From positions 1,832 to 65,831 of the forward strand of contig JAGOZX010000001.1 of the NCBI GenBank assembly GCA_018058425.1: a stretch of 64,000 bases of DNA, given 5' to 3'. Made by a program: the position numbers and the translations under genes. Positions within the stretch are counted from its first letter, which is position 1, and each line of letters begins with the position of its first letter. Under the pieces are notes generated by a model. It was not told where the DNA came from and did not search any database. It worked only from the letters and a program-made list of their open reading frames with translations. The stretch is from Sebaldella sp. (GTDB lineage: Bacteria; Fusobacteriota; Fusobacteriia; Fusobacteriales; Leptotrichiaceae). Below, piece after piece: positions 1 through 64,000 of this stretch.

Positions 1-368
1 TTCCGAGTTTTCTCGGATTCGTTTCCGAGTTTCACTCCTAAGTCGGATTCAAATCCGAGTTTTTTATTCCATTCCTTACCCTTTTCAGTTAACCTTATTA
101 CATCTTTTTTTCCAACTTTTTTATATTCAATTAAATCTTTTTCTTGTAAATCTTTTAAATTTCTGTACACCGTATCATCTTTTACATAAAATAAAGGAAG
201 TTCTTTAAGTACAAGATTTCTCGATACATGATAAAAAACTTCATTATCTATTATGTATGTATCTGCCCATGATGAAGCTTGATTCAGCAGATCAAATAAT
301 GCTCCTTGATTTACATTTAATCCCCATTCTAAACATTTCACATTATTTATGTTGGTAAAATATCTCAT
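1..368 (-). CDS. Phage replication initiator, N-terminal part (runs off window)
   Basis: This leftward reading frame starts at an ATG at 368, about 10 bases after an AAGGGAAG ribosome binding site, and is open to the window edge (122 codons, C-terminus missing). The N-terminal ~100 residues (MRYFTNINNVKCLEWG at the start, then a VYRNLKDLQEKDLIEYK segment) look like a winged-helix domain of the kind found in phage replisome organisers. After residue ~100 it enters a charged 10-residue repeat (KLGFESDLGV, KLGNESEKTR). Such repeats occur in the linker of DnaD-like phage replication proteins and often overlap the phage origin. The place at the far end of the leftward early operon fits. The family is inferred from pattern only. 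Confidence 0.6.
   Translation of the reverse strand, partial: MRYFTNINNVKCLEWGLNVNQGALFDLLNQASSWADTYIIDNEVFYHVSRNLVLKELPLFYVKDDTVYRNLKDLQEKDLIEYKKVGKKDVIRLTEKGKEWNKKLGFESDLGVKLGNESEKTR
13..62. repeat. Iteron-like 30-bp-period repeat inside the replication gene
   Basis: Two near-identical 20-mers (13-32 and 43-62) both start TCGGATTC and end TCCGAGTTT, spaced 30 bases apart. Each contains TCGGA and its complement TCCGA, and a further partial unit (TTCCGAGTTT) lies at 1-10. The period equals 10 codons, so the repeat also shows as peptide repeats. It may serve as initiator binding sites; the array continues beyond the window. Confidence 0.5.
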
Positions 369-462
369 TTTAAAAACTTCCCTTCATATTTTTTTCTATA
401 GTATTCGTAAGTATTAGGATTTTTTACTTAAATTACTCCTACTTTAATTTTATTTTTTATTG

Positions 463-471
463 TGGTATAAT
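463..471 (+). promoter_or_regulatory. Extended -10 promoter of candidate sRNA 1
   Basis: TATAAT at 466-471 is preceded by TG one base upstream (TGGTATAAT). No good -35 is seen (TTTAAT at 443-448). The 14-mer TGTGGTATAATCTC recurs exactly at the isolated gene promoter near 3982-3995. Confidence 0.45.
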
Positions 472-477
472 CTCAAC

Positions 478-552
478 AACAAATTATTTTGTTATTTGAA
501 ACTTTCCAACTTTCAAATTCAGACCTCATAAATATATGGGGTCTTTTATTTT
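478..552 (+). ncRNA. Candidate prophage small RNA 1
   Basis: The predicted transcript starts just after the TATAAT at 466-471. It holds an 8-bp hairpin (ATTTGAAA 494-501 with TTTCAAAT 511-518, loop 502-510) and then an intrinsic terminator (AGACCTCAT 521-529 with ATGGGGTCT 536-544, T-rich tail 544-552). No open reading frame with a ribosome binding site fits inside. It lies between the replication gene and the next leftward gene, on the opposite strand. It could be merely a terminator for rightward read-through, but the promoter immediately upstream argues for a short RNA. Confidence 0.4.
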
Positions 553-563
553 TACTTTTTTTA

Positions 564-572
564 TGGTATAAT
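564..572 (+). promoter_or_regulatory. Extended -10 promoter of candidate sRNA 2
   Basis: TGGTATAAT, with TATAAT at 567-572, lies 20 bases after the terminator of the first unit. The surrounding 13-mer TATGGTATAATTT is identical to that at the ybjQ promoter near 11223-11235, so this is a form used by chromosomal genes too. No clear -35 is seen. Confidence 0.45.
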
Positions 573-578
573 TTAAGA

Positions 579-660
579 AAATTGAAACTAGTTTCTTCAC
601 TACGACCAATAGACAAGAAACTAGTTTGTATCTTTAAATGACCTCTTCAGGGGTCTTTTT
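579..660 (+). ncRNA. Candidate prophage small RNA 2
   Basis: A perfect 13-bp inverted repeat (AAACTAGTTTCTT at 586-598 with AAGAAACTAGTTT at 615-628, given to the nearest base) encloses a loop of about 17 bases. The AAACTAGTTT part of each arm is itself palindromic. It is followed by a terminator hairpin, GACCTC 640-645 and GGGGTC 650-655, with a run of T. The same order (TGGTATAAT, hairpin, GACCTC/GGGGTC terminator) occurs in the unit just upstream, so the two look duplicated. The 3' end overlaps the 3' end of the gene at 634-1167 on the other strand. Confidence 0.45.
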
Positions 661-1167
661 TATTCTTTCAACATTATACAAAAATTCACTTATTGTTAGC
701 ATTACTTCAAATGTTAATTCTAAAATAAAAACCTCTCTATTTGCTTGAAGATCATCTAATTCGAAATATGCTGTTTTTTCTTTTGGATTCAATTTCTCTT
801 CAAATTCCTTAAGTAACATTCGTTTCTCCGCTATCAATAAGTTGTATTCTTTGTTTCCATCTCTAAAATCTCCTGTAATTACTTCTGAATGATCTTTTAA
901 AACCGTTATCATTTCATCTTTATTTTCTTCATCAAGTCCATAAATTTCTTTGAATATATTTGAACTTCCTATAAAAAAATCTAGTAATTTATCTTTTACC
1001 AATCCTTGAATTTCCATGTCTAAATCGTTTATTTCAATTATTCCTTTGTCTTTTAAAATTTCTATTTTCTCTAATATTTTAGATCTAAAAATAATAATTT
1101 GTTCATTTTTTCCATAAGCTATTTCAAAAGCATCATCAAATAATTTAAGTAAAAATTCTTTTTCCAT
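634..1167 (-). CDS. Hypothetical phage protein, 177 aa
   Basis: The start at 1167 has GGAGG seven bases upstream. The protein is acidic and mostly helical, rich in Glu, Lys and Leu, with no signal peptide or membrane segment. It follows the 169-residue protein upstream within two codons of space, so both belong to the leftward prophage early operon. I do not recognise a family. Its last codons overlap the candidate + strand sRNA terminator at 640-655, which is unusual: the DNA there must serve both as coding sequence and as terminator stem. Confidence 0.65.
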   Translation of the reverse strand: MEKEFLLKLFDDAFEIAYGKNEQIIIFRSKILEKIEILKDKGIIEINDLDMEIQGLVKDKLLDFFIGSSNIFKEIYGLDEENKDEMITVLKDHSEVITGDFRDGNKEYNLLIAEKRMLLKEFEEKLNPKEKTAYFELDDLQANREVFILELTFEVMLTISEFLYNVERIKKTPEEVI

Positions 1168-1168
1168 T

Positions 1169-1678
1169 TCAAACCTCCATATTTATTTTAGTTGTTTTAA
1201 GTTCCTCTCCTGTTAAAAGCATTGCTTTAAATAATAAATTATCTCTCAAACCATCTATTTCAGCCGATAAACCATTATGAATAAAAAAATCTTTTTTACA
1301 TTTTGCTTTTATTTCATTTTCAAATTCAATTATTTTTCGTAAGATATCTGAAAACTTACCTCTTTTAGGTGTTTCATTTGTTGTTTCAAAGAAAACATCA
1401 TCAAGATTTTTTATATTTTTTTCTTTCCATTCTTCAGTTAAATAATTAATATATATGAAATTTTCTATATTTTTATGAAAAAACTCTTTTTTCTTTCCCA
1501 TATAAAACTTATCTAAATCACTACACATTTTTTCAAGTTGTTTAAGTTCTGTCTCATCGATTAATAATTTTTTACCAGCTTCTTTTTTTTGGATTTCCAG
1601 TTCTTTTAAACCCTCGCTTTCATCGCATAGTAATCTAAAATTCTTATCCAATAGATCTTCGGCTTCACTTCTATTCAT
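1169..1678 (-). CDS. Hypothetical phage protein, 169 aa
   Basis: The ATG at 1678 is preferred over an in-frame TTG two codons earlier because GGGAGG lies seven bases before it. The protein is lysine- and glutamate-rich; residues ~20-55 look like a coiled coil, and there is no membrane segment. It lies immediately downstream of the antirepressor gene, whose stop sits inside this gene's ribosome binding region, so translation may be coupled. The family is not recognised. Context suggests an early phage function such as DNA metabolism or host takeover, but this is inference only. Confidence 0.65.
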   Translation of the reverse strand: MNRSEAEDLLDKNFRLLCDESEGLKELEIQKKEAGKKLLIDETELKQLEKMCSDLDKFYMGKKKEFFHKNIENFIYINYLTEEWKEKNIKNLDDVFFETTNETPKRGKFSDILRKIIEFENEIKAKCKKDFFIHNGLSAEIDGLRDNLLFKAMLLTGEELKTTKINMEV

Positions 1679-1680
1679 TC

Positions 1681-2370
1681 TCAAGCCTCCCTATTATTTC
1701 TTATTTCTGCTTTTTCAATCCAAGCTTTTACATAATTCACTGCATCTTCAAAATCTACTGTTTTTATGTCTCTATAACTTGGTACTCCAAAAGTATTTCT
1801 TAACTCTCTATGTAATGCACTAAACAAGACTTTGTTCTCTAGCCCTGTTTGTTCTGACCTTTCATACACTCTTCTCGATACTAAATTTCTAATCTTATTT
1901 TGTTGGCCAGAATCTATTGTCATTTGATTATTAAGTTTATCTTTTATTTCTGCTATATCACCTTTAACTACTTTTGTTTCAGTGGCTAGTGTTATTATCA
2001 TGTCTTCTATTGTCATTGGTGCTACAGGTCCATTTTTTTGTATACTGTAATTCCCTGTTTTCATAATTCTAGGAATCACTTCGTCAAATATCCAACTTTC
2101 AAATTCTTCTGCTCCTGGTATATGTGATTTCGTTAATAACCTTATTACATTTCCTTCATTAATATATTTTTTCTGTTTTGTCCCACTTGGATAGCTGACT
2201 GAACGAATCGTGCACCCAGCTTCTTTACAATGATCCCTTATTGCTTTTTGAGGATTTTTGTATCCTAATATTTCTGCTACTTCTGTTGCTGGAAACCAAA
2301 CCTTTCCTTTTTCATCTACATAGACTTCTAATTCTCCAAATTTCTCGTTTTTCACTACTAATTCATTCAT
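1681..2370 (-). CDS. Phage antirepressor, BRO-N plus ORF6C
   Basis: The N-terminal ~110 residues match the BRO-N fold of phage antirepressors: a VWFPATEVAEILGYKNP segment at ~25-40 and an ESWIFDEVIPRI segment near 92-103. The C-terminal ~95 residues (from about NQMTIDSGQQNKIRNLV to YVKAWIEKAE) match the ORF6C domain. Proteins with this pair bind DNA and can counter the CI-like repressor during induction. The AGGAGG ribosome binding site is well spaced from the ATG at 2370. It overlaps the upstream 85-residue gene by four bases. It is intact, so it may let this prophage switch to lytic growth. Confidence 0.85.
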   Translation of the reverse strand: MNELVVKNEKFGELEVYVDEKGKVWFPATEVAEILGYKNPQKAIRDHCKEAGCTIRSVSYPSGTKQKKYINEGNVIRLLTKSHIPGAEEFESWIFDEVIPRIMKTGNYSIQKNGPVAPMTIEDMIITLATETKVVKGDIAEIKDKLNNQMTIDSGQQNKIRNLVSRRVYERSEQTGLENKVLFSALHRELRNTFGVPSYRDIKTVDFEDAVNYVKAWIEKAEIRNNREA

Positions 2371-2624
2371 ATTCTTTCCTCCTGATTTATTTTAATATTT
2401 TCTTTTTTCTGAACCTCTTCTAAAAGTTTATCTGTATTTGTTTTAACTTTTTTCCACTCTTCTTTTATCTCTGCTAATTCTCTTTTCAAATCTTCATAAC
2501 CTATTATTCTATATTCCTTTGTTTCTAAATGACGTTTCAATTCATCTTGTAGTGCTTTTATATATTTTTCTTGTAATTTTATTTCTTCCAATAGTTTTTT
2601 ACGATTATAAAACCATTTCAGCAT
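2367..2624 (-). CDS. Hypothetical coiled-coil phage protein, 85 aa
   Basis: The start at 2624 has GGAGGG upstream. Almost the whole length is charged heptad-like helix (for example LQEKYIKALQDELKRHL), so a coiled-coil dimer is likely. The N-terminus MLKWFYNRKK is basic and aromatic. It overlaps the antirepressor by four bases (stop/start overlap), implying coupled translation. Function is unknown; a partner of the antirepressor is possible but not shown. Confidence 0.6.
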   Translation of the reverse strand: MLKWFYNRKKLLEEIKLQEKYIKALQDELKRHLETKEYRIIGYEDLKRELAEIKEEWKKVKTNTDKLLEEVQKKENIKINQEERI

Positions 2625-2636
2625 TCCCTTGCCCTC

Positions 2637-3044
2637 CTAGTTATATTTATTATGATCTGTAATTACATAATTTTCCCCAACTTTTCCTATTAACTCCATG
2701 CCATTTTCTTTTAAAACTTCTTCTCTAAATTTTTCAGCTTTCAATTTTATTAAATGCCACAATAATTTATTATTTTTTTCAAGTTTATCAAATTCTTCTT
2801 CATTATCCTTAAAAGTTGGATAATCAATTCCATATACCAAACAATGTATAAATCCCAAAGCTTCTATTGAAACTTCTAAATAATCTCTTTCTGTATAATC
2901 TTTTGACATTGATTTTGGTGGTTCTTTTTTCGTAAAAGCTACAAATAGTCCCATAATTTTTTCATGCATTTCTCCTATACTTAAATCTTTCCACTTTTCA
3001 TAGAACATCTCAAAATGCTCTGATTCAGTTCTTTCTTCTGACAT
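2637..3044 (-). CDS. Hypothetical phage protein, 135 aa
   Basis: GGAGGAG lies three bases ahead of the ATG at 3044. It is an acidic, soluble, mainly helical protein (for example DYTERDYLEVSIEALGFIHCLVYG mid-protein, split here by family-unknown loops). No domain is recognised. It is one of the chain of closely spaced small early genes between the Cro-like regulator and the antirepressor. Confidence 0.6.
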   Translation of the reverse strand: MSEERTESEHFEMFYEKWKDLSIGEMHEKIMGLFVAFTKKEPPKSMSKDYTERDYLEVSIEALGFIHCLVYGIDYPTFKDNEEEFDKLEKNNKLLWHLIKLKAEKFREEVLKENGMELIGKVGENYVITDHNKYN

Positions 3045-3052
3045 TTCTCCTC

Positions 3053-3260
3053 CTAATTCGTTACTATTCTACTTTCTACTTTTGCCTTTCCTAATTCCAC
3101 TTCTCTTAATATTTTCTGAGTATCGTCCATCATTTTGTATAATACATTTTTTTCTGTTGCTGATAAAAACCCTGTATTTATTAGTTCATCTAATTTTTCA
3201 ATTGTATTCTCCATTTGAAAATACAGCTTCTTTTTCTGCTGTAGTCTTTATCCTTTCCAT
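3053..3260 (-). pseudogene. Small phage gene with apparent one-base frameshift
   Basis: An ATG at 3260 with a good AGGTGA site opens a frame that stops after 20 codons. A second frame offset by one base runs on from 3214 for 53 codons to a TAG at 3053-3055 but has no ribosome binding site of its own. Dropping one T from the TTTT run before 3216 joins them into a 68-residue protein (…KEAVF-Q-MENTIEKLDEL…). So this is a frameshifted gene, a sequencing error, or a slippage site. The joined product is a small helical acidic protein of unknown role. Confidence 0.5.
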
Positions 3261-3262
3261 TC

Positions 3263-3409
3263 TTACTCACCTACTTTAAGTTCAATATTATATTTTCTTC
3301 CAAATTCTTTATTTTTCTTTATTCTCAACCTTTTATTTCTCATTTTTTTAGTATCCAAAATACACAAGATACAAAAAAATATTACTGCCCAAATTAATGA
3401 ATTCATCAT
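3263..3409 (-). CDS. Small membrane protein, 48 aa
   Basis: A short frame starts at ATG 3409 (a second ATG follows directly) with GGGAGA 6-8 bases upstream. Residues ~4-18 are hydrophobic (LIWAVIFFCILCIL) and the rest is strongly basic (KKMRNKRLRIKKNK), giving a single-pass protein with a cytoplasmic basic tail by the positive-inside rule. It ends three bases before the next start, as expected in this operon. Small basic single-pass phage proteins have many roles, so none is assigned. Confidence 0.55.
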   Translation of the reverse strand: MMNSLIWAVIFFCILCILDTKKMRNKRLRIKKNKEFGRKYNIELKVGE

Positions 3410-3446
3410 TTATATTCTCCCATCTATCTTTTAGTTTTTCTTATTT

Positions 3447-3641
3447 TTATTCTGCTTCTCCCATATATTCCACAAATTTCTTTCTGCTTATATGATAGGA
3501 CCATCTATCTGGATTTGTTTGTGTCAATACTGCATGTCCGAAAGGTAATGTTTTCTGTCTTAGTCCCATTCTCACAAACATTACATCTTTCCCCATTATC
3601 TTTGCTGCATCTTCACACTTCATGTTTTTTGGTTTCTCCAT
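3447..3641 (-). CDS. Small phage DNA-binding-like protein, 64 aa
   Basis: AGGTGA precedes the ATG at 3641. The sequence (KCEDAAKIMGKDVMFVRMGL at residues ~8-27, then PFGHAV and WSYHISRKKFVEYMG) has the pattern of small helix-turn-helix phage proteins related to excisionase/MerR-type N-terminal domains that are common in Firmicutes prophages. It probably binds DNA, in excision or early regulation. No single residue proves this; the assignment rests on the overall pattern. Confidence 0.55.
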   Translation of the reverse strand: MEKPKNMKCEDAAKIMGKDVMFVRMGLRQKTLPFGHAVLTQTNPDRWSYHISRKKFVEYMGEAE

Positions 3642-3744
3642 TTATTATTCACCTACTTCTATATCTAGTAATTTAAAAGTTGTTAATTTATACTCTGGAC
3701 TTTATTTATCAGTTGAAAAGTGTGCCATTCTTTCTTCCTTCTAT

Positions 3745-3930
3745 TTACTTTTTTACATGTACGCCCTTTTTTAATATTCCAAAATGTTTATATACTCCTA
3801 ATACATTTTCCATTATTATCTCTAATTCATGCTGTGTGACTTCGTTCTCTTCAAAAATAGCTAGTATTTTATCTGTTATCTCACATCTAACTTCTGCTTT
3901 TTCTTTATCCATTTTCTCTAAATTATTCAT
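3745..3930 (-). CDS. Hypothetical phage protein, 61 aa
   Basis: GGAGGTGA lies upstream of the ATG at 3930. The protein is a short charged helical one (MNNLEKMDKEKAEVRCE at the start, basic at the end). No family is recognised. It is the last leftward gene before the inserted rightward gene at 4025-4390 breaks the operon, so its transcription must either read across that gene or begin nearby. Confidence 0.5.
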   Translation of the reverse strand: MNNLEKMDKEKAEVRCEITDKILAIFEENEVTQHELEIIMENVLGVYKHFGILKKGVHVKK

Positions 3931-3983
3931 TCTTAGTCACCTCCTATTTTTCTTATTATATTATTTAAAATACTATTAATTTG

Positions 3984-3992
3984 TGGTATAAT
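3984..3992 (+). promoter_or_regulatory. Extended -10 promoter of the isolated + strand gene
   Basis: TGGTATAAT (TATAAT 3987-3992) lies ~32 bases before the ATG at 4025, with AAAGGAGG between. The 14-mer TGTGGTATAATCTC is identical to the candidate sRNA 1 promoter. Confidence 0.5.
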
Positions 3993-4024
3993 CTCCTTAT
4001 TATATTTATGAAAGGAGGTTTTCT

Positions 4025-4390
4025 ATGGTTCCTTATTTATTTTTTTTAACTCATGATGGTTTTGAAGTATACCTATTAAGAGCCACAAATAAACGTGAAA
4101 AACTTTTTTTACATTTTAAAAATGACGATTTCCGAAATGTAACTAGAGCCGAGGCTAAATTTCAAAACGACGATACTCCTGAAAATATTCAATTTAATGG
4201 AATAACTTTTAAAAAGCGACCACCTCAACCTATTAAGCATGAAGATAAACGCTGGAAACATGACGATGACTATGTTATCATTGATATTTTCAAAAATGAT
4301 AAAAATGTTAAAGAACTTAAACTATCTGCAGTTAATTTAGGTAACTTGAATAAAATTATGGATAATTTTGATGAATTTTTGCAAAAGTAG
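4025..4390 (+). CDS. Isolated rightward prophage gene (moron-like), 121 aa
   Basis: This gene reads against the surrounding leftward operon and has its own extended -10 promoter, a strong AAAGGAGG site and its own terminator at 4384-4407. That autonomy is typical of 'moron' cargo expressed from the dormant prophage. The product is a soluble, charged, mixed alpha/beta protein starting MVPYLFFLTHDGFEVYLL, with no signal peptide or membrane span. I do not recognise the family. Lysogenic conversion, phage exclusion or defence evasion are possible roles by position only. Confidence 0.7.
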   Translation: MVPYLFFLTHDGFEVYLLRATNKREKLFLHFKNDDFRNVTRAEAKFQNDDTPENIQFNGITFKKRPPQPIKHEDKRWKHDDDYVIIDIFKNDKNVKELKLSAVNLGNLNKIMDNFDEFLQK

Positions 4391-4407
4391 CTTTGGCTAC
4401 TTTTTTT
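4384..4407 (+). terminator. Intrinsic terminator of the isolated + strand gene
   Basis: AAAGTAGC (4384-4391) pairs with GCTACTTT (4396-4403) over a four-base loop, followed by T at 4401-4407. The stop codon of the gene at 4025-4390 lies inside the stem. Confidence 0.8.
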
Positions 4408-4648
4408 AGTCTGCACAAAATAGTTCTATAAACTCCGCGCCTAACTCTTCTTTTTCTATATCTCCACCATACGCAAAAACTTTAAAAGCTTCTTTGGATT
4501 TTTCAGCAAATTCATTAGCCATTTCCTCTATATTTGATTTTTTGACTTTTGGAAATTCTACTAGTACAACAAATCCATTAACAGCCCAAGTCTTTTCATT
4601 TTTTGGATATATCTGTACTTTTGCTAACACTGTTATTTCTTTGTCCAT
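4406..4648 (-). CDS. Hypothetical phage protein, 80 aa
   Basis: AGAGGTGA precedes the ATG at 4648. It is a small alpha/beta protein (EITVLAKVQIYP strand, VNGFVVLVEFP strand, then a helix EEMANEFAEKSKEAFKVFA). It is not recognised. It ends at the T-run of the oppositely directed terminator at 4384-4407, so the two convergent genes share that boundary. Confidence 0.55.
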   Translation of the reverse strand: MDKEITVLAKVQIYPKNEKTWAVNGFVVLVEFPKVKKSNIEEMANEFAEKSKEAFKVFAYGGDIEKEELGAEFIELFCAD

Positions 4649-4677
4649 TCTTAATCACCTCTTTTTCTTATTTTTCA

Positions 4678-4851
4678 TTACTGAGTAAATTCTCTTTCAA
4701 GTACCTTATTTAATTCTTCTAAGTCAGCTAGTTTTATTTTGCTGAATTTTCTGTTATATTCCATATCAACAAATGCTTTTATTTTCTCCCACTCGCATTT
4801 TGTCAAGCCATCTAGAGATTCTGTTATTTTACTTATTTTTTCTTTATCCAT
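4678..4851 (-). CDS. Hypothetical phage protein, 57 aa
   Basis: A short frame runs from ATG 4851 to a TAA at 4678-4680. It encodes a compact helical protein (MDKEKISKITESLDGLTKCE, then WEKIKAFVDMEYNRKF and LADLEELNKVLEREF). An AAGG motif lies about 12 bases upstream, which is a modest ribosome binding site. It sits between an operator-like site at 4897-4910 and the next small gene in the same direction. Function is unknown. Confidence 0.5.
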   Translation of the reverse strand: MDKEKISKITESLDGLTKCEWEKIKAFVDMEYNRKFSKIKLADLEELNKVLEREFTQ

Positions 4852-4896
4852 ACTCTTAATTACCTTGCTTTATATTAATTTTTTAGTCTCACTTTA

Positions 4897-4910
4897 TAGC
4901 ATTTATGCTA
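4897..4910. promoter_or_regulatory. Operator-like palindrome downstream of the Cro-like gene
   Basis: TAGCATTTATGCTA has six-base perfect arms around TT. The core GCATTTATGC is the same as in the control region at 5125-5134. It lies just after the Cro-like gene stop and before the next leftward gene, so the repressor or Cro-like protein may also control the downstream operon. Confidence 0.5.
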
Positions 4911-4913
4911 CAG

Positions 4914-5108
4914 TTAGCTAAAAAAAATTTTGCAAGGATCAGATATACCTAAAAGCTTCGATATTGTATCAGCCTCAACTATTGAAAATTCTGATTTACC
5001 ATTCAATTTTCTATTTAATGTTTGAGGAGTTAATCCCATAGATTTAGCCAGTTCTAATTGAGATATGCTTTTCTCCACAATAAGTCCTTTTAATTTTTTC
5101 AAATTCAT
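4914..5108 (-). CDS. Cro-like XRE-family regulator, 64 aa
   Basis: This is a single helix-turn-helix domain of the XRE/Cro family: residues ~14-40 (SISQLELAKSMGLTPQTLNR) form the DNA-binding helices. The ATG at 5108 follows AAAGGAGG with good spacing. It is transcribed divergently from the CI-type repressor gene across a region with repeated GCAT(N)2ATGC-like operators, the classical layout of a lysis-lysogeny switch. By analogy it represses the repressor promoter and starts the leftward early operon. Length is typical of Cro-size proteins. Confidence 0.8.
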   Translation of the reverse strand: MNLKKLKGLIVEKSISQLELAKSMGLTPQTLNRKLNGKSEFSIVEADTISKLLGISDPCKIFFS

Positions 5109-5124
5109 CTCAATACCTCCTTTC

Positions 5125-5224
5125 GCATTTATGCTACAAAATAGTTATACTATATTTTTATGAAAATGTCAACGCATAAATGCGATTTTTTTTTAATACT
5201 TTAAAATATTTGTTGCATTATTGC
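5125..5224. promoter_or_regulatory. Divergent CI/Cro control region with three operators
   Basis: Three related 10-bp sites lie between the divergent start codons: GCATTTATGC (5125-5134), GCATAAATGC (5174-5183) and a diverged GCATTATTGC (5215-5224). Centre-to-centre distances are 49 and 41 bp. The first lies in the leftward Cro leader, the last just before the CI-type gene. A fourth copy is at 4899-4908. They are the expected binding sites for the two regulators on either side. Confidence 0.65.
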
Positions 5225-5273
5225 GCAAAATAAGATATATTATAAATATATTTTTAACAGAAAGGAATTAAAA

Positions 5274-5948
5274 ATGAACCAAGTGAAAGATGTAGCTGAT
5301 CGAATCAAACAACGAAGACTTGAACTAGGACTTACTTATAGAGATTTAGAAGAGGCAACTGGTATAACGGCCTCCACATTACAAAGATATGAAAGCGGTT
5401 TTATTAGTAAACTTCCAATTGATAAATTATACACTATCGCAAAAGGTTTAAGAGTAGACCCTGGATATCTTATGGGGTGGACAGACAATGAAAAACCAAA
5501 ACTTAAAACGCCCACGTCTAATGTAGGAGAAATAGTAAAAACACGCAGACTGCCCATGTACGGGAAAGCAAGCGCGGGAAACGGGTATATAAATTTAACC
5601 GACGAAGTAGGTTATTATGATGTCCCTGTTCAATACTGCACTAATCCAGATGTATATACTGTTAAAATATCAGGTGAAAGTATGACAGGTTTAGATAAGG
5701 CAATACATGATGGTTCTGTGGCTGTTGTCGATCCTCAACTATGTTCAACTCCAGAAGCATTAGATGGTAAAGTATGCATCTTTACATATAATGATGAAAC
5801 ATATATAAAACAGCTCGCTATAGATAAACAGGGAATCATAAGATTAAGATCATTTAATCCTAATTATGATGACATTATAGTGCTTAAACCTGAGCTTTTA
5901 AAATGTGAAGGTAGGGTTATTGTAACTTTTACTGAAAGTAATTGGTAA
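5274..5948 (+). CDS. CI-type prophage repressor with S24 self-cleavage domain
   Basis: Residues 1-70 are an XRE helix-turn-helix domain (LTYRDLEEATGITASTLQRY at 20-39). Residues ~95-224 are an S24/LexA-like peptidase domain. The cleavage site Ala101-Gly102, the nucleophile Ser136 (in SGESMTG) and the general base Lys179 (in YIKQL) are all present, so RecA-stimulated self-cleavage, and hence SOS induction, is expected. The gene has an AAAGGAA site and diverges from the Cro-like gene. Length (224) is usual for this family. It probably holds the lytic operon silent in the lysogen. Confidence 0.92.
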   Translation: MNQVKDVADRIKQRRLELGLTYRDLEEATGITASTLQRYESGFISKLPIDKLYTIAKGLRVDPGYLMGWTDNEKPKLKTPTSNVGEIVKTRRLPMYGKASAGNGYINLTDEVGYYDVPVQYCTNPDVYTVKISGESMTGLDKAIHDGSVAVVDPQLCSTPEALDGKVCIFTYNDETYIKQLAIDKQGIIRLRSFNPNYDDIIVLKPELLKCEGRVIVTFTESNW

Positions 5949-5962
5949 TAAGGAGATTAACT

Positions 5963-6181
5963 ATGAATGAGATTGATAAAATTATACTCTCAGATCCAAG
6001 AATCAAGGATTTGAACAAAAAAGAGCTAACAGAATATGAGATCTTTACAAAAAATGACATAGGGTATTTAATAGAGGAAGGTGTTTCTGAACCTGATATT
6101 ATACTATTTGTTAAATCTCTAATAGAGGTCTTTTTTACAATCATTATAGATAAAAGACGCAAAAAAATTAGAAAAATATAA
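5963..6181 (+). CDS. Small prophage protein A of a related pair, 72 aa
   Basis: The ATG at 5963 is chosen over an earlier in-frame TTG because AAGGAGAT lies just before it. The product has an N-terminal block LSDPRIKDLNKKELTEYE and a hydrophobic stretch near residues 50-65 (IILFVKSLIEVFFTIII) followed by a basic tail. It begins 15 bases after the repressor stop, so it is probably cotranscribed with the repressor in the lysogen. The N-terminal block resembles that of the protein at 6307-6492. Function is unknown; a superinfection or lysogeny role is possible by position. Confidence 0.6.
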   Translation: MNEIDKIILSDPRIKDLNKKELTEYEIFTKNDIGYLIEEGVSEPDIILFVKSLIEVFFTIIIDKRRKKIRKI

Positions 6182-6306
6182 TTTTTTAAATGACATAATG
6201 GCACATTGGAGCAACAATATTCACAATATAACTAAGATAAAAAGTATTATTAGAAAGATTGAAAGAAGTTAAATTTAGTAATAAATACTAATTTGGAGGT
6301 TCTAAC

Positions 6307-6492
6307 ATGATTAATTATAGTAGCTTAGCTTATAGTGATCCCAGAGTTGAAAAATTAAATAAAACAGAGAAATTAAAATATGTCAAATATGTAATTAAGT
6401 ATGAAAAAGTTTTAAAAAAGATGGCCGTTTTAGAAGAATATAAGAAATACCTTTTAACAATCTCAATTGATAAGTTTTTTGATTCAATATAA
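6307..6492 (+). CDS. Small prophage protein B of a related pair, 61 aa
   Basis: GGAGG lies eight bases before the ATG at 6307. It starts MINYSSLAYSDPRVEKLNKTEK, sharing the SDPR-x3-LNK-x-E pattern with the protein at 5963-6181, but lacks the hydrophobic C-terminal segment and is basic and helical throughout. No family is recognised. Together with its neighbour it lies between repressor and integrase, the part of a prophage usually expressed in lysogeny. Confidence 0.55.
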   Translation: MINYSSLAYSDPRVEKLNKTEKLKYVKYVIKYEKVLKKMAVLEEYKKYLLTISIDKFFDSI

Positions 6493-6496
6493 TTAA

Positions 6497-6568
6497 AAAG
6501 TCTCTCCCGACCAAGAAAGAGACTTTAAATGTGATATAACTACCACCTAGACAGTGGAATTATATCAC
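6497..6568 (+). terminator. Two hairpins before the integrase
   Basis: The first hairpin pairs AAAGTCTCT (6497-6505) with AGAGACTTT (6518-6526). The second pairs GTGATATAA (6531-6539) with TTATATCAC (6560-6568) and has an inner CCAC/GTGG pair, with TTTT just after (6571-6574). They may end the repressor transcript and set integrase expression apart; the first lacks a proper T-run. Confidence 0.5.
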
Positions 6569-6602
6569 ACTTTTACTAAAAATAAAAGGATGTGATTTTT
6601 TT

Positions 6603-7637
6603 ATGCGTAACCCCAATGGATACGGATCTGTTTTTAAATTATCTGGAAATCGAAGAAAACCTTATGCTGTCAGAATAACCCAAAAATGGACTGATGAGGG
6701 AAAGCGGATCTACAAATACTTAAGCTACCATGTTACAAGAAAAGAAGCTATGCAAGCTTTAGCCTCATACAATGCTAATCCATATGATGTTGATGAAAAT
6801 AATATTACCTTTAAAGCGATGTATGAAAATTGGAGTGATAGACACTTCAAAAACATTACTAAAAACACCATCAAAGGTTATGAGACATGCTTTGGTTACT
6901 GTAAACCTATATACAACATAAAAATAAAAGATATTAAAATTGTACATTTGCAAAATTTAATTGATAATCTTAATAAAAATCATGGAACATTAAAATTGAT
7001 GAGAAGTCTATTAAACCAAATTTTTAAATATGCTATGCAACTTGATATTATCCAAAAAGATTACAGTAAGTATCTAAAAATAGGGAAACATATTGTTATA
7101 AAGAAAAAAACTATATTTTCAGATGATGAGATTAGTAGGCTATGGGATAATTTAGATTATCACAAATACATTGATACAATCCTAATTATGGTGTATACAG
7201 GAATGCGGATAGGTGAACTTCTTAATTTAAAAAAAGAAGATATTGATTTAATTGAACAGACTATTATTGTTACTGACAGTAAAACACAGGCTGGACAAAA
7301 TAGAATCATACCAATTCACCCTAGAATAAAAGAGTTAATTCAAGGTAGATATGATTATTCTGAAGTTGACTATCTAATAAGCAATATCAGAAATAACGGC
7401 TATATTAATTATAGTTACTACAATACTAAATTATTTAATCCTATTATGATTTTTCTCAATATGGAACATACACCACATGACTGCAGACATACTTTTGCAA
7501 CAAGATTAAATGATGCAGGTGGAAATGCCACAGCTATAAAGAAAATAATAGGACATGAATCTTTTGCTCTAACTGAAAAGGTTTACACTCATAAAAAGGT
7601 AGGCGAATTGAGAAAAGCTATAGAACTAATTAATTAA
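6603..7637 (+). CDS. Prophage tyrosine integrase
   Basis: This is a tyrosine recombinase that inserts and excises the prophage. Residues ~1-60 resemble an arm-type DNA-binding domain, ~70-160 the core-binding SAM-like domain and ~170-344 the catalytic domain. The catalytic set is complete: Arg202 (TGMRIGEL), Lys227, His292 and Arg295 (HDCRHTFATR), His318 (GHES) and nucleophile Tyr328 (VYTHK). Length (344) is slightly below typical phage integrases (~370-390). The ribosome binding site is weakly spaced (AAAGGATG, then a T-run). It ends near the prophage/host junction, as expected. Confidence 0.93.
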   Translation: MRNPNGYGSVFKLSGNRRKPYAVRITQKWTDEGKRIYKYLSYHVTRKEAMQALASYNANPYDVDENNITFKAMYENWSDRHFKNITKNTIKGYETCFGYCKPIYNIKIKDIKIVHLQNLIDNLNKNHGTLKLMRSLLNQIFKYAMQLDIIQKDYSKYLKIGKHIVIKKKTIFSDDEISRLWDNLDYHKYIDTILIMVYTGMRIGELLNLKKEDIDLIEQTIIVTDSKTQAGQNRIIPIHPRIKELIQGRYDYSEVDYLISNIRNNGYINYSYYNTKLFNPIMIFLNMEHTPHDCRHTFATRLNDAGGNATAIKKIIGHESFALTEKVYTHKKVGELRKAIELIN

Positions 7638-7638
7638 T

Positions 7639-7676
7639 AAAATAGTAGTTTTAAAAGTATAACTACTATTTTATAT
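7639..7676 (+). terminator. Terminator after the integrase
   Basis: AAAATAGTAGTT (7639-7650) pairs perfectly with AACTACTATTTT (7661-7672) over a ten-base loop. The T-tail is short. Confidence 0.7.
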
Positions 7677-7800
7677 AACTAGATTTTGTATATCATTTGT
7701 ATACCACATACTTAATTTTATATAATTCTAAGAAATTTTATAGCACTTCAAAGTATTATTATCATTGATATTATCGAGTTCTAGAAGCCTAAAATTATTT
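7677..7800. other. Probable prophage attachment-site region
   Basis: The integrase terminator is followed within ~60 bases by the broken 3' end of a HAD phosphatase gene. The recombined attachment site should lie where phosphatase-like coding sequence stops resembling its family, roughly 7750-7800. The core cannot be defined here because the other prophage end is outside the window. No tRNA is present. Confidence 0.4.
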
Positions 7801-8132
7801 TTATAAGTAATAAATTTCAAGTCTATATCTTTAGTTTCTTCATATATTTCCAATAGTTCTTCTCTTGTAAGACTTTCCCTTGATAAAACCTTATTAGTTT
7901 TCATATCTAGTATTTCGCCACCATTATACCCTGCCACATAACCATTATATTTATCCAACTCTAATTCTTTAGCTATTTTCATCATTGCTTCTGTGGGTCT
8001 TCCACTTGCAAGAACAAATGTCACTCCTTGTTTTTGTAATTCCATAATTGCTTCTTTATTAGCCTTTGTTATTTCATGATTATCATTTAAAAGAGTATCA
8101 TCTACATCTGTTACAAACATTTTATACTTCAT
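7728..8132 (-). pseudogene. Truncated Cof-type HAD phosphatase
   Basis: The ATG at 8132 follows GGAGGAATT and is preferred over an upstream in-frame start. The product begins like Cof/YidA-type HAD hydrolases: motif I DVDDT at residues 9-13 with Asp9 and Asp11, and motif II LASGR at 41-45. Family members run to ~265-275 residues, but this one stops at 134. The lysine of motif III and the GDxxND of motif IV, needed for catalysis, are absent. The last ~20 codons look unlike the family and are probably prophage DNA. Insertion of the prophage is the simplest cause. The truncated protein is unlikely to be active. Confidence 0.75.
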
Positions 8133-8230
8133 AATTCCTCCAATGTAATAATTTTTTCTACATTCTAATTCTACCATATTTACTTTATTTTATCATCCTC
8201 TATAATAACTTTTCATATTAAATTTTTCAT

Positions 8231-8265
8231 AAAAAAACCATCTCAAAATAGATTTTTGAAATGGT
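8231..8265 (-). terminator. metK terminator
   Basis: Read on the minus strand, ACCATTTCAAAA (8265-8254) pairs with TTTTGAGATGGT (8248-8237), with one G-T pair, followed by a run of seven T. Confidence 0.85.
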
Positions 8266-8286
8266 CATATGTTATATTCTATAATA

Positions 8287-9438
8287 TTATAAGTACTTTT
8301 TTATCTCTTCCACTTTATTAGTTCTTTCCCAAGGTAAATCTATATCTGTTCTTCCTATATGCCCAAAAGCTGCTAAGTCTTGATATTTAAATTTACCACT
8401 TCTTAGTTCTAATTCCTGCTCTATTCCTCTTGGTGTTAGATTAAATACTTTTGATACTATTTCTGAAATTTTTTCTTCTGATATACTTGATGTTCCAAAT
8501 GTATCTACTTTAATAGAAGTTGGTTCTATTACACCTATAGCATAAGATAATTGAACTTCACACTTATCAGCTATTCCTGCTGCAACTATATTTTTAGCAA
8601 CCCATCTTGCAGCATATGCAGCCGATCTATCTACTTTTGAAGGATCTTTTCCTGAAAATGCTCCTCCTCCATGTCTAAAGAAACCACCATAAGTATCTAC
8701 AATTATTTTTCTTCCAGTTAATCCTGTATCTCCATTAGGTCCTCCAATTACAAATCTTCCTGTTGGATTTATATGAAATTTTTTCACTTTTGCAGGATCA
8801 AGATTATATTTTTCTAAAACTGGTATTATAACCTTTTCTTTTAATTCTTTTTGAATTACTTCCTGTGTTACATCTTCATTATGCTGCACAGATAATACCA
8901 CAGTGTCTACATACTCCACTTTTTCTCCCTTTTCATCATAAGCCAGAGTAATTTGTGCTTTAGCATCTGGCCTTGCCCATGAAAGCTCGCCACTTCTTGT
9001 AAGTATAGTTAGACGATTTATAATTTCTCTTGCTAGCGTTAAGGCTAACGGCATTAATTCTGGCGTTTCTTTAACTGCTCCACCAAACATTATACCTTGA
9101 TCTCCTGCACCCCCTGTATCGACTCCCATAGCTATATCTGGAGACTGTGAGTGAATAACATTCATTACTCCACAATCAGAATCAAAGCCCATCCCTTGCT
9201 TATAACCAATTTCACTTATTTTCTCCCTTACAATTTTTTGTATATCAATGTAAGTATTTGTGGTAATTTCTCCTCCAACTAATACAAGACCTGTAGTTGC
9301 AAAAACTTCACAAGCTACTCTTGATTGTGGATCATCTATTAAACATGCATCTAATATGGCATCTGATATTTGGTCACAGATTTTATCTGGATGACCTGGT
9401 GATACAAACTCTGATGTAAAAAACAAATTTTTTGACAT
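8287..9438 (-). CDS. metK: S-adenosylmethionine synthetase
   Basis: MetK makes S-adenosylmethionine from ATP and methionine in the cytoplasm. The 383-residue length and family signatures fit: [13 protein letters not shown] at 15-27 (His16 and Asp18 in the ATP site), [12 protein letters not shown] at 110-121, and the glycine-rich GGGAFSGKD region near 250. The start at 9438 follows AGGAGG. It stands alone, with its own terminator, and is preceded by a SAM-I riboswitch, so its product feeds back on its own transcription. Confidence 0.98.
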
Positions 9439-9597
9439 AATGTGTCCTCCTTGAAATAGTAAACTCTTTTACAAACTAAGAAATAAAAATCATCGAATTC
9501 CTAAATTTGTCTTATCTAAATGGATTTTAAAATTACATATTTTATGAGATTGACAGGTATAATACAGTATACAATTTTAAAATCTACAAAATAAAAA

Positions 9598-9720
9598 ATC
9601 TTCAATCCTGAAAGCAAAATTGAAGATACACCATTTCATCTTTCAGGAATTAGCACCACATACATAGTATAGGTTGCTGGAACTTCATAGAGCCTGTCTC
9701 TCGGTTCCTCTTGATGATAT
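9598..9720 (-). promoter_or_regulatory. SAM-I (S-box) riboswitch with terminator
   Basis: Read on the minus strand, the aptamer spans 9720-9633 with the conserved S-box elements in order: CATCAAGAGG, a GAGACAGGC-like P2 region, the AGTTCCAGCAACC segment, GGTGCTAATTCCTG and the closing GATGA. P1 pairs TCATC with GATGA. It is followed by a terminator, ATCTTCAAT (9627-9619) with ATTGAAGAT (9606-9598) and six T. An eight-base antiterminator is visible: CCTGAAAG at the aptamer 3' side (9647-9640) is complementary to CTTTCAGG in the terminator loop (9614-9607). SAM binding should therefore switch metK off. Confidence 0.95.
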
Positions 9721-9731
9721 TATTTATATAA

Positions 9732-9760
9732 ATGATATAACAAACAACGCCTATTGTCAA
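9732..9760 (-). promoter_or_regulatory. metK promoter
   Basis: On the minus strand, TTGACA (9760-9755), a 17-bp spacer and TATCAT (9737-9732). The start site would lie just upstream of the S-box. Confidence 0.85.
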
Positions 9761-9800
9761 TACTTTTTTGATTTTTTAATGATTTTATAAGTAATAAAAA

Positions 9801-9822
9801 AGAAATCTCTTGTGAGACTTCT
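9801..9822 (-). terminator. Lipocalin gene terminator
   Basis: On the minus strand AGAAGTCTC (9822-9814) pairs with GAGATTTCT (9809-9801), with one G-T pair, followed by a run of T. Confidence 0.75.
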
Positions 9823-9842
9823 CCTAATTTATAACTTTATTT

Positions 9843-10340
9843 CTAATACTTTTTAAATTTATCAGTTTCGTAGCCTTTTTCTTTAGCTATCTGAACTAAT
9901 TTATCATAAATTTCATTATTTAAACTTTTCTCTCTACTTAAAATCCAAAGATATCTTGGCTTTCCTCCGCCAATTAAAGCATATTGATAATCATTATCCA
10001 CATATAATACGTTATAATCTCCTCCAAAAAATGGATTAAAATAAACTTTAAGTCTACCCTTACCTTTAATTACAGCATGACCTTCAGCTGTAACTTCTTT
10101 ATCTTTTTTAATATTATACCCTTTATTTATTACTTTTATTGTTCCATTCTCATTTAGTGAGTATTCTGCTATAGAATTTATAATATTTTTTTGGAAAAAA
10201 TAATCTATTCTTCCTATTTCATACCATTTTCCTAAGAACTTACTTTCATCAAATTCCTCTAATTCTGAATTTTTTTGTACTTTTGATGTGGAACAAGAAA
10301 CTAACATTAATGTTATAAAACTCAAAATTAATATTTTCAT
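9843..10340 (-). CDS. blc: Blc-type lipocalin lipoprotein
   Basis: The N-terminus is a lipoprotein signal (MKILILSFITLMLVSC) with lipobox LVSC and acceptor Cys16; the next residue is Ser, which favours outer-membrane sorting in organisms with Lol. The lipocalin signature GKWYEIGR lies at ~36-44 and the second conserved motif RYLWILSRE near 130-140. Bacterial Blc proteins bind lysophospholipids or fatty acids and are tied to envelope stress. The length (165) is usual. It is monocistronic with its own terminator. Ligand and regulation cannot be read from the sequence. Confidence 0.88.
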   Translation of the reverse strand: MKILILSFITLMLVSCSTSKVQKNSELEEFDESKFLGKWYEIGRIDYFFQKNIINSIAEYSLNENGTIKVINKGYNIKKDKEVTAEGHAVIKGKGRLKVYFNPFFGGDYNVLYVDNDYQYALIGGGKPRYLWILSREKSLNNEIYDKLVQIAKEKGYETDKFKKY

Positions 10341-10453
10341 ATTCTCAACTCCTAATTCTAAAAGTAAAATACTATTCTATTTCCATCATTATTAAAATTA
10401 ATTTTTTGGCTTTCTAAAAATATTTTATTTTATAAATTTTACTTATCCAAAAC

Positions 10454-11038
10454 CTAAATCTCTTTTCTTCCTTCTAGAGACCTTGATAATGTGGCAATAT
10501 CCGAAAATTCAATATTTCCTCCCATAGGTATCCCACTTGCTATCCTTGAAACTTTAATATTTTTATCTTTTATTATCCTAGATAAATAAAGTGAAGTAGT
10601 CTCTCCTTCTAAACTTGGATCTAATGCCAAAATTACTTCTTTAATATCACTTGTTAACCTTTTTTCTAATTTATTAATATCTAAATCATCCACAGTAACA
10701 CCATTTAGTGGATCAATTATACCACCCAAAACATGATACAAACCATTAAATGTTTTAGATTTTTCAAAGGCCATAATATCTCTTGGATCTTTTACTATAC
10801 ATATGATATCTTTTACTCTCTCTTCATCTGTACATATTTCACAAGTATTATCTTCTGTTAAATTTCCACATACACTACATTTTTTTATTTTTAGTTTAGC
10901 TTCTTTCAAAATTTCAGTGAATCTCTCTATTTCTTCATTCTCCATCTCAAGAACATGAAAAGCTATTCTTGCAGCACTTTTTCTTCCTATTCCTGGTAAT
11001 TTAGAAAATTCATTTATTACATTATCTAAAGTTTTCAT
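10454..11038 (-). CDS. recR: Recombination mediator RecR
   Basis: RecR acts with RecO (and RecF) to load RecA on gapped DNA. Visible parts: an N-terminal helix-hairpin-helix (FSKLPGIGRKSAAR at ~11-24), a four-cysteine zinc finger at Cys54, Cys57, Cys66 and Cys69, then a Toprim domain (IICIVKDPRDIMAFEKS onward) and the C-terminal GIPMGGNIEF segment. The length of 194 is close to the usual ~198. It begins at ATG 11038 and appears to be a single-gene unit; dnaX is not next to it here. Confidence 0.96.
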   Translation of the reverse strand: MKTLDNVINEFSKLPGIGRKSAARIAFHVLEMENEEIERFTEILKEAKLKIKKCSVCGNLTEDNTCEICTDEERVKDIICIVKDPRDIMAFEKSKTFNGLYHVLGGIIDPLNGVTVDDLDINKLEKRLTSDIKEVILALDPSLEGETTSLYLSRIIKDKNIKVSRIASGIPMGGNIEFSDIATLSRSLEGRKEI

Positions 11039-11223
11039 AATTATCTTAACTCTCCTTTTTCACAATTAATTTTATAACATATTTATAAAATATGTGACTT
11101 CATGAAGTTTTTTTTGTATAACAATATATACTAAAACTATTTTTTTAATCTTATTATACCATATTTATATTATTTATTAAAATATTTGTATATGTTACTT
11201 TTCTTTTTTTATTTATTGATCTA

Positions 11224-11232
11224 TGGTATAAT
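11224..11232 (+). promoter_or_regulatory. Extended -10 promoter of the YbjQ gene
   Basis: TGGTATAAT (TATAAT 11227-11232) lies ~31 bases before the ATG. No clear -35 is seen. The 30 bases before the start carry TTAGGAGG. Upstream, 11077-11115 holds two short palindromes (ACATATTT/AAATATGT and ACTTCATGAAGT) of unknown role. Confidence 0.6.
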
Positions 11233-11263
11233 TTGATAAATTAATTATACTTAGGAGGAAAAT

Positions 11264-11578
11264 ATGACTTTATCAAATTTAAGTTATGTACCAAATAGAG
11301 ATATTGAAGTTCTTGATCTTATTGAAGGTACTACAGTTTTTTCTAAAAATTTTGGAAAAGACTTTTTAGCAGGTTTAAAAAATATTGTAGGAGGAGAACT
11401 TAAAGGTTATAGTGACATGTTAGAAGATGCTAAAAATTCATCTCTTGATAAACTAAAACTTACAGCTTCTAATCTGAATGCTGATGCTATAATAAATGTA
11501 AAGTTTAGCATTACATCAATGGCTCAAGGTTCTGCACTAGCTGTTATAGCTTCTGGAACTGCTGTAAAAATAAAATAA
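11264..11578 (+). CDS. YbjQ/UPF0145 family protein
   Basis: The 104-residue product matches the YbjQ (UPF0145, putative heavy-metal-binding) family: an N-terminal strand region with VLDLIEGTTVFSKNFGKDF, the GGELKGYSDMLEDAK loop and the C-terminal LNADAIINVKFSITS strand. Members form pentamers and their function is not established. GGAGGAAAAT precedes the ATG. It is a single gene between its own promoter and a bidirectional terminator. Confidence 0.88.
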   Translation: MTLSNLSYVPNRDIEVLDLIEGTTVFSKNFGKDFLAGLKNIVGGELKGYSDMLEDAKNSSLDKLKLTASNLNADAIINVKFSITSMAQGSALAVIASGTAVKIK

Positions 11579-11590
11579 TACTTAAAATAA

Positions 11591-11630
11591 AATAGAACCA
11601 CTCAATAATTGAGATGGTTCTATTTTTTTA
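11591..11630. terminator. Bidirectional terminator between ybjQ-like gene and pyk
   Basis: AATAGAACCA (11591-11600) pairs perfectly with TGGTTCTATT (11615-11624), with an inner CTCAA/TTGAG pair. T-rich sequence lies on the + side (T-run to 11629) and A-rich on the other, so it can end both convergent transcripts. Confidence 0.85.
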
Positions 11631-11634
11631 TATA

Positions 11635-13044
11635 TTATTCTCCAACAATTCCTACTTTAAATGTATTTGTAGTTCCTGTTTCTGATATACCAGTTACTAA
11701 TACTACTATATCACCTTTTCTGTTCTTAGGTAATGTTGCTACTAATTCCATTGCTCTTGCAAAGAATTCGTCAGTTTTATCTAAGTTTTTCTCTACGAAT
11801 GTTGTTACTCCTCTTGTTAATGATAACTGTCTAGCAGTTTGCTCATTATCAGTTAGAGCTATAATAGGTACTATTGGACCATATTTTCTTACCATTCTTG
11901 CTGCTCTTCCACTTTTAGTCCATACTAATATAGCCTTTGCTCCTAATAAGTTTCCAGCATCTACTGCACCTTTTGAAACAGCTTCTGTAATTGTGATATC
12001 TCCATCAAAAACTAAATCTTTATATTTTTTGAATCTATCAGTTCTTTCAGCAATAGCAGCCATTGTTTTTACTGTTTCTAATGGATATTTACCTTTAGCT
12101 GACTCTCCTGATAACATTACTGCATCAGTACCGTCTAATATAGCATTAGCTACATCTCCTACTTCTGCTCTTGTTGGTCTAGGATTTCTGATCATAGAAT
12201 CTAACATTTGTGTAGCTGTAATAACTACTTTTCCTTCTTCATTACATTTTTTGATCATCATTTTTTGTGCGAAAGGAACTTCTTCTACTGGAATTTCTAC
12301 TCCTAAATCTCCTCTTGCTACCATGATACCATCTGATAATTCTAAAATTTCATCAAAATTATCTACACCTTCTTGGCTTTCTATTTTTGAAATTATTTTT
12401 ATATTTTCTCCACCGTTTGCATCTAATACGCTTCTAACTTCTGCTACATCTCCTGCTTTTCTTATAAAAGAAGCAGCTATGTAATCCACGCCTTCTCTAC
12501 AACCAAATTTTAAATCTTCTATATCTTTTTCAGCTAAAGCTGGTAAACTAACAGAAACACCAGGTAAGTTTACACCTTTATGTTCACCTAATTCTCCATT
12601 ATTTTTTATTAAACATTTTATTTCATTTCCATTTACTGATACTACTTCTAGTGCCACTAAACCATCATCTAATAAAACTATATTTCCAGGTTTTAAATCT
12701 TTTACAATTCCATCATATGAAACTGCAAATTTATCTTTATTTCCTACAAATGAATAATCTGTAGTTATTGCTATTTCTTTTCCTGTTTCTAAAATAACAT
12801 CTTGTCCATTTTCTAATTTACCAGTTCTTATTTCAGGCCCTTTTGTATCTAATAAAATACCTACATGTGTTCCTGTTTCTTGCATAATTTCTTTTACAGT
12901 TTTTATTCTCATACCATGTTCTGCGTAATCACCATGAGAAAAGTTAAGCCTCATTACGTTCATACCACTCTCTATTAAACTCTTTAATACTTCCTTACTT
13001 TCTGACTTTGGACCAATAGTACATACTATTTTTGTCATTTTCAT
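11635..13044 (-). CDS. pyk: Pyruvate kinase
   Basis: Pyruvate kinase makes ATP and pyruvate from phosphoenolpyruvate. It begins with the typical [14 protein letters not shown] and has RLNFSHG near 34-40, [10 protein letters not shown] near 66-75, the active-site IISKIES region near 215 and [10 protein letters not shown] near 240. It has 469 residues, the basic A/B/C-domain form, without the extra C-terminal PEP-utiliser domain seen in many Bacillus enzymes. AGGAGG lies ~10 bases before the ATG. It directly follows pfkA, so the two control points of glycolysis are coexpressed. Confidence 0.97.
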
Positions 13045-13063
13045 TTTAAAATTCCTCCTAATA

Positions 13064-14026
13064 TTATATCGATAAAAGATGTGCTAAGTTATAGTCATCT
13101 AAAGAAATGTTGGTTTTATTTTCCCACGCATATGAAATGTTGTGAGTGACTATTTTATTGTTTTCCATTCCTACCATTATTCCGCTTTCGCCTTCCATAA
13201 GAAGTTCAAATGCTCTTGCTCCCATTCTTGTTGCCAGTATTCTGTCAAATGCTGTTGGTGCTCCACCTCTTTGAATATGACCCAATACTGTTACTCTTAT
13301 TTCTGTATCTATTCTTGGCTTTAATTCTTTTGCTATATCAAAAACGTGCCCTACTCCCTCAGCTACAATAATTATATCTGAAAGCTTTCTTTGTGATCTT
13401 CTTGTTTTGATATCTTCTGCAAGTTCATCTATTGATCTGTTAACTTCTGGAATCAATACTCCGTTTGCTCCTCCAGCCATAGCAGAATAAAGTGCTAAAT
13501 CTCCACAGTCTCTTCCCATTACTTCTATTAAATATGTTCTTTCATGAGAATTTGCAGTGTCTCTAATTCTAGAAATAGCATCTAAAATTATGTTTAATGT
13601 AGTATCATAACCAATTGTATAATCTGTCCCAGCAATATCGTTATCAATAGTTCCTGGAATACCTACTACTTTTATACCATGTTCTTTGAAAAGTAAGTCA
13701 GCACCATGATATGATCCATCTCCACCTATTACTACTAGACCTTCTATACCATGTCTTCTTAAATTTTCTGCTGCCTTTGCTCGAATTTCTGGTTGCTTAA
13801 ATTCTGGTAATCTCGCTGATAAAAGTATTGTTCCTCCTTTATCTGCAATTCCCGAAACATCTAGAGGATTAAGCTTAAAAATTTCATCATTAAGCATTCC
13901 CTTATACCCTCTTTTTATACCATACATATCACAGTTATAGTTCATTGCCATTTTAGTAACTGCTCTAATTGCGGTATTCATTCCCGGTGAATCACCACCG
14001 CTCGTTAATATTCCTATTTTTTTCAT
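13064..14026 (-). CDS. pfkA: 6-phosphofructokinase, ATP type
   Basis: PfkA phosphorylates fructose 6-phosphate. ATP-dependent signatures are present: [12 protein letters not shown] at 10-21, GGDGSYHGA near 101-109, and [16 protein letters not shown] with the catalytic Asp near 125-140. RxxxLGHxQRGG-like [18 protein letters not shown] lies near 246-263. Length (320) is standard. Nine bases separate it from accA upstream and 19 from pyk downstream, so it is part of an accD-accA-pfkA-pyk operon also seen in Firmicutes. Confidence 0.97.
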
Positions 14027-14034
14027 TTTTCCTC

Positions 14035-14979
14035 CTACTCAAAAAATTCACCAATTCGCCTATACTTATTATATCTATTTTCCAGTAATTTTTCAATTTC
14101 TATTTTATCTAATTTTTTCAATTCTTTTACTATAAGACTTTTCATGTTCCTAGCAACTTCGTCATAATCTCTATGAGCTCCGCCAATAGGCTCATTTATT
14201 ATACCATCTATTATACCCATACTTTTTAAACTAAACGCATCTATCCCAAGACTTCTTGCTGCTTCTGGTGCTTTTTTCGAATCTTTAAATAAAATACTTG
14301 CACAGCCTTCTGGAGAAATAACAGAATAAATACTATTTTCTAACATCCAAACTGAATCGGCTACTCCAATTCCTAGAGCGCCTCCACTTCCACCTTCACC
14401 TATTACTATTGTTAAAATTTGTGTCTTTAGTCCAAACATTTCAGCTAAATTTTTTGCAATTGCTTCTGCCTGACCTTTTTCTTCTGCTTCAATACCAGGA
14501 TATGCTCCTGATGTATCTATAAATGTCAAGATAGGAATGTGAAATCTTTCAGCCATTCTCATTAATCTCAAGGCTTTTCTATATCCTTCTGGACTAGCCA
14601 TACCAAAGTTTCGATAGATATTACCCTCCATGTCACGGCCTTTTTGATGACCTATTATCATTAAGTTTCTATCATTAATAGTAGCTAATCCGCCTACGAT
14701 AGCATGATCATCTTTTGATAATCTATCTCCATGCAGTTCTATAAAATCTTCTGCTATTCTTTCTATATAATCCATAGTATAGGGTCTTTTTGGATTTCTT
14801 GATATCTGTGTTCTTCCCCATGCATCTATTTCAGTTTTAGAAAATTCTTTTATTTTTTCCTTTAGCACCTCATCTAATTCGATTATTTGCTTGGAAAAAT
14901 CAATATTTTGTTCTTTAGAAAACTTTTTTAATTCTTCTATCTTAGATTCTAATTCTCTTATTTCAACTTCTAAACTCAT
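14035..14979 (-). CDS. accA: Acetyl-CoA carboxylase carboxyltransferase alpha subunit
   Basis: AccA and AccD form the carboxyltransferase that makes malonyl-CoA for fatty acid synthesis. The N-terminal helical region (1-60) is followed by the alpha-subunit crotonase fold with RPYTMDYIERIAEDFIELHG near 75-95, FIDTSGAYPGIEAEE near 155-170 and the GEGGSGGALGIG oxyanion loop near 200. The length of 314 is typical. It follows accD by 12 bases. The biotin carrier and carboxylase genes (accB, accC) are not in this window. Confidence 0.97.
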   Translation of the reverse strand: MSLEVEIRELESKIEELKKFSKEQNIDFSKQIIELDEVLKEKIKEFSKTEIDAWGRTQISRNPKRPYTMDYIERIAEDFIELHGDRLSKDDHAIVGGLATINDRNLMIIGHQKGRDMEGNIYRNFGMASPEGYRKALRLMRMAERFHIPILTFIDTSGAYPGIEAEEKGQAEAIAKNLAEMFGLKTQILTIVIGEGGSGGALGIGVADSVWMLENSIYSVISPEGCASILFKDSKKAPEAARSLGIDAFSLKSMGIIDGIINEPIGGAHRDYDEVARNMKSLIVKELKKLDKIEIEKLLENRYNKYRRIGEFFE

Positions 14980-14991
14980 ATAGCCTCCATA

Positions 14992-15843
14992 CTACAATAA
15001 TTTTTCAAGAACTCTAAATACAGTTTCTTTTAAATCTTTTCTTTCAGATATTTTATCTACCATCCCGTGCTCTAATAAAAATTCAGCACTTTGAAAACCT
15101 TTTGGGAGTTTTTGATTTATTGTCTGTTCAATTACTCTTGGACCAGCAAATCCTATTAATGCATTTGGTTCTGTTATTATTACATCACCTAACATAGCAA
15201 ATGAAGCAGTTACTCCCCCAGTTGTAGGATTAACAGGTATAGAAATGAACGGAATGCCTGCGTCATTCAATCTCTTTACTGCACCTGATGTTTTAGCCAT
15301 CTGCATAAGAGAAGTTATCCCCTCTTGCATTCTAGCTCCTCCTGAGCTTGAGACTACAATAGCTGGCACTCTCTCTTCTAATGATTTTTCTAAAATTCTT
15401 GTTACCTTTTCCCCCACTACTGAGCCCATACTTCCACCCATAAAATTAAAGTCCATTACTGCGATATTAACTTTTATTCCATTAATTGCTCCAGAACCTG
15501 AAATTACTGCATCAAGCATTCTGCTCTTATCTGTAGCTTCTTCTAATTTTTCTTTATACAGCGGAAAATTTAAAAAATCCTTTGAATGCAAAGTGATATC
15601 CTGCTCTTCAAAAGTTCTCTCATCTATTAATAATTCAATTCTTTCAAATGCATTTAGAGGAAAATAATTCCCACACTTTGGACAAACATTTAAATTATTT
15701 TTCAAATCTTCATTATATATAATTTCGTTACATTTTGAACATTTTTTCCATTGACTACTCTCTGTTATGTCTAAAGTTAATTTGGATTTTGTTGTAACTT
15801 TAGCATATTGATTTTTACTTTTCTTTGCAGAAAAAATTCCCAT
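14992..15843 (-). CDS. accD: Acetyl-CoA carboxylase carboxyltransferase beta subunit
   Basis: This is the zinc-ribbon-bearing partner of AccA. The ribbon cysteines are Cys35, Cys38, Cys54 and Cys57. The carboxyltransferase core shows DAVISGSGAI near 108-117, the SSGGARMQEG motif near 168-177 and PTTGGVTASFAMLGD near 205-220. Length (283) is normal. The zinc ribbon in E. coli AccD also binds its own mRNA, but regulation here is not visible. It is the first of the four-gene accD-accA-pfkA-pyk run. Confidence 0.97.
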   Translation of the reverse strand: MGIFSAKKSKNQYAKVTTKSKLTLDITESSQWKKCSKCNEIIYNEDLKNNLNVCPKCGNYFPLNAFERIELLIDERTFEEQDITLHSKDFLNFPLYKEKLEEATDKSRMLDAVISGSGAINGIKVNIAVMDFNFMGGSMGSVVGEKVTRILEKSLEERVPAIVVSSSGGARMQEGITSLMQMAKTSGAVKRLNDAGIPFISIPVNPTTGGVTASFAMLGDVIITEPNALIGFAGPRVIEQTINQKLPKGFQSAEFLLEHGMVDKISERKDLKETVFRVLEKLL

Positions 15844-15935
15844 AAAATCACCTCTCCAGTATTTTATATTTTACTAGATAATCCTTATTTTTGCAAATAA
15901 AATTTCATTTTTTGAAATTATATTAAACTAAAAAA

Positions 15936-16874
15936 TTATCTATCTTCTATGTTTTTTTCTATATAACTTAGTATTTCCTTTATATTCCCTAAATTACTAA
16001 TCTCTTTTTTTATTATTTTTATATTATAAAAATCAGACAAATACCAAAATATATGTTTTTTCATATTTAGAAATGCTCTATTTTCTCCTTTATCAATAAT
16101 ATAATAATTTATATGTTTTATTAATAAATTCCTCTTTTCTCTTTTACTAACATCATATTTTTTCATATTTTCATTATTAAAATAATCTTTTGCTTGTTTT
16201 ATAAGCCAAGGATTACCCAGAATTCCTCTTGCAAGCATTATTCCATCTACTTTTGATTCTCTAGTTTTATTTATTATATCTTCTATATTAAATAAATCTC
16301 CATTACCAATTATTTTTATATTATTTGAATTTTCTTTTATTTTTTTTATTATTTCCCAGTCTGCATCTCCTTGATATCCTTGTTTTTGTGTTCTTCCATG
16401 AATACATATTTGCTTAAGTCTAAGCTCTTCTGCTAATCTAACATAATAAAAAGGATCATTAAAATCTTTATATCCAACTCTAATTTTTATAGATAATGCT
16501 ATATCATCTTTATATTCCTTTTTTATTTCTGTTAATAGTTTTCTTATATATTCCGGCTCTTCAAGAAGAGCTGCACCTTTACCAGATTTTATTATTTTTT
16601 TCATTGGACAGCCTAAATTAATGTCAATATGAGTAAATCCCATCTCTAATAAAATTTTTACAGCCTCTTTGAAATTATCTGTTTTACTACCAAACAACTG
16701 TACAGACTCATTATTTTCAGCTTTCAAAATTTCATCTATTGTTTTTTTATTCTTATTTACCACTGCACTGACATCTGCCATTTCTGTAAAAATAACATCT
16801 GGAGAAAACTCATTTAAAATTCTTCTAAAACTATAGTCAGTTATTCCTGCCATTGGAGCAGTCATTATTTCCAT
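15936..16874 (-). CDS. dus: tRNA-dihydrouridine synthase
   Basis: Dus enzymes reduce uridines in tRNA with FMN and NAD(P)H. The flavin-binding start TAPMAGITDYSFRR lies at 5-18, catalytic Cys89 is in INLGCPMKK, followed by the K-S-G-K-GAALL segment. IHGRTQKQGYQGDADW (near 158-173) and the GNGD and ARG phosphate-binding loops are typical of the family. Length (312) is right for DusB/C-like proteins. The exact target position cannot be told from the sequence. It is followed by 92 bases before accD. Confidence 0.93.
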   Translation of the reverse strand: MEIMTAPMAGITDYSFRRILNEFSPDVIFTEMADVSAVVNKNKKTIDEILKAENNESVQLFGSKTDNFKEAVKILLEMGFTHIDINLGCPMKKIIKSGKGAALLEEPEYIRKLLTEIKKEYKDDIALSIKIRVGYKDFNDPFYYVRLAEELRLKQICIHGRTQKQGYQGDADWEIIKKIKENSNNIKIIGNGDLFNIEDIINKTRESKVDGIMLARGILGNPWLIKQAKDYFNNENMKKYDVSKREKRNLLIKHINYYIIDKGENRAFLNMKKHIFWYLSDFYNIKIIKKEISNLGNIKEILSYIEKNIEDR

Positions 16875-16894
16875 TTTATTCTCCTAATTCTAGA

Positions 16895-17734
16895 TTATCC
16901 TGCCCAAGCATAGTTATGTATTATATGCCAAAAAAGCATAAATATTATTGTAGAAGTAGCTATTATTGCAAAAGCTGCAAAAAATCTTGGCAAGTCTTCT
17001 TTCAGAGTTCTAAGTCTTTCCTTACCTAAAAAATTATTTTTTACATAATAAGTTCCAAAATTACCTTCTACTATTTCTATATTAACATAGCTTTTTTTTC
17101 TCAACATCTTATAAGCTCTATTAGAAACTTCAAAATTATACTCTCTAATACCATCTTTTACATAAAGTTTACTTTGAATCATTCCATAAATTAGTTTATA
17201 TCTAATTGCTTTTAATACTACAAAAGAAGTTATCTTTTTTTTACTCTTTAGTCTTGAAATAAATACTAATATATACCTTGGAACTATTGTTATCACTAAA
17301 TATATAAGTATCAATGATGCAAAGCAAAATGAAATAGATCTAAAATTCAATTTAAAATTATTAATAAAAGAATAAGAAGATATAATTTGTAAAAGCGGTA
17401 CTAATAATAATATTGCAAAAACCACTCTTATGATCCGCTGGACTGGATTCATATTTCTCATATTCATTTCCATCCACATATCAATATCTAACATTGTTAT
17501 AAGTGATATTATACCCAGTATGAAAAATAAAAATGCATAAATTAAATGTGTTTCTTTATTTATGGCTAACAAAGATACTGTTAAACATAAAAACATTGAA
17601 ATAAAGCTTAATTTTTCTGTTATTATATAAGAAAAAACTGAAATCATAAATAATATCATAAAAATTAGAAATATTTCATCTTGTATTCTCTCTATTACTT
17701 CTTCCATTACATGCTCCCCTAAATAAAAATTCAT
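16895..17734 (-). CDS. Unknown multi-pass membrane protein, 279 aa
   Basis: About six or seven hydrophobic segments are visible (for example IFLIFMILFMISVFSYII near 20-37, HLIYAFLFFILGIISLI, VVFAILLLVPLL, SFCFASLILIYLVITIV, and a C-terminal FAAFAIIATSTIIFML). A soluble loop of ~75 residues (KSKKKITSFVVL to RLRTLKE) lies before the last segment. No family is recognised. Two starts are possible: 17734 (AGGA upstream) and 17707 (GGGGAG six bases upstream, the better site). It is followed by dus within 20 bases, so the two are probably cotranscribed. Confidence 0.7.
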   Translation of the reverse strand: MNFYLGEHVMEEVIERIQDEIFLIFMILFMISVFSYIITEKLSFISMFLCLTVSLLAINKETHLIYAFLFFILGIISLITMLDIDMWMEMNMRNMNPVQRIIRVVFAILLLVPLLQIISSYSFINNFKLNFRSISFCFASLILIYLVITIVPRYILVFISRLKSKKKITSFVVLKAIRYKLIYGMIQSKLYVKDGIREYNFEVSNRAYKMLRKKSYVNIEIVEGNFGTYYVKNNFLGKERLRTLKEDLPRFFAAFAIIATSTIIFMLFWHIIHNYAWAG

Positions 17735-17904
17735 TTTGATTCCTATATTGTAACAAATTATCCTTAGTTTTGAAATAGAAATTTTGTTATTTTACTTTAT
17801 ACAAAAAAAAACTTTTTGTATTTTCTATAATTTCCTGAGTAATAAGCCAACTTTATACTATTTATCCAAAATTTTTAATGATCTAAATTTTATAAAATAC
17901 TAAT

Positions 17905-17948
17905 GCAATAAAACAATTAAGCCTGTCACAAGGTATCGACAGACTTAA
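17905..17948 (-). terminator. Terminator of the first autotransporter gene
   Basis: On the minus strand TTAAGTCTGTC (17948-17938) pairs with GACAGGCTTAA (17927-17917), with one G-T pair and a ten-base loop, followed by TTGTTTTATT. Confidence 0.75.
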
Positions 17949-17975
17949 AATAACTTTACTAAATTAAATTTATTA

Positions 17976-20900
17976 TCAAAATACAGCTTTTAATATAACT
18001 CCTGCTCTATAATCATTCTCATTATGTTCTCCTGCTATATACTCCCCATTTAAGAATACTCCGTATTTATCTTGTATTTCTACACCTAATGTAGCCCTAG
18101 TTCTAAAGCTTCCCCCTTCTTCCTCAGGTTTAGCTAAATCATGATAGTCTGTTTCGAGCATTCCTAACTTAGCTCTTTCCATTACATTTAAATCTCCCAA
18201 TTCATACTCATATGCTAAATCTAAAGTTCCTCTTAACTTCCATATTTCTTTTTTTCCTAAAGGAACCTCAGTTTTTAATTCTACACCAACTCTTGGTTTT
18301 ATACTCCATGCATCATTTCCTTCTACTTCTAATCTATCCTTACCCTCTTCTTCAAAGTCAGGTCTTATAATATACATAAGTCTAAATGCTCCATATGGAG
18401 TTATCCATTTATCATTTCCTAATGCTATCTCTCTTCCTATTATGTTATCACTTGTTAAACTATAAGTTTCATATGTCCCGTTCATCTCAGTTCTTCCTGA
18501 TTTTCCCCAATCTACATTTCTGTCTATATCATGAAAACTTATTCTACCTGTTAGATCATTTCTAAAAATCCAATTACTTACTTCATATTTATTATGCCCG
18601 CCAAGTTGTATAGTATCTACCCATTCTTCACTTTCATTATTATCATCAAACTCAAATCCTGTATGTAAGTATCCTAAAGAATAGCCTATTTTATGCTTAT
18701 CATTTTTTTCTATTTCTTTTAATGCTAAAACTCCTGTTGTAGTATAGTCATAGCCTATAACTCCCTGAGTTTTTTCCTCTGTAGTTCCCTTACCTGCAAT
18801 TATATTTATTTTTACACTTTCATCTGTGTTATTTTTTGAGTTTTGAAGTAAATTTAATGAATCTTCAAATGTTTTAACTACATCATTCTCTCTCTGATTT
18901 ATATTAGAATATACATTTCCTGTTATATTTCCAATTATTTTATTTAAACTTCCAGCATCTTCCACCATATCCAGTCTATCATAAAATAATAAAGCCTCTC
19001 CTTGAGCATTATCATACTTATCATCTAAATTTTTGGCGAAATTTTCCCACCAAGTTCCCTCAGCTACTTGCGAATACATAATTCTTTTCATCCATATGTC
19101 TAGATTACCTTTTGAATTTATATTTGGTATGGCTTCCCAAAAAATCCCCTTACTTAGTATATCAGATATACCACTATTCAATCCGCCATTTGATGTAGTT
19201 GGATTAAACACTTCTTCCAGCTTATATACACTAATATTTGTCCCTTGAGAAAAGTCTGGAGTTACCTCTATATTTCTTAGAATAAATTCTGGAGCTATGA
19301 ATTTTACAGCATCTGACACTAAAAATTTTCCATTTATATCTTCTGGAGCATACTCTGTTGGTAGTGGACTTGCTGGCCTTATAGTGCTAGGATCCACTTT
19401 TATTTGTACTACTGCATCTTCTGGAACTATAAATTTTTCATTTACCAATATTATTCCAGCATTAGTTATAGAAGGAAGATCATATTTAGGCCCAGGATTT
19501 AAATAACCTATTGGAGCTAAAACTGATGGATCTGTTACCAGTACCTGCCCTCCATTACTCAAATCCACATTTATCGTTCCTGAATTAATTAATGTCGAAC
19601 CATTTTTCATCAGTATCCCAATTCCATTTTTACCTGTTATATTGATTAATCCTTTATTTTCAATCTCTACATTTTCATCGGCATATATTCCAACACTATT
19701 TTCTCCGGATAAATTAATCACTCCTGTGGAATCATTTGTAATTTTTACATCCTTCATTCCAGCTATCCCAATAGAGTTATTTCCAGTTAGAATTATACTT
19801 CCTCTGTTAATAAATTCTTCTCCCTGTCCTACTTCTATAAATACACCTACTGTTTCTTCTCCATTAGAAGTAATTACTCCATTATTTTCTATTTTACCCA
19901 TTGGCTCATATGAGTAAATTCCCATTCCTTTTATTCCAGTTTCTATAGTTCCTGAATTAATCATATTTAGATTATTATAACCATACATTCCAGCAGCAAA
20001 GTCATTAATTACTGAATTATTTGGATTTACATAAGTATTCCCTACTTTTATAGTTCCTTGATTATCTACTGTACTTTCTTCAGCATAAATTCCTAAACTT
20101 ACATCTCCAGTTTCTATATTGCCTAGATTAATAACATTAGAGTTATTATCCCCATACATACCAATTCTTGAATTAATCATATTATTTGTTGTCCCTGAAT
20201 TAGCAATCCTACTCATATTTATAATTGTAGAATTATATCCATACATACCCACAGAACTTGTATTTATATTTAGAATAGCATTATTTATTAATGTACTCCC
20301 ATTTCTTCCAACATAACCAAAACTTCCACCTAATGAAATATTATTACCTACATTTATAGTTCCTGATCCTATTATTTGTGCTCCATCTGTACCATAAAAT
20401 CCTGCTGAATTCTCTCCATTAGCATTTATTAAACTATTATTTACTTGTACTTGTCCACCTTTTCCATAAAACCCTATTCCATTTCCTTCTATATTAATAG
20501 TTCCACCTGTTTGGTTTACCTGAATTTGATTCCCATATATCCCTACTGAGTCAATTCCTATTACCAAATCTCCTGTATTATTAATAACTGAATTTTTCTC
20601 TCCGTATATTCCTACATTATTTGTAGAGCCACCAGTACTAGATACTTTTATTAAGCCCGCATTATTTACTTGTAACTGCCCAGTTCCATCAGTAGTTCCA
20701 TATATTCCCACAGATGAACTTCCATTTACATTTATAATTCCAGTATTTTCTAGTTCGGCTATATTATTACTATTTGAATCTATAGCTAATATTCCAATGG
20801 CTTTTATTCCAGTAGCAATGATTTCTCCACTATTTAATACTCTGCCCTCTTCTTGAATAATACCCACAGCATTATTCCCAGATAGATTTACTTTATTATT

Positions 20901-23900
20901 TAAACTTATTCTCTTTTGAGAACCAATATCTGTTTTCAATAATATTCCAGTTTGTCCATTCTCAACATTAAGAGTCAAACCGTTTATTTCCATATCACTT
21001 AACATAAAGTTCTTTCCATATACACCTATAGACTCTGTTCCTTCTCTAACATAAATTGTTTTATTTGAATAAACATTTCCTTCTGATGTATATATCCCAA
21101 CTTGGTTTAACTTATTCAAATCATATACTCCTCCTGAAGTATCATTTAATGTAATTGTTGAATTTGATAAAGCCACTCTTTTTATATAATTATAAACAGA
21201 ATTTACTCCCAATTCTATAGTCCCAGAGTTAATTCTTATTTCTGAATTTTCTTTATCTGAAAGAAGCCCCACTCCAATGGAATAGTCACCTAATTTTATA
21301 CTCCCGCCATTTAAATTAATTATACTGTCTCTTCCATATATTCCAAGCGAATAATTCGTAAATCCAAGTGCTCCAGTAAAACCACTGGCTGTGCTTATAT
21401 TTCCAGTATTTGTGATATCTGTTCTTCCTCCAAATATTCCAGATGAATTACTTCCAGATAAATTTATATTTCCAGTATTTTCAATTGTTGATCTATTATT
21501 TAAATCATAACCAATTGAATAAATACCAACGGCTCTTTCACCAATAGACTCTATAATTCCAGTATTCTTTATTTTATTTTCTTTCCCTATTCCAGGAAGA
21601 GCCGTTATACCTGCTACATCATCTGCATAAATACCTATACTCTTATTTCCAACTGTAATTTTTCCAGCATTTTCAGTTTTAGATCCTAAAGTTATATATT
21701 CTCCTGCTCCTGAATCACCAATATTTATTGTTCCTATACTATCATTTGTTACAATTGAATAATGTCCAAAAAGTCCAATTCCTTCATTTCCCAAATCTAT
21801 TGTACCTTTATTAACTGCATAACCTAAATTTTCTATGTAAATTCCTGTAGATTGTACTGCCTTTGTTCCAGAAAATATTTTTGAAGTAATCTTACCCTCA
21901 TTTGTTATTATTGAGCTTCTTGCGAATATTCCCACACTACTATTTGGAACTATTAAATTTGTTCCTGAATTAGTAGAGAATGTAGAATTCGCCACTGTAA
22001 GTATCTCTATATTGCTATCAGGTGTTACTATTTCTGTTGTTGGTGAAATATTTATATTTCCATTATTCTGTATTACAAATAATGTACCACTTCCTGTTAT
22101 TTCTATTTTACCACCATTTATATTTACTGTTGCTCCATTTGTTCCCACAGCAACTGAACCATCTCCATTTACTCTTAAATAAACATTATTTAAATCTAAA
22201 ACATTCGCATTACTTAAATTTTTAGCATAGGCCCCAACTGCCGAATTTACGCCTCCAATTTCCCCTACTTCTATATCAGGATTTCCTAGACCAGAACCAT
22301 TATAAGTAACTTTACTTGTATTAGTAATTGCACCGTAGTAAAGTCCTACTGCTCCATCTCCACCGTACAATCCAGTAAACAGACTCTTATCACTGTCTAG
22401 GTTTACTACACCTAAAACTATAGGCTGAGCACTTAAAAGAACTCTATCCCCTATTTTTATACTTCTTATAGAACCATCTAAATTTGAATCTCCTGTCATT
22501 GAAATACCTGTTAAATTATCACCCAATATTATATCTTTTGAACCCAGCGAACTCTGTAAATTTCCATTTTCTAAAAAATATCCATTACTTCCTGTACCCA
22601 GATAAAATTTACTCTCATCGACCAAAGCATTGTCAAATACTCCAGATTTTATATATATTCCAGAACTATTTTCACCAGTAGTTACACTCTCTATACTATC
22701 TATAAAACTTGAATTTTCGGTATAAAGTCCTATACTATTTTTACCTGACTCTAATTTCCCTAACTTTATATTTCTAGATATATCTACTGCATTTAAATAT
22801 GCTGCTGCACCATTATCTCCAACCTTGATTATTCCACCTGCTGAGTTATCTATATTAGAGTTCTTTATATAAACTCCTAATGATCCTTCATTAGTAGTAC
22901 TTGAATTTAAAAGAGTTAATCCACCTATTCCCATAGTAATGTTTGATTTTTCTCCAATTGAAACAATACCTACACCTCTAGTTCCAGCTAACTGTGTTAG
23001 TTCACTTCCTGTTGTACCTACTTTTAAATTAGTTTCTACTGGGTCATCGCTGCTTCCATTTAAATAAATTCCAATCCCATTTTCTCCTAATTCTATAGTA
23101 CTATTAAATTCTATATCTCCCTGACTTACATATAAGCCTACATTTCCACCTGTACCAGAAACTTTTATACTTCCTGTTCCAGAGACCTTTAAATTCTCAT
23201 TCGTGGAATATATCCCAATATTATTATCCAGTATTGAATTACCTGTATTATCTATAATTCCATTGTTTATAATTTCTAAATTATCTGTATTACTATAAGC
23301 TTTAGAACTTAAAACTATTCCAATTCCATCATTTGTTATATTTATTTCATTATTATTTTCAAGCTTCTTTAAACCTGTATTTCCATTATCGAGTATATAT
23401 ATTCCTGTTCCTTGATCTAAATTTATTATCCCCGAGTTATTTACAATTGATCCTGTACCACTTGTAGGAGAATTAGATGTAACTTCGTATAAAACCCCAA
23501 TTCCTTCAGTTCCAAATAAATTAATTATATTACCAGATGAAAAATTTATACCATCCCAACCAGAATATATACCAGCACTATTCCCTTTAATAGTGAAAGT
23601 AGTATTTGTTAAATTTAATGTGTTTGATGTAGAAGAATCTAAATAAATACCATAATCATAGTCTCCTGCTACATCTAAGCTCTCTACACTTATATTACCA
23701 CTTATATTTAAAGTATTATTATTTTTTGCATATATTCCTATATCATTTCCATTTGTTCTTAAATTAACATTACTATTTACTCCTAAATTTACTGTTCCTG
23801 TTTCACTATAAACAGCTATATTATTATATATATTCCCAGTATTTATTCCTAGTGAGTTTAATTTTATACTTCCATCATTTTGAAATTTAGAATTAATATT

Positions 23901-25613
23901 TACTACACCTATATTTTGCTCTGAAGTATTAGATAAATTTAAAATTATTTCACCTATATTTTCAATCGTATTATTTGTAAGTCCTCCATTAACTCCATAC
24001 ATTCCTATATTTCCATTATTTATAGAGTCTACAGTTATCTCACCATCATTAATAATGATTGATGTACCATTTAGATTTGTAGCTGCCATTCCAACAGAAT
24101 TAGTAACGTTTCCATTTAATGTAATTATACCAGTACTTGAATTTGTATTAGTACCATTGTCTACTCTCACTCCATTGCTATTTGCACCATTAACCACGAC
24201 ACTTCCACTATTTAAAAAAGGTTTTGCTGATATATTTTGATATATTGCTGTGGAATTATCTCCATTTACAGTTATTTCTCCATTATTTAATACTGTATTA
24301 TCAGGAAATTTTGCAGATCCACCAACTACTACTCCATAACTATCTGTTCCATATAAATTTATTTTTCCATCTTGTGTAAATATATTTGTGAAATTTATAC
24401 TAGAATCTATATTTGTTGCTATTTGAACAACTGTATTTAAAAAATTTCCATTATTTAAATAAATGCCATAACTTCCATTTCCATATAAATTTATTTCTGC
24501 ATTAGCTCTGTTTGTTATCCCTATTGTTGTTGTTGCGTTTAGAACTTCAATTCCAACACTTGTATCTCCATTTAATGTTATAGAACCCCAGTTTTCTGCA
24601 TGTAGTAAGCTTCCATTACCTATAAAATCTATACCAATTATGTCATAACTTGATGGATCTGAAATTATACTTCCTTGATTTACATAAGATACATCTCCAC
24701 GTCCATTATACCCCTGTTCTATCTCTAATGCTTTAGCATTATTAGTATTTAACATAAGTTTCCCCATTGTAGTAAATGATATGACTTCGTTAGGATCCCC
24801 AGCAGGTGAACCATCCTGTGTTCTATGACTCTCTATTGCTATTATTCTTGAACCCGATGACTCTGTACCTATATCTGATGTAACTACATAAGTTAAATTA
24901 CCTACACCTCCTGTAGGATCAGCATAAGTAGATCCTTCTGTTCCTATTATCTGTGCTAAAGCTGTTTGTGTTGCATTACTTGCTAACATTGTTCCTTCAG
25001 GAAAGTCATCAAAATTTGTATACAAATTTTGATCAGTAGAACCAGAATTATATCCATTACCATTTCCTCTTAAACTTAATGTAGGAATGACTACTTGATC
25101 AAATGTTTTAGGAATAATATTTTCACTTAACAAAGTTATACTAATATCTCTTGTAATATTTATATCTTTTACTTGAAATGAAGTAGTTCCTCCAATAGTT
25201 AAATCTGGAAGGTCTGGTAAGGTCGGAACATTTATATTTACAGGATTTTTAATAATGGTAATATCTGAAATTTCTGGAATTACAGGTATTACTAAATCTA
25301 TATCCTTATCATTAAAAGTTATAAATCGTTTTCGAATTGTTGGTGTTAACTTGAAGAGTTTTGGCTCTGATGGTTCTATTTCTTTTATTGCTGAATTAGA
25401 ATTAGATTTTCCTATTTTATAATTATTATAGAAAGCAGTAAAAAAAACCTGCCACTCTAAATCACTTATAGTATATAAGTTGTAATTATTTTCAGGTTTT
25501 TCTGATTCAGTTACTAATACTTTATTCTCAATTTCATTATTCAAAACAATCATTTTATTTTCACTTAAAACAATTTCATTCAATATACACATTAATAATA
25601 TAAATTTCTTCAT
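17976..25613 (-). CDS. Giant autotransporter adhesin 1, 2545 aa
   Basis: The ATG at 25613 is chosen over an in-frame GTG at 25622 because AGGTGG lies just ahead of it. A signal peptide (MKKFILLMCILNEIVLS) is followed by a conserved head (DLEWQVFFTAFYNN, then IRKRFITFNDKDIDL) and a proline-rich segment (VPVIPEISDI…PTLPDLPDL). Residues ~190-2150 are a long repetitive beta-helix-like passenger with recurring N-x-G-x-I and S-x-GIY units. The last ~280 residues form a type V autotransporter barrel ending RAGVILKAVF with terminal Phe. Fusobacterial adhesins such as RadD and Fap2 have this layout. Adhesion is inferred; the ligand is unknown. Confidence 0.9.
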   Translation of the reverse strand: MKKFILLMCILNEIVLSENKMIVLNNEIENKVLVTESEKPENNYNLYTISDLEWQVFFTAFYNNYKIGKSNSNSAIKEIEPSEPKLFKLTPTIRKRFITFNDKDIDLVIPVIPEISDITIIKNPVNINVPTLPDLPDLTIGGTTSFQVKDINITRDISITLLSENIIPKTFDQVVIPTLSLRGNGNGYNSGSTDQNLYTNFDDFPEGTMLASNATQTALAQIIGTEGSTYADPTGGVGNLTYVVTSDIGTESSGSRIIAIESHRTQDGSPAGDPNEVISFTTMGKLMLNTNNAKALEIEQGYNGRGDVSYVNQGSIISDPSSYDIIGIDFIGNGSLLHAENWGSITLNGDTSVGIEVLNATTTIGITNRANAEINLYGNGSYGIYLNNGNFLNTVVQIATNIDSSINFTNIFTQDGKINLYGTDSYGVVVGGSAKFPDNTVLNNGEITVNGDNSTAIYQNISAKPFLNSGSVVVNGANSNGVRVDNGTNTNSSTGIITLNGNVTNSVGMAATNLNGTSIIINDGEITVDSINNGNIGMYGVNGGLTNNTIENIGEIILNLSNTSEQNIGVVNINSKFQNDGSIKLNSLGINTGNIYNNIAVYSETGTVNLGVNSNVNLRTNGNDIGIYAKNNNTLNISGNISVESLDVAGDYDYGIYLDSSTSNTLNLTNTTFTIKGNSAGIYSGWDGINFSSGNIINLFGTEGIGVLYEVTSNSPTSGTGSIVNNSGIINLDQGTGIYILDNGNTGLKKLENNNEINITNDGIGIVLSSKAYSNTDNLEIINNGIIDNTGNSILDNNIGIYSTNENLKVSGTGSIKVSGTGGNVGLYVSQGDIEFNSTIELGENGIGIYLNGSSDDPVETNLKVGTTGSELTQLAGTRGVGIVSIGEKSNITMGIGGLTLLNSSTTNEGSLGVYIKNSNIDNSAGGIIKVGDNGAAAYLNAVDISRNIKLGKLESGKNSIGLYTENSSFIDSIESVTTGENSSGIYIKSGVFDNALVDESKFYLGTGSNGYFLENGNLQSSLGSKDIILGDNLTGISMTGDSNLDGSIRSIKIGDRVLLSAQPIVLGVVNLDSDKSLFTGLYGGDGAVGLYYGAITNTSKVTYNGSGLGNPDIEVGEIGGVNSAVGAYAKNLSNANVLDLNNVYLRVNGDGSVAVGTNGATVNINGGKIEITGSGTLFVIQNNGNINISPTTEIVTPDSNIEILTVANSTFSTNSGTNLIVPNSSVGIFARSSIITNEGKITSKIFSGTKAVQSTGIYIENLGYAVNKGTIDLGNEGIGLFGHYSIVTNDSIGTINIGDSGAGEYITLGSKTENAGKITVGNKSIGIYADDVAGITALPGIGKENKIKNTGIIESIGERAVGIYSIGYDLNNRSTIENTGNINLSGSNSSGIFGGRTDITNTGNISTASGFTGALGFTNYSLGIYGRDSIINLNGGSIKLGDYSIGVGLLSDKENSEIRINSGTIELGVNSVYNYIKRVALSNSTITLNDTSGGVYDLNKLNQVGIYTSEGNVYSNKTIYVREGTESIGVYGKNFMLSDMEINGLTLNVENGQTGILLKTDIGSQKRISLNNKVNLSGNNAVGIIQEEGRVLNSGEIIATGIKAIGILAIDSNSNNIAELENTGIINVNGSSSVGIYGTTDGTGQLQVNNAGLIKVSSTGGSTNNVGIYGEKNSVINNTGDLVIGIDSVGIYGNQIQVNQTGGTINIEGNGIGFYGKGGQVQVNNSLINANGENSAGFYGTDGAQIIGSGTINVGNNISLGGSFGYVGRNGSTLINNAILNINTSSVGMYGYNSTIINMSRIANSGTTNNMINSRIGMYGDNNSNVINLGNIETGDVSLGIYAEESTVDNQGTIKVGNTYVNPNNSVINDFAAGMYGYNNLNMINSGTIETGIKGMGIYSYEPMGKIENNGVITSNGEETVGVFIEVGQGEEFINRGSIILTGNNSIGIAGMKDVKITNDSTGVINLSGENSVGIYADENVEIENKGLINITGKNGIGILMKNGSTLINSGTINVDLSNGGQVLVTDPSVLAPIGYLNPGPKYDLPSITNAGIILVNEKFIVPEDAVVQIKVDPSTIRPASPLPTEYAPEDINGKFLVSDAVKFIAPEFILRNIEVTPDFSQGTNISVYKLEEVFNPTTSNGGLNSGISDILSKGIFWEAIPNINSKGNLDIWMKRIMYSQVAEGTWWENFAKNLDDKYDNAQGEALLFYDRLDMVEDAGSLNKIIGNITGNVYSNINQRENDVVKTFEDSLNLLQNSKNNTDESVKINIIAGKGTTEEKTQGVIGYDYTTTGVLALKEIEKNDKHKIGYSLGYLHTGFEFDDNNESEEWVDTIQLGGHNKYEVSNWIFRNDLTGRISFHDIDRNVDWGKSGRTEMNGTYETYSLTSDNIIGREIALGNDKWITPYGAFRLMYIIRPDFEEEGKDRLEVEGNDAWSIKPRVGVELKTEVPLGKKEIWKLRGTLDLAYEYELGDLNVMERAKLGMLETDYHDLAKPEEEGGSFRTRATLGVEIQDKYGVFLNGEYIAGEHNENDYRAGVILKAVF

Positions 25614-25700
25614 TTTAACCACCTCAATATTCTAATAATCTTTAAGCATATTTTTCTCAAAAGCCCATTACTCAGCGTCTACAGTTGCTTTGATATACAA

Positions 25701-25729
25701 AGAATAACTTAAACGACTAAATATGTCAA
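25701..25729 (-). promoter_or_regulatory. Promoter of the first autotransporter gene
   Basis: On the minus strand TTGACA (25729-25724), a 17-bp spacer and TATTCT (25706-25701). The leader would be ~80 bases long. This shows the two autotransporter genes need not be cotranscribed. Confidence 0.75.
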
Positions 25730-25859
25730 GCAATTTTTTAAATTAAATTTTATTTCTATAATCACACTAATTAAAATGCTTATTTTTAAGTTTTTGACTT
25801 ATTTAACAGATTTCTTTCTTAAGTTGAAGAAGATGCTTTTTAACACCTTCTCTTCTTTT

Positions 25860-28800
25860 CTAAAATACTGCTTTTAAAGTAATCCCTGTTCTATAATCAT
25901 TTTGGCTGTTTCCTCCTATTGAATATTCTCCTGTTAAAAATATTCCATAAGTATCCTCTATTTCAGTTCCTATTATTATTTTTGTTACTAATTTTCCTTT
26001 TTCTTCTTTTGGCTTTGCCAAATTATGATACCCGTCTTCTATTGATACTAACCTTGCTTTCTCTTGAGTATTTAAATTAGCTAGTTCGTATTCATAAGCT
26101 ATATCTAAAGCTCCTTTTAATTTCCAACCATACTTATTCTCATTTGTTGAAACCTTAAGGTCAAACCCAGCTCTTGGCTTTATACTCCAAGCGTCATTTC
26201 CTTTCACTTGTAAACTATCCATTCCTTTTTCCTCAAAATTAGGTCTCATAATATACATTATTCTAAAAGCACCATATGGAGTTATTTGTAAATTTTTCCA
26301 TAACTGAAACTTTTTTCCTAAAATATTATCACTTGTTAAATCATAAGTTTCAAATATTCCATTAATTTCCGACCTAGCAGTTTTTATCCATCCTACATTT
26401 CTATCTATATTATGTAAGCTCGCTCTACCCATTAGATCATTTCTTAAAATCCAGTCATTTATTTCATACTTACTATGACCACCTATTTGTATTGTATCTA
26501 CCCATTCTTCACTTTTATTACCATCATCAAATTCAAAACCTGTGTGTAAGTATCCCAAAGAGTATCCTACAGTATGCTTATAATTTTTTTCCACTTCTTT
26601 TAAAGCAAGAACTCCTGTAGATGTATAGTCGTAGCCTATGACACCCGGAGTATTTTCTATTGTTGTTCCTTTTCCCGTTATTATATTTATCTTTACTCTT
26701 TCAGTTGTATTATTTTTCGAATTCTGAAGTAAGCTTAATGAACTTTCAAATGTTCTAGCTATATCATATTCTCTCTGATTTATATTAGAATAAATATTTC
26801 CTGATACATTTCCAATAATTCTATTTAATTCAGTAAGATTTTCTACCATATCCAGTCTATCATAAAATAACAGTGCATTTCCTTGTGCATTTTCATATTT
26901 ATCATCTAAACTCTTAGCAAATACTTCCCACAAAGTTCCTTTAGCTATCTTCGAGTATGGAATTCTCTCCATCCATATATCTAAATTTCCAGCAGGATTT
27001 ACGTTTGGAATAGCATTCCAGAATATCCCTTTACTTATAATATCAGATATTCCATAGTTTAATCCTCCATTTAATGTATTAGGATTAAAAACTTCTTCTA
27101 ATTTATAAGAATTCACATTTGTACCCTGTGAAAAATCTGGAGCTACTTCTATATTTCTCAATACAAATTCTGGAGCTATAAATTTTACAGAGTTTGATAC
27201 TAAAAACTTTCCATTTATATCTTCTAAATCATACCCTGTTGGTAGTGGACTTGCTGATCTCATAGTACTAGGATCCACTTTTATCTGAATTACTGCATTT
27301 TCTGGAACTATAAATTTTTCGCTTACCTTTATTATTCCTGAATTAATTATAGATGGTAAATTATAAGTAGGGCTTGGGTTTAAATAATTTACAGGTGCCA
27401 AAACAGATGGGTCTGTTACTAGGACCCTTCCCCCATTCCCAGCATTTACATTTATTGTCCCTGAATTGACCAAAGTTGATCCATTTTTCATTAGTATTCC
27501 TATACCATTTTGACCAGTTACATTAATTATCCCTTTATTTTCTATTATTATATTTAGATCAGCATATATACCTACGCTATTTTGACCAGTTAAATTTATT
27601 ACTCCAGTAGTTTCATTTGTAATTTTTACATCTTTTACACCAGCTATTCCAACAGAATTATTCCCAGTTAAAATTATACTACCCCTGTTAATAAACTCTT
27701 GGTTCTGACCAGATTCTATATACACACCCACTGTTTCTTCTCCAGCTGATGAAATCATACCATTATTTTCTATTTTATCCATTGGTTTATAAGAATAAAC
27801 TCCTATTCCTTTTACTCCTGTTTCAATGACCCCTGAATTTATCATATTTAAGTTTTTGTAACCATACATACCGGTAGCAAAATCATTAATTGATAAATTA
27901 TTTGGATCTATATATGTATCCCCCAATTTTATAGTTCCCCAATTTTCTGCCAAGCTCTCTTCTGCATAAATTCCTGAACTTACATTTCCAGTTTCTATAT
28001 TTCCCAAATTGATAATACTAGAATTATTACTTCCATACATACCAACTCTTGAATTTCTCACATTACTTGCTGTACCCGATTTAGAAATAGTATTAGCATT
28101 AATAATAGTAGAATTATCTGAATACATACCAACAGAACTTATACCTAAGTTTACAGCTGCATTATTAATTAATGTACTTCCATTTCTTCCTACATACCCA
28201 AAACTCCCAGCTGGCATATTTCCATTTGCTCCTGCATTTGAAGATCCTACATTTATAACTCCTGTTGCTGTTATATATGCTCCATCTGTTCCATAAAAGC
28301 CTGCTGAATTCTCTCCTATAACATTGATTAGACTTCCAGTGGCTTGAATCTGCCCACCTTTTCCATAAAAGCCTACTCCATTTCCATCTATATTTATAAC
28401 CCCATTTATTTGATTTACTAAAACTTGATTTTCATAAATACCTATAGATTCTCCTCCAATAAAGAAGTTTCCAGTACTATTAATTGTTGTATTTCTCTCT
28501 CCATATATTCCAACATTAGTTGTAATACTATCTGAAACACTAATTGTTCCACTATTATTTATTATTAATTGCCCTGTTCCGTCTGTAGTTCCATATATTC
28601 CCACAGAAGAGTCTCCAATTACATTTATATTCCCTGTATTTATTAACTCTCCTGTAATAGTACTATCTACATCTATTCCCAGTATTCCAATAGATTTTGT
28701 TCCAATTACTGTTGTCTCTCCGGTATTTAAAACTCTTCCCCCCTCTTGAATTAGACCTGTTGCTTTATCTCCAGAAACATGTATTTTATTATTAAAAGTT

Positions 28801-31800
28801 ATTTGTTTTGAAGAGCTAAAGTCAGCTCTTAATACAGAACCTGTTTGTTCCTTCTCCACATTTAAAGTTAAGCCGGAAATAGTTATATCACTAAATATTG
28901 AATTTTTTCCATATACACCTATCGATCCAGTTCCTTCTCTTACATAAATTGTTTTATTAGAAAAAATATCTCCTTCTGATGTATAAATACCAAATTGATT
29001 TAACTTATTTAAGTCGTAAATTCCACCCGAAGTATCTGTTAATGATACTTTTGAAGATGATAAAGGATTTCTTTTTACATAATTATAGATAGAGTTTGCA
29101 CCAGCCTGTATATTTCCTGAAATAATTTTCATTTCTGAATCTTCACTATTTGCTATTACTCCTACTCCAACAGAATAATCTCCTGTATTTATGTTTCCAC
29201 CATTTATAATAATTAAGCTGTCTGTTCCAAATACCCCAAGAGAGTAATTTAATCCAACAACACCACTCCCTAAAGTAATATTTCCTGAATTTAAAATATC
29301 TGTTCTTTCCCCATAAATTCCTGATGTACCATATCCTATTAAATTTATATTCCCAGTATTTTCAGCTACTGATCTATTATCCAAATCATATCCTACAGAA
29401 TAAATCCCTATAGTTTCATTGGCTACAGAATTTATTCTTCCAGCATTCTTTATTTTATTTTCTTTTCCTACTCCTTGAATTCCTGCTACACCTAATATGT
29501 CATCTGCATAAATTCCCACACCCAAGCTTCCTATTACAATTTCTCCATTATTTTCTGCAATAGATCCTAATGTAATGTATTCTCCTGCTCCTGAATCTCC
29601 AATATTTATCATGCCTGTAACATCATTTATAATACTTGAATAGTGTCCAAAAAGCCCTATTCCTTCATCACCTAAATTTATTTTATTTTTATTGATTATA
29701 AAGCCAAAGTTTTCAGCATAGATTCCTGTTGATTGAATAGCTTTTACGCCTGAGAATATTTTTGATTCTATTTCTCCATTATTTGTAATTATAGAATTTT
29801 TTGCAAATATTCCTATACTTTTGTTTGGAACTACTATTTTTGTTCCTGAATTATTTGTGTAAGTTGAATTTATTACTGTAAATATCTCTACTCCAGTATT
29901 TGGAGTTACTATTTCTGTTGTTGGAGATATATTTATTCTCCCATTATTCTGTATTACAAATACTGATCCTTTTCCTGTTATTTCAATTTTTCCTCCATTT
30001 ATATTTACAGTACCCCCATTTACTCCTAATGCAACAGTTCCATCTCCATTTGCTTTTAAATAAGTATTATTTAAATCTAAAACATTTGCATTATTTAAAG
30101 CTTTTGCATACACCCCAATAGCAGGATATAATCCACCAATTTTCCCTGTTTCTATATCTGGAATACTTGCACCTATCCCATTATAAGTCACTTTATTTGA
30201 ATTCATTGTTGCATCATAATAAAGTGCTACAACTCCATCTCCTCCAGATAAACTTGTAGTAATATTTACAGGACTACCTAAGTTTTCAATTCCCAATACT
30301 GTAGATTGGACACTTGAAATAGTTTTATCTCCTATTTTCAGACTCTTAATTGTACTGTCTATATTAGAATTACCTGTCATTAAAATTCCTGTTAAGTTAT
30401 CTCCAAGTACTATATTTTTCATAACTGATGAACTCGTTAAACTTCCATTTTCTAAGAAATATCCGTTACTTCCTACTCCTAAGTAAAACTTATTTTCATC
30501 CATAAAAGAACTATCAAATATTCCTGATTTTATATATACTGCTGTACTATTCTCATCAGTTGTTATACTATCCATACTATCTATAAAACTAGAGTTTTCA
30601 GTATACAAACCTATACCATTTTTTCCTGTTTCTAATTTTCCTAACTTTATAGTTCTAAAAGTATCTACTTTATTTAAATATACTGCTGTTCCATTATCTC
30701 CGACTTTTATTAGACCTCCAGCTGAGTTATCTAAATTAGAATTTTCTACATAGATTCCTAATGATCCGCTATTTAAGTCATTGATTCCTAAAAGTGTTAG
30801 ACCACCAGTCCCCATTATAATATTTGCTTTTTCTCCACTTGAAACTATTCCTATACTTTTAGTACCACCTATTTGTGTTATCTCATTTCCAATTGTTCCT
30901 ATTCTTAAACTAGTTCCTATTATATTATCTACACTTCCATTTAGGTAAATTCCTATTCCATTTTCCCCTAATTCTATATTACTATTAAATTCTACTTCTC
31001 CTTGATTAGCATACAATCCTATATTCTTTCCAATTGAAGATACCTTTATACTTCCACTACCAGAAACTTTTATATTTTCATTTTTTGAATATATTCCTAT
31101 ACTATTATTTATTGCTGAATTACTTGTATTTTCTATTATTCCATTATTTATTGTTTCAAGATTATCTAGTATATTATAGTTTTTTGAATTTACAGCTATT
31201 CCAATTCCGCCATCAGTAACATTTATTTTATTTAAATTTTCTAGTTTTTTTAATCCTGTATTTCCATTATCCATTACATATATTCCAGTTCCACCACTTA
31301 CATTTATTACTCCAGAATTTCTAACAACTGATGCAACAGAGCTTACAGGTGAATTTGAAGTCACTTCATATAAAATGCCAATTCCATCATCGCCCGACAA
31401 ATTAATTGTATTTCCTGATGCAAAATTTATACTATTCCATCCAGAATATATTCCTATGCTCTTATTATTTATATTAAATGCTGTATTTACCAAGTTTAAT
31501 GTATTTGAAGTTTGTGAATCTAAATAAATTCCATAATTAAAATTATCTGGTTCATTATTTGTTACTGTTATACTTCCTCCTGTATTTAGCACTCCTCCAT
31601 TTTTTACATATGCTCCTATTGTATTTCCAACAGTATTTAGTGTTATTTTACTTCCTGTTCCTAAGTTTACTATTCCTCCTTCATTAAAAATAGCACCATT
31701 AGTCTTTAAGCTATTATTATTTCCAGAAATTCCAGCAACTTTAAGTTCAATACTCCCATTATTTTGGAATTTGGAATTTATATTTACGACTCCTATATTC

Positions 31801-33485
31801 ATATTTGAATCTCTATTTAGATTTAAATTTATTTCTCCAGAATTAAAAATTGTATTATTTACTAGTCCTCCATTAATTCCATACATTCCAATATTTTCAT
31901 TATTAATAGAGTTTATATTTATTTTTTGATTATTTATAATTACTGTGTTTCCATCTTTATTTGTAGAGGCCATTCCCACAGAATTTTCAGTTTCAGCACT
32001 TAAGTTTATTATACCATTATTTATATTAGTACCATTATCTACTCTCACTCCATTGCTATTTTCACTATATACTTCTATTATCCCAGTATTTATAAAAGAC
32101 TTATTAGCTATAGTTTGGTATAATCCTGTAGAATTTTCACCATTTACAGTGATTAAACCATTATTTAGTACTGCATTATTGGGTAAAATAACTCCACCAG
32201 GCAGTACAGCTACACCATAGTTATTTTTCCCATATAAATTTATTTCTCCATCCTGAACAAATTTATTAGAAAAAATTATGCTCGGATCTAAATTTGTATA
32301 TGTTCCAGTAAAGTTTCCTTGTAAATTTCCCTTCTTAAGGTAAATTCCATAACTGCTATCTCCATATAAATTTATTTCCGCGCCTAATTTATTTACAACT
32401 CCTATTGCAGTGGTAGTATTTAGTACTTCTATTCCTATACTTGTATTTCCATTTAGAGTTATTCCCCCCCAATTTTCTGCTTGAAGTAAATTTCCTCCTC
32501 CTATAAAGTCTATTCCTATAACATTATAACTAGAAGAACTAGATATTATCTTTCCTTTATTTATATAAATAGAATTTCCTGGTCCTGAATATCCCTGCTC
32601 TGTTTCTACTGCTTTGGAATTATTAGCATTTATTATTAGATTTCCAGTTGTAGTTACTGATATAATTTGATTTAAATCACCTACTGGTGACCCAAGCTCT
32701 CCTCTATGACTTTCTATAGCTATTATTCTCGATCCTGGTAAGTTTGTTCCTATATCTGAACTTATAATATAACTTAAATTACCATTTCCACCTGCTTTAT
32801 TTCTATTATTTGAGTCTTCAGTGCCTATAAACTGGACCAAAGCTGTTTGTTTTGCATTACTTGCCAACATAGTTCCATTTGTAAAATCTGCAAAATTAGT
32901 ATATAAATTTTGAGCAGTTGACCAATTGTTATAACCATTAGCATTTCCTGCTAAACTTATTGTTGGAATAACTATATCAGCAAAAAATTTAGGAAATATA
33001 TTTATATCTAGTAATTCTATCTCTTTATCTCTTGTTATATTTATACTCTCTACTTCTAATGAACTTATACCCGAAAATTTAATATCAGGTAAATTTTTAG
33101 ATATTGGAATATCTATACTTATTGGATTTTTAGCAATCATTATATCTGGAATTTCTGGTATTATAGGTACATTCAAATCTATATTTTTATCACTAAAAGA
33201 TATAAACCTTTTTCGTATTATTGGACTTAATTTAAAAAGTCTTTTTTCTGGTGGTAAAAGTTCTAATTCATTTGTGTTTGTTTCACCCTGACCCTTTTTT
33301 TTATAATCATAAAAAGCACTAAAAAATACCTGCCACTCCAAATACTCTTTTTCATTAGTATTTTTAGATTTTTCAGTTTTTTTTAGTGCCTTTGTTTTAT
33401 TAGTATTTTTATTTACTCCTAAACTTTTATTTTCACTTAACATAATCCCGTTTAATACACACATTAGGAATATAAATCTCTTCAT
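25860..33485 (-). CDS. Giant autotransporter adhesin 2, 2541 aa
   Basis: This is a paralogue of the gene at 17976-25613 along its whole length: the same signal peptide type (MKRFIFLMCVLNGIMLS), head (YLEWQVFFSAFYDY, IRKRFISFSDKNIDL), proline-rich segment, passenger with S-x-GIY repeats, linker (VTDPSVLAPVNYLNP near 2130) and barrel ending RTGITLKAVF. AAGGAG precedes the ATG at 33485. The two proteins differ by only four residues in length, so almost no repeat units have been gained or lost since duplication. It encodes a surface-exposed type V secreted protein; the binding partner is unknown. There is no protease motif that I can see. Confidence 0.9.
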   Translation of the reverse strand: MKRFIFLMCVLNGIMLSENKSLGVNKNTNKTKALKKTEKSKNTNEKEYLEWQVFFSAFYDYKKKGQGETNTNELELLPPEKRLFKLSPIIRKRFISFSDKNIDLNVPIIPEIPDIMIAKNPISIDIPISKNLPDIKFSGISSLEVESINITRDKEIELLDINIFPKFFADIVIPTISLAGNANGYNNWSTAQNLYTNFADFTNGTMLASNAKQTALVQFIGTEDSNNRNKAGGNGNLSYIISSDIGTNLPGSRIIAIESHRGELGSPVGDLNQIISVTTTGNLIINANNSKAVETEQGYSGPGNSIYINKGKIISSSSSYNVIGIDFIGGGNLLQAENWGGITLNGNTSIGIEVLNTTTAIGVVNKLGAEINLYGDSSYGIYLKKGNLQGNFTGTYTNLDPSIIFSNKFVQDGEINLYGKNNYGVAVLPGGVILPNNAVLNNGLITVNGENSTGLYQTIANKSFINTGIIEVYSENSNGVRVDNGTNINNGIINLSAETENSVGMASTNKDGNTVIINNQKININSINNENIGMYGINGGLVNNTIFNSGEINLNLNRDSNMNIGVVNINSKFQNNGSIELKVAGISGNNNSLKTNGAIFNEGGIVNLGTGSKITLNTVGNTIGAYVKNGGVLNTGGSITVTNNEPDNFNYGIYLDSQTSNTLNLVNTAFNINNKSIGIYSGWNSINFASGNTINLSGDDGIGILYEVTSNSPVSSVASVVRNSGVINVSGGTGIYVMDNGNTGLKKLENLNKINVTDGGIGIAVNSKNYNILDNLETINNGIIENTSNSAINNSIGIYSKNENIKVSGSGSIKVSSIGKNIGLYANQGEVEFNSNIELGENGIGIYLNGSVDNIIGTSLRIGTIGNEITQIGGTKSIGIVSSGEKANIIMGTGGLTLLGINDLNSGSLGIYVENSNLDNSAGGLIKVGDNGTAVYLNKVDTFRTIKLGKLETGKNGIGLYTENSSFIDSMDSITTDENSTAVYIKSGIFDSSFMDENKFYLGVGSNGYFLENGSLTSSSVMKNIVLGDNLTGILMTGNSNIDSTIKSLKIGDKTISSVQSTVLGIENLGSPVNITTSLSGGDGVVALYYDATMNSNKVTYNGIGASIPDIETGKIGGLYPAIGVYAKALNNANVLDLNNTYLKANGDGTVALGVNGGTVNINGGKIEITGKGSVFVIQNNGRINISPTTEIVTPNTGVEIFTVINSTYTNNSGTKIVVPNKSIGIFAKNSIITNNGEIESKIFSGVKAIQSTGIYAENFGFIINKNKINLGDEGIGLFGHYSSIINDVTGMINIGDSGAGEYITLGSIAENNGEIVIGSLGVGIYADDILGVAGIQGVGKENKIKNAGRINSVANETIGIYSVGYDLDNRSVAENTGNINLIGYGTSGIYGERTDILNSGNITLGSGVVGLNYSLGVFGTDSLIIINGGNINTGDYSVGVGVIANSEDSEMKIISGNIQAGANSIYNYVKRNPLSSSKVSLTDTSGGIYDLNKLNQFGIYTSEGDIFSNKTIYVREGTGSIGVYGKNSIFSDITISGLTLNVEKEQTGSVLRADFSSSKQITFNNKIHVSGDKATGLIQEGGRVLNTGETTVIGTKSIGILGIDVDSTITGELINTGNINVIGDSSVGIYGTTDGTGQLIINNSGTISVSDSITTNVGIYGERNTTINSTGNFFIGGESIGIYENQVLVNQINGVINIDGNGVGFYGKGGQIQATGSLINVIGENSAGFYGTDGAYITATGVINVGSSNAGANGNMPAGSFGYVGRNGSTLINNAAVNLGISSVGMYSDNSTIINANTISKSGTASNVRNSRVGMYGSNNSSIINLGNIETGNVSSGIYAEESLAENWGTIKLGDTYIDPNNLSINDFATGMYGYKNLNMINSGVIETGVKGIGVYSYKPMDKIENNGMISSAGEETVGVYIESGQNQEFINRGSIILTGNNSVGIAGVKDVKITNETTGVINLTGQNSVGIYADLNIIIENKGIINVTGQNGIGILMKNGSTLVNSGTINVNAGNGGRVLVTDPSVLAPVNYLNPSPTYNLPSIINSGIIKVSEKFIVPENAVIQIKVDPSTMRSASPLPTGYDLEDINGKFLVSNSVKFIAPEFVLRNIEVAPDFSQGTNVNSYKLEEVFNPNTLNGGLNYGISDIISKGIFWNAIPNVNPAGNLDIWMERIPYSKIAKGTLWEVFAKSLDDKYENAQGNALLFYDRLDMVENLTELNRIIGNVSGNIYSNINQREYDIARTFESSLSLLQNSKNNTTERVKINIITGKGTTIENTPGVIGYDYTSTGVLALKEVEKNYKHTVGYSLGYLHTGFEFDDGNKSEEWVDTIQIGGHSKYEINDWILRNDLMGRASLHNIDRNVGWIKTARSEINGIFETYDLTSDNILGKKFQLWKNLQITPYGAFRIMYIMRPNFEEKGMDSLQVKGNDAWSIKPRAGFDLKVSTNENKYGWKLKGALDIAYEYELANLNTQEKARLVSIEDGYHNLAKPKEEKGKLVTKIIIGTEIEDTYGIFLTGEYSIGGNSQNDYRTGITLKAVF

Positions 33486-33759
33486 TCAAAACTCCTTATT
33501 TTATTGACTAACTTATTGCTTTTATCTTCAATATACAATCTTTAATTCGTACATACACAATACTTCAGGTTTATTTTTTATTTTCTTTATTTTTTGTATT
33601 TTTTTAGACTAGACTTTAATTACACTAATCTTAAATACATCTATTTATATTTTTATATTTAATAATATTATGCATCAAATTTTTAGATCGATCATTCATT
33701 CTAAAAATAAATAAAACACAATCTGTTAAACATTATACACTATATTTTAAAAAATTACA
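33486..33759 (-). promoter_or_regulatory. Leader and candidate promoter of autotransporter 2
   Basis: The 314-base gap before the next gene holds the leader of autotransporter 2. A candidate promoter on the minus strand is TTGTAA (33760-33755), 17 bp, TATAAT (33737-33732), giving a ~240-base leader. Its -35 touches the terminator at 33760-33790. The leader is AT-rich and I see no clear riboswitch or reading frame in it. Confidence 0.4.
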
Positions 33760-33790
33760 AAAAAATAATGATATAAAATCATTATTTTTT
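33760..33790. terminator. Terminator at the end of the large leftward cluster
   Basis: AAAAAATAATGAT (33760-33772) pairs perfectly with ATCATTATTTTTT (33778-33790) over a five-base loop. It can work in both directions and ends the pseudouridine synthase transcript. Confidence 0.8.
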
Positions 33791-33799
33791 ATTAAGTAT

Positions 33800-34672
33800 T
33801 TATTTATTCGAAACTTTTTCTATAAATTCATTATAGTCTATTTCAAATATATGCTCATCAAATTTCAAGTAATATGCTATCAACATCAGTTCTTTACACT
33901 TATCTCTAATTCCATATTTTTTATCTCCTATAATAGGAGTTCCAAAATTTGCCAATTGGATACGAATCTGATGTTTTCTTCCCGTAATTAACTCTGCCTC
34001 TAAAACAGTATATTTATTATCTAAAATCTTTATTTTTTTAAATACTGTTTTTGAATATTTACCTTTTTCTCCATCAGAAATAATCACTCTATTTTCCTGT
34101 GTTTCTAGATAATTTTCTATTTCAAAATTCTTTTTTTCTATATTTCCATGAACAATAACAATATATTTTTTCACTAACTCATTATTTCTAATTTTTTCAG
34201 TTAAATCTCTAAGAGTTTTAGGATTCTTAGCTCCTAAAACTAATCCTTTTGTATCTTTATCTATTCTATTAGCAAAATTTATATTATCATTTTTCATTAT
34301 CTGCTTAAATACCTCAGCTAAACCATAGTCATTTGAAGTTCCTTTATGCACAGTTACTCCACTTGGTTTATTTATCACAAGATAATTATCATCTTCATAA
34401 AAAATCATATCTTGATACTTTTCTTTATCAATATTGATTTTAGAAAAACTTTTATTCTTTTTTACTTCTACAGCCTCTTCTTTTAAGAGATTTATTTCTA
34501 TAATATCATCTAGTTTAAGTCTATAATTTTCTTTTTGTTTTTTATTATTTACTTTTACTTTCCCTGTTCTTATAGATTCAAATATCTTACTCAAATTTTC
34601 ATTCTTAAACTTACGTCGTAAAAACCTGTCTAATCTCATACCTTCTATATTTTCATCACATTTTATTTCCAT
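33800..34672 (-). CDS. RluA-family pseudouridine synthase (RluC/RluD type)
   Basis: The protein makes pseudouridine in rRNA. An N-terminal S4 RNA-binding domain (residues ~1-65) is followed by the RluA catalytic domain, with YLVINKPSGVTVHKG near 97-111 and the active-site motif RIDKDTKG at 136-143 (catalytic Asp138). The GRKHQIRIQLANFGTPIIGDKKYG block lies near 230-253. The S4-plus-RluA layout matches RluC/RluD; which 23S position is modified cannot be told. It is the last gene of the cluster, eight bases after rodA. Confidence 0.9.
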   Translation of the reverse strand: MEIKCDENIEGMRLDRFLRRKFKNENLSKIFESIRTGKVKVNNKKQKENYRLKLDDIIEINLLKEEAVEVKKNKSFSKINIDKEKYQDMIFYEDDNYLVINKPSGVTVHKGTSNDYGLAEVFKQIMKNDNINFANRIDKDTKGLVLGAKNPKTLRDLTEKIRNNELVKKYIVIVHGNIEKKNFEIENYLETQENRVIISDGEKGKYSKTVFKKIKILDNKYTVLEAELITGRKHQIRIQLANFGTPIIGDKKYGIRDKCKELMLIAYYLKFDEHIFEIDYNEFIEKVSNK

Positions 34673-34679
34673 AATTCCT

Positions 34680-35795
34680 CTAATCTATATGTATTTTTAT
34701 ACTTTGAACTAAGCCTATCAGTGCAAAAGCTGACATATATGAACTGCCGCCATAACTTAAAAATAGTAGTGGTTTTCCAGTTACTGGCATCATTCCCATT
34801 GTCATTCCCACATTTACTATTAAATGAAAAAAGAATACGCTTGCGACGCCATATAGTATCAATTTACCAAAGTCATCTTCAATAAATTTACAAGGCCTTA
34901 ATATAAAGAAAATAAGTAAGAAGTATAGTATTATAACTCCTGCTGATCCTACAAATCCTAATTCTTCTGAAATAATTGAAAAAATAAAGTCTGTCTGTGC
35001 CTCTGGTAAAAAGCTTAATCTACTCTGACTTCCTTTAAAAATCCCTGTTCCTGTAAGTCCTCCAGCACCTATTGATATCTTAGACTGAATTATATGCCAT
35101 CCATCTCCTTTAGTATCTTGCTCTGGATGCAGAAAAGTTGTCACTCTTTTTTTCTGATAATCCTTAAATCCAAACATATAAACTGGAAGTGCTAAAACTA
35201 AAGCTATCAGCCCAAGAAAAATTAAAGATTTCATATTAGCACCATATAAAAATATCATAGTTAGAAAAATAAAAACTATAGCTAATGTTGTTCCTAAATC
35301 TGGCTGTATTAATATAAGCACTGAAATAATTGATACAGGTATAAAAACAGTTATTATATCCCCTATACTATTTATCCCATCTTTAAATTTCTTTGTAATA
35401 AATGATGCTAAAATTATAATTACCGCAACTTTTACGAATTCCGACGGTTGTATAGTAAAGGGTCCTAATTTTATCCATCTTTGGGCTCCTAGTGTTGTTT
35501 TTCCAGCAAATCTAACAATAAGTAATAATCCTATACTTATGAGATTAAATAAGAGAGCTTTACTTTTTAACTTTCTATAGTCATAAAACATTATTATTAT
35601 CATTATTATTGTTCCTAGTATTACCCAAAATACATGCTTTATGATAATTGATCTAGTCGCAGGATTATCCTTTGTAGCACTATAAATAAAGATAGTCCCT
35701 ATAATCACAAGTGTATATACTATTAGAAGAATTAATTTGTCTATTCTATAAAAACTAGTTTGTAGTCTTCTTGATAATTGTTTATTATTAAACAT
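34680..35795 (-). CDS. rodA: Rod-shape peptidoglycan polymerase RodA
   Basis: This is a SEDS-family inner-membrane glycosyltransferase that polymerises lipid II with a class B PBP. About ten membrane segments are visible. Signature parts include the GxxWxxLGxxxxQPSE-like RWIKLGPFTIQPSEFVKVA near 105-123, LIQPDLGTTLAI near 162-173, and GDGWHIIQSKISIGAGGLTGTG near 230-251. The C-terminal half has FSIISEELGFVG and GMMPVTGKPLLFLSYGGSS. Length 371 is right for RodA rather than FtsW. Its partner PBP2 and MreB are not in the window. It lies 12 bases after dut. Confidence 0.94.
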   Translation of the reverse strand: MFNNKQLSRRLQTSFYRIDKLILLIVYTLVIIGTIFIYSATKDNPATRSIIIKHVFWVILGTIIMIIIMFYDYRKLKSKALLFNLISIGLLLIVRFAGKTTLGAQRWIKLGPFTIQPSEFVKVAVIIILASFITKKFKDGINSIGDIITVFIPVSIISVLILIQPDLGTTLAIVFIFLTMIFLYGANMKSLIFLGLIALVLALPVYMFGFKDYQKKRVTTFLHPEQDTKGDGWHIIQSKISIGAGGLTGTGIFKGSQSRLSFLPEAQTDFIFSIISEELGFVGSAGVIILYFLLIFFILRPCKFIEDDFGKLILYGVASVFFFHLIVNVGMTMGMMPVTGKPLLFLSYGGSSYMSAFALIGLVQSIKIHID

Positions 35796-35806
35796 CGTTT
35801 CTCCTT

Positions 35807-36247
35807 TTATTTTCCAGTGTGCCCAAAGCCACCTTCTCCACGTATTGTTTCTGAAAGTTCATCCATTACTTTAAAATCTGAGTGATAAATTTTACTTAAT
35901 ATAAGCTGACCCACTCTTTCTTTTGGCTGGATCTTATAAGTTTCATTACTTAAATTAATAAGTAAGACTTTTATTTCTCCTCTATAATCTGAATCAATAG
36001 TTCCAGGAGTATTTAATACAGTTACACCATGCTTAAAAGCTAGTCCGCTTCTAGGTCTTACTTGTATCTCAAATCCCACAGGAATCTCTAATTTTATTCC
36101 AGTAGGAACTAAATATCGTTCTAGAGATTTTAACTCTATTTCTTCTTCTATATTAGCTGAAACATCTAGACCTGCTGATCCTTCAGTCATATATTTAGGA
36201 ATTTCCACATTATTTTCTATAGTTATTCCAACTTTTATTTTTTCCAT
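35807..36247 (-). CDS. dut: dUTP pyrophosphatase
   Basis: Dut hydrolyses dUTP to dUMP, keeping uracil out of DNA and feeding dTMP synthesis. It is a trimeric all-beta enzyme of usual length (146). The five motifs are present: GSAGLDVSA near 24-32, PRSGLAFKHG near 65-74, NTPGTIDSDYRGEIKV near 79-94, ERVGQLI near 111-117 and RGEGGFGHTG at the C-terminus. It overlaps the upstream M16 peptidase gene by 13 bases, implying coupled translation. Confidence 0.97.
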   Translation of the reverse strand: MEKIKVGITIENNVEIPKYMTEGSAGLDVSANIEEEIELKSLERYLVPTGIKLEIPVGFEIQVRPRSGLAFKHGVTVLNTPGTIDSDYRGEIKVLLINLSNETYKIQPKERVGQLILSKIYHSDFKVMDELSETIRGEGGFGHTGK

Positions 36248-37461
36248 TTTATATCTCCTAATATTGTAACATTTTCTTCATAATATTTATCCTTTATAAA
36301 TTCATTGATACTTTCTAAGTCCAATTCCCTTATATCTTCTCTCATTTTGTCTTCATCAAATACTTGACCATACTTTAAGAAATGATTACCGACGATACTC
36401 ATTCTATTTCTTACATTTTCAAGAGAAAAAGCTATTTTGCTCAAAAACTTATTTTGTGCCTTTTCTAACTCTAATTTTGTAATACCTGTTTTTCTCAAAG
36501 TTAAAAACTCATCTTTTGTTATATTTATAGCTTTTTTGTAAGATTTTTCATTAGTTCCAATATAAGTTGTAACTACTCCGCCTTCTTTATATGACTGATT
36601 AAATGTATGTACTGAATAAGCAAGTCCTAATTCTTCTCTGATTTTCAAAAATAATCTTGAGCTCATAGAACCACCCATAATGCTTGATACTATTTCATAG
36701 TATAACTTATTTTCATCAAGATAAGAAGTTCCAGGATAAGAGATACAAATATTTACTTGTTTTATATCTTTTGTATGTCCTTTTTCTCCACTTTTAAATT
36801 CAAAGTCTATTTCCTTATATCTATCCACTTTTTCAGCTTTTAAATTACCAAAATATTTATCTATAATTTTTTTTACACTCTCTTTTTTAAAATTACCAGA
36901 AACCACTACTACTAAATTATCTTTAGTATATCTCTCATCATAATACTTTAATATATCTGCCCGCTCAAAACTTCTTACACTCTCTTCTGTTCCAATAATG
37001 GGTTTCCCAAGATTACCTTTCACAGCATCATTTATATTCATCTCCATTACTAAATCATCTGGAGTATCTTGGTACATTTTTATTTCTTCTATTATTACAT
37101 CTTTTTCCTTTTCCAATTCTGCTTCATCAAACGAAGAATTTCCAACCATATCGCATAAAATATCAAGAGCTTGCTCCACATAATCCTTTAACACACTAAC
37201 ATAATAAACTGTTTCTTCTTTACTGGTATATGCATTAATACTTCCGCCTAAATAATCTACTTCTTGTGATATCTCAGTATAATTTCTCTTTTTAGTCCCT
37301 TTAAACATCATGTGTTCTATTACATGTGATAAACCGGCTTCTTCTTCCAGTTCATCTTTTGATCCAGTTTTAATAAAAACTCCAATTGATGCAGATGAAA
37401 CATTTGAAATATAATCATATATTATTTTAATTCCTTTAGGGGTGTTAGTCATTTTTAACAT
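36235..37461 (-). CDS. M16-family zinc peptidase
   Basis: The inverted zinc motif HxxEH is intact at His46-Val-Ile-Glu49-His50 (AGLSHVIEHMMFKG), and the downstream zinc-ligand glutamate region (EKDVIIEEIKMYQDTPDD) is near 115-132. The C-terminal inactive domain follows, with GGSMSSRLFLKIREELGLAYS near 280-300, the usual R/Y pair. The length of 408 fits the processing-peptidase-like (PqqL/YmxG/MlpA) group, often next to dut. There is no signal peptide, so it is probably cytoplasmic. Substrates are unknown. AGGAGAG precedes ATG 37461. Confidence 0.92.
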   Translation of the reverse strand: MLKMTNTPKGIKIIYDYISNVSSASIGVFIKTGSKDELEEEAGLSHVIEHMMFKGTKKRNYTEISQEVDYLGGSINAYTSKEETVYYVSVLKDYVEQALDILCDMVGNSSFDEAELEKEKDVIIEEIKMYQDTPDDLVMEMNINDAVKGNLGKPIIGTEESVRSFERADILKYYDERYTKDNLVVVVSGNFKKESVKKIIDKYFGNLKAEKVDRYKEIDFEFKSGEKGHTKDIKQVNICISYPGTSYLDENKLYYEIVSSIMGGSMSSRLFLKIREELGLAYSVHTFNQSYKEGGVVTTYIGTNEKSYKKAINITKDEFLTLRKTGITKLELEKAQNKFLSKIAFSLENVRNRMSIVGNHFLKYGQVFDEDKMREDIRELDLESINEFIKDKYYEENVTILGDIKWKK

Positions 37462-37473
37462 ATCTCTCTCCTT

Positions 37474-38556
37474 CTAATACTCAGCTTTTCTAAATAAATA
37501 TATCCCCAATGCAAAAAACACTATGTTTGTTAACCATGCTGTTATATACAATGGTAATGTTGATACTACTGGTCCTACTGACCTTAATATAGTAGATATT
37601 CCATAATAACTGTAACCTATTAGAACTGACAAACCAATATTTATTGCAGCGCCTCCTCTAACATACTTACTACCCAGTGATAGTCCTATAAAACTCATAA
37701 TAAAAGATGAAAAGGCAAAAGATAATCTATTATATAATTCTGAAAATAAATCATCAGTATTTGCTCCAACTCTGCTATAATAAACTGATTTCTCACGTAA
37801 TTCTTTTAGTGTTAACTCTTTTGCTTTTACTTGATCTGCTAAAATTTCGCTTGGAGTTGAAGTAAAGTTGAACTTTTCACTTGAAAATGGTGCTTCCACA
37901 TTTCCCATAGCACTAAGCTCTTTTAAATCAGTAAATTCCCAAACTTTTGTTTTCTCATTATATATAGCTTTTGGTGCAGTATATATTGATTTCACTCCTT
38001 CAAAGTCTTTATTAAAGTCGATAATCATAATTATTTCCATAATGTTTTTATCTCTATTTACATAACCTGTATAAAGCATACGAGTTTTGTCTAACTTTAT
38101 ATACACATTTTCTTTTTCATTCTTTTTTGCTTCTTCTTCTTGTTTTAGCCTAGAATCCTTCATTTCTCTCTTTTTCTTATTAGACTCAGGTAAAACATTT
38201 ATACTCATATACATTGTTCCTACAGAAACTAAAATTGAAAACATTATAGGAAAAAGTACAAATCGTCTAAAACTAATTCCTGAAGTTTTTACTGCTGTTA
38301 CTTCCAGTCTTTGAGCCATTTTACTTATTGTTAATAAACTTCCTAGTAAAATTCCTAGAGGAGCTGTATTTACAATGATTTCTGGCAGCCCATATCTTAC
38401 ATAAATCAAACTGTCTTTTAGTGTAAATTTCTTTTCCATTATCCAACCAGTTATGTTTATACTTTCTGCTAACATGAAAATCATGAAGAACATTGTCATT
38501 CCTAAAATGAATCCCTTTATATAATTAATCAAAATATATCTATCTAATTTATTCAT
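37474..38556 (-). CDS. lptG: LPS transporter permease LptG
   Basis: This is one of two permeases that, with the LptB ATPase dimer, extract LPS from the inner membrane. Three N-terminal and three C-terminal membrane segments flank a periplasmic beta-jellyroll domain (~130-250). The N-terminus LDRYILINYIKGFILGM and the EVTAVKTSGISFRR coupling-helix region near 88-101 are typical of YjgP/YjgQ proteins. The order after lptF and a one-base overlap with it identify it as the LptG-like member. Length 360 is standard. Confidence 0.9.
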   Translation of the reverse strand: MNKLDRYILINYIKGFILGMTMFFMIFMLAESINITGWIMEKKFTLKDSLIYVRYGLPEIIVNTAPLGILLGSLLTISKMAQRLEVTAVKTSGISFRRFVLFPIMFSILVSVGTMYMSINVLPESNKKKREMKDSRLKQEEEAKKNEKENVYIKLDKTRMLYTGYVNRDKNIMEIIMIIDFNKDFEGVKSIYTAPKAIYNEKTKVWEFTDLKELSAMGNVEAPFSSEKFNFTSTPSEILADQVKAKELTLKELREKSVYYSRVGANTDDLFSELYNRLSFAFSSFIMSFIGLSLGSKYVRGGAAINIGLSVLIGYSYYGISTILRSVGPVVSTLPLYITAWLTNIVFFALGIYLFRKAEY

Positions 38557-39650
38557 TATCTACTCCTTGACTTTTTAATAGATAATATTATACAAAGCAA
38601 TAATAAAATTAAATTTGGTGTCCACATGGCTAGTGACGGATGAATATGATTTTTTTGTACAACTACCTTTGCATAATTAACTAATCCTATATAAACAAAT
38701 ATTACTATTAAGCTTATTCCAAAACTTATTCCTTTACCTGCTCTTTTATTTGATACTGACAGCATTACACCTAACCAGCATAATAACACACTTGCAAAAG
38801 GACCTATTATTCTTTCATTATACTTAATGAGATATTTTATAGAATCTTCATATGGTTCACCATTCTTAACTGCTTCTTTATAACTATCTTGTAATTCTTT
38901 TAAATTCATTTCACTTCTTGATTTTTTTTCTATGTCCTCTTGTTTAAAAAATGTACTTAGTGGTAGATACTGTTCTTCATACTTTGCTACCACTTCTCTA
39001 TTTCCATTTTCATCAAAATTATAACCTTCTACTTTTTTTAAAATAATATATCCTGGTTCAAACTTTGCTTTATCTGCTAAAAATACAGTTGGATAACGAC
39101 CCTTTTTAGGAGTTTGAAATAATACAAATTTACTTGCTTCTGCTTTTTGATTATCCACCTTATCTACATAAAATCCAAAACCGGCGTCTGAATTCGATAA
39201 GAATACTTTTTCCTCTGTAAGAGAACTTGGCCTAGAAGAAAACAATACTCTTTTTTCTAAGTTTATATTATTTAAAGCTCTTGGATTTACTTTTATTTCC
39301 ATAAACAAACCAATAAAAGTCAGTATTATTCCAAAAATAATTGCTGGTCTAGTAAGTCTAAGTAAGCTAATCCCCGAACTCTCTATTGCTATTAATTCAT
39401 TTGATTCTGATAAACTTCCATAAGCAAGCATAACTCCTAGAAATGCTCCCATTGGAATGGTCTGTGTTAATACTCCTGGTACTAAATAAATAAAATAATC
39501 AAGTACAGATAAAGCTGGAAGATCATTTGCAAATAACTTTTCCATTATTTCTATAAATACGTTTATTATTAGTATAAAAGTAAAAATACTTATTCCAAAA
39601 ATTGAAGGTAATATCAGTGTTTTGTATATATATTTATCTATTATTTTCAT
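38556..39650 (-). CDS. lptF: LPS transporter permease LptF
   Basis: This is the second YjgP/YjgQ permease (364 residues): KIIDKYIYKTLILPSIFG at the N-terminus, three membrane segments, the coupling helix ELIAIESSGISLLR near 88-101, a periplasmic jellyroll domain and three C-terminal segments. It pairs with LptG and LptB; LptB lies ~7 kb upstream in the same cluster. It overlaps cvpA by four bases and lptG by one, so the three are translated from one message. Confidence 0.9.
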   Translation of the reverse strand: MKIIDKYIYKTLILPSIFGISIFTFILIINVFIEIMEKLFANDLPALSVLDYFIYLVPGVLTQTIPMGAFLGVMLAYGSLSESNELIAIESSGISLLRLTRPAIIFGIILTFIGLFMEIKVNPRALNNINLEKRVLFSSRPSSLTEEKVFLSNSDAGFGFYVDKVDNQKAEASKFVLFQTPKKGRYPTVFLADKAKFEPGYIILKKVEGYNFDENGNREVVAKYEEQYLPLSTFFKQEDIEKKSRSEMNLKELQDSYKEAVKNGEPYEDSIKYLIKYNERIIGPFASVLLCWLGVMLSVSNKRAGKGISFGISLIVIFVYIGLVNYAKVVVQKNHIHPSLAMWTPNLILLLLCIILSIKKSRSR

Positions 39651-40222
39651 TTCTCACCTTCGGTTTTTTCATTATTTTCTATTTGCTCTAAAATTTCATT
39701 CTTAAAATTTGTTTCATCATGATCCTCTTTAAATTCTTTAAGAGTATCCTGTATAAAATCTGGAAATACGTCTGAATAGCTGTATAAGTAAGTTGATATT
39801 ACATTAACTGAGACACTTTCTTTCATTGTTTTGTTTAGAGACTCATTTGTTTTTGAAACTAATAAAAGAATTACAAAAATTATAAAAACTAAGAAACTTC
39901 CTCTTACTAGCCCTAATACACCGCCCATTATATTGTCCATTCTTTTTAATTTTATTAATTTCAAAAACCTCTTAAATAAATTTAGTATTATAAATAAAAT
40001 TACAAAAATTACAACTACAGTATATAAAAATAGCTTCATATTATCCAAAAGAGTCACTTGATCTTTTTTAAAAAATTCTACTACAAAAGGATATAATATA
40101 TTCCCTAAATAAATAGATAATAATGTTATAAAAATTCCAAAAAACTCAAAAATAAAACCCTTTTTATATCCTAAAAGGAAAAATAAAAATAATATAATTA
40201 AAAAAGCTATGTCTATAGTCAT
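39647..40222 (-). CDS. CvpA family membrane protein
   Basis: Four hydrophobic segments in the first ~130 residues (starting DIAFLIILFLFFLLGYKKGF) match CvpA, a family linked in enterobacteria to envelope robustness and to colicin V release. A charged cytoplasmic tail of ~50 residues follows (EFKEDHDETNFKNE, ending NNEKTEGEK). It overlaps alr upstream and lptF downstream by four bases each, a tight coupling that suggests a shared envelope role. The molecular function of the family is not established. Confidence 0.85.
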   Translation of the reverse strand: MTIDIAFLIILFLFFLLGYKKGFIFEFFGIFITLLSIYLGNILYPFVVEFFKKDQVTLLDNMKLFLYTVVVIFVILFIILNLFKRFLKLIKLKRMDNIMGGVLGLVRGSFLVFIIFVILLLVSKTNESLNKTMKESVSVNVISTYLYSYSDVFPDFIQDTLKEFKEDHDETNFKNEILEQIENNEKTEGEK

Positions 40223-41289
40223 TTCTCTTCTCCTTTATAAATTCTAGGAATACGAGAACTAATTCCACATAATATCTCATAAGAAATAGTATTACATTTC
40301 TCTGCTACATCTTCTACATGTATATTTTCACCAAAAAGTTCCACAGTGTCCCCAACATTTACTTCTAAATCTTCTGGTACACTTATTAACAGCTGATCCA
40401 TACATATAGTTCCTATCATTTTACATTTTCTATTTTTTATAAAAACTTCACCTTTATTTGAAAGATCTCTTCTAACACCATCTGCATATCCAATAGATAC
40501 TGTTGCTATTTTTTCTCCTACTTGACCTTCATATGCCCTATTATAACTTATGTACATTTTATTTTCCAATGTTTTTACAAAACTAACTCTTGCTTTTAAA
40601 CTCATAACTGGCTTAAACTTATATGAAAAGCTGTTTTCTTCTTTTATTCCACCATATAAAATAATTCCTACTCTAATTATATCATACTTTGAACTATCAA
40701 AACGCATAGCTCCAAAACTATTTAAAACATGCTTATATTTTACATCTGGAAATTTTTTGACTACCTCTTTATACTTCTCCAATTGCCACTCTGTATATTC
40801 TTTACTTGTATCTGATGAAGATAAATGTGAAAAAATTCCTTCTACATTTATTGATTTTTTTTCTTTTAATTTTTCTATTACCATATCTAAATCAGACATG
40901 CTAAATCCAACTCTTCCCATACCTGTATCTACTTTTATATGTACTTTAGAATTTATATTATTTTCATATAGATAATCTATTTCTTCCATAGAAGTGAGCA
41001 GAAAAGCTATATTTTCACTGCTAGCTTTTCTCATATCTTCATATTCAATAGGACCTAATACTAATACATTAACTACTTTACTTATGTTTCTCACCATTTG
41101 AGCTTCTTCTAATGTTGCTACACCAATCCAATTAACATTTTCTGCTATGACTTCTAAGATTTTCTCTAATCCATGTCCATATGCATTTGCTTTAATTACA
41201 GGCATAACTTCACTTTCCCCAGCTAATGATTTTAAAGTATTTATATTATATCTTAAATTATCTAAATTTATTTCAGCCCAACTTCTCAT
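40219..41289 (-). CDS. alr: Alanine racemase
   Basis: Alr supplies D-alanine for peptidoglycan using PLP. The PLP lysine is Lys33 in VIKANAYGHG, and the opposing catalytic tyrosine is Tyr253 in SYNRAYEG. The alanine racemase N-terminal barrel (VDTGMGRVGF near 120-129) and C-terminal beta domain (GTICMDQLLISV) are complete. Length 356 is slightly shorter than the usual 360-390. It overlaps cvpA by four bases and follows secF by 36. Confidence 0.96.
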   Translation of the reverse strand: MRSWAEINLDNLRYNINTLKSLAGESEVMPVIKANAYGHGLEKILEVIAENVNWIGVATLEEAQMVRNISKVVNVLVLGPIEYEDMRKASSENIAFLLTSMEEIDYLYENNINSKVHIKVDTGMGRVGFSMSDLDMVIEKLKEKKSINVEGIFSHLSSSDTSKEYTEWQLEKYKEVVKKFPDVKYKHVLNSFGAMRFDSSKYDIIRVGIILYGGIKEENSFSYKFKPVMSLKARVSFVKTLENKMYISYNRAYEGQVGEKIATVSIGYADGVRRDLSNKGEVFIKNRKCKMIGTICMDQLLISVPEDLEVNVGDTVELFGENIHVEDVAEKCNTISYEILCGISSRIPRIYKGEEK

Positions 41290-41324
41290 TATCTATCTCC
41301 TATTTTAGCATTTTCTTTTTTAAA

Positions 41325-42251
41325 CTATACTATTACTTTTTCCATTCCTCTATCTTTTTTACCTGATTTTTCAGCCTTTGGTGGTTTTTTAAACTTTCTT
41401 AATACATAAACCAGCGGACTAGCCAGCCAAATTGATGAATATGTTCCATATACTATTCCTATAAATAAAGTCATATTAAATGTCTTTAACGAATCTCCTG
41501 CAAAGAAGATTAATGCTAGTAATGCTAATAATGTAGTTGTTGATGTATAAAGTGATCTCCAGAATACTTTATTAACACTCATATCTATTACTTCAGAAAA
41601 AGCTTTTTTCCCATTATACTTATGGTCATTTTCTCTTATTCTATCAAATATTACTATTGTATCATTCATTGAATACCCTAATATTGTTAATATTGCTGCA
41701 ATAAATGGAGTATCTACTTCAAATTGGAAGAATGAAACAAACCCAACTGTTACTATAATATCATGTAATAAAGACAACACACTGCTTAATGCATATATCC
41801 ATTCAAATCTAATTGTTATATAAATTAATATTGAAAGAGAAGCAAGTGCCAGAGCTATAAGCGCATTATTTGTAAGCTCACTTCCCATTACAGAACCTAT
41901 TTTTTCAGTCTTTACTAATTCAAAGTTACCTATTTTTTCTTTTAAATCACTTATAACAGCTGCTTTTTCTTTCTCTTCTGCTATCTGTGTTCTTAAAAAC
42001 ATTACATTACCATCTGAAAATTGTACTTTATGTGATTTTAGTGATGGATAAGTCTTAGCCATTTCTCCTAAGGCATTTCCCACTACTTCTTTACTAACTG
42101 GTTTTTCAAATTTTAACTGGTATAAGTTTCCCCCAGTAAAGTCTATTCCTAAATTAAATCCTTTTGTAAATATAGAGAAAAGAGAAAATAATATCATTAA
42201 TATTGAAAATCCAAAGTATATATTTTTTGTTCTAATTAATCTTAAGTCCAT
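41325..42251 (-). CDS. secF: Protein-export membrane protein SecF
   Basis: SecF with SecD uses the proton-motive force to complete protein export through SecYEG. The LGIDFTGGNLYQLKF motif (near 29-43, after segment 1) is followed by a periplasmic domain and five C-terminal membrane segments, with GYSMNDTIVIFDRIRE near 190-205 being the family signature. Length (308) is usual. It starts two bases after secD ends. The C-terminus carries a basic tail (KKPPKAEKSGKKDRG). Confidence 0.97.
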   Translation of the reverse strand: MDLRLIRTKNIYFGFSILMILFSLFSIFTKGFNLGIDFTGGNLYQLKFEKPVSKEVVGNALGEMAKTYPSLKSHKVQFSDGNVMFLRTQIAEEKEKAAVISDLKEKIGNFELVKTEKIGSVMGSELTNNALIALALASLSILIYITIRFEWIYALSSVLSLLHDIIVTVGFVSFFQFEVDTPFIAAILTILGYSMNDTIVIFDRIRENDHKYNGKKAFSEVIDMSVNKVFWRSLYTSTTTLLALLALIFFAGDSLKTFNMTLFIGIVYGTYSSIWLASPLVYVLRKFKKPPKAEKSGKKDRGMEKVIV

Positions 42252-42252
42252 A

Positions 42253-43473
42253 TTATCTCACTCCCTTCATTCCAAATAACTTTCTTCCATCTAAATTAAA
42301 TACTTTAACGAATAATACTAACACTATTTTAGATATAAATACTGCTGTAAACATGCTTACAAGTACTCCTATTGCTAATATTATAGCAAATCCTCTTACT
42401 GGACCTGTACCATAAAAGAATAAAATAAGCGTTACTAGTAATGTTGTTATATTTCCATCTAATATTGCTGTAAGAGCTTTTTTAAATCCTGCATCTATAC
42501 ATTCGCTAAATCTCTTGCCTTCCATAAGCTCATCTTTTATCCGTTCAAATATAATAACATTTGCATCTACTGCCATTCCCAGAGATAATATAAATCCTGC
42601 TATTCCAGGTAATGTTAATGTTGTCCCTATTAAGCATAGTAATCCTGCTGTCATTAGTCCAAATATACATAGTGCTATATCTGCTACAAATCCTGCTAAT
42701 CTATAAATTACTAGCATAAATACACATATTAATGCTAATGCTATTAATCCTGCTTTTTTAGTAGCTTCTATTGACTCAGCTCCTAATGATGCATCCACAC
42801 TTCTTGTTTCTAATATCTTTATATTAACTGGAAGTGCTCCAGCTTTTAGTAAGTTTGCTAAATTTTGTGCTTTTTCATATGTAAAATCTCCACTAATTGA
42901 TCCTTTTCCACCAGGAATTTCACCTTGTATAACTGGAGCTGATTGTTCTTTTCCATCAAGCATTATTGCTAGTTGTTTTTTATTATTGTTTCTAGTTATT
43001 TCAGCAAATTTTACTGCACCTTCATCATTTAATTCAAAGCCAATCATAGACTTTCCAAACTGGTCATTTGCTACATATGCTGTCTTTATTGCTGAGCCAT
43101 CTAATACTGTAGGTCCATAAGTATCTGGTCCTGTTTTTATTTTAAATTCTAATTTTGCAGTTGTTCCTATTAGATCAATTGCCTGTTGTGCATCTTTTAT
43201 TCCAGCTAATTCTACAATTAGTCTGTTATCTCCACTTTTTTGAATAACTGGCTCTGATACACCTAAACCATCCACTCTACGTTGAACTATTTCTCTTACT
43301 CTGTCCATAGTATCAGGCTGTATTTTTTTTCCTTGCTCTTCCTCTGCTTCCAATACTACTGATGTTCCACCTTTTAGGTCTAATCCTAAATTCATTGGTC
43401 TTGTAACTAATAGTCCAATGGGTATTATTATAACAAGTATCAGTGTAATAATATGACTCAGCTTAATTTTCAT
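42253..43473 (-). CDS. secD: Protein-export membrane protein SecD
   Basis: SecD is the partner of SecF. After the first membrane segment comes the conserved LGLDLKGGTSVVLE near 29-42, then the periplasmic P1 domain with RRVDGLGVSEPVIQ near 67-80. Five membrane segments in the last 180 residues include SLGMAVDANVIIFERIKDEL near 302-321. Length (406) is the short form, lacking the larger P1 insertion of E. coli SecD (615). It begins a long leftward run after a 92-base gap from ruvX. Confidence 0.97.
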   Translation of the reverse strand: MKIKLSHIITLILVIIIPIGLLVTRPMNLGLDLKGGTSVVLEAEEEQGKKIQPDTMDRVREIVQRRVDGLGVSEPVIQKSGDNRLIVELAGIKDAQQAIDLIGTTAKLEFKIKTGPDTYGPTVLDGSAIKTAYVANDQFGKSMIGFELNDEGAVKFAEITRNNNKKQLAIMLDGKEQSAPVIQGEIPGGKGSISGDFTYEKAQNLANLLKAGALPVNIKILETRSVDASLGAESIEATKKAGLIALALICVFMLVIYRLAGFVADIALCIFGLMTAGLLCLIGTTLTLPGIAGFILSLGMAVDANVIIFERIKDELMEGKRFSECIDAGFKKALTAILDGNITTLLVTLILFFYGTGPVRGFAIILAIGVLVSMFTAVFISKIVLVLFVKVFNLDGRKLFGMKGVR

Positions 43474-43565
43474 CTTTCCTCCTAAATAATATTTTGAGAC
43501 TTTTTGTAGTTTTTTCTTACCTTATATTCTTATAAAATAAGTTTTCTTCGGTTATTCATAGTCTC

Positions 43566-43982
43566 CTAACTATTCATATCCAAATACTTTTGTAAAATTA
43601 TAGTAGCAGCTACCATATCCACTACTTGTCTTCTTTCTCTGGGGTTTCTTTTTGAATAATTTCTTAAATAATGTTCCGCTTCCACAGTAGAGTATCTTTC
43701 ATCTATCATAAAAATTTCTAAGTTTTCAATTTCACTTTTTAATTCTTCGATAAATTCATAAACTTTTTCCACTTGTCTTTTCATTGTACCATCTAAACTT
43801 TTAGGCAGTCCAATCACTATTTTTTTTGTTTTCTCTTCTTTTAATAACTCACTTATCCTTTTTACAGGATCCTTTTCATTTCTATTTATCACTTCTAATG
43901 GTGTTGCTAAAATTCCCATAGGATCTGATTTAGAGACACCTATTCTGACATCTCCTACATCTAAGCCTAGATATTTTCTCAT
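43566..43982 (-). CDS. ruvX: Holliday junction resolvase-like / pre-16S rRNA nuclease YqgF
   Basis: The RNase H-fold YqgF family, also called RuvX, processes the 5' end of 16S rRNA in E. coli. The first acidic motif LGLDVGDVRIG lies at ~5-15 (Asp7), the VIGLPKSLDGT motif near 56-66, DERYSTVEAE near 93-102 with the conserved Asp and Arg, and a final acidic VDMVAA near 121-126. Length 138 is typical. It overlaps the end of alaS by four bases; the alaS-ruvX pairing is common in bacteria. Confidence 0.93.
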   Translation of the reverse strand: MRKYLGLDVGDVRIGVSKSDPMGILATPLEVINRNEKDPVKRISELLKEEKTKKIVIGLPKSLDGTMKRQVEKVYEFIEELKSEIENLEIFMIDERYSTVEAEHYLRNYSKRNPRERRQVVDMVAATIILQKYLDMNS

Positions 43983-46591
43983 AAAACTTCCTCTAGGTAT
44001 CTTTTACCATGCTCAAGTGCTTCATAGAGTTTTTCTCCATCTTTTCCACCAGCTTGTGCAAAATCAGGTCTTCCTCCACCATTTCCATTGGCTATTTTAG
44101 CCACTTCTTTTACTATATCTCCAGCCTTTACCTTTTTTACAAGGTCATTTGAAACACCTGCTAAAAACATTGCATTTCCATTATTTGCTCCTATTAAAAC
44201 TACTCCGCTTACTAATTTTTCTTTTGCTCTGTCTACGATCTCTTTCAGTTCATTACTATCCTTATTATGAAAACCTTTTATTAATACCTTTATTCCATTT
44301 ATGTCCATTACACTACTCATTAAATCATTTATTTCATATTTTATAAGTTTTAATTGTAATTCACTATAATTTTTCTCTAAGTCTTTATATGAATCTTTTA
44401 GTTTTTCTACGGCTTCTTTCACTTTTTTTTCTTCCACTTTAAGTGACTTAGCTAAATCTTTCAGACTCTCTTCCATACAATTTACAAACTCAAGACTTTT
44501 ATAACCTGTTGTTGCAGTTATTCTTCTTACTCCCGATGCTATTCCTGATTCACTCTCCACATTTATAAGTCCGATTTCACCAGTAGAATTTACATGTGTT
44601 CCTCCACATAACTCTATTGAAAACTGTGGAATTTCCACTACTCTTACATTATTTCCATATTTATCACCAAAAAGTGCCATTGCTCCTCTTGATTTTGCAG
44701 TTTCTATATCTTCAGTATATATAGACAAAGGAATATTTTCCAATACTATTTGGTTTGCTATTTTTTCTATTTCAGATAATTTTTCCTGTGATACTGCTTC
44801 ATAGTGTGAAAAGTCAAATCTTAACCTTTCAGAATCTACAAGAGACCCTGACTGTTCTACATGATTTCCTAAGACTTCTCTTAATGCTTTATGTAGAATA
44901 TGTGTGGCTGTATGATTTCTTTGTGTATCTTTTCTTTTAGCTTTATCTATTCTTAAGTTAAGTTCATCTCCAACTTTTGGCATAATTCCTCTTACTAATT
45001 CTATTTCATGAATAAATACATCTTTCTTTTTTACCACATTTACTACTTTACCTTCAAATACATCACTAGAATCAATAGTCCCTACATCTGATACCTGTCC
45101 TCCAGATTCTGCATAAAATGGTGTTTTATCAAATATAATTTCATAATTACTAGAACCTTGGCTTTTATTTACATATAAGACATTAGCTTTTTCTTCTGAC
45201 TCATCATATCCTGTAAATTTTGTTTTACCATGCTTTTTAAAAAATTCATCTATAAATTCATCTTTTATCATATCAGAAATAGTTTCTTTAGAATTTTTTG
45301 ATCTTACTTTTTGCTCTTCTAATTTTTCTAAAAATTCTTCCTCTGAAACTTCTATTTCTTCATACTCTAAAACTTCTTTTGTTAATTCAAATGGAAATCC
45401 ATATGTATCATATAATTTAAATGAAATTTCAGATGGAAACTTAGAACTTTTAGTTTTTTTCAATTTTTTAACTTCTTCTTTTAAAATTTCAACTCCATTT
45501 TTCAATGTAACTGTAAATTTCTCTTCTTCTATTTTTATAACCTTTTCTACATATTCAATTTTAGAAGGCATTTCAGAATATGCTTCCTTCATTATTTCTA
45601 CAACTATTGGAACTAATTTAAATAAAAATATATCCTCTTTTTCAAATATTCTTTCTTTAACAGTACTAGCTACTCCAAATGCTCTTCTGATTAATTTTCT
45701 TAATATATATCCTCTACCCTCATTTGAAGGAAGAACACCATCAGCAATTAAAAAAGTTGCTGCTCTTATATGGTCTGCTATTATTTTTAGTGCTTTATCT
45801 GTCTTTTCATTTCTTTCCACTTCTAATATAGCCTTTGCAGCATCTATTATAGGTAAAAATAAATCTGTATCAAAATTAGATTCTTTATTTTGCATTACTG
45901 CAGCTATTCTTTCTAATCCTGCTCCTGTATCTATATTTTTTTCTGGAAGCGGCACTAACGTCCCGTCTTCAAGCCTATTCCACTCTGTGAACACTAGATT
46001 CCATATTTCTAAATACCTGTCACAATCGCAACCAGGCTTACAGTCTAGGTTTCCACAACCTCTCTCTTCACCTAAATCAATGTGTATTTCACTACAAGGT
46101 CCACAAGATCCTATTGGACCAGCTGCCCACCAGTTATCTTCTTCGCCTAATCTAACTATTCTTTCTGCTGGTAATCCTACTTCTTTATTCCAAATCTCAT
46201 ATGCTTCATCATCATCTAAAAATACAGATACCCATAATTTTTCAGGATCTAATTTTAAGACTTCTGTAATATACTCCCAAGACCAAAATATTACTTCTCT
46301 TTTAAAGTAATCACCAAAAGAAAAATTCCCAAGCATTTCAAAAAACGTTTGGTGTCTAGTTGTCACCCCTACATTTTCTAAATCATTCGTTCTGATACAT
46401 TTTTGATAAGTAGTTATTCTTTTAAATGGTGCTTCTCTCTCACCTAAAAAGAATGATTTAAATGGTACCATCCCTGCTACTGTGAGTAATAATGTCTTAT
46501 CATCTGGTATCAAAGAAGCACTTTCAAAATATTTATGATCCTTTGACTTAAAAAAATCTATAAAACTCTTCCTTATCTCGTTTCCTGTCAT
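43979..46591 (-). CDS. alaS: Alanyl-tRNA synthetase
   Basis: AlaS charges tRNA-Ala with alanine. The class II core is at the N-terminus (SFIDFFKSKDHKYFESASLIP, then motif 2 around TTYQKCIRTNDLENVG and motif 3 near GAGLERIAAVMQ). The editing domain has the zinc motif HTATHILHKAL at about residue 560 and the CGGTHV motif near 660. The C-terminal C-Ala/DHHA1 part ends in GGGRPDFAQAGGKD. Length (870) is standard. It also contains a four-cysteine-type patch (CGNLDCKPGCDCD) at ~180-195, as in many AlaS. Confidence 0.98.
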   Translation of the reverse strand: MTGNEIRKSFIDFFKSKDHKYFESASLIPDDKTLLLTVAGMVPFKSFFLGEREAPFKRITTYQKCIRTNDLENVGVTTRHQTFFEMLGNFSFGDYFKREVIFWSWEYITEVLKLDPEKLWVSVFLDDDEAYEIWNKEVGLPAERIVRLGEEDNWWAAGPIGSCGPCSEIHIDLGEERGCGNLDCKPGCDCDRYLEIWNLVFTEWNRLEDGTLVPLPEKNIDTGAGLERIAAVMQNKESNFDTDLFLPIIDAAKAILEVERNEKTDKALKIIADHIRAATFLIADGVLPSNEGRGYILRKLIRRAFGVASTVKERIFEKEDIFLFKLVPIVVEIMKEAYSEMPSKIEYVEKVIKIEEEKFTVTLKNGVEILKEEVKKLKKTKSSKFPSEISFKLYDTYGFPFELTKEVLEYEEIEVSEEEFLEKLEEQKVRSKNSKETISDMIKDEFIDEFFKKHGKTKFTGYDESEEKANVLYVNKSQGSSNYEIIFDKTPFYAESGGQVSDVGTIDSSDVFEGKVVNVVKKKDVFIHEIELVRGIMPKVGDELNLRIDKAKRKDTQRNHTATHILHKALREVLGNHVEQSGSLVDSERLRFDFSHYEAVSQEKLSEIEKIANQIVLENIPLSIYTEDIETAKSRGAMALFGDKYGNNVRVVEIPQFSIELCGGTHVNSTGEIGLINVESESGIASGVRRITATTGYKSLEFVNCMEESLKDLAKSLKVEEKKVKEAVEKLKDSYKDLEKNYSELQLKLIKYEINDLMSSVMDINGIKVLIKGFHNKDSNELKEIVDRAKEKLVSGVVLIGANNGNAMFLAGVSNDLVKKVKAGDIVKEVAKIANGNGGGRPDFAQAGGKDGEKLYEALEHGKRYLEEVL

Positions 46592-46599
46592 GTTTCCTC

Positions 46600-47340
46600 C
46601 TAGTCTAATTTGAAATTTCCACCTAAGTAGACTTTTTTAGCTACTTCATCATTGGCTATTTCATTACTTGTTCCACTAATCAATATTTTTCCTTCTGCCA
46701 TTATATATGCTCTTTCTGTTATCTTTAGAGTCTCTCTTACATTATGATCAGTTATTAATATTCCTAATCCTCTATCTTTTAAATGTATTATTATATTTTG
46801 AATATCTTCCACTGCTATGGGATCTACCCCAGCAAATGGCTCATCTAATAATATAAAATCTGGATCTGTAGAAATAGTTCTAGCTATTTCCACCCTTCTT
46901 CTTTCTCCTCCAGAAAGAGAATAACCTAAATTTTTTGAAACATGAGATAATTTAAATTCTTCAATTAAATTATCTTTTATCTTTTCTCTTTCGTTCTTTT
47001 TTACGCCTCTCATCTCTAAGACTGATACAATATTTTCTTCTACAGTTAGATTTCTAAATATAGAGGCTTCTTGTGGTAAATATCCTAAACCTAATCTAGC
47101 TCTTTTAAACATTGGATAATCTGTTACATCTTCATCATTGTACTTAACTGTACCATAGTTAGGCTTTATTATTCCAGTTATCATGTAAAAAGTTGTAGTT
47201 TTCCCAGCACCATTTGGCCCCAATAATCCTACTATTTCCCCTTTTTTAACAACTAAGTCTACATCTTTTACTACTTCTCTTTTTTTATATATTTTCTTCA
47301 AATTACTCGCTTCAATACTAATCGTTCTATGTATTGCCAT
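46600..47340 (-). CDS. lptB: LPS export ATPase LptB
   Basis: LptB is the cytoplasmic ABC ATPase that drives LptFG. Walker [10 protein letters not shown] is at 41-49, the signature [13 protein letters not shown] near 142-154, Walker [13 protein letters not shown] near 164-175, and the H-loop ITDHNVRET near 197-205. The FAGVDP and ITDHNVRET forms are characteristic of LptB rather than LIV-type ATPases. It starts 11 bases after the giant LptC/LptA-like gene, so the pump and the bridge are cotranscribed. Confidence 0.95.
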
Positions 47341-47351
47341 GTATTGACTCC

Positions 47352-49577
47352 TTATTTTACTTTAATATTATATGTTTTTCTATAAGTTCTTCCATTAAAT
47401 TTCAGAACTGATGTTATTTGAGTATCTTCATATATTTGTTGAGTATTACTTATTTTATTATCATTTCTATTCCACTCTAGCGGAATTTCTAATATCTTCC
47501 CATATACATTTACTTTAGTTGTATCTGGAAGGTCTACTGCTTTCCCAGCCTCTATTGCATTAGGAATATACACTTTTGAGCTAGCCCGCTCAAGCATTTC
47601 TTCTATATTTTCTGATGGAATCCCAACATTAAAAGTTTTTACTCTTCTAGCATTTCCAGAGGCTAGTTCTGCTGTTAAAGTTACAGTTGAGCTTTTCCCA
47701 CCATAATATTCCTTATTTACTCTTCCACTTCTATCTAAAATACCACTATTTGAACTTTCCCATTTTATAGAAACTGGAACTTTATTACTTGCTTCAAGTG
47801 CTTTAGGAAGACTTATTCTACTTCCTCTAACTTCTTCTACACTTAATTTAGTAAAAATTTCATCTACTGCATCTGTATCTTTTTTTTCTGCTTTTTTATC
47901 ATTTTGAGCAGTGTCATTAGTCTTTAGATAATAATCTACTTTAATATTTTTCTCGTTTTGCAGTACTTTTCTATCTAACTCATATGATGCTTTATCAGAA
48001 CTAATTCTAGTTCTATCTTTATAAGTAACTACATTTCCAATCAAGTCTATTTTTCTCGTTTTATTATCTATAATGGCTTTATCAGCACTAATATCTACTT
48101 TACCTACACCAATATTATTTATTATTTTTACATTTGTCTGTGCATAACCTTTTTCAGTATTCAAATCTATATAAAAGTAATTTGAAGTCATTTGTGTACT
48201 CTCTCTAAATCTAAGCCTTACATTATCTCTTGATAAAACAACGTTTTTTCCTGCATCTATCTCACTATACTGCGAAGATGCATTTAGATCCTTATATCTC
48301 ACATTAACATTACTTTTTATTTCTCCTCTTGTCATGCTATACTTATTATCTTCATGAACTAAAAAATACATTTTTGCATTGTCACCTGTAAAGTAAATTG
48401 CATTTGCATCTACTAACATTTCTTTACTCTTAGCAAAATCTTTAACATTTCCTCTAATTTTCCCATCTATATTTCCATCAAATCTAAATTCTTTTTTTTC
48501 AAAGTTTCCTTCTCCTGTATTAGAAGTGATTCTATCTCCCTGATCACTTGTCATAACCATACGATTTGAAAATATATTTTTTGTTTTAGTATTTGCTGAA
48601 CCACTTGTACCGCCTACTACCATATTCTCTTTTCTTACTGTAAAATTAGAATTAACTGTAGCATCTCCAGTTCCTACCACATAATGAAGGCTGTTACCCT
48701 TTATTATATACCCATCGTTGTTTAAAGTAAATGCTGAATTTGTATCTAGTACTTGATCCTTTAAATTATAGATTCCATCTATATATACTCCATCAACATT
48801 ATTACTAGGATATTTAAACATTCCTCCACCAGTAGCATTAACTATTTGACCTTTCATATCATAAACAGTATGACCAGCTGTAATTTCAGAGCCATTTCCA
48901 ATATAATGCACATTTCCATCAGCAGTTAAAAATTCTGTTACCATCTCATAAATCGCTGAGTCAGCCTTTAAATCCGAACCATCACCTACATAATGTACTT
49001 TCCCTTTTGCATCAACTTTTTTTAAATCGGTATAATAAATTGCACTATTTGCTGTTATTCTATCCTTCTCTCTTTGAAAATCTACATTCCCAGTTAAAAT
49101 AATCTCTTTAAAAGTAGTTGTGGTTTCTAGTTTGTCGCCAAATACAGTTGTTTTATCTTCATTATTTACTGCTTTTGACCTTGTATTTGAGGTTAGTTTA
49201 TCTGTTTCTTTTTTATAATTAACTTCCTCTGTAAATAGATTCCATTTATTATCTTTAGTTTTCCCTATTACCTTACCTTTGAGTACCATGTCCTGAGTCT
49301 CAGTGTCAACTACCCCTTCATTTCCAGAGATCATAACATCTTTTTTCAAAAGATCTACTATTACATTTTTAAATCTTATTTCTTTGTCTTCTGGTGTACC
49401 TAGCTGCTCATCTGCATAAATTATAGCATCATCTTTTAAATAATATACTACTTTCTTAGTTTTAGCTTTTTCTTCTAAGTCTATATTACTTGGAGGAGTT
49501 ATTGTCTTATAAAAGATAACATATATAAAATATCCAATAAAAAGTGCTATTAGAACATAGATAATTTTTTTCCACAT
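47352..49577 (-). CDS. Giant LptC/LptA-like LPS bridge protein, 741 aa
   Basis: One membrane anchor (residues ~5-24) is followed by an LptC-like segment (~30-115) and then a long run of OstA/LptA-type beta-jellyroll repeats to about residue 550, with the recurring pattern I-T-A-x-S-A-I-Y-…-A-x-G-x-V-x-Y (for example [20 protein letters not shown] at 174-193, then [20 protein letters not shown]). After a charged linker (559-568) come two Ig-like beta domains (~575-653 and ~665-741). LptC is normally ~190 residues and LptA ~185. The anchored fibre here is long enough to replace several LptA copies. No separate lptA is nearby. It lies between mutS and lptB. Confidence 0.85.
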
Positions 49578-52190
49578 TTAATTATTCTCCTCTAACTTTT
49601 TCTTTAAGTCATTTAATACCCTTAAGGCTTCTAATGGAGTCAAGTTGTTAACATCCACATTTTCAATATCAAATAAAATTTCTTCATAAAGTTCTTCTTT
49701 TTTATTTTGTATCTCTTCTTCAATTAAGTCTATTCCTTCACCGCTAAAAAGAGATAATTGCTCTACATTTATTGCTTTTTCTGATAATTCTTTTCTCTTT
49801 TCAAGTCCTTTAAGTATCTTTTTACTGTTTAATAATATCTCTTTTGGAAGTCCTGCTAATCTTGCTACTTCTATTCCATATGACTTGTCTGCTCCGCCTC
49901 TTACTATCTTTCTTAAGAAAACTACACTATTAGAACGTTCTTCCACTTCTATTCTATAGTTCAATATAGTTTCAAATCTTTCTTCTAATTCAGTAAGTTC
50001 GTGATAGTGAGTGGCAAAAATTGTTTTTGCTCTTATTTTATTATGAATATACTCAGTTATTGAGGTTGCTATTGATATTCCGTCAAATGTCGAAGTTCCT
50101 CTACCCACTTCATCAAGTATAATAAGACTGTTTTCTGTTGCACTATTTATTATATTTGAAACTTCACTCATTTCCACCATAAAAGTACTCTGCCCACTTA
50201 CTATATCATCAGCAGCACCTATTCTTGTAAGAACCTTATCCACAATAGACAATTTTGCACTTTTAGCAGGTACATAAGAACCTATTTGAGCTAATATCTG
50301 TATAAGTCCAATTTGTTTCATATATGTGGACTTTCCAGCCATATTGGGCCCAGTTAAAATAATAAAATTCCCATCTCTATTCATATGAACATCATTGGCC
50401 ACAAAATCTTCTCTACCTATTAATTTTTCCACTACTGGATGTCTGCCTTCTTCTATTTCAATGATATAATCATCAATAAATTCTGGACAAACATAGTTAT
50501 TTTCTATTGCAGTTACTGCAAATGATATTATCATATCTAAATATGCTAAAATTGCAGACAACTTTACTAAAACATCTTTTCTTCCTTTTATTTCACTAGA
50601 AATCTCCTTAAATAGATGATATTCTAACTCTTCTACTTTTGATTTTGCATTTATTATTTTATCTTCATACTCTTTAAGTTCTCCAGTAATATATCTTTCT
50701 GCATTTGAAAGTGTCTGTTTTCTGATGTATTCTTCTGGAACCAAGTTTAAATTGGAGTTACTAACTTCTAAAAAGTATCCAAAAACTTTATTATATTTTA
50801 TTTTTAAATTTTTTATTCCAGTTTTTTCTTTTTCTCTTGCTTCAATTTCTAATAAAAAGTCTTTTCCAGTACTCATTATTTTAAAAATTTCATCTAATTC
50901 TTGATTATATCCTCTTTTTATTACATTTCCCTCTCGTATAGTGAAAGGAGCATCTTCTTTTATACTTTCATCTATTATTCTGTAACACTCTATTAAAACA
51001 TTTCTATCTATATCATGAAAAAAGTTTGTTTCTTTTAATAAGTCCATTATTTCTAGTGATGACATTATTGATTTTTTTAAAGCTACAAAGTCCTTCCCAT
51101 TTTCATTTCCTAATACAATCTTACCAGAAAGTCTTTCTAAATCATATACATCATTTAATTTTTCTTTTATATCTTCCCTCATTAAAATATTATCAATGAA
51201 ATATTGCAGATCATTTTGCCTTTGCTTTATCTCATCTATATTTAAAAGAGGATTATTTATAATCTTTTTCAAAAACCTTGTTCCCATTGAAGTTTTACAT
51301 TTATCTAAAACCCATAGTAAAGTTCCATAACTGGAATTCTCTCTTTGATTTTTAGTTAATTCTAAATTTCTTCTTGTTGTAGAATTTATTTCAGCAAAAT
51401 TTGTTATATTGATATATTCTATTTTTTCCACAGGAAGCTCGCCGTCTACCTGCATAGATAAAGCATAATCTAAAATCATTGCTGCTGCGTGTATAATAGG
51501 TTTCATTTCAGCTATACCAAAGCTTTCTAATGATACAACCTTAAAATAATCCAGTAAAAAATTCTCTGGATCTCTTAATTTATTAACTAAAGTGACCTTA
51601 GAATCTGTTTTTTTACTATACTCTTCAAATTTATCTTTAAAAGTTTCATAAAAACTAAATTCTATCAAAACTTCTTTTGGTTCTATTTTATATAATTCAT
51701 TAAAAATTTTTGAAAAGTCAGTATCTTCTTCTAATTGAAGAACCTTAAATTCTCCAGTTGTTATATCTAAATACGAAATTCCTATTTTATTTTCTAATGG
51801 CTTTATTGCTAATAAATAATTATTACTTGTAGCATCTAGAGAATCTACATCTATTACAGTTCCTGGAGTTACTACTCTGACTACTTCTCGTTTTACTATT
51901 CCTTTACTACTCTTTGGATCCTCCACCTGCTCACATATTGCTACTTTATAGCCCTTATTGACTAACTTAGTTATATATCCAGCTGCTGAATGATATGGAA
52001 TACCTGCTAAAGGTACATCCATTCCTTTTTCTTTATTTCTTGAAGTTAATGTTATACCTAATTCTTTTGATGCTACCTCTGCATCTTTAAAAAACATCTC
52101 ATAGAAATCCCCTAATCTAAAAAATAAAATAGAGTCTTGATGATTTTCTTTTATTTCTTTATATTGTTTCATTAATGGCGTTTCTGACAT
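49578..52190 (-). CDS. mutS: DNA mismatch repair protein MutS
   Basis: MutS finds mismatches and recruits MutL. The mismatch-reading Phe-x-Glu motif is F29-Y30-E31 in RLGDFYEMF. Connector, lever and clamp domains follow. The ATPase has Walker A GPNMAGKSTYMKQ at ~610, Walker B ILDEVGRGTSTFDG and the THYHEL switch. The C-terminal helix-turn-helix dimerisation region and a final acidic tail complete it. Length (870) is typical of MutS1. It ends one base before the LptC/A-like gene starts, an unusual coupling of repair with LPS transport. Confidence 0.97.
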   Translation of the reverse strand: MSETPLMKQYKEIKENHQDSILFFRLGDFYEMFFKDAEVASKELGITLTSRNKEKGMDVPLAGIPYHSAAGYITKLVNKGYKVAICEQVEDPKSSKGIVKREVVRVVTPGTVIDVDSLDATSNNYLLAIKPLENKIGISYLDITTGEFKVLQLEEDTDFSKIFNELYKIEPKEVLIEFSFYETFKDKFEEYSKKTDSKVTLVNKLRDPENFLLDYFKVVSLESFGIAEMKPIIHAAAMILDYALSMQVDGELPVEKIEYINITNFAEINSTTRRNLELTKNQRENSSYGTLLWVLDKCKTSMGTRFLKKIINNPLLNIDEIKQRQNDLQYFIDNILMREDIKEKLNDVYDLERLSGKIVLGNENGKDFVALKKSIMSSLEIMDLLKETNFFHDIDRNVLIECYRIIDESIKEDAPFTIREGNVIKRGYNQELDEIFKIMSTGKDFLLEIEAREKEKTGIKNLKIKYNKVFGYFLEVSNSNLNLVPEEYIRKQTLSNAERYITGELKEYEDKIINAKSKVEELEYHLFKEISSEIKGRKDVLVKLSAILAYLDMIISFAVTAIENNYVCPEFIDDYIIEIEEGRHPVVEKLIGREDFVANDVHMNRDGNFIILTGPNMAGKSTYMKQIGLIQILAQIGSYVPAKSAKLSIVDKVLTRIGAADDIVSGQSTFMVEMSEVSNIINSATENSLIILDEVGRGTSTFDGISIATSITEYIHNKIRAKTIFATHYHELTELEERFETILNYRIEVEERSNSVVFLRKIVRGGADKSYGIEVARLAGLPKEILLNSKKILKGLEKRKELSEKAINVEQLSLFSGEGIDLIEEEIQNKKEELYEEILFDIENVDVNNLTPLEALRVLNDLKKKLEENN

Positions 52191-52478
52191 TTTTTTACCC
52201 CTCTTTATTCATTTTCAAATACATGTTTTTCTATATTTTTTTATCAAAAAATTATATCATAAATTTATCTATTTTACAATAAAACTCTGCATTATGATTT
52301 ACTTTTTACCAAAAGAAACTACTAAAATTTGTAACCAACTTTTCTAATGATTATAAGCCAGTCTCCACTTATTCAAAATGTTATTTTTAGTTTTTAAAAT
52401 TAATTCTTGATAAATTACATAAAAAAAGTTAGAATTAGGATGTATAAAAATATACTTAAATAATAAAAAGGAGATAAA

Positions 52479-53048
52479 ATGTCTAAAAGAGAAGATATTT
52501 TAAATATTTCAGAAACACTCTTTGCAGTCAAAGGTTTTAATAGTGTCACAACTAAAAGAATCGCTGAAGAATCAGGATGCAGCGAACTGACAATTTTCAG
52601 AATATTTAAAACAAAAGAAAAATTATTGGAAGAAACTATTGAGAGAATTATGGGTAGAATGCCTGCATTTTTTCAGCAAGTTGATGATAGTTTTTCAGAT
52701 GATATGGAAGATTCTATAAGAAAGGTAATAGCCCTTTATCTAACTATGCTATTTAATAATTCTACGTTATTTAAAATTCAACTGAAATTATCAGAAGAAA
52801 CTGGAAACAATCATTTTATAATTACTAGTAGAGTTTATGAACTATTAATTAGAAAATTTTCAGTTTTATTTGAAAAATATAAACTTGAATATCCATGTGA
52901 AAAATTTGTTAATTTATTGGTCACTTCTGTCTATGGGAATTATGTATTTTTCACTCTAGATGATGTAAATGCACCAAAATATAGAATAGATGTGCTTATT
53001 GATGACATCTCTTTACTAATAATTTCTTTTTTCAATAATATTAAATAA
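52479..53048 (+). CDS. TetR-family regulator
   Basis: The N-terminal ~50 residues are a TetR helix-turn-helix (ILNISETLFAVKGFNSVTTK, then RIAEESGCSELTIFRIFKTKE). The C-terminal ~135 residues are a helical ligand-binding domain with no identifiable ligand. AAGGAG precedes the ATG. It reads toward the oleate hydratase gene (tail to tail) and is divergent from mutS. Regulation of the neighbouring fatty-acid genes by this protein is plausible but not shown; no shared operator was found by eye. The upstream 288 bases hold a short GTATA/TATAC inverted repeat near 52452-52465. Confidence 0.9.
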   Translation: MSKREDILNISETLFAVKGFNSVTTKRIAEESGCSELTIFRIFKTKEKLLEETIERIMGRMPAFFQQVDDSFSDDMEDSIRKVIALYLTMLFNNSTLFKIQLKLSEETGNNHFIITSRVYELLIRKFSVLFEKYKLEYPCEKFVNLLVTSVYGNYVFFTLDDVNAPKYRIDVLIDDISLLIISFFNNIK

Positions 53049-53059
53049 TAATATACCAT

Positions 53060-53091
53060 AAAATTAGAGATTTTTTTTCGTCTCTAATTTT
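53060..53091 (+). terminator. TetR gene terminator
   Basis: A perfect 11-bp stem (AAAATTAGAGA and TCTCTAATTTT) has a ten-base T-rich loop, 12 bases after the stop codon. The T-tail is short (TTTTG). Confidence 0.65.
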
Positions 53092-53292
53092 GTCTTACCT
53101 TTCCCTGTTTCTATGGAAAACTATGGTTTTATATTTGACTTTCGAGATTTTTTATAAATTTAAAATTTATTATTATTCACAAAATTTTCATAGATACCAT
53201 ACTTTCATTTCCCTTGATAACTTATCAATAATTTAGATTTCCATAAAATTATTTTTTATAAACTTTTATATAACTGCTTTTTAAAAATAAAT

Positions 53293-53355
53293 AGATCCTA
53301 GAACTTATCATTCCAAATTATATTACATAAGGAAATCTAAAATTATCTAGGATCT
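53293..53355 (-). terminator. Probable oleate hydratase terminator
   Basis: A nine-base perfect inverted repeat (AGATCCTAG / CTAGGATCT) has a ~45-base loop with an inner TTCC/GGAA pair. On the minus strand it is followed by ATTTATTTTT. The large loop makes it atypical. Confidence 0.5.
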
Positions 53356-53443
53356 TAGTATTATTAATAAAATTTAAAAACTAAATAATAGCTTTTCTTA
53401 CTTTCTCAAATTCTTATTTCTATATCAAGATCACTTTAGTTGA

Positions 53444-55210
53444 TTAAATAATATTATATTCTTTCAATAAATCTTCCATAACTGTATTTGATATTGTTTT
53501 CAATCCTTGCTTTTCTACTAATTTTAGTAGAAATGGGACTTTGACATCTATAAGCTTTTTACCGTCTAACATTTTAGAAGTAGCATCCAATAATACTCTA
53601 ATATCATAACATGAACCAAACACTTCTGGTACTCCTCGATCTACATTAAGCAAAGTATAGACTGCTTCCATTGCTGTTCTGGCAGAATATTCAATTGTAA
53701 ATACTGTATCTCTCACTGTATTTGAAAACTGCCCAATAAATGCAAAATTTGTACATCCATCTGGTACCACATTAGGTCTGTCTCCTTTAGTCCTTGGCAT
53801 AAAAAATGCGGTAACATAAGGCATCATACACGGAATACAATTTGCTGACTTCGTTGCTAATTCAAGAATTTCAGATTCTGGAACACCCATATGATACAGC
53901 CATTCCTGCGTTATCTCAATTCCGGTACATTCTTTCATAGGTTTTTTTATATAATTTCCTGGAATATCACCAAAAAGACCATATAACCAAACTACAAGCT
54001 GATCCTTTGGCTGTTCTTTAAAATGAGGCTGTCGATTTAGTGTATAACTCATAAGCCAGTTTGAATCTTTTACTGTTATAATCCCACCTGTTACGACTTT
54101 TCCACTAAATGGGTCACGTTTACAAATTTTTTCAATATATGAAGGTATCTTATTATCTAAAGTTGTTATTGTTGCTGATTCCCAGTTAGTTGCCTTTGTA
54201 TTAGTAAAAAACTTATCAGGATTTCCAAAAGACTGGTCTTGTACTGCAATATTTCTCCATAATTCCTGTGAAGGACCATTAGAGTCTTTTAATTCTGGGG
54301 CGTGTTCATTATCTCCTAGAGAAGAATTTTCAGTACAGCTTCCATTTGTAACAAAAACTAAGTTATCCTCACTTAAATTAATAGTTTCTTCTTTCCCATC
54401 ATGTAAACAAAGAATTTTTTTTGCAATTTTCTTTTCATTTGTGATATCAAAAATAACATTTGTAACCTTTATATTATATTGAAAATCCACATTATTTGTT
54501 TCTAAATATTTTATCATTGGTAAAATTAAAGATTCATATTGATTATATTTTGTAAATTTTAAGGCAGAAAAGTCTGGCAGCCCTCCAATATGATGAATAA
54601 ATCGTTGAATATAAAGTTTCATTTCTAATGCACTATGCCATTCTTCGAAAGCAAACATTGTTCTCCAATAAAGCCAAAAGTTTGATGAGAAAAATTCATC
54701 AGTCAGTACATCAGAAAGCTTCTTATCATATAAACTTTCATCACGGCTCATAAATAATTTCATGATTTCCATTGCAGCTGCATCACTAAGTCCAAATTTA
54801 CCATTAGTATGCGCATCTTCACCTCTATTAGCAGTAACCCTCATTAAAGAAAAGTTTGGGTCTTCTTTATTCAGCCAATAGAACTCGTCTAAGACAGAAG
54901 CTCCTTCTGTTTCCAGTGAAGGAATAGAACGAAATAAATCCCATAAACACTCATAATGATTTTCCATTTCTCTACCACCACGAATAATAAAACCTTTGTT
55001 ACCATGAATTCCATCACAAGCTCCTCCTGCAATATCAGATTCTTCAAGAATGTGAATATTCTTACCTTCCATCTGACCATCTCGTATTAAAAAACATGCT
55101 GCTGCTAAAGATGCTAATCCAGCTCCTACTAAATATGCTGACTTTTTTTCCACACCTATTGGTTTTTTAGGTCTTGCAAATGCTTCATAGTTTCCATTAC
55201 TATAATACAT
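53444..55210 (-). CDS. ohyA: Oleate hydratase
   Basis: This FAD enzyme adds water to the cis-9 double bond of oleic or palmitoleic acid, giving 10-hydroxy fatty acids; such proteins were first named myosin-cross-reactive antigens. The FAD motif GAGLAS is at 29-34 ([16 protein letters not shown]), followed by the family motif [22 protein letters not shown] near 77-98, which holds the catalytic Glu and FAD-contacting residues. Length (588) is typical. Roles known in other bacteria include detoxifying host unsaturated fatty acids. AGGAGGT precedes the ATG at 55210. It is transcribed alone. Confidence 0.95.
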
Positions 55211-55242
55211 GATCTACCTCCTAAATTAATAGTCTTAATAAA

Positions 55243-55271
55243 ATAATATCACTTCTCATTTGCATTTGCAA
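55243..55271 (-). promoter_or_regulatory. Oleate hydratase promoter
   Basis: On the minus strand TTGCAA (55271-55266), a 17-bp spacer and TATTAT (55248-55243). The -35 overlaps a tandem ATTTGC repeat (55258-55263 and 55264-55269, plus strand) that could be part of an operator. Confidence 0.6.
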
Positions 55272-55617
55272 TCTAAAATAACTTGAAGGTATTGCACATT
55301 TTTTTATAGTTTATTAATTGAGTTTTTCAATTATTCTCCCCAAATATTTACTTTTATTTTAAAGTTAATTTTTCACACTCTTAGAAACCGCATTTCAAAG
55401 ATTTTTTTATCTTTCCAATTAAAAATATCTCTCTTCCAATAAATTAACTCCAAAATTCTAATTAATCGAGATCTAAAAAATTGTTTTTCTTACCTTAAAA
55501 TATTTTTTTAAAATTATATCTATCTTACTTCATAGTACTCTATTTCAAAAATTTAAAATAAAAAACTTTCTAATAAGAAAATATATACTCATTTTTAATA
55601 ATTTTAACTTATTCTGC
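55272..55617. other. Long AT-rich intergenic region between ohyA and fabV promoters
   Basis: About 350 bases lie between the two divergent promoters. I find no reading frame with a ribosome binding site, no riboswitch consensus and no strong hairpin. The length is more than two promoters need, so an unrecognised regulatory site or small RNA is possible. Confidence 0.4.
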
Positions 55618-55646
55618 TTGTAAAATTTGTTCTAATATTGTATACT
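55618..55646 (+). promoter_or_regulatory. fabV promoter
   Basis: TTGTAA (55618-55623), a 17-bp spacer and TATACT (55641-55646). The leader is ~25 bases and carries AGGAGG before ATG 55678. Confidence 0.7.
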
Positions 55647-55677
55647 TTATAGGTAATTAAAGTTTTAGGAGGTAAGA

Positions 55678-56871
55678 ATGGTTATCAAGCCAAAATTGAA
55701 GGGAAGTCTTGCACTTTCTGCACACCCAGTTGGATGTAAAGAATTCGTTAAAAGACAAATAGATTATGTAAAAAAGTCAGATAAATATACAGGACCTAAA
55801 AAAGTTTTAATAATTGGATCTTCTTCAGGTTACGGCCTTGCAAGTAGAATTTCTTTAGCTTTTGGAGCAGGTGCTGATACTATTGGTGTCGCATTTGAAA
55901 AAGGAGTAGAAGGAAAAAGAATTGGAACTGCTGGTTGGTGGGATACAGTTGCTTTTACAGAAGAAGCAAAAAAAGAAGGCGTAATTGCTAAAAATTTTAT
56001 GGGTGATGCTTTTTCTGATGAAATGAAGGAAGCAGTTATCAAGTATATAAAAGAAGAGTTCGGTGGAAAGATAGATCTACTTATATACAGTTTAGCAAGT
56101 GGTGTAAGAACTGACCCGAAAACTGGGATAACATATAGATCAGCACTAAAATCTACTACTAACGAAATAGAAGGCCCTACTATAAATTTAGAAAAAGAAA
56201 CTATTGAAGTTGGAAAAATGGAAGTTGCTACTAAAGAAGAATTAGAAAGTACAGTAAAAGTAATGGGTGGAGAAGATTGGAAACTTTGGATAAATGGTTT
56301 AGACGAAGCTGGTGTTTTAGATAATGGTTTCAAAACTGTTGCATATTCATATTTAGGACCTAAAGTTACTTATGGTATCTATAAAGAAGGAACAATTGGA
56401 GCTGCTAAAAGAGATTTAGAACAAACTTCAAATGATTTAAATGATTTTCTTAAAAATAAATATAATGGTGAAGCTTATGTATCATTAAGTAAGGCTCTTA
56501 TGACTAGAGCAAGTGCCGTTATACCGGTATTTCCGTTATACGCAGCATTACTTTATAAAATCATGAAAGAAAAAGGTATCCACGAAGGAACTATTGAACA
56601 AAAACATAGACTTCTGAAAGATATGGTTTATGGTGATAATAAAGAACTTGATTCACAAAGGAGACTTAGACCAGATAATTGGGAAATGAGAGAAGATGTT
56701 CAAAAAGAAGTAGAGGATTTATGGGATAAAGTAACTCCAGAAAACTTCAAAGAACTTACTGATTATGCAGGTGCTAGAGAAGAATTTATGAATTTAAATG
56801 GGTTTGATTTTGATAATATAAACTATGATGAGGATTTAGACTTAGAAGAATTAGCAAAAAAAGAGATTTAA
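55678..56871 (+). CDS. fabV: Trans-2-enoyl-ACP/CoA reductase FabV
   Basis: FabV reduces the enoyl intermediate with NADH in fatty acid synthesis (or in reverse beta-oxidation for Ter homologues). The NAD motif GSSSGYG is at 47-53, and the active-site Tyr-x8-Lys is exact at Tyr235 and Lys244, the same numbering as in the characterised Burkholderia enzyme. Length (397) is typical. FabV enzymes are far less sensitive to triclosan than FabI. It is a single gene with its own promoter and terminator, next to the oleate hydratase promoter. Confidence 0.96.
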   Translation: MVIKPKLKGSLALSAHPVGCKEFVKRQIDYVKKSDKYTGPKKVLIIGSSSGYGLASRISLAFGAGADTIGVAFEKGVEGKRIGTAGWWDTVAFTEEAKKEGVIAKNFMGDAFSDEMKEAVIKYIKEEFGGKIDLLIYSLASGVRTDPKTGITYRSALKSTTNEIEGPTINLEKETIEVGKMEVATKEELESTVKVMGGEDWKLWINGLDEAGVLDNGFKTVAYSYLGPKVTYGIYKEGTIGAAKRDLEQTSNDLNDFLKNKYNGEAYVSLSKALMTRASAVIPVFPLYAALLYKIMKEKGIHEGTIEQKHRLLKDMVYGDNKELDSQRRLRPDNWEMREDVQKEVEDLWDKVTPENFKELTDYAGAREEFMNLNGFDFDNINYDEDLDLEELAKKEI

Positions 56872-56886
56872 CTATAGAAGATAATG

Positions 56887-56912
56887 AGAGAATGTAAAAA
56901 TTCTCTTTTTTT
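56887..56912 (+). terminator. fabV terminator
   Basis: AGAGAAT (56887-56893) pairs with ATTCTCT (56900-56906) over six bases, with a T-run to 56912. Confidence 0.85.
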
Positions 56913-56955
56913 ATTGTTCACTATATATTAAAATAATAAAGTAAATAATTTGAAT

Positions 56956-56984
56956 TTGATTTTAAAAATCTCTTATGTTATAAT
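56956..56984 (+). promoter_or_regulatory. Promoter of the hflX attenuator
   Basis: TTGATT (56956-56961), a 17-bp spacer and an extended -10 TGTTATAAT (TATAAT 56979-56984). The start site is near 56991, upstream of the leader peptide. Confidence 0.75.
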
Positions 56985-57018
56985 AATTTATATTATTAAG
57001 AATGGAGGATGTTCACTG

Positions 57019-57054
57019 ATGATTTTTATTAGATTGAGATTTCAGAATGTATAA
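57019..57054 (+). CDS. hflX leader peptide with Arg-Leu-Arg motif
   Basis: The frame encodes MIFIRLRFQNV. The Arg-x-Arg arrest motif (RLRF) is the one known from the ErmD-type leader, on which macrolide-bound ribosomes stall. GGAGG ends ten bases before the ATG, a slightly long but workable spacing. The stop is at 57052-57054. Its translation is inferred; no homologue was searched for. Confidence 0.5.
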   Translation: MIFIRLRFQNV

Positions 57055-57176
57055 CCAATTGAATATGCAAGAACTCTGTTTATGTGCAGAGAATGGGATT
57101 AGTCTATCTAGTATTTAAGTGAATAACTTTACATCAAATTTTATTATTAAAATATTTAATTTAATTTTTTATAGAG

Positions 57177-57203
57177 AAAAGATAGTTAGTAACTATCTTT
57201 TTT
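57177..57203 (+). terminator. Terminator between the leader and hflX
   Basis: AAAAGATAGTT (57177-57187) pairs perfectly with AACTATCTTTT (57191-57201) over a three-base loop, with a T-run to 57203. It lies 162 bases before the hflX start and no gene ends just before it, which points to attenuation. A TATAAT at 57259-57264 without a -35 could be a second, weaker promoter. Confidence 0.85.
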
Positions 57204-57365
57204 ATTATTATATATAAATCACAGACATCTATATCAGTCTCTATGATTTTAAATTTCATATAATATTACTTAAATGTAAGAACTTTACACCATTTTGTTT
57301 TATGCACAAAAACTATGTTTCTTGTACACTTAACAGCTTATGGAAATTTAAAGGAGGAAAATTAT

Positions 57366-58625
57366 ATGACAAGAAAGGCAATTATAGTAGGAGTTAATTC
57401 TAATCATCATAAAAACTTTGATTATATGATGGATGAATTACAAAACTTAGCTGAGGCAGATAATATTGAAGTAATAGAGAGAATGACACAGGGCTTAGCA
57501 AAAATTCACTCTGGCCACTATATTGGAAAAGGAAAAATAACAGAGTTAAAAGAGGCTGCTGATGAAAAAGAGGCAGATGTAATTATTTTTAATGATGAAT
57601 TGTCTCCTTACCAAATTAGAAATTTAGAAAACTTATTAGAGTATGAAGTTATTGATAGAACTATGCTCATTTTAGACATTTTTGCTAAAAGAGCTAAAAC
57701 TAAAGAAGCTCAGTTACAAGTAGAAACTGCAAGGCTTCAATACGAGCTTCCAAGAGTCAGAGGTGGTCAAGAAGAAAATTTAGACCAGCAAGGCGGAGGT
57801 TCTGGTACTACAAATAGAGGATCTGGTGAAGGAAAATTAGAAATTAATTTAAGAACCATCAGACATAGAATACAGCTTCTAAATAAAGAATTAGAAAAAA
57901 TAGTAAAAGAAAGAGCATTACAACGTAAGAAACGTAAAAAGAAAGGAATTCCTGTTGTTTCCCTTGTAGGATATACAAATGCTGGAAAATCTACAATAAT
58001 GAATAATTTTGTTTCTAAATTTAATGAGTCTGAAAATAAAGATGTTTTTGAAAAAGACATGCTTTTTGCTACACTAGAAACGAGTGTTCGTAATATCACT
58101 CTTCCAGATAATAAAGAATTTTTATTAACAGATACGGTTGGTTTTGTTAGTAATTTACCACATAACCTAATAAAAGCATTTCGTTCTACTTTAGAAGAAG
58201 TTTGTGAGGCTGATTTACTTATCCATGTAGTAGACAGTTCTAGTGAGCATTTGGACGAAATGATAAAGACTACAAATGAAACACTTAAAGAAATAGGTGT
58301 CAAAGATATACCTGTTATCTATGCTTATAATAAAATTGATTTATTAAATACTGAAATTCCTGAACAAAGTGAAAATATATTACATATTTCAGCAAAAAAT
58401 GATATTGGAATGGATTTATTATTGGAAAAAATAAATGATCATATATTCAAAGATTATATAAAAACAGCGTTTTTAATTCCTTATGACAAGGGAGAAATCA
58501 TCTCTTACTTTAATGAAAGCACTAATGTTCTAGATATTTCATACGAGGAAAATGGCACAAAAATAACTGTTGAATGTCATCAAAATGACTTTAACAGATA
58601 TAAAATCTATGCTGTTGAAATTTAG
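57366..58625 (+). CDS. hflX: Ribosome-associated GTPase HflX
   Basis: The ATG at 57366 (AAAGGAGGAAAATTAT ahead of it) is preferred over an upstream in-frame start at 57315. HflX binds stalled 70S ribosomes and splits them; related HflXr proteins give macrolide-lincosamide resistance in Listeria. The N-terminal HflX domain (1-~130, with SGHYIGKGKITELK near 49-62) and helical linker are followed by the GTPase: G1 GYTNAGKST at 202-210, G3 DTVGF at 256-260, and NKID near 324. Length 419 is usual. Its own attenuator-like leader suggests antibiotic- or stress-controlled expression. Confidence 0.95.
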   Translation: MTRKAIIVGVNSNHHKNFDYMMDELQNLAEADNIEVIERMTQGLAKIHSGHYIGKGKITELKEAADEKEADVIIFNDELSPYQIRNLENLLEYEVIDRTMLILDIFAKRAKTKEAQLQVETARLQYELPRVRGGQEENLDQQGGGSGTTNRGSGEGKLEINLRTIRHRIQLLNKELEKIVKERALQRKKRKKKGIPVVSLVGYTNAGKSTIMNNFVSKFNESENKDVFEKDMLFATLETSVRNITLPDNKEFLLTDTVGFVSNLPHNLIKAFRSTLEEVCEADLLIHVVDSSSEHLDEMIKTTNETLKEIGVKDIPVIYAYNKIDLLNTEIPEQSENILHISAKNDIGMDLLLEKINDHIFKDYIKTAFLIPYDKGEIISYFNESTNVLDISYEENGTKITVECHQNDFNRYKIYAVEI

Positions 58626-58639
58626 AAAATTTGACATAA

Positions 58640-58677
58640 AAAAATCCCCTCTTTTTTTATAAAGAAAGGGGATTTTT
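58640..58677. terminator. Bidirectional terminator after hflX
   Basis: AAAAATCCCC (58640-58649) pairs perfectly with GGGGATTTTT (58668-58677), with an inner CTTT/AAAG pair. It serves hflX and the convergent gene at 58685-59080. Confidence 0.9.
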
Positions 58678-58684
58678 ATATTTA

Positions 58685-59080
58685 TTAATATCCGTTTGCA
58701 CTTGCAGCAATTGCAATCATCATTATAACAAAAAATCCAATTATATATAGTACTATCATAACTACCATTGCTATCAAGACTAATTTCATTGCTTTTGCTA
58801 AGTCTCCCAATGCATTCTTCAATGTTTCTCCTTGGTTTTCTCTTACAGTTTGGCTAAAAGAGCCACCTGCACTAAATAACTTTAGACCTCCCATTATATA
58901 CGGTACTCCAACTACGGCTGTAATAATTCCTATACACATCATAGCTCCACTTATTATAGTTAAAACTCCACAAATTTGATAAATAATTCCTAAAAAACCT
59001 AATTGCTTTTTTAGAGTTGCATCCATTTCTACATGTAATATTTCATTGTTTTCCATTCTATTTTCCATATTTTCCTCCAT
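58685..59080 (-). CDS. DUF5362-family membrane protein, 131 aa
   Basis: A polar N-terminus of ~25 residues is followed by two closely spaced hydrophobic segments (LGFLGIIYQICGVLTIISGA and a MCIGIITAVVGVPYIMGGLK region), a soluble linker (FSAGGSFSQTVRENQGETLK) and a final segment (LVLIAMVVMIVLYIIGFFV). The layout resembles the DUF5362 family, of unknown function. The ATG follows GGAGGAAAAT. It is a single gene. Confidence 0.65.
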   Translation of the reverse strand: MEENMENRMENNEILHVEMDATLKKQLGFLGIIYQICGVLTIISGAMMCIGIITAVVGVPYIMGGLKLFSAGGSFSQTVRENQGETLKNALGDLAKAMKLVLIAMVVMIVLYIIGFFVIMMIAIAASANGY

Positions 59081-59138
59081 TTTTTAAAGTATCATATTAT
59101 TATATCATAAAAACTACAAAAAAATTCTAAATTTTCAA

Positions 59139-59837
59139 TTAATATGATCCATCTACAAAAGTTATTTTTTTAGTTTTCATATTATAGTTAAATTCTGGAG
59201 TTCCAGTTGTATAAGGAGCTACACTATATTCATTAAAAAATATGTTAATTATATCTTTTGAAGTATATGTTAATACAGCTTTTTTTTCTATTTCCTCTCT
59301 TGTTATTTCCATTTCATCAGTATCAAAAAATACTTGCTCTTTATCTTCCTTTATTATTTTATATATTTTATCAAAAGCATCTTTTTTATTAGAACCTAAA
59401 ATATCACTAGTTATTTCTTTTCCAGTCTTTCTATTTATAACAATTGAATTAACTGGATGCCCTCCATGTGCCCCACCTAAATAAACATCTGCTGAAAATA
59501 AAATGGAAATTATATCACTATCATAATAAGTTATGATTGATCCAAAATCTACATAAGGTTTACTATACAGATCCTTCTCTTTTGCTAATTCCTTTTCATA
59601 TTTACTCCATTTTTTTTCATCAACTATTTCATTGATTTTCTTATTTACCTCTGCATACTTTACATTATCTTTAAAAACAGGTTTTTCCAGTTTAAATTCT
59701 TTATTTCCATTCACAATAATACTCTTATACTCTATCTCTGAAAGCTTTGGTGATCCATTTACTTCTGTATTTTCAGCAGCAACAGCAATAAATAAACTCA
59801 TAATTGTTAAAAGAAATATTTTAATAACATTTTTCAT
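59139..59837 (-). CDS. Exported DUF3298-domain protein
   Basis: A signal peptide (KNVIKIFLLTIMSLFIAVAA) precedes a DUF4163/DUF3298-like domain: VNKKINEIV near 65-75, the diagnostic LGGAHGGHPVNSIVIN near 119-134, and ITREEIEKKAV with a C-terminal YNMKTKKITF. Such domains occur in RsiV, where they bind lysozyme, and in PdaC-like wall proteins; here there is no membrane anchor or second domain, so the protein is probably periplasmic. The role is not known. Length 232 is typical of stand-alone members. Confidence 0.8.
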   Translation of the reverse strand: MKNVIKIFLLTIMSLFIAVAAENTEVNGSPKLSEIEYKSIIVNGNKEFKLEKPVFKDNVKYAEVNKKINEIVDEKKWSKYEKELAKEKDLYSKPYVDFGSIITYYDSDIISILFSADVYLGGAHGGHPVNSIVINRKTGKEITSDILGSNKKDAFDKIYKIIKEDKEQVFFDTDEMEITREEIEKKAVLTYTSKDIINIFFNEYSVAPYTTGTPEFNYNMKTKKITFVDGSY

Positions 59838-59928
59838 ATTCTACCTTCTCCTTAATATATTTTCTCTAGTTTATCATTTTTCTGACTAATGAGAAAGTAA
59901 TTTTTTAAATATTTAAACTATTTCTATA

Positions 59929-59960
59929 AAAAAATGAGAATAAATTCATTCTCATTTTTT
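59929..59960. terminator. Terminator at the end of the sugar operon
   Basis: A perfect 13-bp stem, AAAAAATGAGAAT (59929-59941) with ATTCTCATTTTTT (59948-59960), lies seven bases after the D-lyxose isomerase stop. It can act on either strand. Confidence 0.88.
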
Positions 59961-59966
59961 CTATAC

Positions 59967-60503
59967 TTACCTTATGATATTTGGATTTGTAAAAACATCA
60001 CTGGAATCCTCACTATTAGATGAAAATTCAGTTATTACAGCCCCCTCTTCTCCTGCTCTAAACCAATGTTTTGTATTTGCTGGTATTGTATATTGATCTC
60101 CTGGAAATAATACTATTCTTTTTTCAGCAGTATAATACTTACTGTTTCTTTCAGGTTTTTGAATATCTCCCTTACCATTCTCTTCTTCTGTATAAAGATA
60201 GACCATTCCATACTTACATCTGAATGTTTCCTGCTTACCTGTATCGCCATTTTTTCTTGTAGGATGCTTATGTTCTGGGCATGCCTGTTTTGGAAGTAAC
60301 ACCATTTCTTTAGCACAATATCTTTCATTATTTACATATATAATTAACTGTAGTCCCTCATTATAAATATCATTTAAGCCAAAATCAACTATTTCTAATT
60401 TATTTTTTTCCTCTTCTGTTAATATGATATTTGCTTTATTATAAAGCTCTAAAATGCTTTTTTTTACTTCACTATAAAGTTTATAATTTAAAATAATACA
60501 CAC
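59967..60503 (-). CDS. D-lyxose isomerase, YdaE type
   Basis: This is a cupin-fold sugar isomerase of the YdaE family, which interconverts D-lyxose/D-xylulose and D-mannose/D-fructose. Family residues are visible: CPEHKHP (metal His pair) near 75-81, GKQETFRCKYG (metal Glu) near 88-98, GDQYTIPANTKHWF (third His) near 134-147 and EFSSNSEDSSDVFTNP near the end. Length (~178) matches. The start is unclear: the in-frame GTG at 60503 touches the AGGAGAG site, whereas an ATT at 60497 is spaced correctly, so a rare ATT start is possible. It is the last gene of the sugar operon. Confidence 0.85.
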   Translation of the reverse strand: MCIILNYKLYSEVKKSILELYNKANIILTEEEKNKLEIVDFGLNDIYNEGLQLIIYVNNERYCAKEMVLLPKQACPEHKHPTRKNGDTGKQETFRCKYGMVYLYTEEENGKGDIQKPERNSKYYTAEKRIVLFPGDQYTIPANTKHWFRAGEEGAVITEFSSNSEDSSDVFTNPNIIR

Positions 60504-60563
60504 CTCTCCTTCACATATAATCTTATTCCATGATTAAACTACTTATAAAAAACCTCTTACTTC

Positions 60564-61427
60564 TTACTTATATAAAGAAGCCTTTCCAACTGAAGAAAAC
60601 AGTTCCATCTTATACTTAATAACTTTTTGTGCTTCTATAATACAATCAGGATAAATAACATTAGGATCCCACCATTCAGTTGTTGATAAAATTTCTCTTG
60701 CTTTTTTATAATAAGCGTACTTCATATCGCTAGAAATATTAATTTTACTAACTCCTAATGTTACAGATTCTGCAACCTCTTCATCTGGATTCGCTGAACC
60801 ACCATGTAAAACTAAAGGAATTTTTACTATTTCATTTATTTTTTTCAAAATATCCATTTGTAATTTAGGTTGTACATCTTTAGGATAAATACCATGAGCA
60901 GTTCCAATAGCTATAGCTAATGTATCTACACCTGTTCGTTTTATAAAGTCCTCTGCCTGACTTGGATCAGTATATGTTATCTCGCTTACTCCACCCTCTA
61001 TTGAATTTCCAGTTTGTCCTATTGTTCCTAATTCACCTTCTACTGATACTCCCACAGCATGAGCAATTTCTACTACTTTTTTAGTTATAGCTATATTTTC
61101 CTCATAAGGCAAAGTAGAGCCATCTATCATAACAGAGGTAAAACCACATCTTATTGCTCTTAAAATTTCTTGTATTGTTCCACCATGATCTAAGTGAATT
61201 ACTAAAGGTACATCACTATCATAAGCTCTATGCTTTACATATGTTATAAACTCATCAGTTAGAAATTCTAATTCTGTTGGGTGAATTGCTATAATTGCAG
61301 GTGATTTTTGTCTTTCAGCCTCTTCTACTACTGCTCTTAAAAACGTACTATCTGCCACATTAAATGCTCCCACTGCAAATTTATTTTCCTTAGCTACTGC
61401 TAATAAATCTTTCATTGTTAATAACAT
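60564..61427 (-). CDS. Class II ketose-bisphosphate aldolase 1
   Basis: This zinc aldolase of the FbaA/GatY/KbaY/YdjI group splits a ketose 1,6-bisphosphate into DHAP and glyceraldehyde 3-phosphate. HLDHGG at 78-83 holds catalytic Asp80 and zinc ligand His81; VEGELGTIG near 128-136 and GTAHGIY near 176-182 and LHGGSA near 211-216 complete the site. The length of 287 fits GatY/KbaY rather than E. coli FbaA (359). Its neighbours (PTS, isomerase) suggest a special sugar rather than central glycolysis; the true substrate is not known. Confidence 0.9.
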   Translation of the reverse strand: MLLTMKDLLAVAKENKFAVGAFNVADSTFLRAVVEEAERQKSPAIIAIHPTELEFLTDEFITYVKHRAYDSDVPLVIHLDHGGTIQEILRAIRCGFTSVMIDGSTLPYEENIAITKKVVEIAHAVGVSVEGELGTIGQTGNSIEGGVSEITYTDPSQAEDFIKRTGVDTLAIAIGTAHGIYPKDVQPKLQMDILKKINEIVKIPLVLHGGSANPDEEVAESVTLGVSKINISSDMKYAYYKKAREILSTTEWWDPNVIYPDCIIEAQKVIKYKMELFSSVGKASLYK

Positions 61428-61503
61428 TTACATCCATCTCCTCATTTTTTATAAAATATTAGTATCTCTCTATTAATAAAGCTACATCTGTATTAATAGT
61501 TTT

Positions 61504-62376
61504 CTATACATTTTTAAAATTATTCCCTTGTCCTTTTGAACCTGATAATTCTATATATCTTAATATTTCATTTTTACATGCTGCTTCCATTTTTTTCATT
61601 AAATCAAATAAATCCGCTTTAGAATTTTCTTTTAACTCACTATATATTTTTACTCTTCCAGCTTTAAAAATATCTGCTCCTACATTTATTTTATTAATTC
61701 CACATAAAACAGCTCGTCTTATATTTCCCTCTCCTGCTCCACTACCCCCATGAAGTACTAAAGGCTTTTGTACTTTATTTTTAATTTTTTTTATTAATTC
61801 AAAATTTATTATTGGTTCTACACCACTTTCATATAATCCATGTGCGGTTCCACATGATATTGCTAATGCATCTACCCCAGTTTTTCTAAAAAACTCTTCT
61901 ACTTCATCAATATTAGTATATAAATTTTCTTGTTTCTCTTTCTCATAATTCCCACTAGAACCTATATGCCCAAGTTCTCCCTCTACACTAACTCCAATTG
62001 GACTGGCTAATCTCACTACTTCTTTTGTAATATCAATATTTTCCTTTAATGAATTAATACTGGCATCTATCATCAAAGAGGTAAATCCATACCTAAGAGC
62101 ATAAATACAAGATTCATAATTTTTACCATGATCTAAATTCAAAGCTATTGGTATATTAGAATTTTCACATAAAGTCTTTACTAAAGACCCCATTAATTCA
62201 GCTTTTGCATGTTCTTCAAAATGTTCCTGAACAATATTTAATATTATTGGTGCTTCTTTTTCTTTTGCTGCCTCGACCACAGCCCTTGCAGTTTCTAAAT
62301 TAAAGCAATTAATAGCTAATACTGCATAATTTTTTTCATTGGCATCATTAAGCATTTCTTTCATTGAAACAAGCAT
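61504..62376 (-). CDS. Class II ketose-bisphosphate aldolase 2
   Basis: This is a paralogue of the aldolase at 60564-61427, diverged but complete: NLDHGKNYESC has Asp82 and His83, followed by VEGELGHIGSSGN, the SCGTAHGLY site, and LHGGSGAGEGNI. The ATG at 62376 is chosen over an in-frame GTG (62385) because GAGG lies eight bases before it. It is 290 residues long. Two adjacent aldolases of one family suggest either two substrates that share an uptake system or two subunits as in GatYZ-type pairs, though here both keep the catalytic residues. Confidence 0.88.
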   Translation of the reverse strand: MLVSMKEMLNDANEKNYAVLAINCFNLETARAVVEAAKEKEAPIILNIVQEHFEEHAKAELMGSLVKTLCENSNIPIALNLDHGKNYESCIYALRYGFTSLMIDASINSLKENIDITKEVVRLASPIGVSVEGELGHIGSSGNYEKEKQENLYTNIDEVEEFFRKTGVDALAISCGTAHGLYESGVEPIINFELIKKIKNKVQKPLVLHGGSGAGEGNIRRAVLCGINKINVGADIFKAGRVKIYSELKENSKADLFDLMKKMEAACKNEILRYIELSGSKGQGNNFKNV

Positions 62377-62403
62377 CTTAAACACCTCTTTTATTAATTT
62401 TTC

Positions 62404-63483
62404 CTATTCTAAAGTAAATGAAATATCATCACTTGAAATATTTTTATTATCTAAATCCTCAAACTCTTCATCTTCCTCAGTTACTGGTTTCTTCCAAAGA
62501 GATAACATTACACCACATATTACTGTTCCTATCAATAAAGCCAAACAGAATAGCCACGGCTTTTCAAATAATGGAACTACAAACATTCCTCCATGAGGTA
62601 CAGGGCTTCCAACTCCCCATGTCATCGCTAGCCCTCCTGCTATTGCTGAAGCAACTACACATGATCCAACTACTCTTACTAAGTCTCTTGCTGCTATAGG
62701 TATTACACCTTCTGTAATCATGCAAATTCCCATAGGAAATGCTGCTTTTAGTGCTTCCTTTTCAGCCTTCGTATATTTGTTTTTAGTTAAAAAATATGAT
62801 AAGGTTATTCCAAATGGAGGAATTATAGATCCTATAAACTTTACGGCTTCAGGTCCATAAATTCCATCAATTAAAAGGCCGTCTGAAAATAAAGACATCG
62901 TTTTATTCACGGGACCTCCAAAATCAAAAGTTGCCATTGCTCCTAAAATAGCTCCTAATACAAATTTTGAACCGCCTCTCATGTTATTCAGAAAGTTAGT
63001 TAAAACCTCTTGTAGCCACACTATAGGCTGCCCAATTATCAAATACATCCCTAAACCACTTATTAGAGTTGCCAGTACTGGAATTATCATTATAGGCATC
63101 AACCCTTGCATTGATTTCGGAAGTTTTATATATTTTTTTATTGCTAATACTATATATCCTACTAAAAAACCACCTAGCATTCCTCCTATAAATCCTGTTT
63201 TTATCTGTGAACATACAAGACCTGTTATTAAACCCGGTGCTATTCCTGGTCTGTCAGCAATAGAATAAGCTATAGCTGCACAAATTACTGGTACAATCAT
63301 TCCCATACCCCAGCCACCAATTTGGTTTATCATGTATGGAATAGTCCCTGTTTTTTCTCCAACATTTGTTCCACCTAAAATCTGACCTAAAGCAATACAA
63401 ATACCTGCTGCAACTATTAATGGAATCATATAAGATATCCCTGTTAATAAATGCTTTTTTATTTCTTCACCTTTACTTCCCAT
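62404..63483 (-). CDS. PTS fructose-type permease, EIIC
   Basis: This is a membrane EIIC of the fructose-mannitol family. About nine hydrophobic segments run through 359 residues; GLMPIMIIPVLATLISG near 128-144, GPVNKTMSLFSDGL near 200-213 and the C-terminal GVGSPVPHGGMFVVPLF near 300-316 are family landmarks. It is a free-standing EIIC, as in FrwC/FryC-type systems, with EIIB and EIIA as separate upstream genes. The short tail is acidic (EEDEEFEDLDNKN). The transported sugar is unknown. Confidence 0.9.
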   Translation of the reverse strand: MGSKGEEIKKHLLTGISYMIPLIVAAGICIALGQILGGTNVGEKTGTIPYMINQIGGWGMGMIVPVICAAIAYSIADRPGIAPGLITGLVCSQIKTGFIGGMLGGFLVGYIVLAIKKYIKLPKSMQGLMPIMIIPVLATLISGLGMYLIIGQPIVWLQEVLTNFLNNMRGGSKFVLGAILGAMATFDFGGPVNKTMSLFSDGLLIDGIYGPEAVKFIGSIIPPFGITLSYFLTKNKYTKAEKEALKAAFPMGICMITEGVIPIAARDLVRVVGSCVVASAIAGGLAMTWGVGSPVPHGGMFVVPLFEKPWLFCLALLIGTVICGVMLSLWKKPVTEEDEEFEDLDNKNISSDDISFTLE

Positions 63484-63517
63484 AACTACACTCCTCCTAA
63501 TTTTTAATTAATAAAAT

Positions 63518-63847
63518 TTATTGAGCAGTACCATTTAGTTGTTCTTCCACTTTTTCTATAAATTTAACAGGTGATTTTATAACTGTTTCAGTCTTTACAC
63601 GTACTATTCTTTTCCCTTTAAATCTTTCTTCTCCACCTATTTTTATATCTACAGCTAAAATCACCACATCTGCTGCTGCTATTTCTTCTCTTGTTAACTC
63701 ATTTTCCGTACCTATAGTGCCCTGTGTTTCCACCCTTATTTCATGCCCTCTCATTTTAGCGCCCTTAATTAACTTTTCTTTAGCTATATAAGTGTGTGCT
63801 ATTCCAGCAGTACATGCTGCCACTCCTACTATTTTCATAATTTTCAT
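63518..63847 (-). CDS. PTS fructose-type EIIB
   Basis: This small cytoplasmic phosphotransfer protein passes phosphate from EIIA to the incoming sugar. The motif VGVAACTAGIAHTYIAKEKL carries the phospho-acceptor Cys12, and GAKMRGHEIRVETQGTIG and the ADVVILAVDIKI region follow. Length 109 is typical of a free EIIB. Two starts three codons apart are both plausible (63847 and 63838). It lies between the partial EIIA and EIIC genes. Confidence 0.92.
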   Translation of the reverse strand: MKIMKIVGVAACTAGIAHTYIAKEKLIKGAKMRGHEIRVETQGTIGTENELTREEIAAADVVILAVDIKIGGEERFKGKRIVRVKTETVIKSPVKFIEKVEEQLNGTAQ

Positions 63848-63871
63848 CTCCCATTTCTCCTATTTTATTTA

Positions 63872-64000
63872 TCACTCCTTTATTTCCTGTTCCTTAAATA
63901 GTTCTATTATTTCCTTAGGATTTTTCTTAGTTAAAAGTTCTTCCACTACATCATCATCTGCTAAAGCTTCTGCCACTTGAGAAAGGAGTTTTATATGCAC
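63872..64000 (-). CDS. PTS EIIA, C-terminal end (runs off window)
   Basis: The last 42 codons of a leftward gene are open at the window edge and end in TGA at 63872-63874. The peptide VHIKLLSQVAEALADDDVVE followed by a helix ending in LFKEQEIKE matches the end of fructose/mannitol-type EIIA domains. With the EIIB and EIIC downstream it gives a complete PTS made of separate proteins. Confidence 0.8.
   Translation of the reverse strand: MHIKLLSQVAEALADDDVVEELLTKKNPKEIIELFKEQEIKE

What the first reader, a model, noticed from the sequence alone, without database searches (positions are those of the whole stretch)
463..660. Two tandem promoter-hairpin-terminator units: duplicated prophage small RNAs
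Two consecutive units share the order TGGTATAAT, stem-loop, then a GACCTC/GGGGTC terminator with T-run. They lie on the strand opposite to the early operon. The second has a perfect 13-bp stem built from the palindrome AAACTAGTTT, and its end overlaps the 3' end of the gene at 634-1167. Short RNAs encoded next to a replication gene can control copy number, superinfection or host mRNAs. Nothing coding explains them.
Basis: partly seen in the sequence, partly recalled or inferred. Interest (0 to 1): 0.55.

Follow-up and report, generated by a model that had tools for sequence, protein, structure and literature searches.

The report
Tandem antisense RNA genes beside phage origin
A prophage in a Sebaldella-like bacterium carries a small cluster of predicted short RNA genes facing the wrong way just in front of its replication-initiator gene, in the same place as the OOP RNA of phage lambda, and related prophages keep the same arrangement, so they probably help control phage replication.

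Summary
On the + strand, against the early operon, lie two promoter-hairpin-terminator units: U1 (TGGTATAAT 463-471, terminator 521-544) and U2 (TGGTATAAT 564-572, perfect 13-bp stem 585-597/615-627, terminator 640-655 overlapping gene 634-1167). A scan for extended -10 plus terminator found 3 such units in 64 kb and none in 200 Markov sequences of that size. U2 is conserved at the same place in a Sebaldella termitidis prophage (57 of 66 aligned bases, one compensatory pair, conserved loop), where there are three units. 'Duplicated' is not supported: the U1 and U2 bodies are unrelated. The gene on the other side, starting at 368, is an O-position replication initiator. Six of 8 other loci with this initiator (all six in the genus of Leptotrichia wadei and L. 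hofstadii) carry one such opposite-strand unit there, beside differing upstream genes. Best reading: OOP-type antisense RNAs and convergent promoters that limit or time initiator expression and origin use. A possible trans role: the U2 loop can pair with the 5' end of another antisense RNA upstream of int. No transcript has been shown.

The parts
463..471 (+). U1 extended -10 promoter TGGTATAAT
478..549 (+). predicted U1 RNA, about 72 nt: 5' hairpin 478-493, stem-loop 494-518 (loop 502-510), terminator 521-544
   Evidence: start site assumed 7 nt after the -10
564..572 (+). U2 extended -10 promoter TGGTATAAT, conserved in S. termitidis unit C
579..660 (+). predicted U2 RNA, about 82 nt: stem 585-597/615-627, loop 598-614, terminator 640-655
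634..1167 (-). early-operon gene whose 3' end (634-660) is overlapped by the U2 terminator; all-helical protein without known family
1..368 (-). 5' part of the O-position replication initiator gene (continues into an assembly gap left of the window)
1..62 (.). TCGGATT...CCGAG repeats inside the initiator gene, likely origin iterons
   Evidence: similar repeats by eye in L183, L185, L186, L195
6490..6567 (-). minus-strand unit upstream of int: TGATATAAT 6567-6559, RNA from about 6552, terminator 6526-6497; its 5' end can pair with the U2 loop (possible partner, a lead only)

Best explanation
The feature is a cluster of OOP-type small-RNA genes. Two extended -10 promoters fire against the early operon in the gap between its gene 634-1167 and the O-position replication initiator (start at 368), and each makes a self-terminating RNA of roughly 70-80 nt. 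In cis these RNAs are fully complementary to the intercistronic stretch of the early mRNA, and the promoters collide with polymerase coming from the early promoter; the likely result is mRNA cleavage by RNase III and/or less transcription into the initiator gene and origin, so that initiator and primase are limited or timed, as OOP/pO does in lambda. U2 has a conserved stem presenting a conserved loop (CUACG, CCAAUAGA) and so may also act in trans. Shown: anatomy, position, conservation of U2, recurrence of the unit beside initiators. Inferred: transcription, cleavage, interference, any effect on replication.
For: Promoter and terminator pairing far above chance. U2 promoter plus hairpin 57 of 66 aligned bases identical to S. 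termitidis unit C, against 375 of 500 for the neighbouring coding DNA and 116 of 182 for the U1 region; in the stem 11 of 12 pairs unchanged, 1 changed on both sides, 0 broken (two sequences only). Same order in both prophages: gene-634 homologue, units, initiator, primase/helicase. Initiator: the first 122 aa are 63% identical to a Mannheimia phage gene lying immediately before replication protein P; the S. termitidis one hits RepA_N (2e-16) and DnaD-like loader families, with repeats inside the gene. Recurrence: of 8 other loci with the window-type initiator at E < 1e-9, 6 (L183-L186, L191, L192) have exactly one opposite-strand TGNTATAAT-terminator unit just upstream of the initiator start. 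They come from 4 genomes of one genus, two of them named by plasmid records as L. wadei and L. hofstadii; L191 is nearly a copy of L185, and L192 resembles L183. Base rate of the same scan: 1 in 28 chance loci (83 kb), 0 in 11 host loci (40 kb). In the four loci whose ORFs I read (L183-L186), the upstream genes fall into 3 unrelated families, none related to gene 634, so the shared neighbour is the initiator. RNase III present in 4 of 4 genus genomes, Hfq in 0 of 4.
Against: No transcript data. Only two homologues of U2, so one compensatory change is weak (266 of 500 column shuffles do as well). U1 is not conserved, and S. termitidis has unrelated units A and B. Two of 8 initiator loci (L187, L188) lack a strict unit, and of 5 phage-type initiator loci none has one at this place (one strict unit elsewhere, in L194; looser candidates by eye in L195 and L196). 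The S. termitidis initiator is of another family than the window's. Overlap with the upstream gene is only the terminator, 27 bases, against 52 in lambda (PMC5869508). The -35 boxes are poor.
Confidence: 0.6

Rival explanations
1. Mainly trans-acting: the U2 loop base-pairs with another RNA, the best candidate being the minus-strand RNA predicted upstream of int, linking replication and integration control (an RNA sponge or kissing pair).
For: In prophage positions 1-8200, both strands, the best non-self partner of the U2 loop is the 5' end of that RNA (-15.4 kcal/mol; next unrelated site -12.0); in S. termitidis the homologous site is second non-self (-14.9 against -16.9) with 10 contiguous pairs. 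Own-prophage pairs (-15.4, -14.4) beat crossed pairs (-12.1, -10.7). The unit is conserved upstream of int in three prophages; the one without a U2-like RNA (L159) lacks the complementary 5' end.
Against: Found after the fact; shuffle controls are moderate: 38 and 17 of 2000 (window), 36 and 57 of 2000 (L158). In the whole 64-kb window the site ranks fourth non-self. Co-folding of the full RNAs does not favour the complex. The paired bases are not the same in the two prophages, and the window site lies partly in a hairpin.
Confidence: 0.2
2. Only transcription matters: the promoters act by convergent transcription near the origin (as proposed for lambda pO), and the RNA products themselves are by-products.
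For: Promoters recur at the same place while RNA bodies differ between Sebaldella and Leptotrichia loci and between units; in lambda the pO promoter lowers pR transcription and its loss impairs replication (PMC3985674, abstract and introduction).
Against: U2/C keeps its stem and loop better than the neighbouring coding DNA, which a by-product would not need.
Confidence: 0.25
3. RNA anti-CRISPR (CRISPR-repeat mimic) or type III antitoxin RNA.
For: Phage-borne short structured RNAs in tandem; cas1 present in the window's genome.
Against: No resemblance of the five units to the repeat beside cas1 on G000:C90; S. termitidis, which has the homologue, has no cas1 match; the units are not repeats of one another and the adjacent genes hit no toxin family.
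Confidence: 0.03
4. No RNA genes: chance promoter-like sites next to terminators that merely shield operons from read-through.
For: No expression data; weak -35 boxes.
Against: No such pairs in 200 Markov sequences of 64 kb; promoter, stem and loop conserved across species; recurrence beside initiators.
Confidence: 0.08

Closest known systems
Phage lambda OOP RNA / pO-oop-tO
   Same: Short self-terminating RNA (77 nt in lambda, PMC3349717 passage) made against the early operon from a promoter in front of the O-position initiator, terminator running into the 3' end of the preceding gene, iterons inside the initiator gene (PMC3985674 introduction).
   Different: Two or three promoters in tandem here, one in lambda; overlapped gene is not cII and the overlap is 27, not 52, bases (PMC5869508 passage); promoters are of extended -10 type; host genus without detectable Hfq; sequence relation to lambda OOP not tested directly.
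OOP-BTP1 of Salmonella prophage BTP1 (PMC7067206, passages)
   Same: RNA at the OOP position of a temperate phage, antisense to the 3' end of the preceding gene.
   Different: Single RNA in a lambdoid phage of an enteric host; no sequence relation examined.
STnc6030 of prophage BTP1 (PMC7067206, passages)
   Same: Prophage-encoded antisense RNA; causes superinfection exclusion.
   Different: 786 nt, antisense to late structural genes, not at the replication region.

Membership tests
OOP-type RNA | Promoter opposite the early operon, between an early gene and the O-position initiator | tested here: met
OOP-type RNA | Short RNA ended by its own intrinsic terminator | tested here: met
   predicted 72 and 82 nt, terminators at 521-544 and 640-655; transcription itself not tested
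OOP-type RNA | RNA 3' end overlaps the 3' end of the preceding early gene | tested here: met
   U2 only, 27 bases; U1 does not reach the gene; in L183-L186 the T-run ends at or within about 25 bases of the stop
OOP-type RNA | The overlapped gene is cII | tested here: not met
   no family hit; all-helical model (pLDDT 92) without fold match at E <= 0.001
OOP-type RNA | Origin iterons inside the initiator gene | tested here: inconclusive
   repeats present in the window and L158 initiator genes; origin function not tested, and the window gene runs into a gap
OOP-type RNA | RNase III-dependent cleavage of the early mRNA | not testable with these tools
   RNase III gene present in 4 of 4 genus genomes
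OOP-type RNA | Common descent with lambda OOP by sequence | not tested
   no lambda sequence was compared; no Rfam family reached its gathering score here
RNA anti-CRISPR | Mimics a CRISPR repeat of the host (feature recalled) | tested here: not met
   scores against the G000:C90 repeat within shuffles for all five units
Type III toxin-antitoxin | Tandem RNA repeats next to an endoribonuclease toxin gene (feature recalled) | tested here: not met
   bodies unrelated; no toxin family hit in the adjacent genes

The most novel reading that the evidence does not exclude
Prophages of Leptotrichiaceae carry a two-RNA circuit: an OOP-position RNA (U2/C) whose loop pairs with an antisense RNA made upstream of integrase, so that firing at the replication origin and integration control are coupled by RNA-RNA pairing without Hfq, while the origin-side locus gains and loses further RNA units between phages.
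Probability: 0.17. Interest if true: 0.68.

Novelty: new variant of a known kind. Interest (0 to 1): 0.45.

Why it matters
OOP is known to me only from lambdoid phages of enteric bacteria. The same layout in prophages of another phylum, beside unrelated upstream genes, suggests that its general job concerns the initiator and origin rather than cII; that old question (antisense to cII, or pO activity at the origin) becomes testable by comparison. The tandem, fast-changing units also give a small natural series of phage RNA genes in a group without detectable Hfq. My paper searches (open-access library only) listed no paper whose title or abstract start describes such RNAs in Sebaldella or Leptotrichia.

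Tried and rejected
Protein 634-1167 and the primase/helicase as baits in viral contigs: no relatives. Stem pattern: 0 in viral contigs, 2 hits in genome contigs, both without the loop and promoter. DNA search of phage and plasmid records: only short chance matches. Covariance model on 100 relatives: the two true copies plus weak hits that I read as chance A+T-rich hairpins (G093, G064, G034, and the reverse strand of U2 itself). Rfam at permissive threshold: only weak matches below gathering scores, to families of other organisms. Initiator bait in viral contigs: 1 relative, without a unit. The two distant S. termitidis relatives of protein 634 (L159, L160) have only 80 and 46 bases before the next ORF, so no such cluster fits there. 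U1, A and B single-stranded parts gave no partner worth reporting. Replication-primer role: for lambda considered unlikely (PMC3985674). A host partner (start of the pyruvate-kinase-like gene, 13024) was seen at chance level only. svsR of an E. coli prophage (PMC12803456, passages) lies at the end of cI and is not the same kind.

MAFFT misaligned loop and terminator of U2 against C, so counts rest on a shorter alignment and a local alignment.

Full report
What is there. The window lies at G000:C63:1832-65831; the contig begins 1,831 bases to the left. Window 1-7637 is the early end of a prophage: integrase 6603-7637 (+), CI-like repressor 5274-5948 (+), Cro-like 4914-5108 (-), then an operon on the minus strand through an antirepressor (1681-2370) and genes 1169-1684 and 634-1167 to a gene starting at 368. 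In the 265 bases between 368 and 634, on the + strand, lie U1 and U2: extended -10 TGGTATAAT at 463-471 and 564-572, hairpins, and intrinsic terminators at 521-544 and 640-655. With a start 7 nt after the -10 the RNAs would be about 72 and 82 nt.

Chance. Terminator-like hairpins: 4 in the first 1300 bases against 0.2 expected. A strict rule (TGNTATAAT followed within 30-100 nt by a terminator on the same strand) finds 3 units in the window (471 +, 572 +, 6559 -) and 4 in 18 kb of the S. termitidis prophage, against 0 in 200 Markov sequences of 64 kb. With the terminator rule relaxed to 3 G-C pairs the counts are 4 and 5, and 1 in 28 chance loci.

The homologue. Of 100 genomes searched with the region, the one strong match outside the window's own genome is G003 (E 3e-13); the rest are short A+T-rich matches. 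G003 is S. termitidis ATCC 33386: 3,001 of 3,001 bases of its third contig match NC_013519.1. Its prophage (L158) has the same gene order and three units in the same gap: A (-10 at 5910-5918), B (5992-6000), C (6079-6087). C is the homologue of U2: local score 46 against 13 in shuffles, 0 of 1000 as high; U1 against A or B is no better than chance. Promoter and hairpin of U2 and C share 57 of 66 aligned bases, the overlapped gene 375 of 500, the U1 region 116 of 182. In the common stem 11 of 12 pairs are identical and one is changed on both sides (U-A to C-G), none broken; with two sequences this is weak by itself (266 of 500 column shuffles do as well). The loop keeps CUACG and CCAAUAGA. The terminator sits at the stop codon of the overlapped gene in both, and the C-terminal KKTPEE is shared, as expected if those codons double as a terminator.

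The neighbour. The N-terminal 122 aa of the gene at 1-368 are 63% identical to a Mannheimia phage 587AP2 protein encoded immediately before replication protein P, that is, at the position of lambda O. The S. termitidis counterpart is a different initiator (RepA_N 2e-16, DnaD-like loader 7e-23). Both are followed by a primase/helicase (70% identical over the part held). Repeats lie inside the initiator genes; the window's TCGGATT...CCGAG type recurs by eye in Leptotrichia and Mannheimia loci.

Recurrence. I then searched 100 relatives with the initiator N-terminus. Eight loci outside the window's own at E < 1e-9 were read: 6 have one opposite-strand TGNTATAAT-terminator unit between the initiator start and the preceding gene (L183, L184, L185, L186, L191, L192), 2 do not (L187, L188). 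The six come from four genomes of one genus; plasmid records name two of these as L. wadei (identical stretch) and L. hofstadii (record of the same length, 16,635). L191 is nearly a copy of L185 and L192 resembles L183. In L183-L186, whose ORFs I listed, the T-run ends at or within about 25 bases of the stop of the preceding gene, and those genes fall into three families unrelated to each other and to gene 634. Two weaker hits (L189, L190) were dropped from this count; L189 has a unit, but about 860 bases upstream of the initiator-like ORF. Of five phage-type initiator loci (L181, L193-L196) none has a strict unit at this place.

Reading. A promoter and short self-terminating RNA opposite the early operon, right in front of an O-position initiator, is the layout of lambda pO-oop-tO. 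In lambda OOP is antisense to cII, the RNase III cut lies just past cII (PMC5869508, passages), pO interferes with pR and affects replication (PMC3985674, abstract and introduction), and oop transcription with iterons in cis is needed for a replicative inhibition (PMC3349717, passages). Here the overlapped protein does not look like CII: an all-helical model (pLDDT 92) without fold match. Since the overlapped gene changes from locus to locus and an initiator is always on the other side, I think the conserved job is limiting or timing initiator expression and origin use, by antisense pairing, by promoter collision, or both. This is inference; nothing here measures RNA.

A trans lead. A third kind of unit lies on the minus strand upstream of int (TGATATAAT 6567-6559; terminator 6526-6497) and is conserved upstream of int in three prophages, with three compensatory pairs in the terminator between the window and L159 (48 of 500 shuffles as good). 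Its predicted 5' end is the best non-self partner of the U2 loop within the prophage part of the window (-15.4 kcal/mol), and the second best for C in S. termitidis. Shuffle controls are only moderate (17 to 57 of 2000), in the whole window the site ranks fourth, and co-folding does not favour the complex. I keep it as a lead.

Other readings. CRISPR-repeat mimicry and type III antitoxin do not fit. No Hfq match in 4 of 4 genus genomes, while 5 of 14 control genomes rang; F. nucleatum is reported to lack it (PMC11005410, passage).

Verdict. It is best read as a tandem, Fusobacteriota version of an OOP-type locus.

Noticed in passing
window 6490-6567 (-); L158 14912-14992 (-); L159 1658-1737 (+): A conserved short antisense RNA unit sits just upstream of integrase in three prophages; its promoter lies in an inverted repeat TGATATAAT...ATTATATCA that in L158 also holds a + strand -10; compensatory changes in the terminator stem.
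   Followed up: partly
window 1-62; L158 5414-5511: Repeats inside the replication initiator genes that look like origin iterons; the TCGGATT...CCGAG type seems shared with Leptotrichia and Mannheimia phage loci.
   Followed up: partly
window 3984-4404 (+); L158 9905-10437 (+): A lone + strand gene with its own extended -10 promoter (in the window also a terminator at 4383-4404) inside the early region; looks like a lysogenic accessory gene. The window protein (4025-4390) has no Pfam or PHROG hit.
   Followed up: no
L189 422-477 (-), S. termitidis C1 near 1.351 Mb: Another TGNTATAAT unit with a GACCTC-TTCG-GAGGTC terminator, some 860 bases before an initiator-like ORF in a further S. termitidis replication region.
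   Followed up: no
window 9633-9720 (-): SAM riboswitch (RF00162, 73 bits) upstream of an S-adenosylmethionine synthetase-like gene at 8287-9438.
   Followed up: no
L002 1732-1831 (contig C63, just left of the window): A run of 100 N; the apparent single ORF from initiator to primase/helicase across it is an assembly effect, since S. termitidis has two separate genes there.
   Followed up: partly
L179 9-256 (G000:C90): Short CRISPR-like array (4 copies of a repeat, spacing 65-66) on the contig with cas1.
   Followed up: partly

Follow-up and report, generated by a model that had tools for sequence, protein, structure and literature searches.

A gene directly upstream of lptB in Sebaldella sp. 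raises the question of whether the lipopolysaccharide (LPS) bridge of the periplasm, which E. coli builds from LptC and LptA, can be formed by a single polypeptide. The gene lies in the window, the 64,000-nucleotide stretch of contig JAGOZX010000001.1 that was analysed here. An earlier note on the window had described the product as a 741-residue protein with an N-terminal anchor and ~500 residues of OstA/LptA-type repeats, and the open reading frame (ORF), the Pfam and NCBIfam matches and the structural model agree with this description. The protein combines an LptC anchor and more than one LptA length of β-taco in one chain, and searches for a separate LptA or LptC detected neither. One polypeptide therefore very probably constitutes the entire periplasmic LPS bridge and replaces both LptC and LptA.

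Gene organization and family matches

The bridge ORF starts with an ATG codon and encodes a product of 741 residues (Table 1). The lptB gene begins 11 bp downstream, and mutS is located on the other side. The lptF and lptG genes, which the earlier note had also placed in this cluster, are found ~8 kb further along in the same leftward run, and both match PF03739 over the cut-off. Two other features of the window stood out. At positions 634–7637, antirepressor-like, phage-repressor-like and tyrosine-integrase-like ORFs form what looks like the edge of a prophage or mobile element. The ORFs at 17976–25622 and 25860–33485 are neighbouring and similar (2548 and 2541 residues), contain many short glycine/asparagine-rich repeats and a β-barrel-like C-terminus, and appear to be a tandem pair of giant surface proteins resembling autotransporters.

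Table 1. Positions of the bridge gene, its protein segments and relevant neighbouring genes in the window
Feature	Position	Strand	Basis
Bridge gene, whole (741 residues; LptC anchor, LptC/LptA-type β-taco fibre and Ig-type tail)	47352..49577	(-)	ORF, Pfam, NCBIfam, AlphaFold model, Foldseek
Residues 2–22, predicted N-terminal transmembrane anchor	49512..49574	(-)	Helix in model
Residues 43–163, N-terminal LptC-like β-taco module	49089..49451	(-)	TIGR04409 match at 52–166; PF06835 over cut-off; near-constant length throughout the phylum
Residues 164–240, insertion site of ~31-residue hairpin repeats in Leptotrichia relatives (+2, +3 and +4 units)	48858..49088	(-)	Alignment; DNA tandem repeats in L020
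Residues 241–344, β-taco fibre continued	48546..48857	(-)	pLDDT ~90
Residues 345–549, conserved C-terminal β-taco module with low-confidence loop 375–393	47931..48545	(-)	Most conserved block; profile match in 89/98 genomes
Residues 550–590, charged flexible linker and short helix 565–577	47808..47930	(-)	pLDDT <50 at 544–561; helix in model
Residues 591–655, atrophied bacterial Ig domain (aBig_2)	47613..47807	(-)	PF20578, E=1.2e-11 with the tail alone
Residues 656–741, putative second Ig-like domain	47355..47612	(-)	Strands in model only; Big_4 12.9 bits, below cut-off
lptB, LPS exporter ATPase	46600..47340	(-)	TIGR04406, 368 bits (cut-off 240)
lptF, permease	38556..39650	(-)	PF03739 over cut-off; best NCBIfam model TIGR04407, under its own cut-off
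lptG, permease	37474..38556	(-)	PF03739 over cut-off; best NCBIfam model TIGR04408, under its own cut-off
mutS, conserved upstream neighbour; synteny marker outside the LPS system	49578..52190	(-)	Conserved gene order
alaS, conserved neighbour downstream of lptB; synteny marker	43979..46591	(-)	Conserved gene order

The search for OstA- and LptC-type profiles that the earlier note had suggested was positive. With the whole protein, the LptC (6.7e-14, three stretches), LptD_N (1e-11, two stretches), OstA_2 (1.7e-4) and aBig_2 (1.5e-10) models of Pfam all matched over their curated cut-offs. The LptC models scored 52.3 bits (PF06835; cut-off 21) and 73.3 bits (NCBIfam TIGR04409; cut-off 38), and the LptA model TIGR03002 stayed below its cut-off (26.4 versus 71.7 bits). 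LptC-type models matched the N-terminal 170, the middle 186 and the last 211 taco residues separately, and TIGR04409 attained at most 29.7–35.2 bits with single segments. The PF03968 match covers residues 147–244. When the protein was cut into parts, the aBig_2 match was restricted to the tail.

The bridge protein resembles LptC in its single N-terminal helix, followed by taco strands from residue 43, but with 741 residues and ~33 strands it departs from the size of LptC (~190 residues, one taco domain). LptA is a soluble protein with a cleaved signal peptide, whereas the anchor helix of the bridge protein is predicted to remain uncleaved. LptD carries an outer-membrane barrel after its taco domain; the bridge protein ends in an Ig-type tail instead. 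The protein contains no cysteine (Cys count of 0) and is therefore not a lipoprotein.

Predicted fold, fibre length and Ig tail

The AlphaFold2 model of the bridge protein was calculated from an alignment of seven sequences (mean pLDDT 81, pTM 0.56). Six of these were relatives found by a profile scan, after a single-sequence search of genome contigs with the bridge protein had given no match. The model is composed of a helix (residues 2–22), a long run of strands (43–541), a disordered segment (544–561), a second helix (565–577) and a β-rich tail. Strand starts are 14–16 residues apart over most of the fibre, which comprises ~32–33 strands, and the hydrophobicity of the protein is autocorrelated at 15 and 29–31 residues. 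In a Foldseek search against the PDB, the model matched LptD, LptA (2r19, TMt 0.77, rmsd 1.8 Å, 120 columns), LptH and LptC (4b54, TMt 0.80); a phmmer search of the protein against the PDB gave no meaningful match. A Leptotrichia homologue with an insertion produced Foldseek matches of the same kind, with the insertion itself (residues 164–193) modelled at low confidence. The assignment of the predicted fibre as an Lpt-type β-taco of ~500 residues is well supported. Because the LptA alignment spans 120 columns of a 135-residue chain, counting residues gives a fair estimate of the fibre length. Per residue, the previous estimate of approximately three LptA lengths is fair, given 499 taco residues against about 135–158 residues.

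The length of the bridge protein ranges from 430 to 1093 residues across Fusobacteriota, and 52 of the 65 frames outside Leptotrichiaceae have 870–945 residues. Contig ends or disruptions probably account for some of the shorter frames; those of 430 and 468 residues are complete genes flanked by mutS and lptB. The natural short-bridge variants (430–468 residues; L055 in G051, L060 in G054 and L116 in G076) keep both ends and have lost nearly the whole middle. Between conserved anchors, the N-terminal module is near-constant (42–45, 59–69 and 38–42 residues), and the C-terminal module changes little in length except in G039 and G055, whose 797-residue bridges (L047 and L057) have ~65 residues near the C-terminus missing or misaligned. 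The repeat survey over Fusobacteriota, another check that had been proposed, revealed a middle of 78 to 563 residues (78, 123, 196, 256–258, 289–290, 317–322, 471, 525–533 and 540–563) that changes in steps of ~30 residues. The steps seen in Leptotrichia and its neighbours amount to +2, +3 and +4 units of ~31 residues, all at a single site, and tandem repeats with lengths of 87 and 93 bp can still be recognized in the L020 DNA. The near-constant ends and the stepwise middle support a fibre length that is encoded in the gene, as the earlier note had envisaged.

A strict molecular ruler, in which the number of repeats, gained or lost in hairpin units of ~30 residues, matches or sets the periplasm width of each lineage, would be consistent with the narrow range of the 52 frames and with the constancy of the ends beside the stepwise middle. 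The distinct middle lengths also cluster at multiples of 30 residues, that is, of one hairpin or two layers (p 0.006 with a fixed period). However, with a scanned period this clustering reaches only p=0.064, and the lineages are not independent; a strong 30-residue quantisation was accordingly dropped. Moreover, tight-turn repeat proteins tolerate few other insertions or deletions, so steps of whole units require no ruler. Long and short bridges occur together in two genera (468 versus 900–906 residues and 430 versus 870 residues), and any fixed bridge would have to accommodate this twofold range. A ruler would demand either slack or, with every fibre taut, strong differences in width among congeners, which makes a strict ruler unlikely.

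The confidence of the model varies along the groove. The pLDDT is ~90 at residues 50–360 but falls to 47–67 across most of residues 370–460. The fold prediction proposed in the earlier note thus recovered Lpt-type strands at 43–541 and places a groove across 370–460 only at low confidence. The low-confidence region and the 19-residue loop at 375–393 would also fit two taco modules (residues 43–374 and 394–541) that are hinged at the loop and do not share one groove. This arrangement is rather improbable, given that the strand spacing picks up again beyond the loop and that the matching segment in Fusobacteriaceae is 7–13 residues shorter (43–49 versus 56 residues). An unbroken groove along the whole fibre is likely from the model.

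The C-terminal tail had been read as two Ig domains. The first is recognized by Pfam (PF20578, 44.7 bits with the tail alone against a gathering cut-off of 27), and the second appears in the model only. Among the proteins examined, the Ig tail is restricted to Leptotrichiaceae and three further genera (g23, g24 and g25). Outside Leptotrichiaceae, aBig_2 tails were observed in L110 (G078), L111 (G079), L112 (G081) and L125 (G082); in the first three, the tail follows a full-length fibre in proteins of 1074–1093 residues. The conservation of the tail (0.52–0.66) is mostly under that of the taco (0.62–0.76). Most of the phylum lacks the tail, which is therefore, on comparison of these sequences, outside the core design. 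The idea that it compensates for a short fibre was discarded because g23 and g24 combine a full-length middle with the tail (g25 was read in part only). With the flexible linker before the tail, the last taco strand would remain accessible to LptD. Docking of the tail on peptidoglycan or the outer membrane is a guess, and its docking on LptD, which the earlier note had given as an alternative to peptidoglycan, would likewise be hypothetical.

Search for separate LptA and LptC and link to LPS genes

Separate LptA and LptC proteins were sought with PF03968, PF06835 and the family profile. In the Sebaldella sp. genome (3.24 Mb, 87% complete), only the bridge ORF and the LptD ORF matched PF03968 and PF06835 at E<=1. 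The match on contig C30 is LptD, which begins with a taco domain and continues on C33, so that the LptD of this genome (G000) is divided between the two contigs. The same two proteins, bridge and LptD, were the only ones among the matches listed for 60 relatives, and no separate LptC was found in nine mostly complete genomes searched to E=3. The barrel model PF04453 detected no LptD in any fusobacterial relative. A longer LptD might compensate for a short fibre; intact LptD frames have 1206–1276 residues in Leptotrichiaceae and Fusobacteriaceae where found, and no LptD was found in the short-fibre genomes. In relatives, LptD adjoins a gene read as threonyl-tRNA synthetase. A 173-residue frame in G051 was considered as a separate LptA and rejected. 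It scores below the cut-off and is located in a chaperone-usher-like cluster (L067), in which a 583-residue outer-membrane-type protein and small secreted proteins are neighbours. The earlier observation that no separate lptA is seen in the cluster is consistent with these searches of its own genome, of the relatives (among the matches listed) and of the complete genomes. As far as tested, separate LptA and LptC appear to be absent from the phylum.

These searches bear on a second reading of the locus, in which the gene encodes merely a larger LptC and the rest of the bridge is supplied by another carrier or by a soluble LptA that has diverged strongly. The NCBIfam name of the protein is LptC only, the genome of the window is incomplete, and fusobacterial Lpt proteins are divergent enough for the LptD barrel to escape PF04453. 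Such an arrangement is nevertheless very unlikely: no short PF03968 or PF06835 ORF occurs among the matches listed for the 60 relatives or in the nine mostly complete genomes, the sole short match is the rejected G051 frame, and the fibre by itself provides approximately three LptA lengths of taco.

A profile of the C-terminal module detected a bridge homologue in 89 of the 98 Fusobacteriota genomes searched, and two families outside the order are represented among these. Wherever the retrieved stretch is long enough, the gene order mutS-bridge-lptB-alaS is the same in different families, with a longer gap between the bridge gene and lptB in some Leptotrichia. One genome of a family outside the order (G097) contains two bridge copies of 895 and 906 residues (L113 and L114), and only one is beside mutS. 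Candidate LptF–LptG fusion frames in G013 and G035 each proved to be two ORFs. In the subset of 60 relatives, the bridge protein is present in 51, and LptF/LptG are present in exactly those 51. LpxC accompanies the bridge in 50 of the 51, and the exception is an 88%-complete genome. The bridge, LptFG and LpxC are all missing from the same nine genomes (G006, G007, G008, G010, G015, G016, G017, G020 and G023), which are also the nine negatives among the 98. These genomes are small (1.2–1.8 Mb), mostly 99% complete and distributed over four genera of Leptotrichiaceae. Their losses do not count as independent; judging from gene content, these lineages appear to have lost LPS altogether. Transport of a different lipid, or of an Lpt-like cargo of the kind suggested for Borrelia, which has an Lpt system but no LPS (PMC10353723), would be compatible with a fold that does not specify the cargo but is most improbable given that the bridge occurs with LpxC (50/51) and LptFG (51/51) and disappears together with them.

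Proposed mechanism and comparison with known Lpt systems

In the preferred reading, a single chain would serve as the whole bridge. The N-terminal helix would anchor the protein at LptB2FG, and the first taco module (residues 43–163) would receive LPS from LptF in an LptC-like manner. LPS would then travel along one covalently continuous β-taco trough of ~33 layers (residues 43–541), presumably toward the conserved C-terminal module (residues 345–549), whose edge may stack against that of the LptD N-terminal domain. An LptA oligomer would be unnecessary. The number of ~30-residue hairpin units in the variable middle, with two layers each, would set the fibre length, and the Ig tail on its flexible linker may be an accessory outside the LPS path that perhaps contacts peptidoglycan or the envelope.

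The span of the fibre was estimated with a scale taken from PMC5575297. On that scale, or with 0.48 nm for each layer, the fibre of the window would measure ~15–16 nm, or ~24 nm with LptF and LptD-N included. A 900-residue fibre would give 33–35 nm, and the shortest fibre about 20 nm. Together with LptF and LptD-N (~4 nm each), the fibre of the window would be long enough for a periplasm of ~21 nm without LptA oligomers, and a single chain would therefore suffice to cross it.

The bridge has in common with the enteric system (E. coli LptC and LptA, LptB2FG and LptD) the β-taco fold, an N-terminal anchor as in LptC, a gene beside lptB and the presence of LptF/LptG and LptD. It differs in that LptC and LptA are joined in one chain of approximately three LptA lengths, that no soluble LptA was found to oligomerise, and that the bridge has an Ig tail in Leptotrichiaceae. 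The LptD N-terminal domain (PF03968) is the same taco module, but no outer-membrane barrel follows the taco of the bridge, and LptD is a separate gene. The aBig_2 Ig domain of the tail, over its cut-off for PF20578, is joined here to an LPS-bridge protein. OstA-domain proteins are also encoded next to lptB in the Lpt cluster of Negativicutes and Halanaerobiales; Negativicutes have two of ~200 residues each (PMC5007114), whereas Fusobacteriota have a single protein of 430–1093 residues. Borrelia burgdorferi, an organism without LPS, has the same fold and partner genes but keeps LptC and LptA as separate genes (PMC10353723).

No description of a fused LptC–LptA in Fusobacteria was found in the open literature searched. 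Long OstA-type proteins exist in some other phyla, and the fused design may therefore not be unique.

How enteric LptA bridges the periplasm, in copy number and as a fixed or a dynamic assembly, is unsettled; the bridge of Fusobacteriota would be one covalent chain. The gene would determine the stoichiometry of this chain, and the sequence would reveal its length. Species, even congeners, differ by countable layers, which would make the relationship between bridge length and periplasm width testable by cryo-ET. With oral and tumour-associated bacteria among the members of the phylum, the bridge may also serve as a target.

Follow-up and report, generated by a model that had tools for sequence, protein, structure and literature searches.

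A candidate macrolide-sensing transcription attenuator upstream of an HflXr-type gene in Sebaldella

The window analysed here is a 64,000-nucleotide stretch of DNA from the 3.24-Mb draft genome of a Sebaldella-like member of the Leptotrichiaceae (Fusobacteriota), a gut-type, Gram-negative, anaerobic host. An HflXr-type hflX gene within it, acquired from Bacillota, is very probably under the control of an ErmD/ErmK-rli80 type attenuator, in which the ribosome decides whether transcription continues. An original prediction, made from this DNA, had proposed an ErmD-like macrolide-sensing attenuator on an HflXr-type gene in a Gram-negative anaerobe; on sequence evidence, the observation of the leader is sound and the core of its interpretation holds, being supported by homology and thus beyond analogy. 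The leader shares an RNA family with elements found in Gram-positive bacteria before macrolide and lincosamide resistance genes, which strongly suggests that the window hflX would be switched on by ribosome-blocking antibiotics.

Layout of the leader region

All features described below lie on the forward strand. The hflX gene (57366-58625) encodes an HflXr-type GTPase of 419 aa (TIGR03156, 434 bits) and is preceded by its own GGAGG Shine-Dalgarno sequence at 57353-57357. Transcription is predicted to start from a sigma-70 type promoter at 56956-56984 (TTGATT-N17-TATAAT with an extended -10, TG). Downstream of this, the sensor domain of the attenuator RNA was placed at 57000-57130 by profile scores of the two models described below (model match 57000-57129). 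A GGAGG at 57004-57008, nearly invariant in the family alignment, leads an 11-codon frame, uORF1 (MIFIRLRFQNV, 57019-57054), in which the Arg-Leu-Arg codons occupy 57031-57039.

Three paired elements were assigned within the sensor domain. The P1 stem joins 57005-57017 to 57118-57130, and the P2 stem joins 57027-57044, which lies on the presumed arrest codons, to the GGGATTAGTCTATC arm at 57094-57113; both were identified by folding and by a family-wide pairing test. Between the P2 arms stands a conserved CTCTG-loop-CAGAG hairpin (57074-57091). An intrinsic terminator hairpin followed by U residues was found by hairpin search at 57176-57202 (dG -9.7). A terminator scan demanding at least three G-C stem pairs reports none before the window hflX because the stem is AT-rich. 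The promoter, GGAGG, 11-codon frame and terminator named in the original prediction are thus all in place, and their layout is conserved in relatives.

Conservation within Sebaldella

Taken by itself, the RLR motif is weak evidence, since [RK]x[RK] is present in 9% of random 10-codon peptides of window-leader composition. A short frame with this motif and a strong Shine-Dalgarno sequence arose in 0.55% of dinucleotide shuffles of 56985-57365 (4.3% with a looser Shine-Dalgarno sequence), and the single-sequence fold of the leader was moderately better than that of shuffles (MFE z-score -1.8). Conservation in relatives, together with the match of an independent model (E 3e-11), places the leader beyond chance by these measures.

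The hflX genes of two relatives, genome G001 and Sebaldella termitidis (G003), are 71% identical to the window gene, and hflX lies close to fabV and mutS in all three genomes. In both relatives the promoter reads TTGCAT-N17-TATTAT, the layout is that of the window, and the GGAGG, the 11-codon frame, the CTCTG..CAGAG hairpin, TTAGTCTATC and the GATAGTTA terminator are kept. Promoter, GGAGG, leader frame, stems and terminator are therefore retained in 3/3 Sebaldella genomes with an HflXr-type hflX. The genome of a further genus-mate (G002, 86% complete) gave neither an HflX match of HflXr type nor the leader, and the relatives gave no Erm match above the curated cut-off. Leader identity between the window and S. 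termitidis is 61% (shuffled 37% +/- 6), and the UTR between terminator and hflX is unalignable, at the random level (25%, shuffled 24%).

The leader peptides of the relatives are MWIAKLKMQND in G001 and MWIIDLRMQND in S. termitidis. The original prediction had tied itself to conservation of the leader frame and of its RLR codons: the frame is retained in both relatives, and the +x+ motif persists as RLR in the window and KLK in G001 but not in S. termitidis, where the ATG frame reads DLR and the strict motif is absent. An overlapping GTG frame in S. termitidis, starting two bases further 3', reads MDYRLKNAK with an RLK motif and may be in use.

The DLR peptide, the weak, AT-rich terminator stems of the two relatives (dG -6.1), the divergence from the Bacillota models and the weak family-wide antiterminator test described below would also suit a leader that has decayed, that is, an attenuator homologue that has lost its switching in Sebaldella and leaves hflX to be expressed constitutively by read-through or from a second promoter. 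We regard this as very improbable, since promoter, Shine-Dalgarno sequence, frame length, stems and terminator have all been kept beside a UTR that has fully diverged. Moreover, the P1 stem has been maintained through a compensatory change, TTCAC/GTGAA in the window against TTCGC/GCGAA in the relatives.

RNA structure and the proposed switch

RNAalifold on 7 or 100 aligned leaders misses P1 and P2 because their arms slide; with 100 sequences it recovered the CTCTG..CAGAG hairpin only, with compensatory changes in 5/6 pairs. P1 and P2 were therefore assessed with an alignment-free comparison of native and cross pairing. Native P1 pairs averaged -15.8 kcal/mol vs -9.2 for cross pairs and were better in 90/93 leaders (p 8e-17); for P2 the values were -13.4 vs -11.0 kcal/mol, with the native pair better in 82/93 (p 2e-13). 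The pairing of both stems is sequence-specific across the family. In 98/100 family members the leader is succeeded by a hairpin resembling a terminator (dG -7 or lower), vs 11 in shuffles.

A candidate antiterminator is given by CTATCT in the P2 3' arm (57104-57109), which could alternatively pair with AGATAG at 57180-57185. This pairing amounts to -4.8 to -7.6 kcal/mol within Sebaldella, with a mean of about -4 between lineages, and in the native-vs-cross comparison across the family it was not significant (p 0.06), nor did it reach significance in a second design. In equilibrium folding the terminator has a probability of about 0.96 with or without the leader masked; any switch must accordingly be kinetic, acting during transcription. 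The antiterminator pairing is only suggestive and forms the least secure step of the model. On this side point the original prediction falls short of statistical support.

The attenuator is envisaged to work as follows. With no drug, ribosomes would either translate the leader frame or ignore it, and the GTCTATC arm would stay bound within the stacked P1/P2 sensor stem; the terminator at 57176-57202 would then form, and transcription would end before hflX. With a macrolide, possibly also a lincosamide, in the ribosome, translation would arrest at the Arg-Leu-Arg codons. Because these codons lie inside the P2 5' arm, the arrested ribosome would open P2, and with it P1. The freed CTATCT could then pair with AGATAG in the terminator 5' arm, so that RNA polymerase would read through, and the HflX produced would split or recycle drug-blocked ribosomes. 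What computation shows directly is the anatomy and its conservation, the place of the leader in the RNA family, the association with resistance genes and the HflXr ancestry; we infer the arrest at RLR, the antiterminator step, induction and resistance.

A 23-codon Sebaldella-specific frame (MYNQLNMQELCLCAENGISLSSI, 57047-57118), doubtful in function, overlaps the uORF1 stop, and the original prediction had suggested that it could make the switch bicistronic. Such a switch would depend on the overlapping frame as its second sensor, an arrangement that has been put forward for certain erm leaders. The frame is indeed open and overlapping in 3/3 Sebaldella genomes, with QLNMQ.LC kept, but a frame of this type is found in only 7/91 family leaders, three of them from Sebaldella. 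The nucleotides under QLNMQ, furthermore, match the RNA consensus of the element in Bacilli, where a frame of this type is mostly missing. The second frame as a general family feature was rejected on these counts, and a two-frame switch is unlikely; the frame may be a local feature that does not define the switch.

The RNA family and its downstream genes

Two models of the leader were used. R2 is a sequence model built from four Bacillota hflX leaders only, and R1 is a seven-sequence model whose training set includes the window and its two relatives. The Bacillota hflX leaders share GGAGGgttnCC, the peptide, CTCTG..CAGAG and GGGATTRGTCTGCC; those of Thermoactinomycetaceae, Compostibacillus, Anaerocolumna and Listeria encode RLRF-type peptides (MWSSRLRFQTLN, MTAAMRLRFQTLNR, MGIFLYKFRFKALCN and MRYIRLRFPKNLCN). 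R2 matches the window leader at 57000-57122 with 39.9 bits (E 3.3e-11). The R1 score of 82 bits is not independent, as is true of R1 scores for the two relatives, these sequences being in the training set. G001 was matched by R2 only weakly (11.6 bits) and S. termitidis not at all, so the membership of these two rests on likeness to the window copy. The shared element, made up of the Shine-Dalgarno stem P1, P2 on the arrest codons, the CTCTG/CAGAG hairpin and the GGGATTRGTCT arm, is present in the window.

The same Bacillota hflX-leader model matches the Bacillus licheniformis ermD leader (peptide MTHSMRLRFPTLNQ; 55 bits, E 1e-16), which bears out the ErmD likeness originally claimed for the window, and a Mef(F)/Msr(G) leader in Macrococcoides (50.8 bits). 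Judged by the features tested, the window RNA is a macrolide attenuator of the rli80/uORFC-6-1/ErmD-K type. No match in Rfam 15 at gathering score was obtained for the window leader or for 20 loci with the element, and permissive Rfam thresholds gave nothing credible.

R1 matches were found in 102/398 evenly drawn Bacilli genomes, nearly all of these matches lying outside its training set, and in 6/391 Clostridia. Among 98 Fusobacteriota, R1 matched the three Sebaldella genomes and gave one marginal 16-bit match (G004). Of 109 element copies, among which those from related species are not independent, 108 are immediately followed by an hflX, mph, msr, erm, mef, rlmA(II)-like or lmrB-like gene. 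By class these genes were HflX (30, including the three from Sebaldella), Mph macrolide phosphotransferase (20), Msr ABC-F (19), Erm (19), Mef-like efflux (9), RlmA(II)/TlrB-like methyltransferase (6) and LmrB-like efflux (5); these classes, from NCBIfam/Pfam on representatives and tblastn for others, are family-level calls, many below the cut-offs for named alleles. The remaining copy (L180) precedes another MFS efflux gene, as judged from its sequence. A further copy of the element (R2 31.6 bits, E 2e-9) was seen next to IS26 on a mobilizable plasmid of Acinetobacter variabilis (L227, 2975-3089), where the annotation places genes for an SDR oxidoreductase and a hypothetical protein downstream, neither of them a known resistance gene.

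This gene company bears on what the attenuator would sense. HflX homologues rescue heat-stalled ribosomes (PMC6310831), the S. termitidis ATG frame is without a strict +x+ motif, and a pause of whatever cause over codons 5-7 would suffice to open P2; hflX could on these grounds be a stress gene whose leader senses slowed translation in general (arginine or charged-tRNA shortage, heat, several ribosome drugs) and is not macrolide-specific. Against such a general sensor, which we consider improbable, stand the near-exclusive placing of the element before dedicated macrolide/lincosamide resistance genes and the presence of the macrolide arrest motif [RK]x[RK] in 97/104 leader peptides of the family, the GTG frame being the one counted for S. 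termitidis. A leader that senses macrolides through arrest at RLR is thus the preferred reading, and the resistance context assigned to hflX in the original prediction finds support in the genes that follow the element.

Ancestry of the hflX gene

The window HflX aligns with Listeria HflXr (PDB 8a57_D) over its full length with 492 bits, vs 247 bits for E. coli HflX. HD-loop length separates HflXr, with the longer loop, from canonical HflX (recent review, PMC12493154), and the HD-loop segment of the window protein has 50 residues, compared with 49-53 in HflXr and 47 in canonical HflX. In two trees the three Sebaldella HflX proteins fall within Bacillota HflXr sequences, apart both from the ~600-aa HflX of Fusobacteriaceae and from canonical Bacillota HflX; the HflXr assignment made earlier is upheld. 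The sister group in the tree, some Lactobacillaceae (97 SH-aLRT), involves long branches and is not trustworthy. A single clade of Sebaldella and other fusobacterial HflX was rejected (AU p 4.2e-5), and with it vertical descent of the window hflX from fusobacterial HflX. Horizontal transfer of hflXr from Bacillota would be the simplest reading. A search of viral contigs for HflX relatives returned none; the window leader DNA had no match in phages and one short partial match only in plasmids.

Two other hflX loci were observed in the course of these comparisons. In a 25-kb plasmid of Paraclostridium bifermentans (L082, 1893-4330), hflX has an MFS transporter gene on one side and an rlmN-like gene on the other, and an upstream short frame ending FFLRLRG that is unmatched by the RNA models. 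In Fusibacter tunisiensis (L052) a GGAGG-led frame, MNKFMRLKNSTLK (RLK), stands ~100 bases before hflXr; the RNA models do not match it either, and this leader is possibly independent or strongly diverged.

Other features of the window

Upstream of the hflX region, a SAM riboswitch (RF00162, 73 bits) at 9633-9720 on the reverse strand is the sole one in the genome and lies just upstream of the S-adenosylmethionine synthetase gene (8287-9438, reverse strand). An HTH/S24-peptidase repressor beside a phage integrase (5274-7637, forward strand) possibly marks the edge of a mobile element. Two successive frames of ~2540 codons occupy 17976-25622 and 25860-33485 on the reverse strand, the first with an autotransporter beta-domain; in S. 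termitidis and G001 a large frame that looks alike adjoins hflX on the far side. At 52479-55210 a TetR-type regulator gene adjoins an oleate hydratase gene.

Comparison with known systems

We think it likely that the rli80, uORFC-6-1 and ermD/ermK leaders form a single family of homologous RNAs. On this view the family is a modular cassette for macrolide sensing that has come to precede seven or more non-homologous families of resistance genes; together with hflXr it would have passed from Bacillota into Fusobacteriota and persisted there from a time before the Sebaldella species diverged. An incomplete literature search, without supplements, found no paper treating the RNA element as a single family across these gene classes. 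The locus itself would be a fusobacterial addition to a known kind of macrolide-sensing attenuator, placed on a Bacillota-derived hflXr. As a candidate antibiotic-inducible HflX outside Gram-positive bacteria, it is chromosomal and has been kept for long. Of most interest, more than the single locus, are the uniform gene company and the breadth of the RNA element. This one RNA sensor, which has no match in Rfam 15, could be used as bait for macrolide/lincosamide resistance genes, given that 108/109 copies located purely from RNA sequence adjoin such a gene, and unnamed genes that follow a copy become readable as resistance candidates.

That stalling leaders are employed by several resistance genes was noted earlier (PMC6310831, PMC11264731), as was the resemblance between the peptides encoded by the mef(E), msr(A), erm(K) and erm(D) leaders (PMC4335068, PMC10314930). 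The mef(E)L, msr(A)L and tlrB leaders resemble the window leader, when compared by peptides, in that their +x+ peptides govern macrolide resistance by attenuation (PMC4335068, PMC10314930, PMC6851288); they differ in their downstream genes, and the tlrB leader peptide is MIIQFIRYR.

The leaders of ermD/ermK, known transcription attenuators (PMC4335068 and references therein), are also close. By score they are the same RNA element as the window leader, with an RLRF core and, as the window sequence suggests, the same transcription attenuation kind of control. The ermD and window leaders are 52% identical (shuffled 31% +/- 9). Unlike the window, ermD/ermK control an rRNA methyltransferase, and in the ermD leader the first hairpin is followed by an additional one with a T-run.

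For the hflX branch of the RNA family, the closest published description is the uORFC-6-1 motif of the Breaker laboratory (PMC8632094), which, compared by description, likewise has an RLR uORF with covarying structure before hflX. That motif rests on 51 sequences, mainly from Bacillales and mainly before hflX, and the section consulted makes no mention of Fusobacteriota.

A further close system is the rli80 leader of Listeria monocytogenes hflXr (lmo0762), which also combines an RLR peptide, a sensor stem, a terminator and an HflXr-type gene and is matched by the same models as the window leader. The window differs from rli80 in its shorter peptide (11 codons), its far more AT-rich leader, its overlapping second frame and its Gram-negative fusobacterial host. 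Induction has been demonstrated in Listeria rli80-hflXr only, and the window leader, known here from its sequence, would be its counterpart in Sebaldella.
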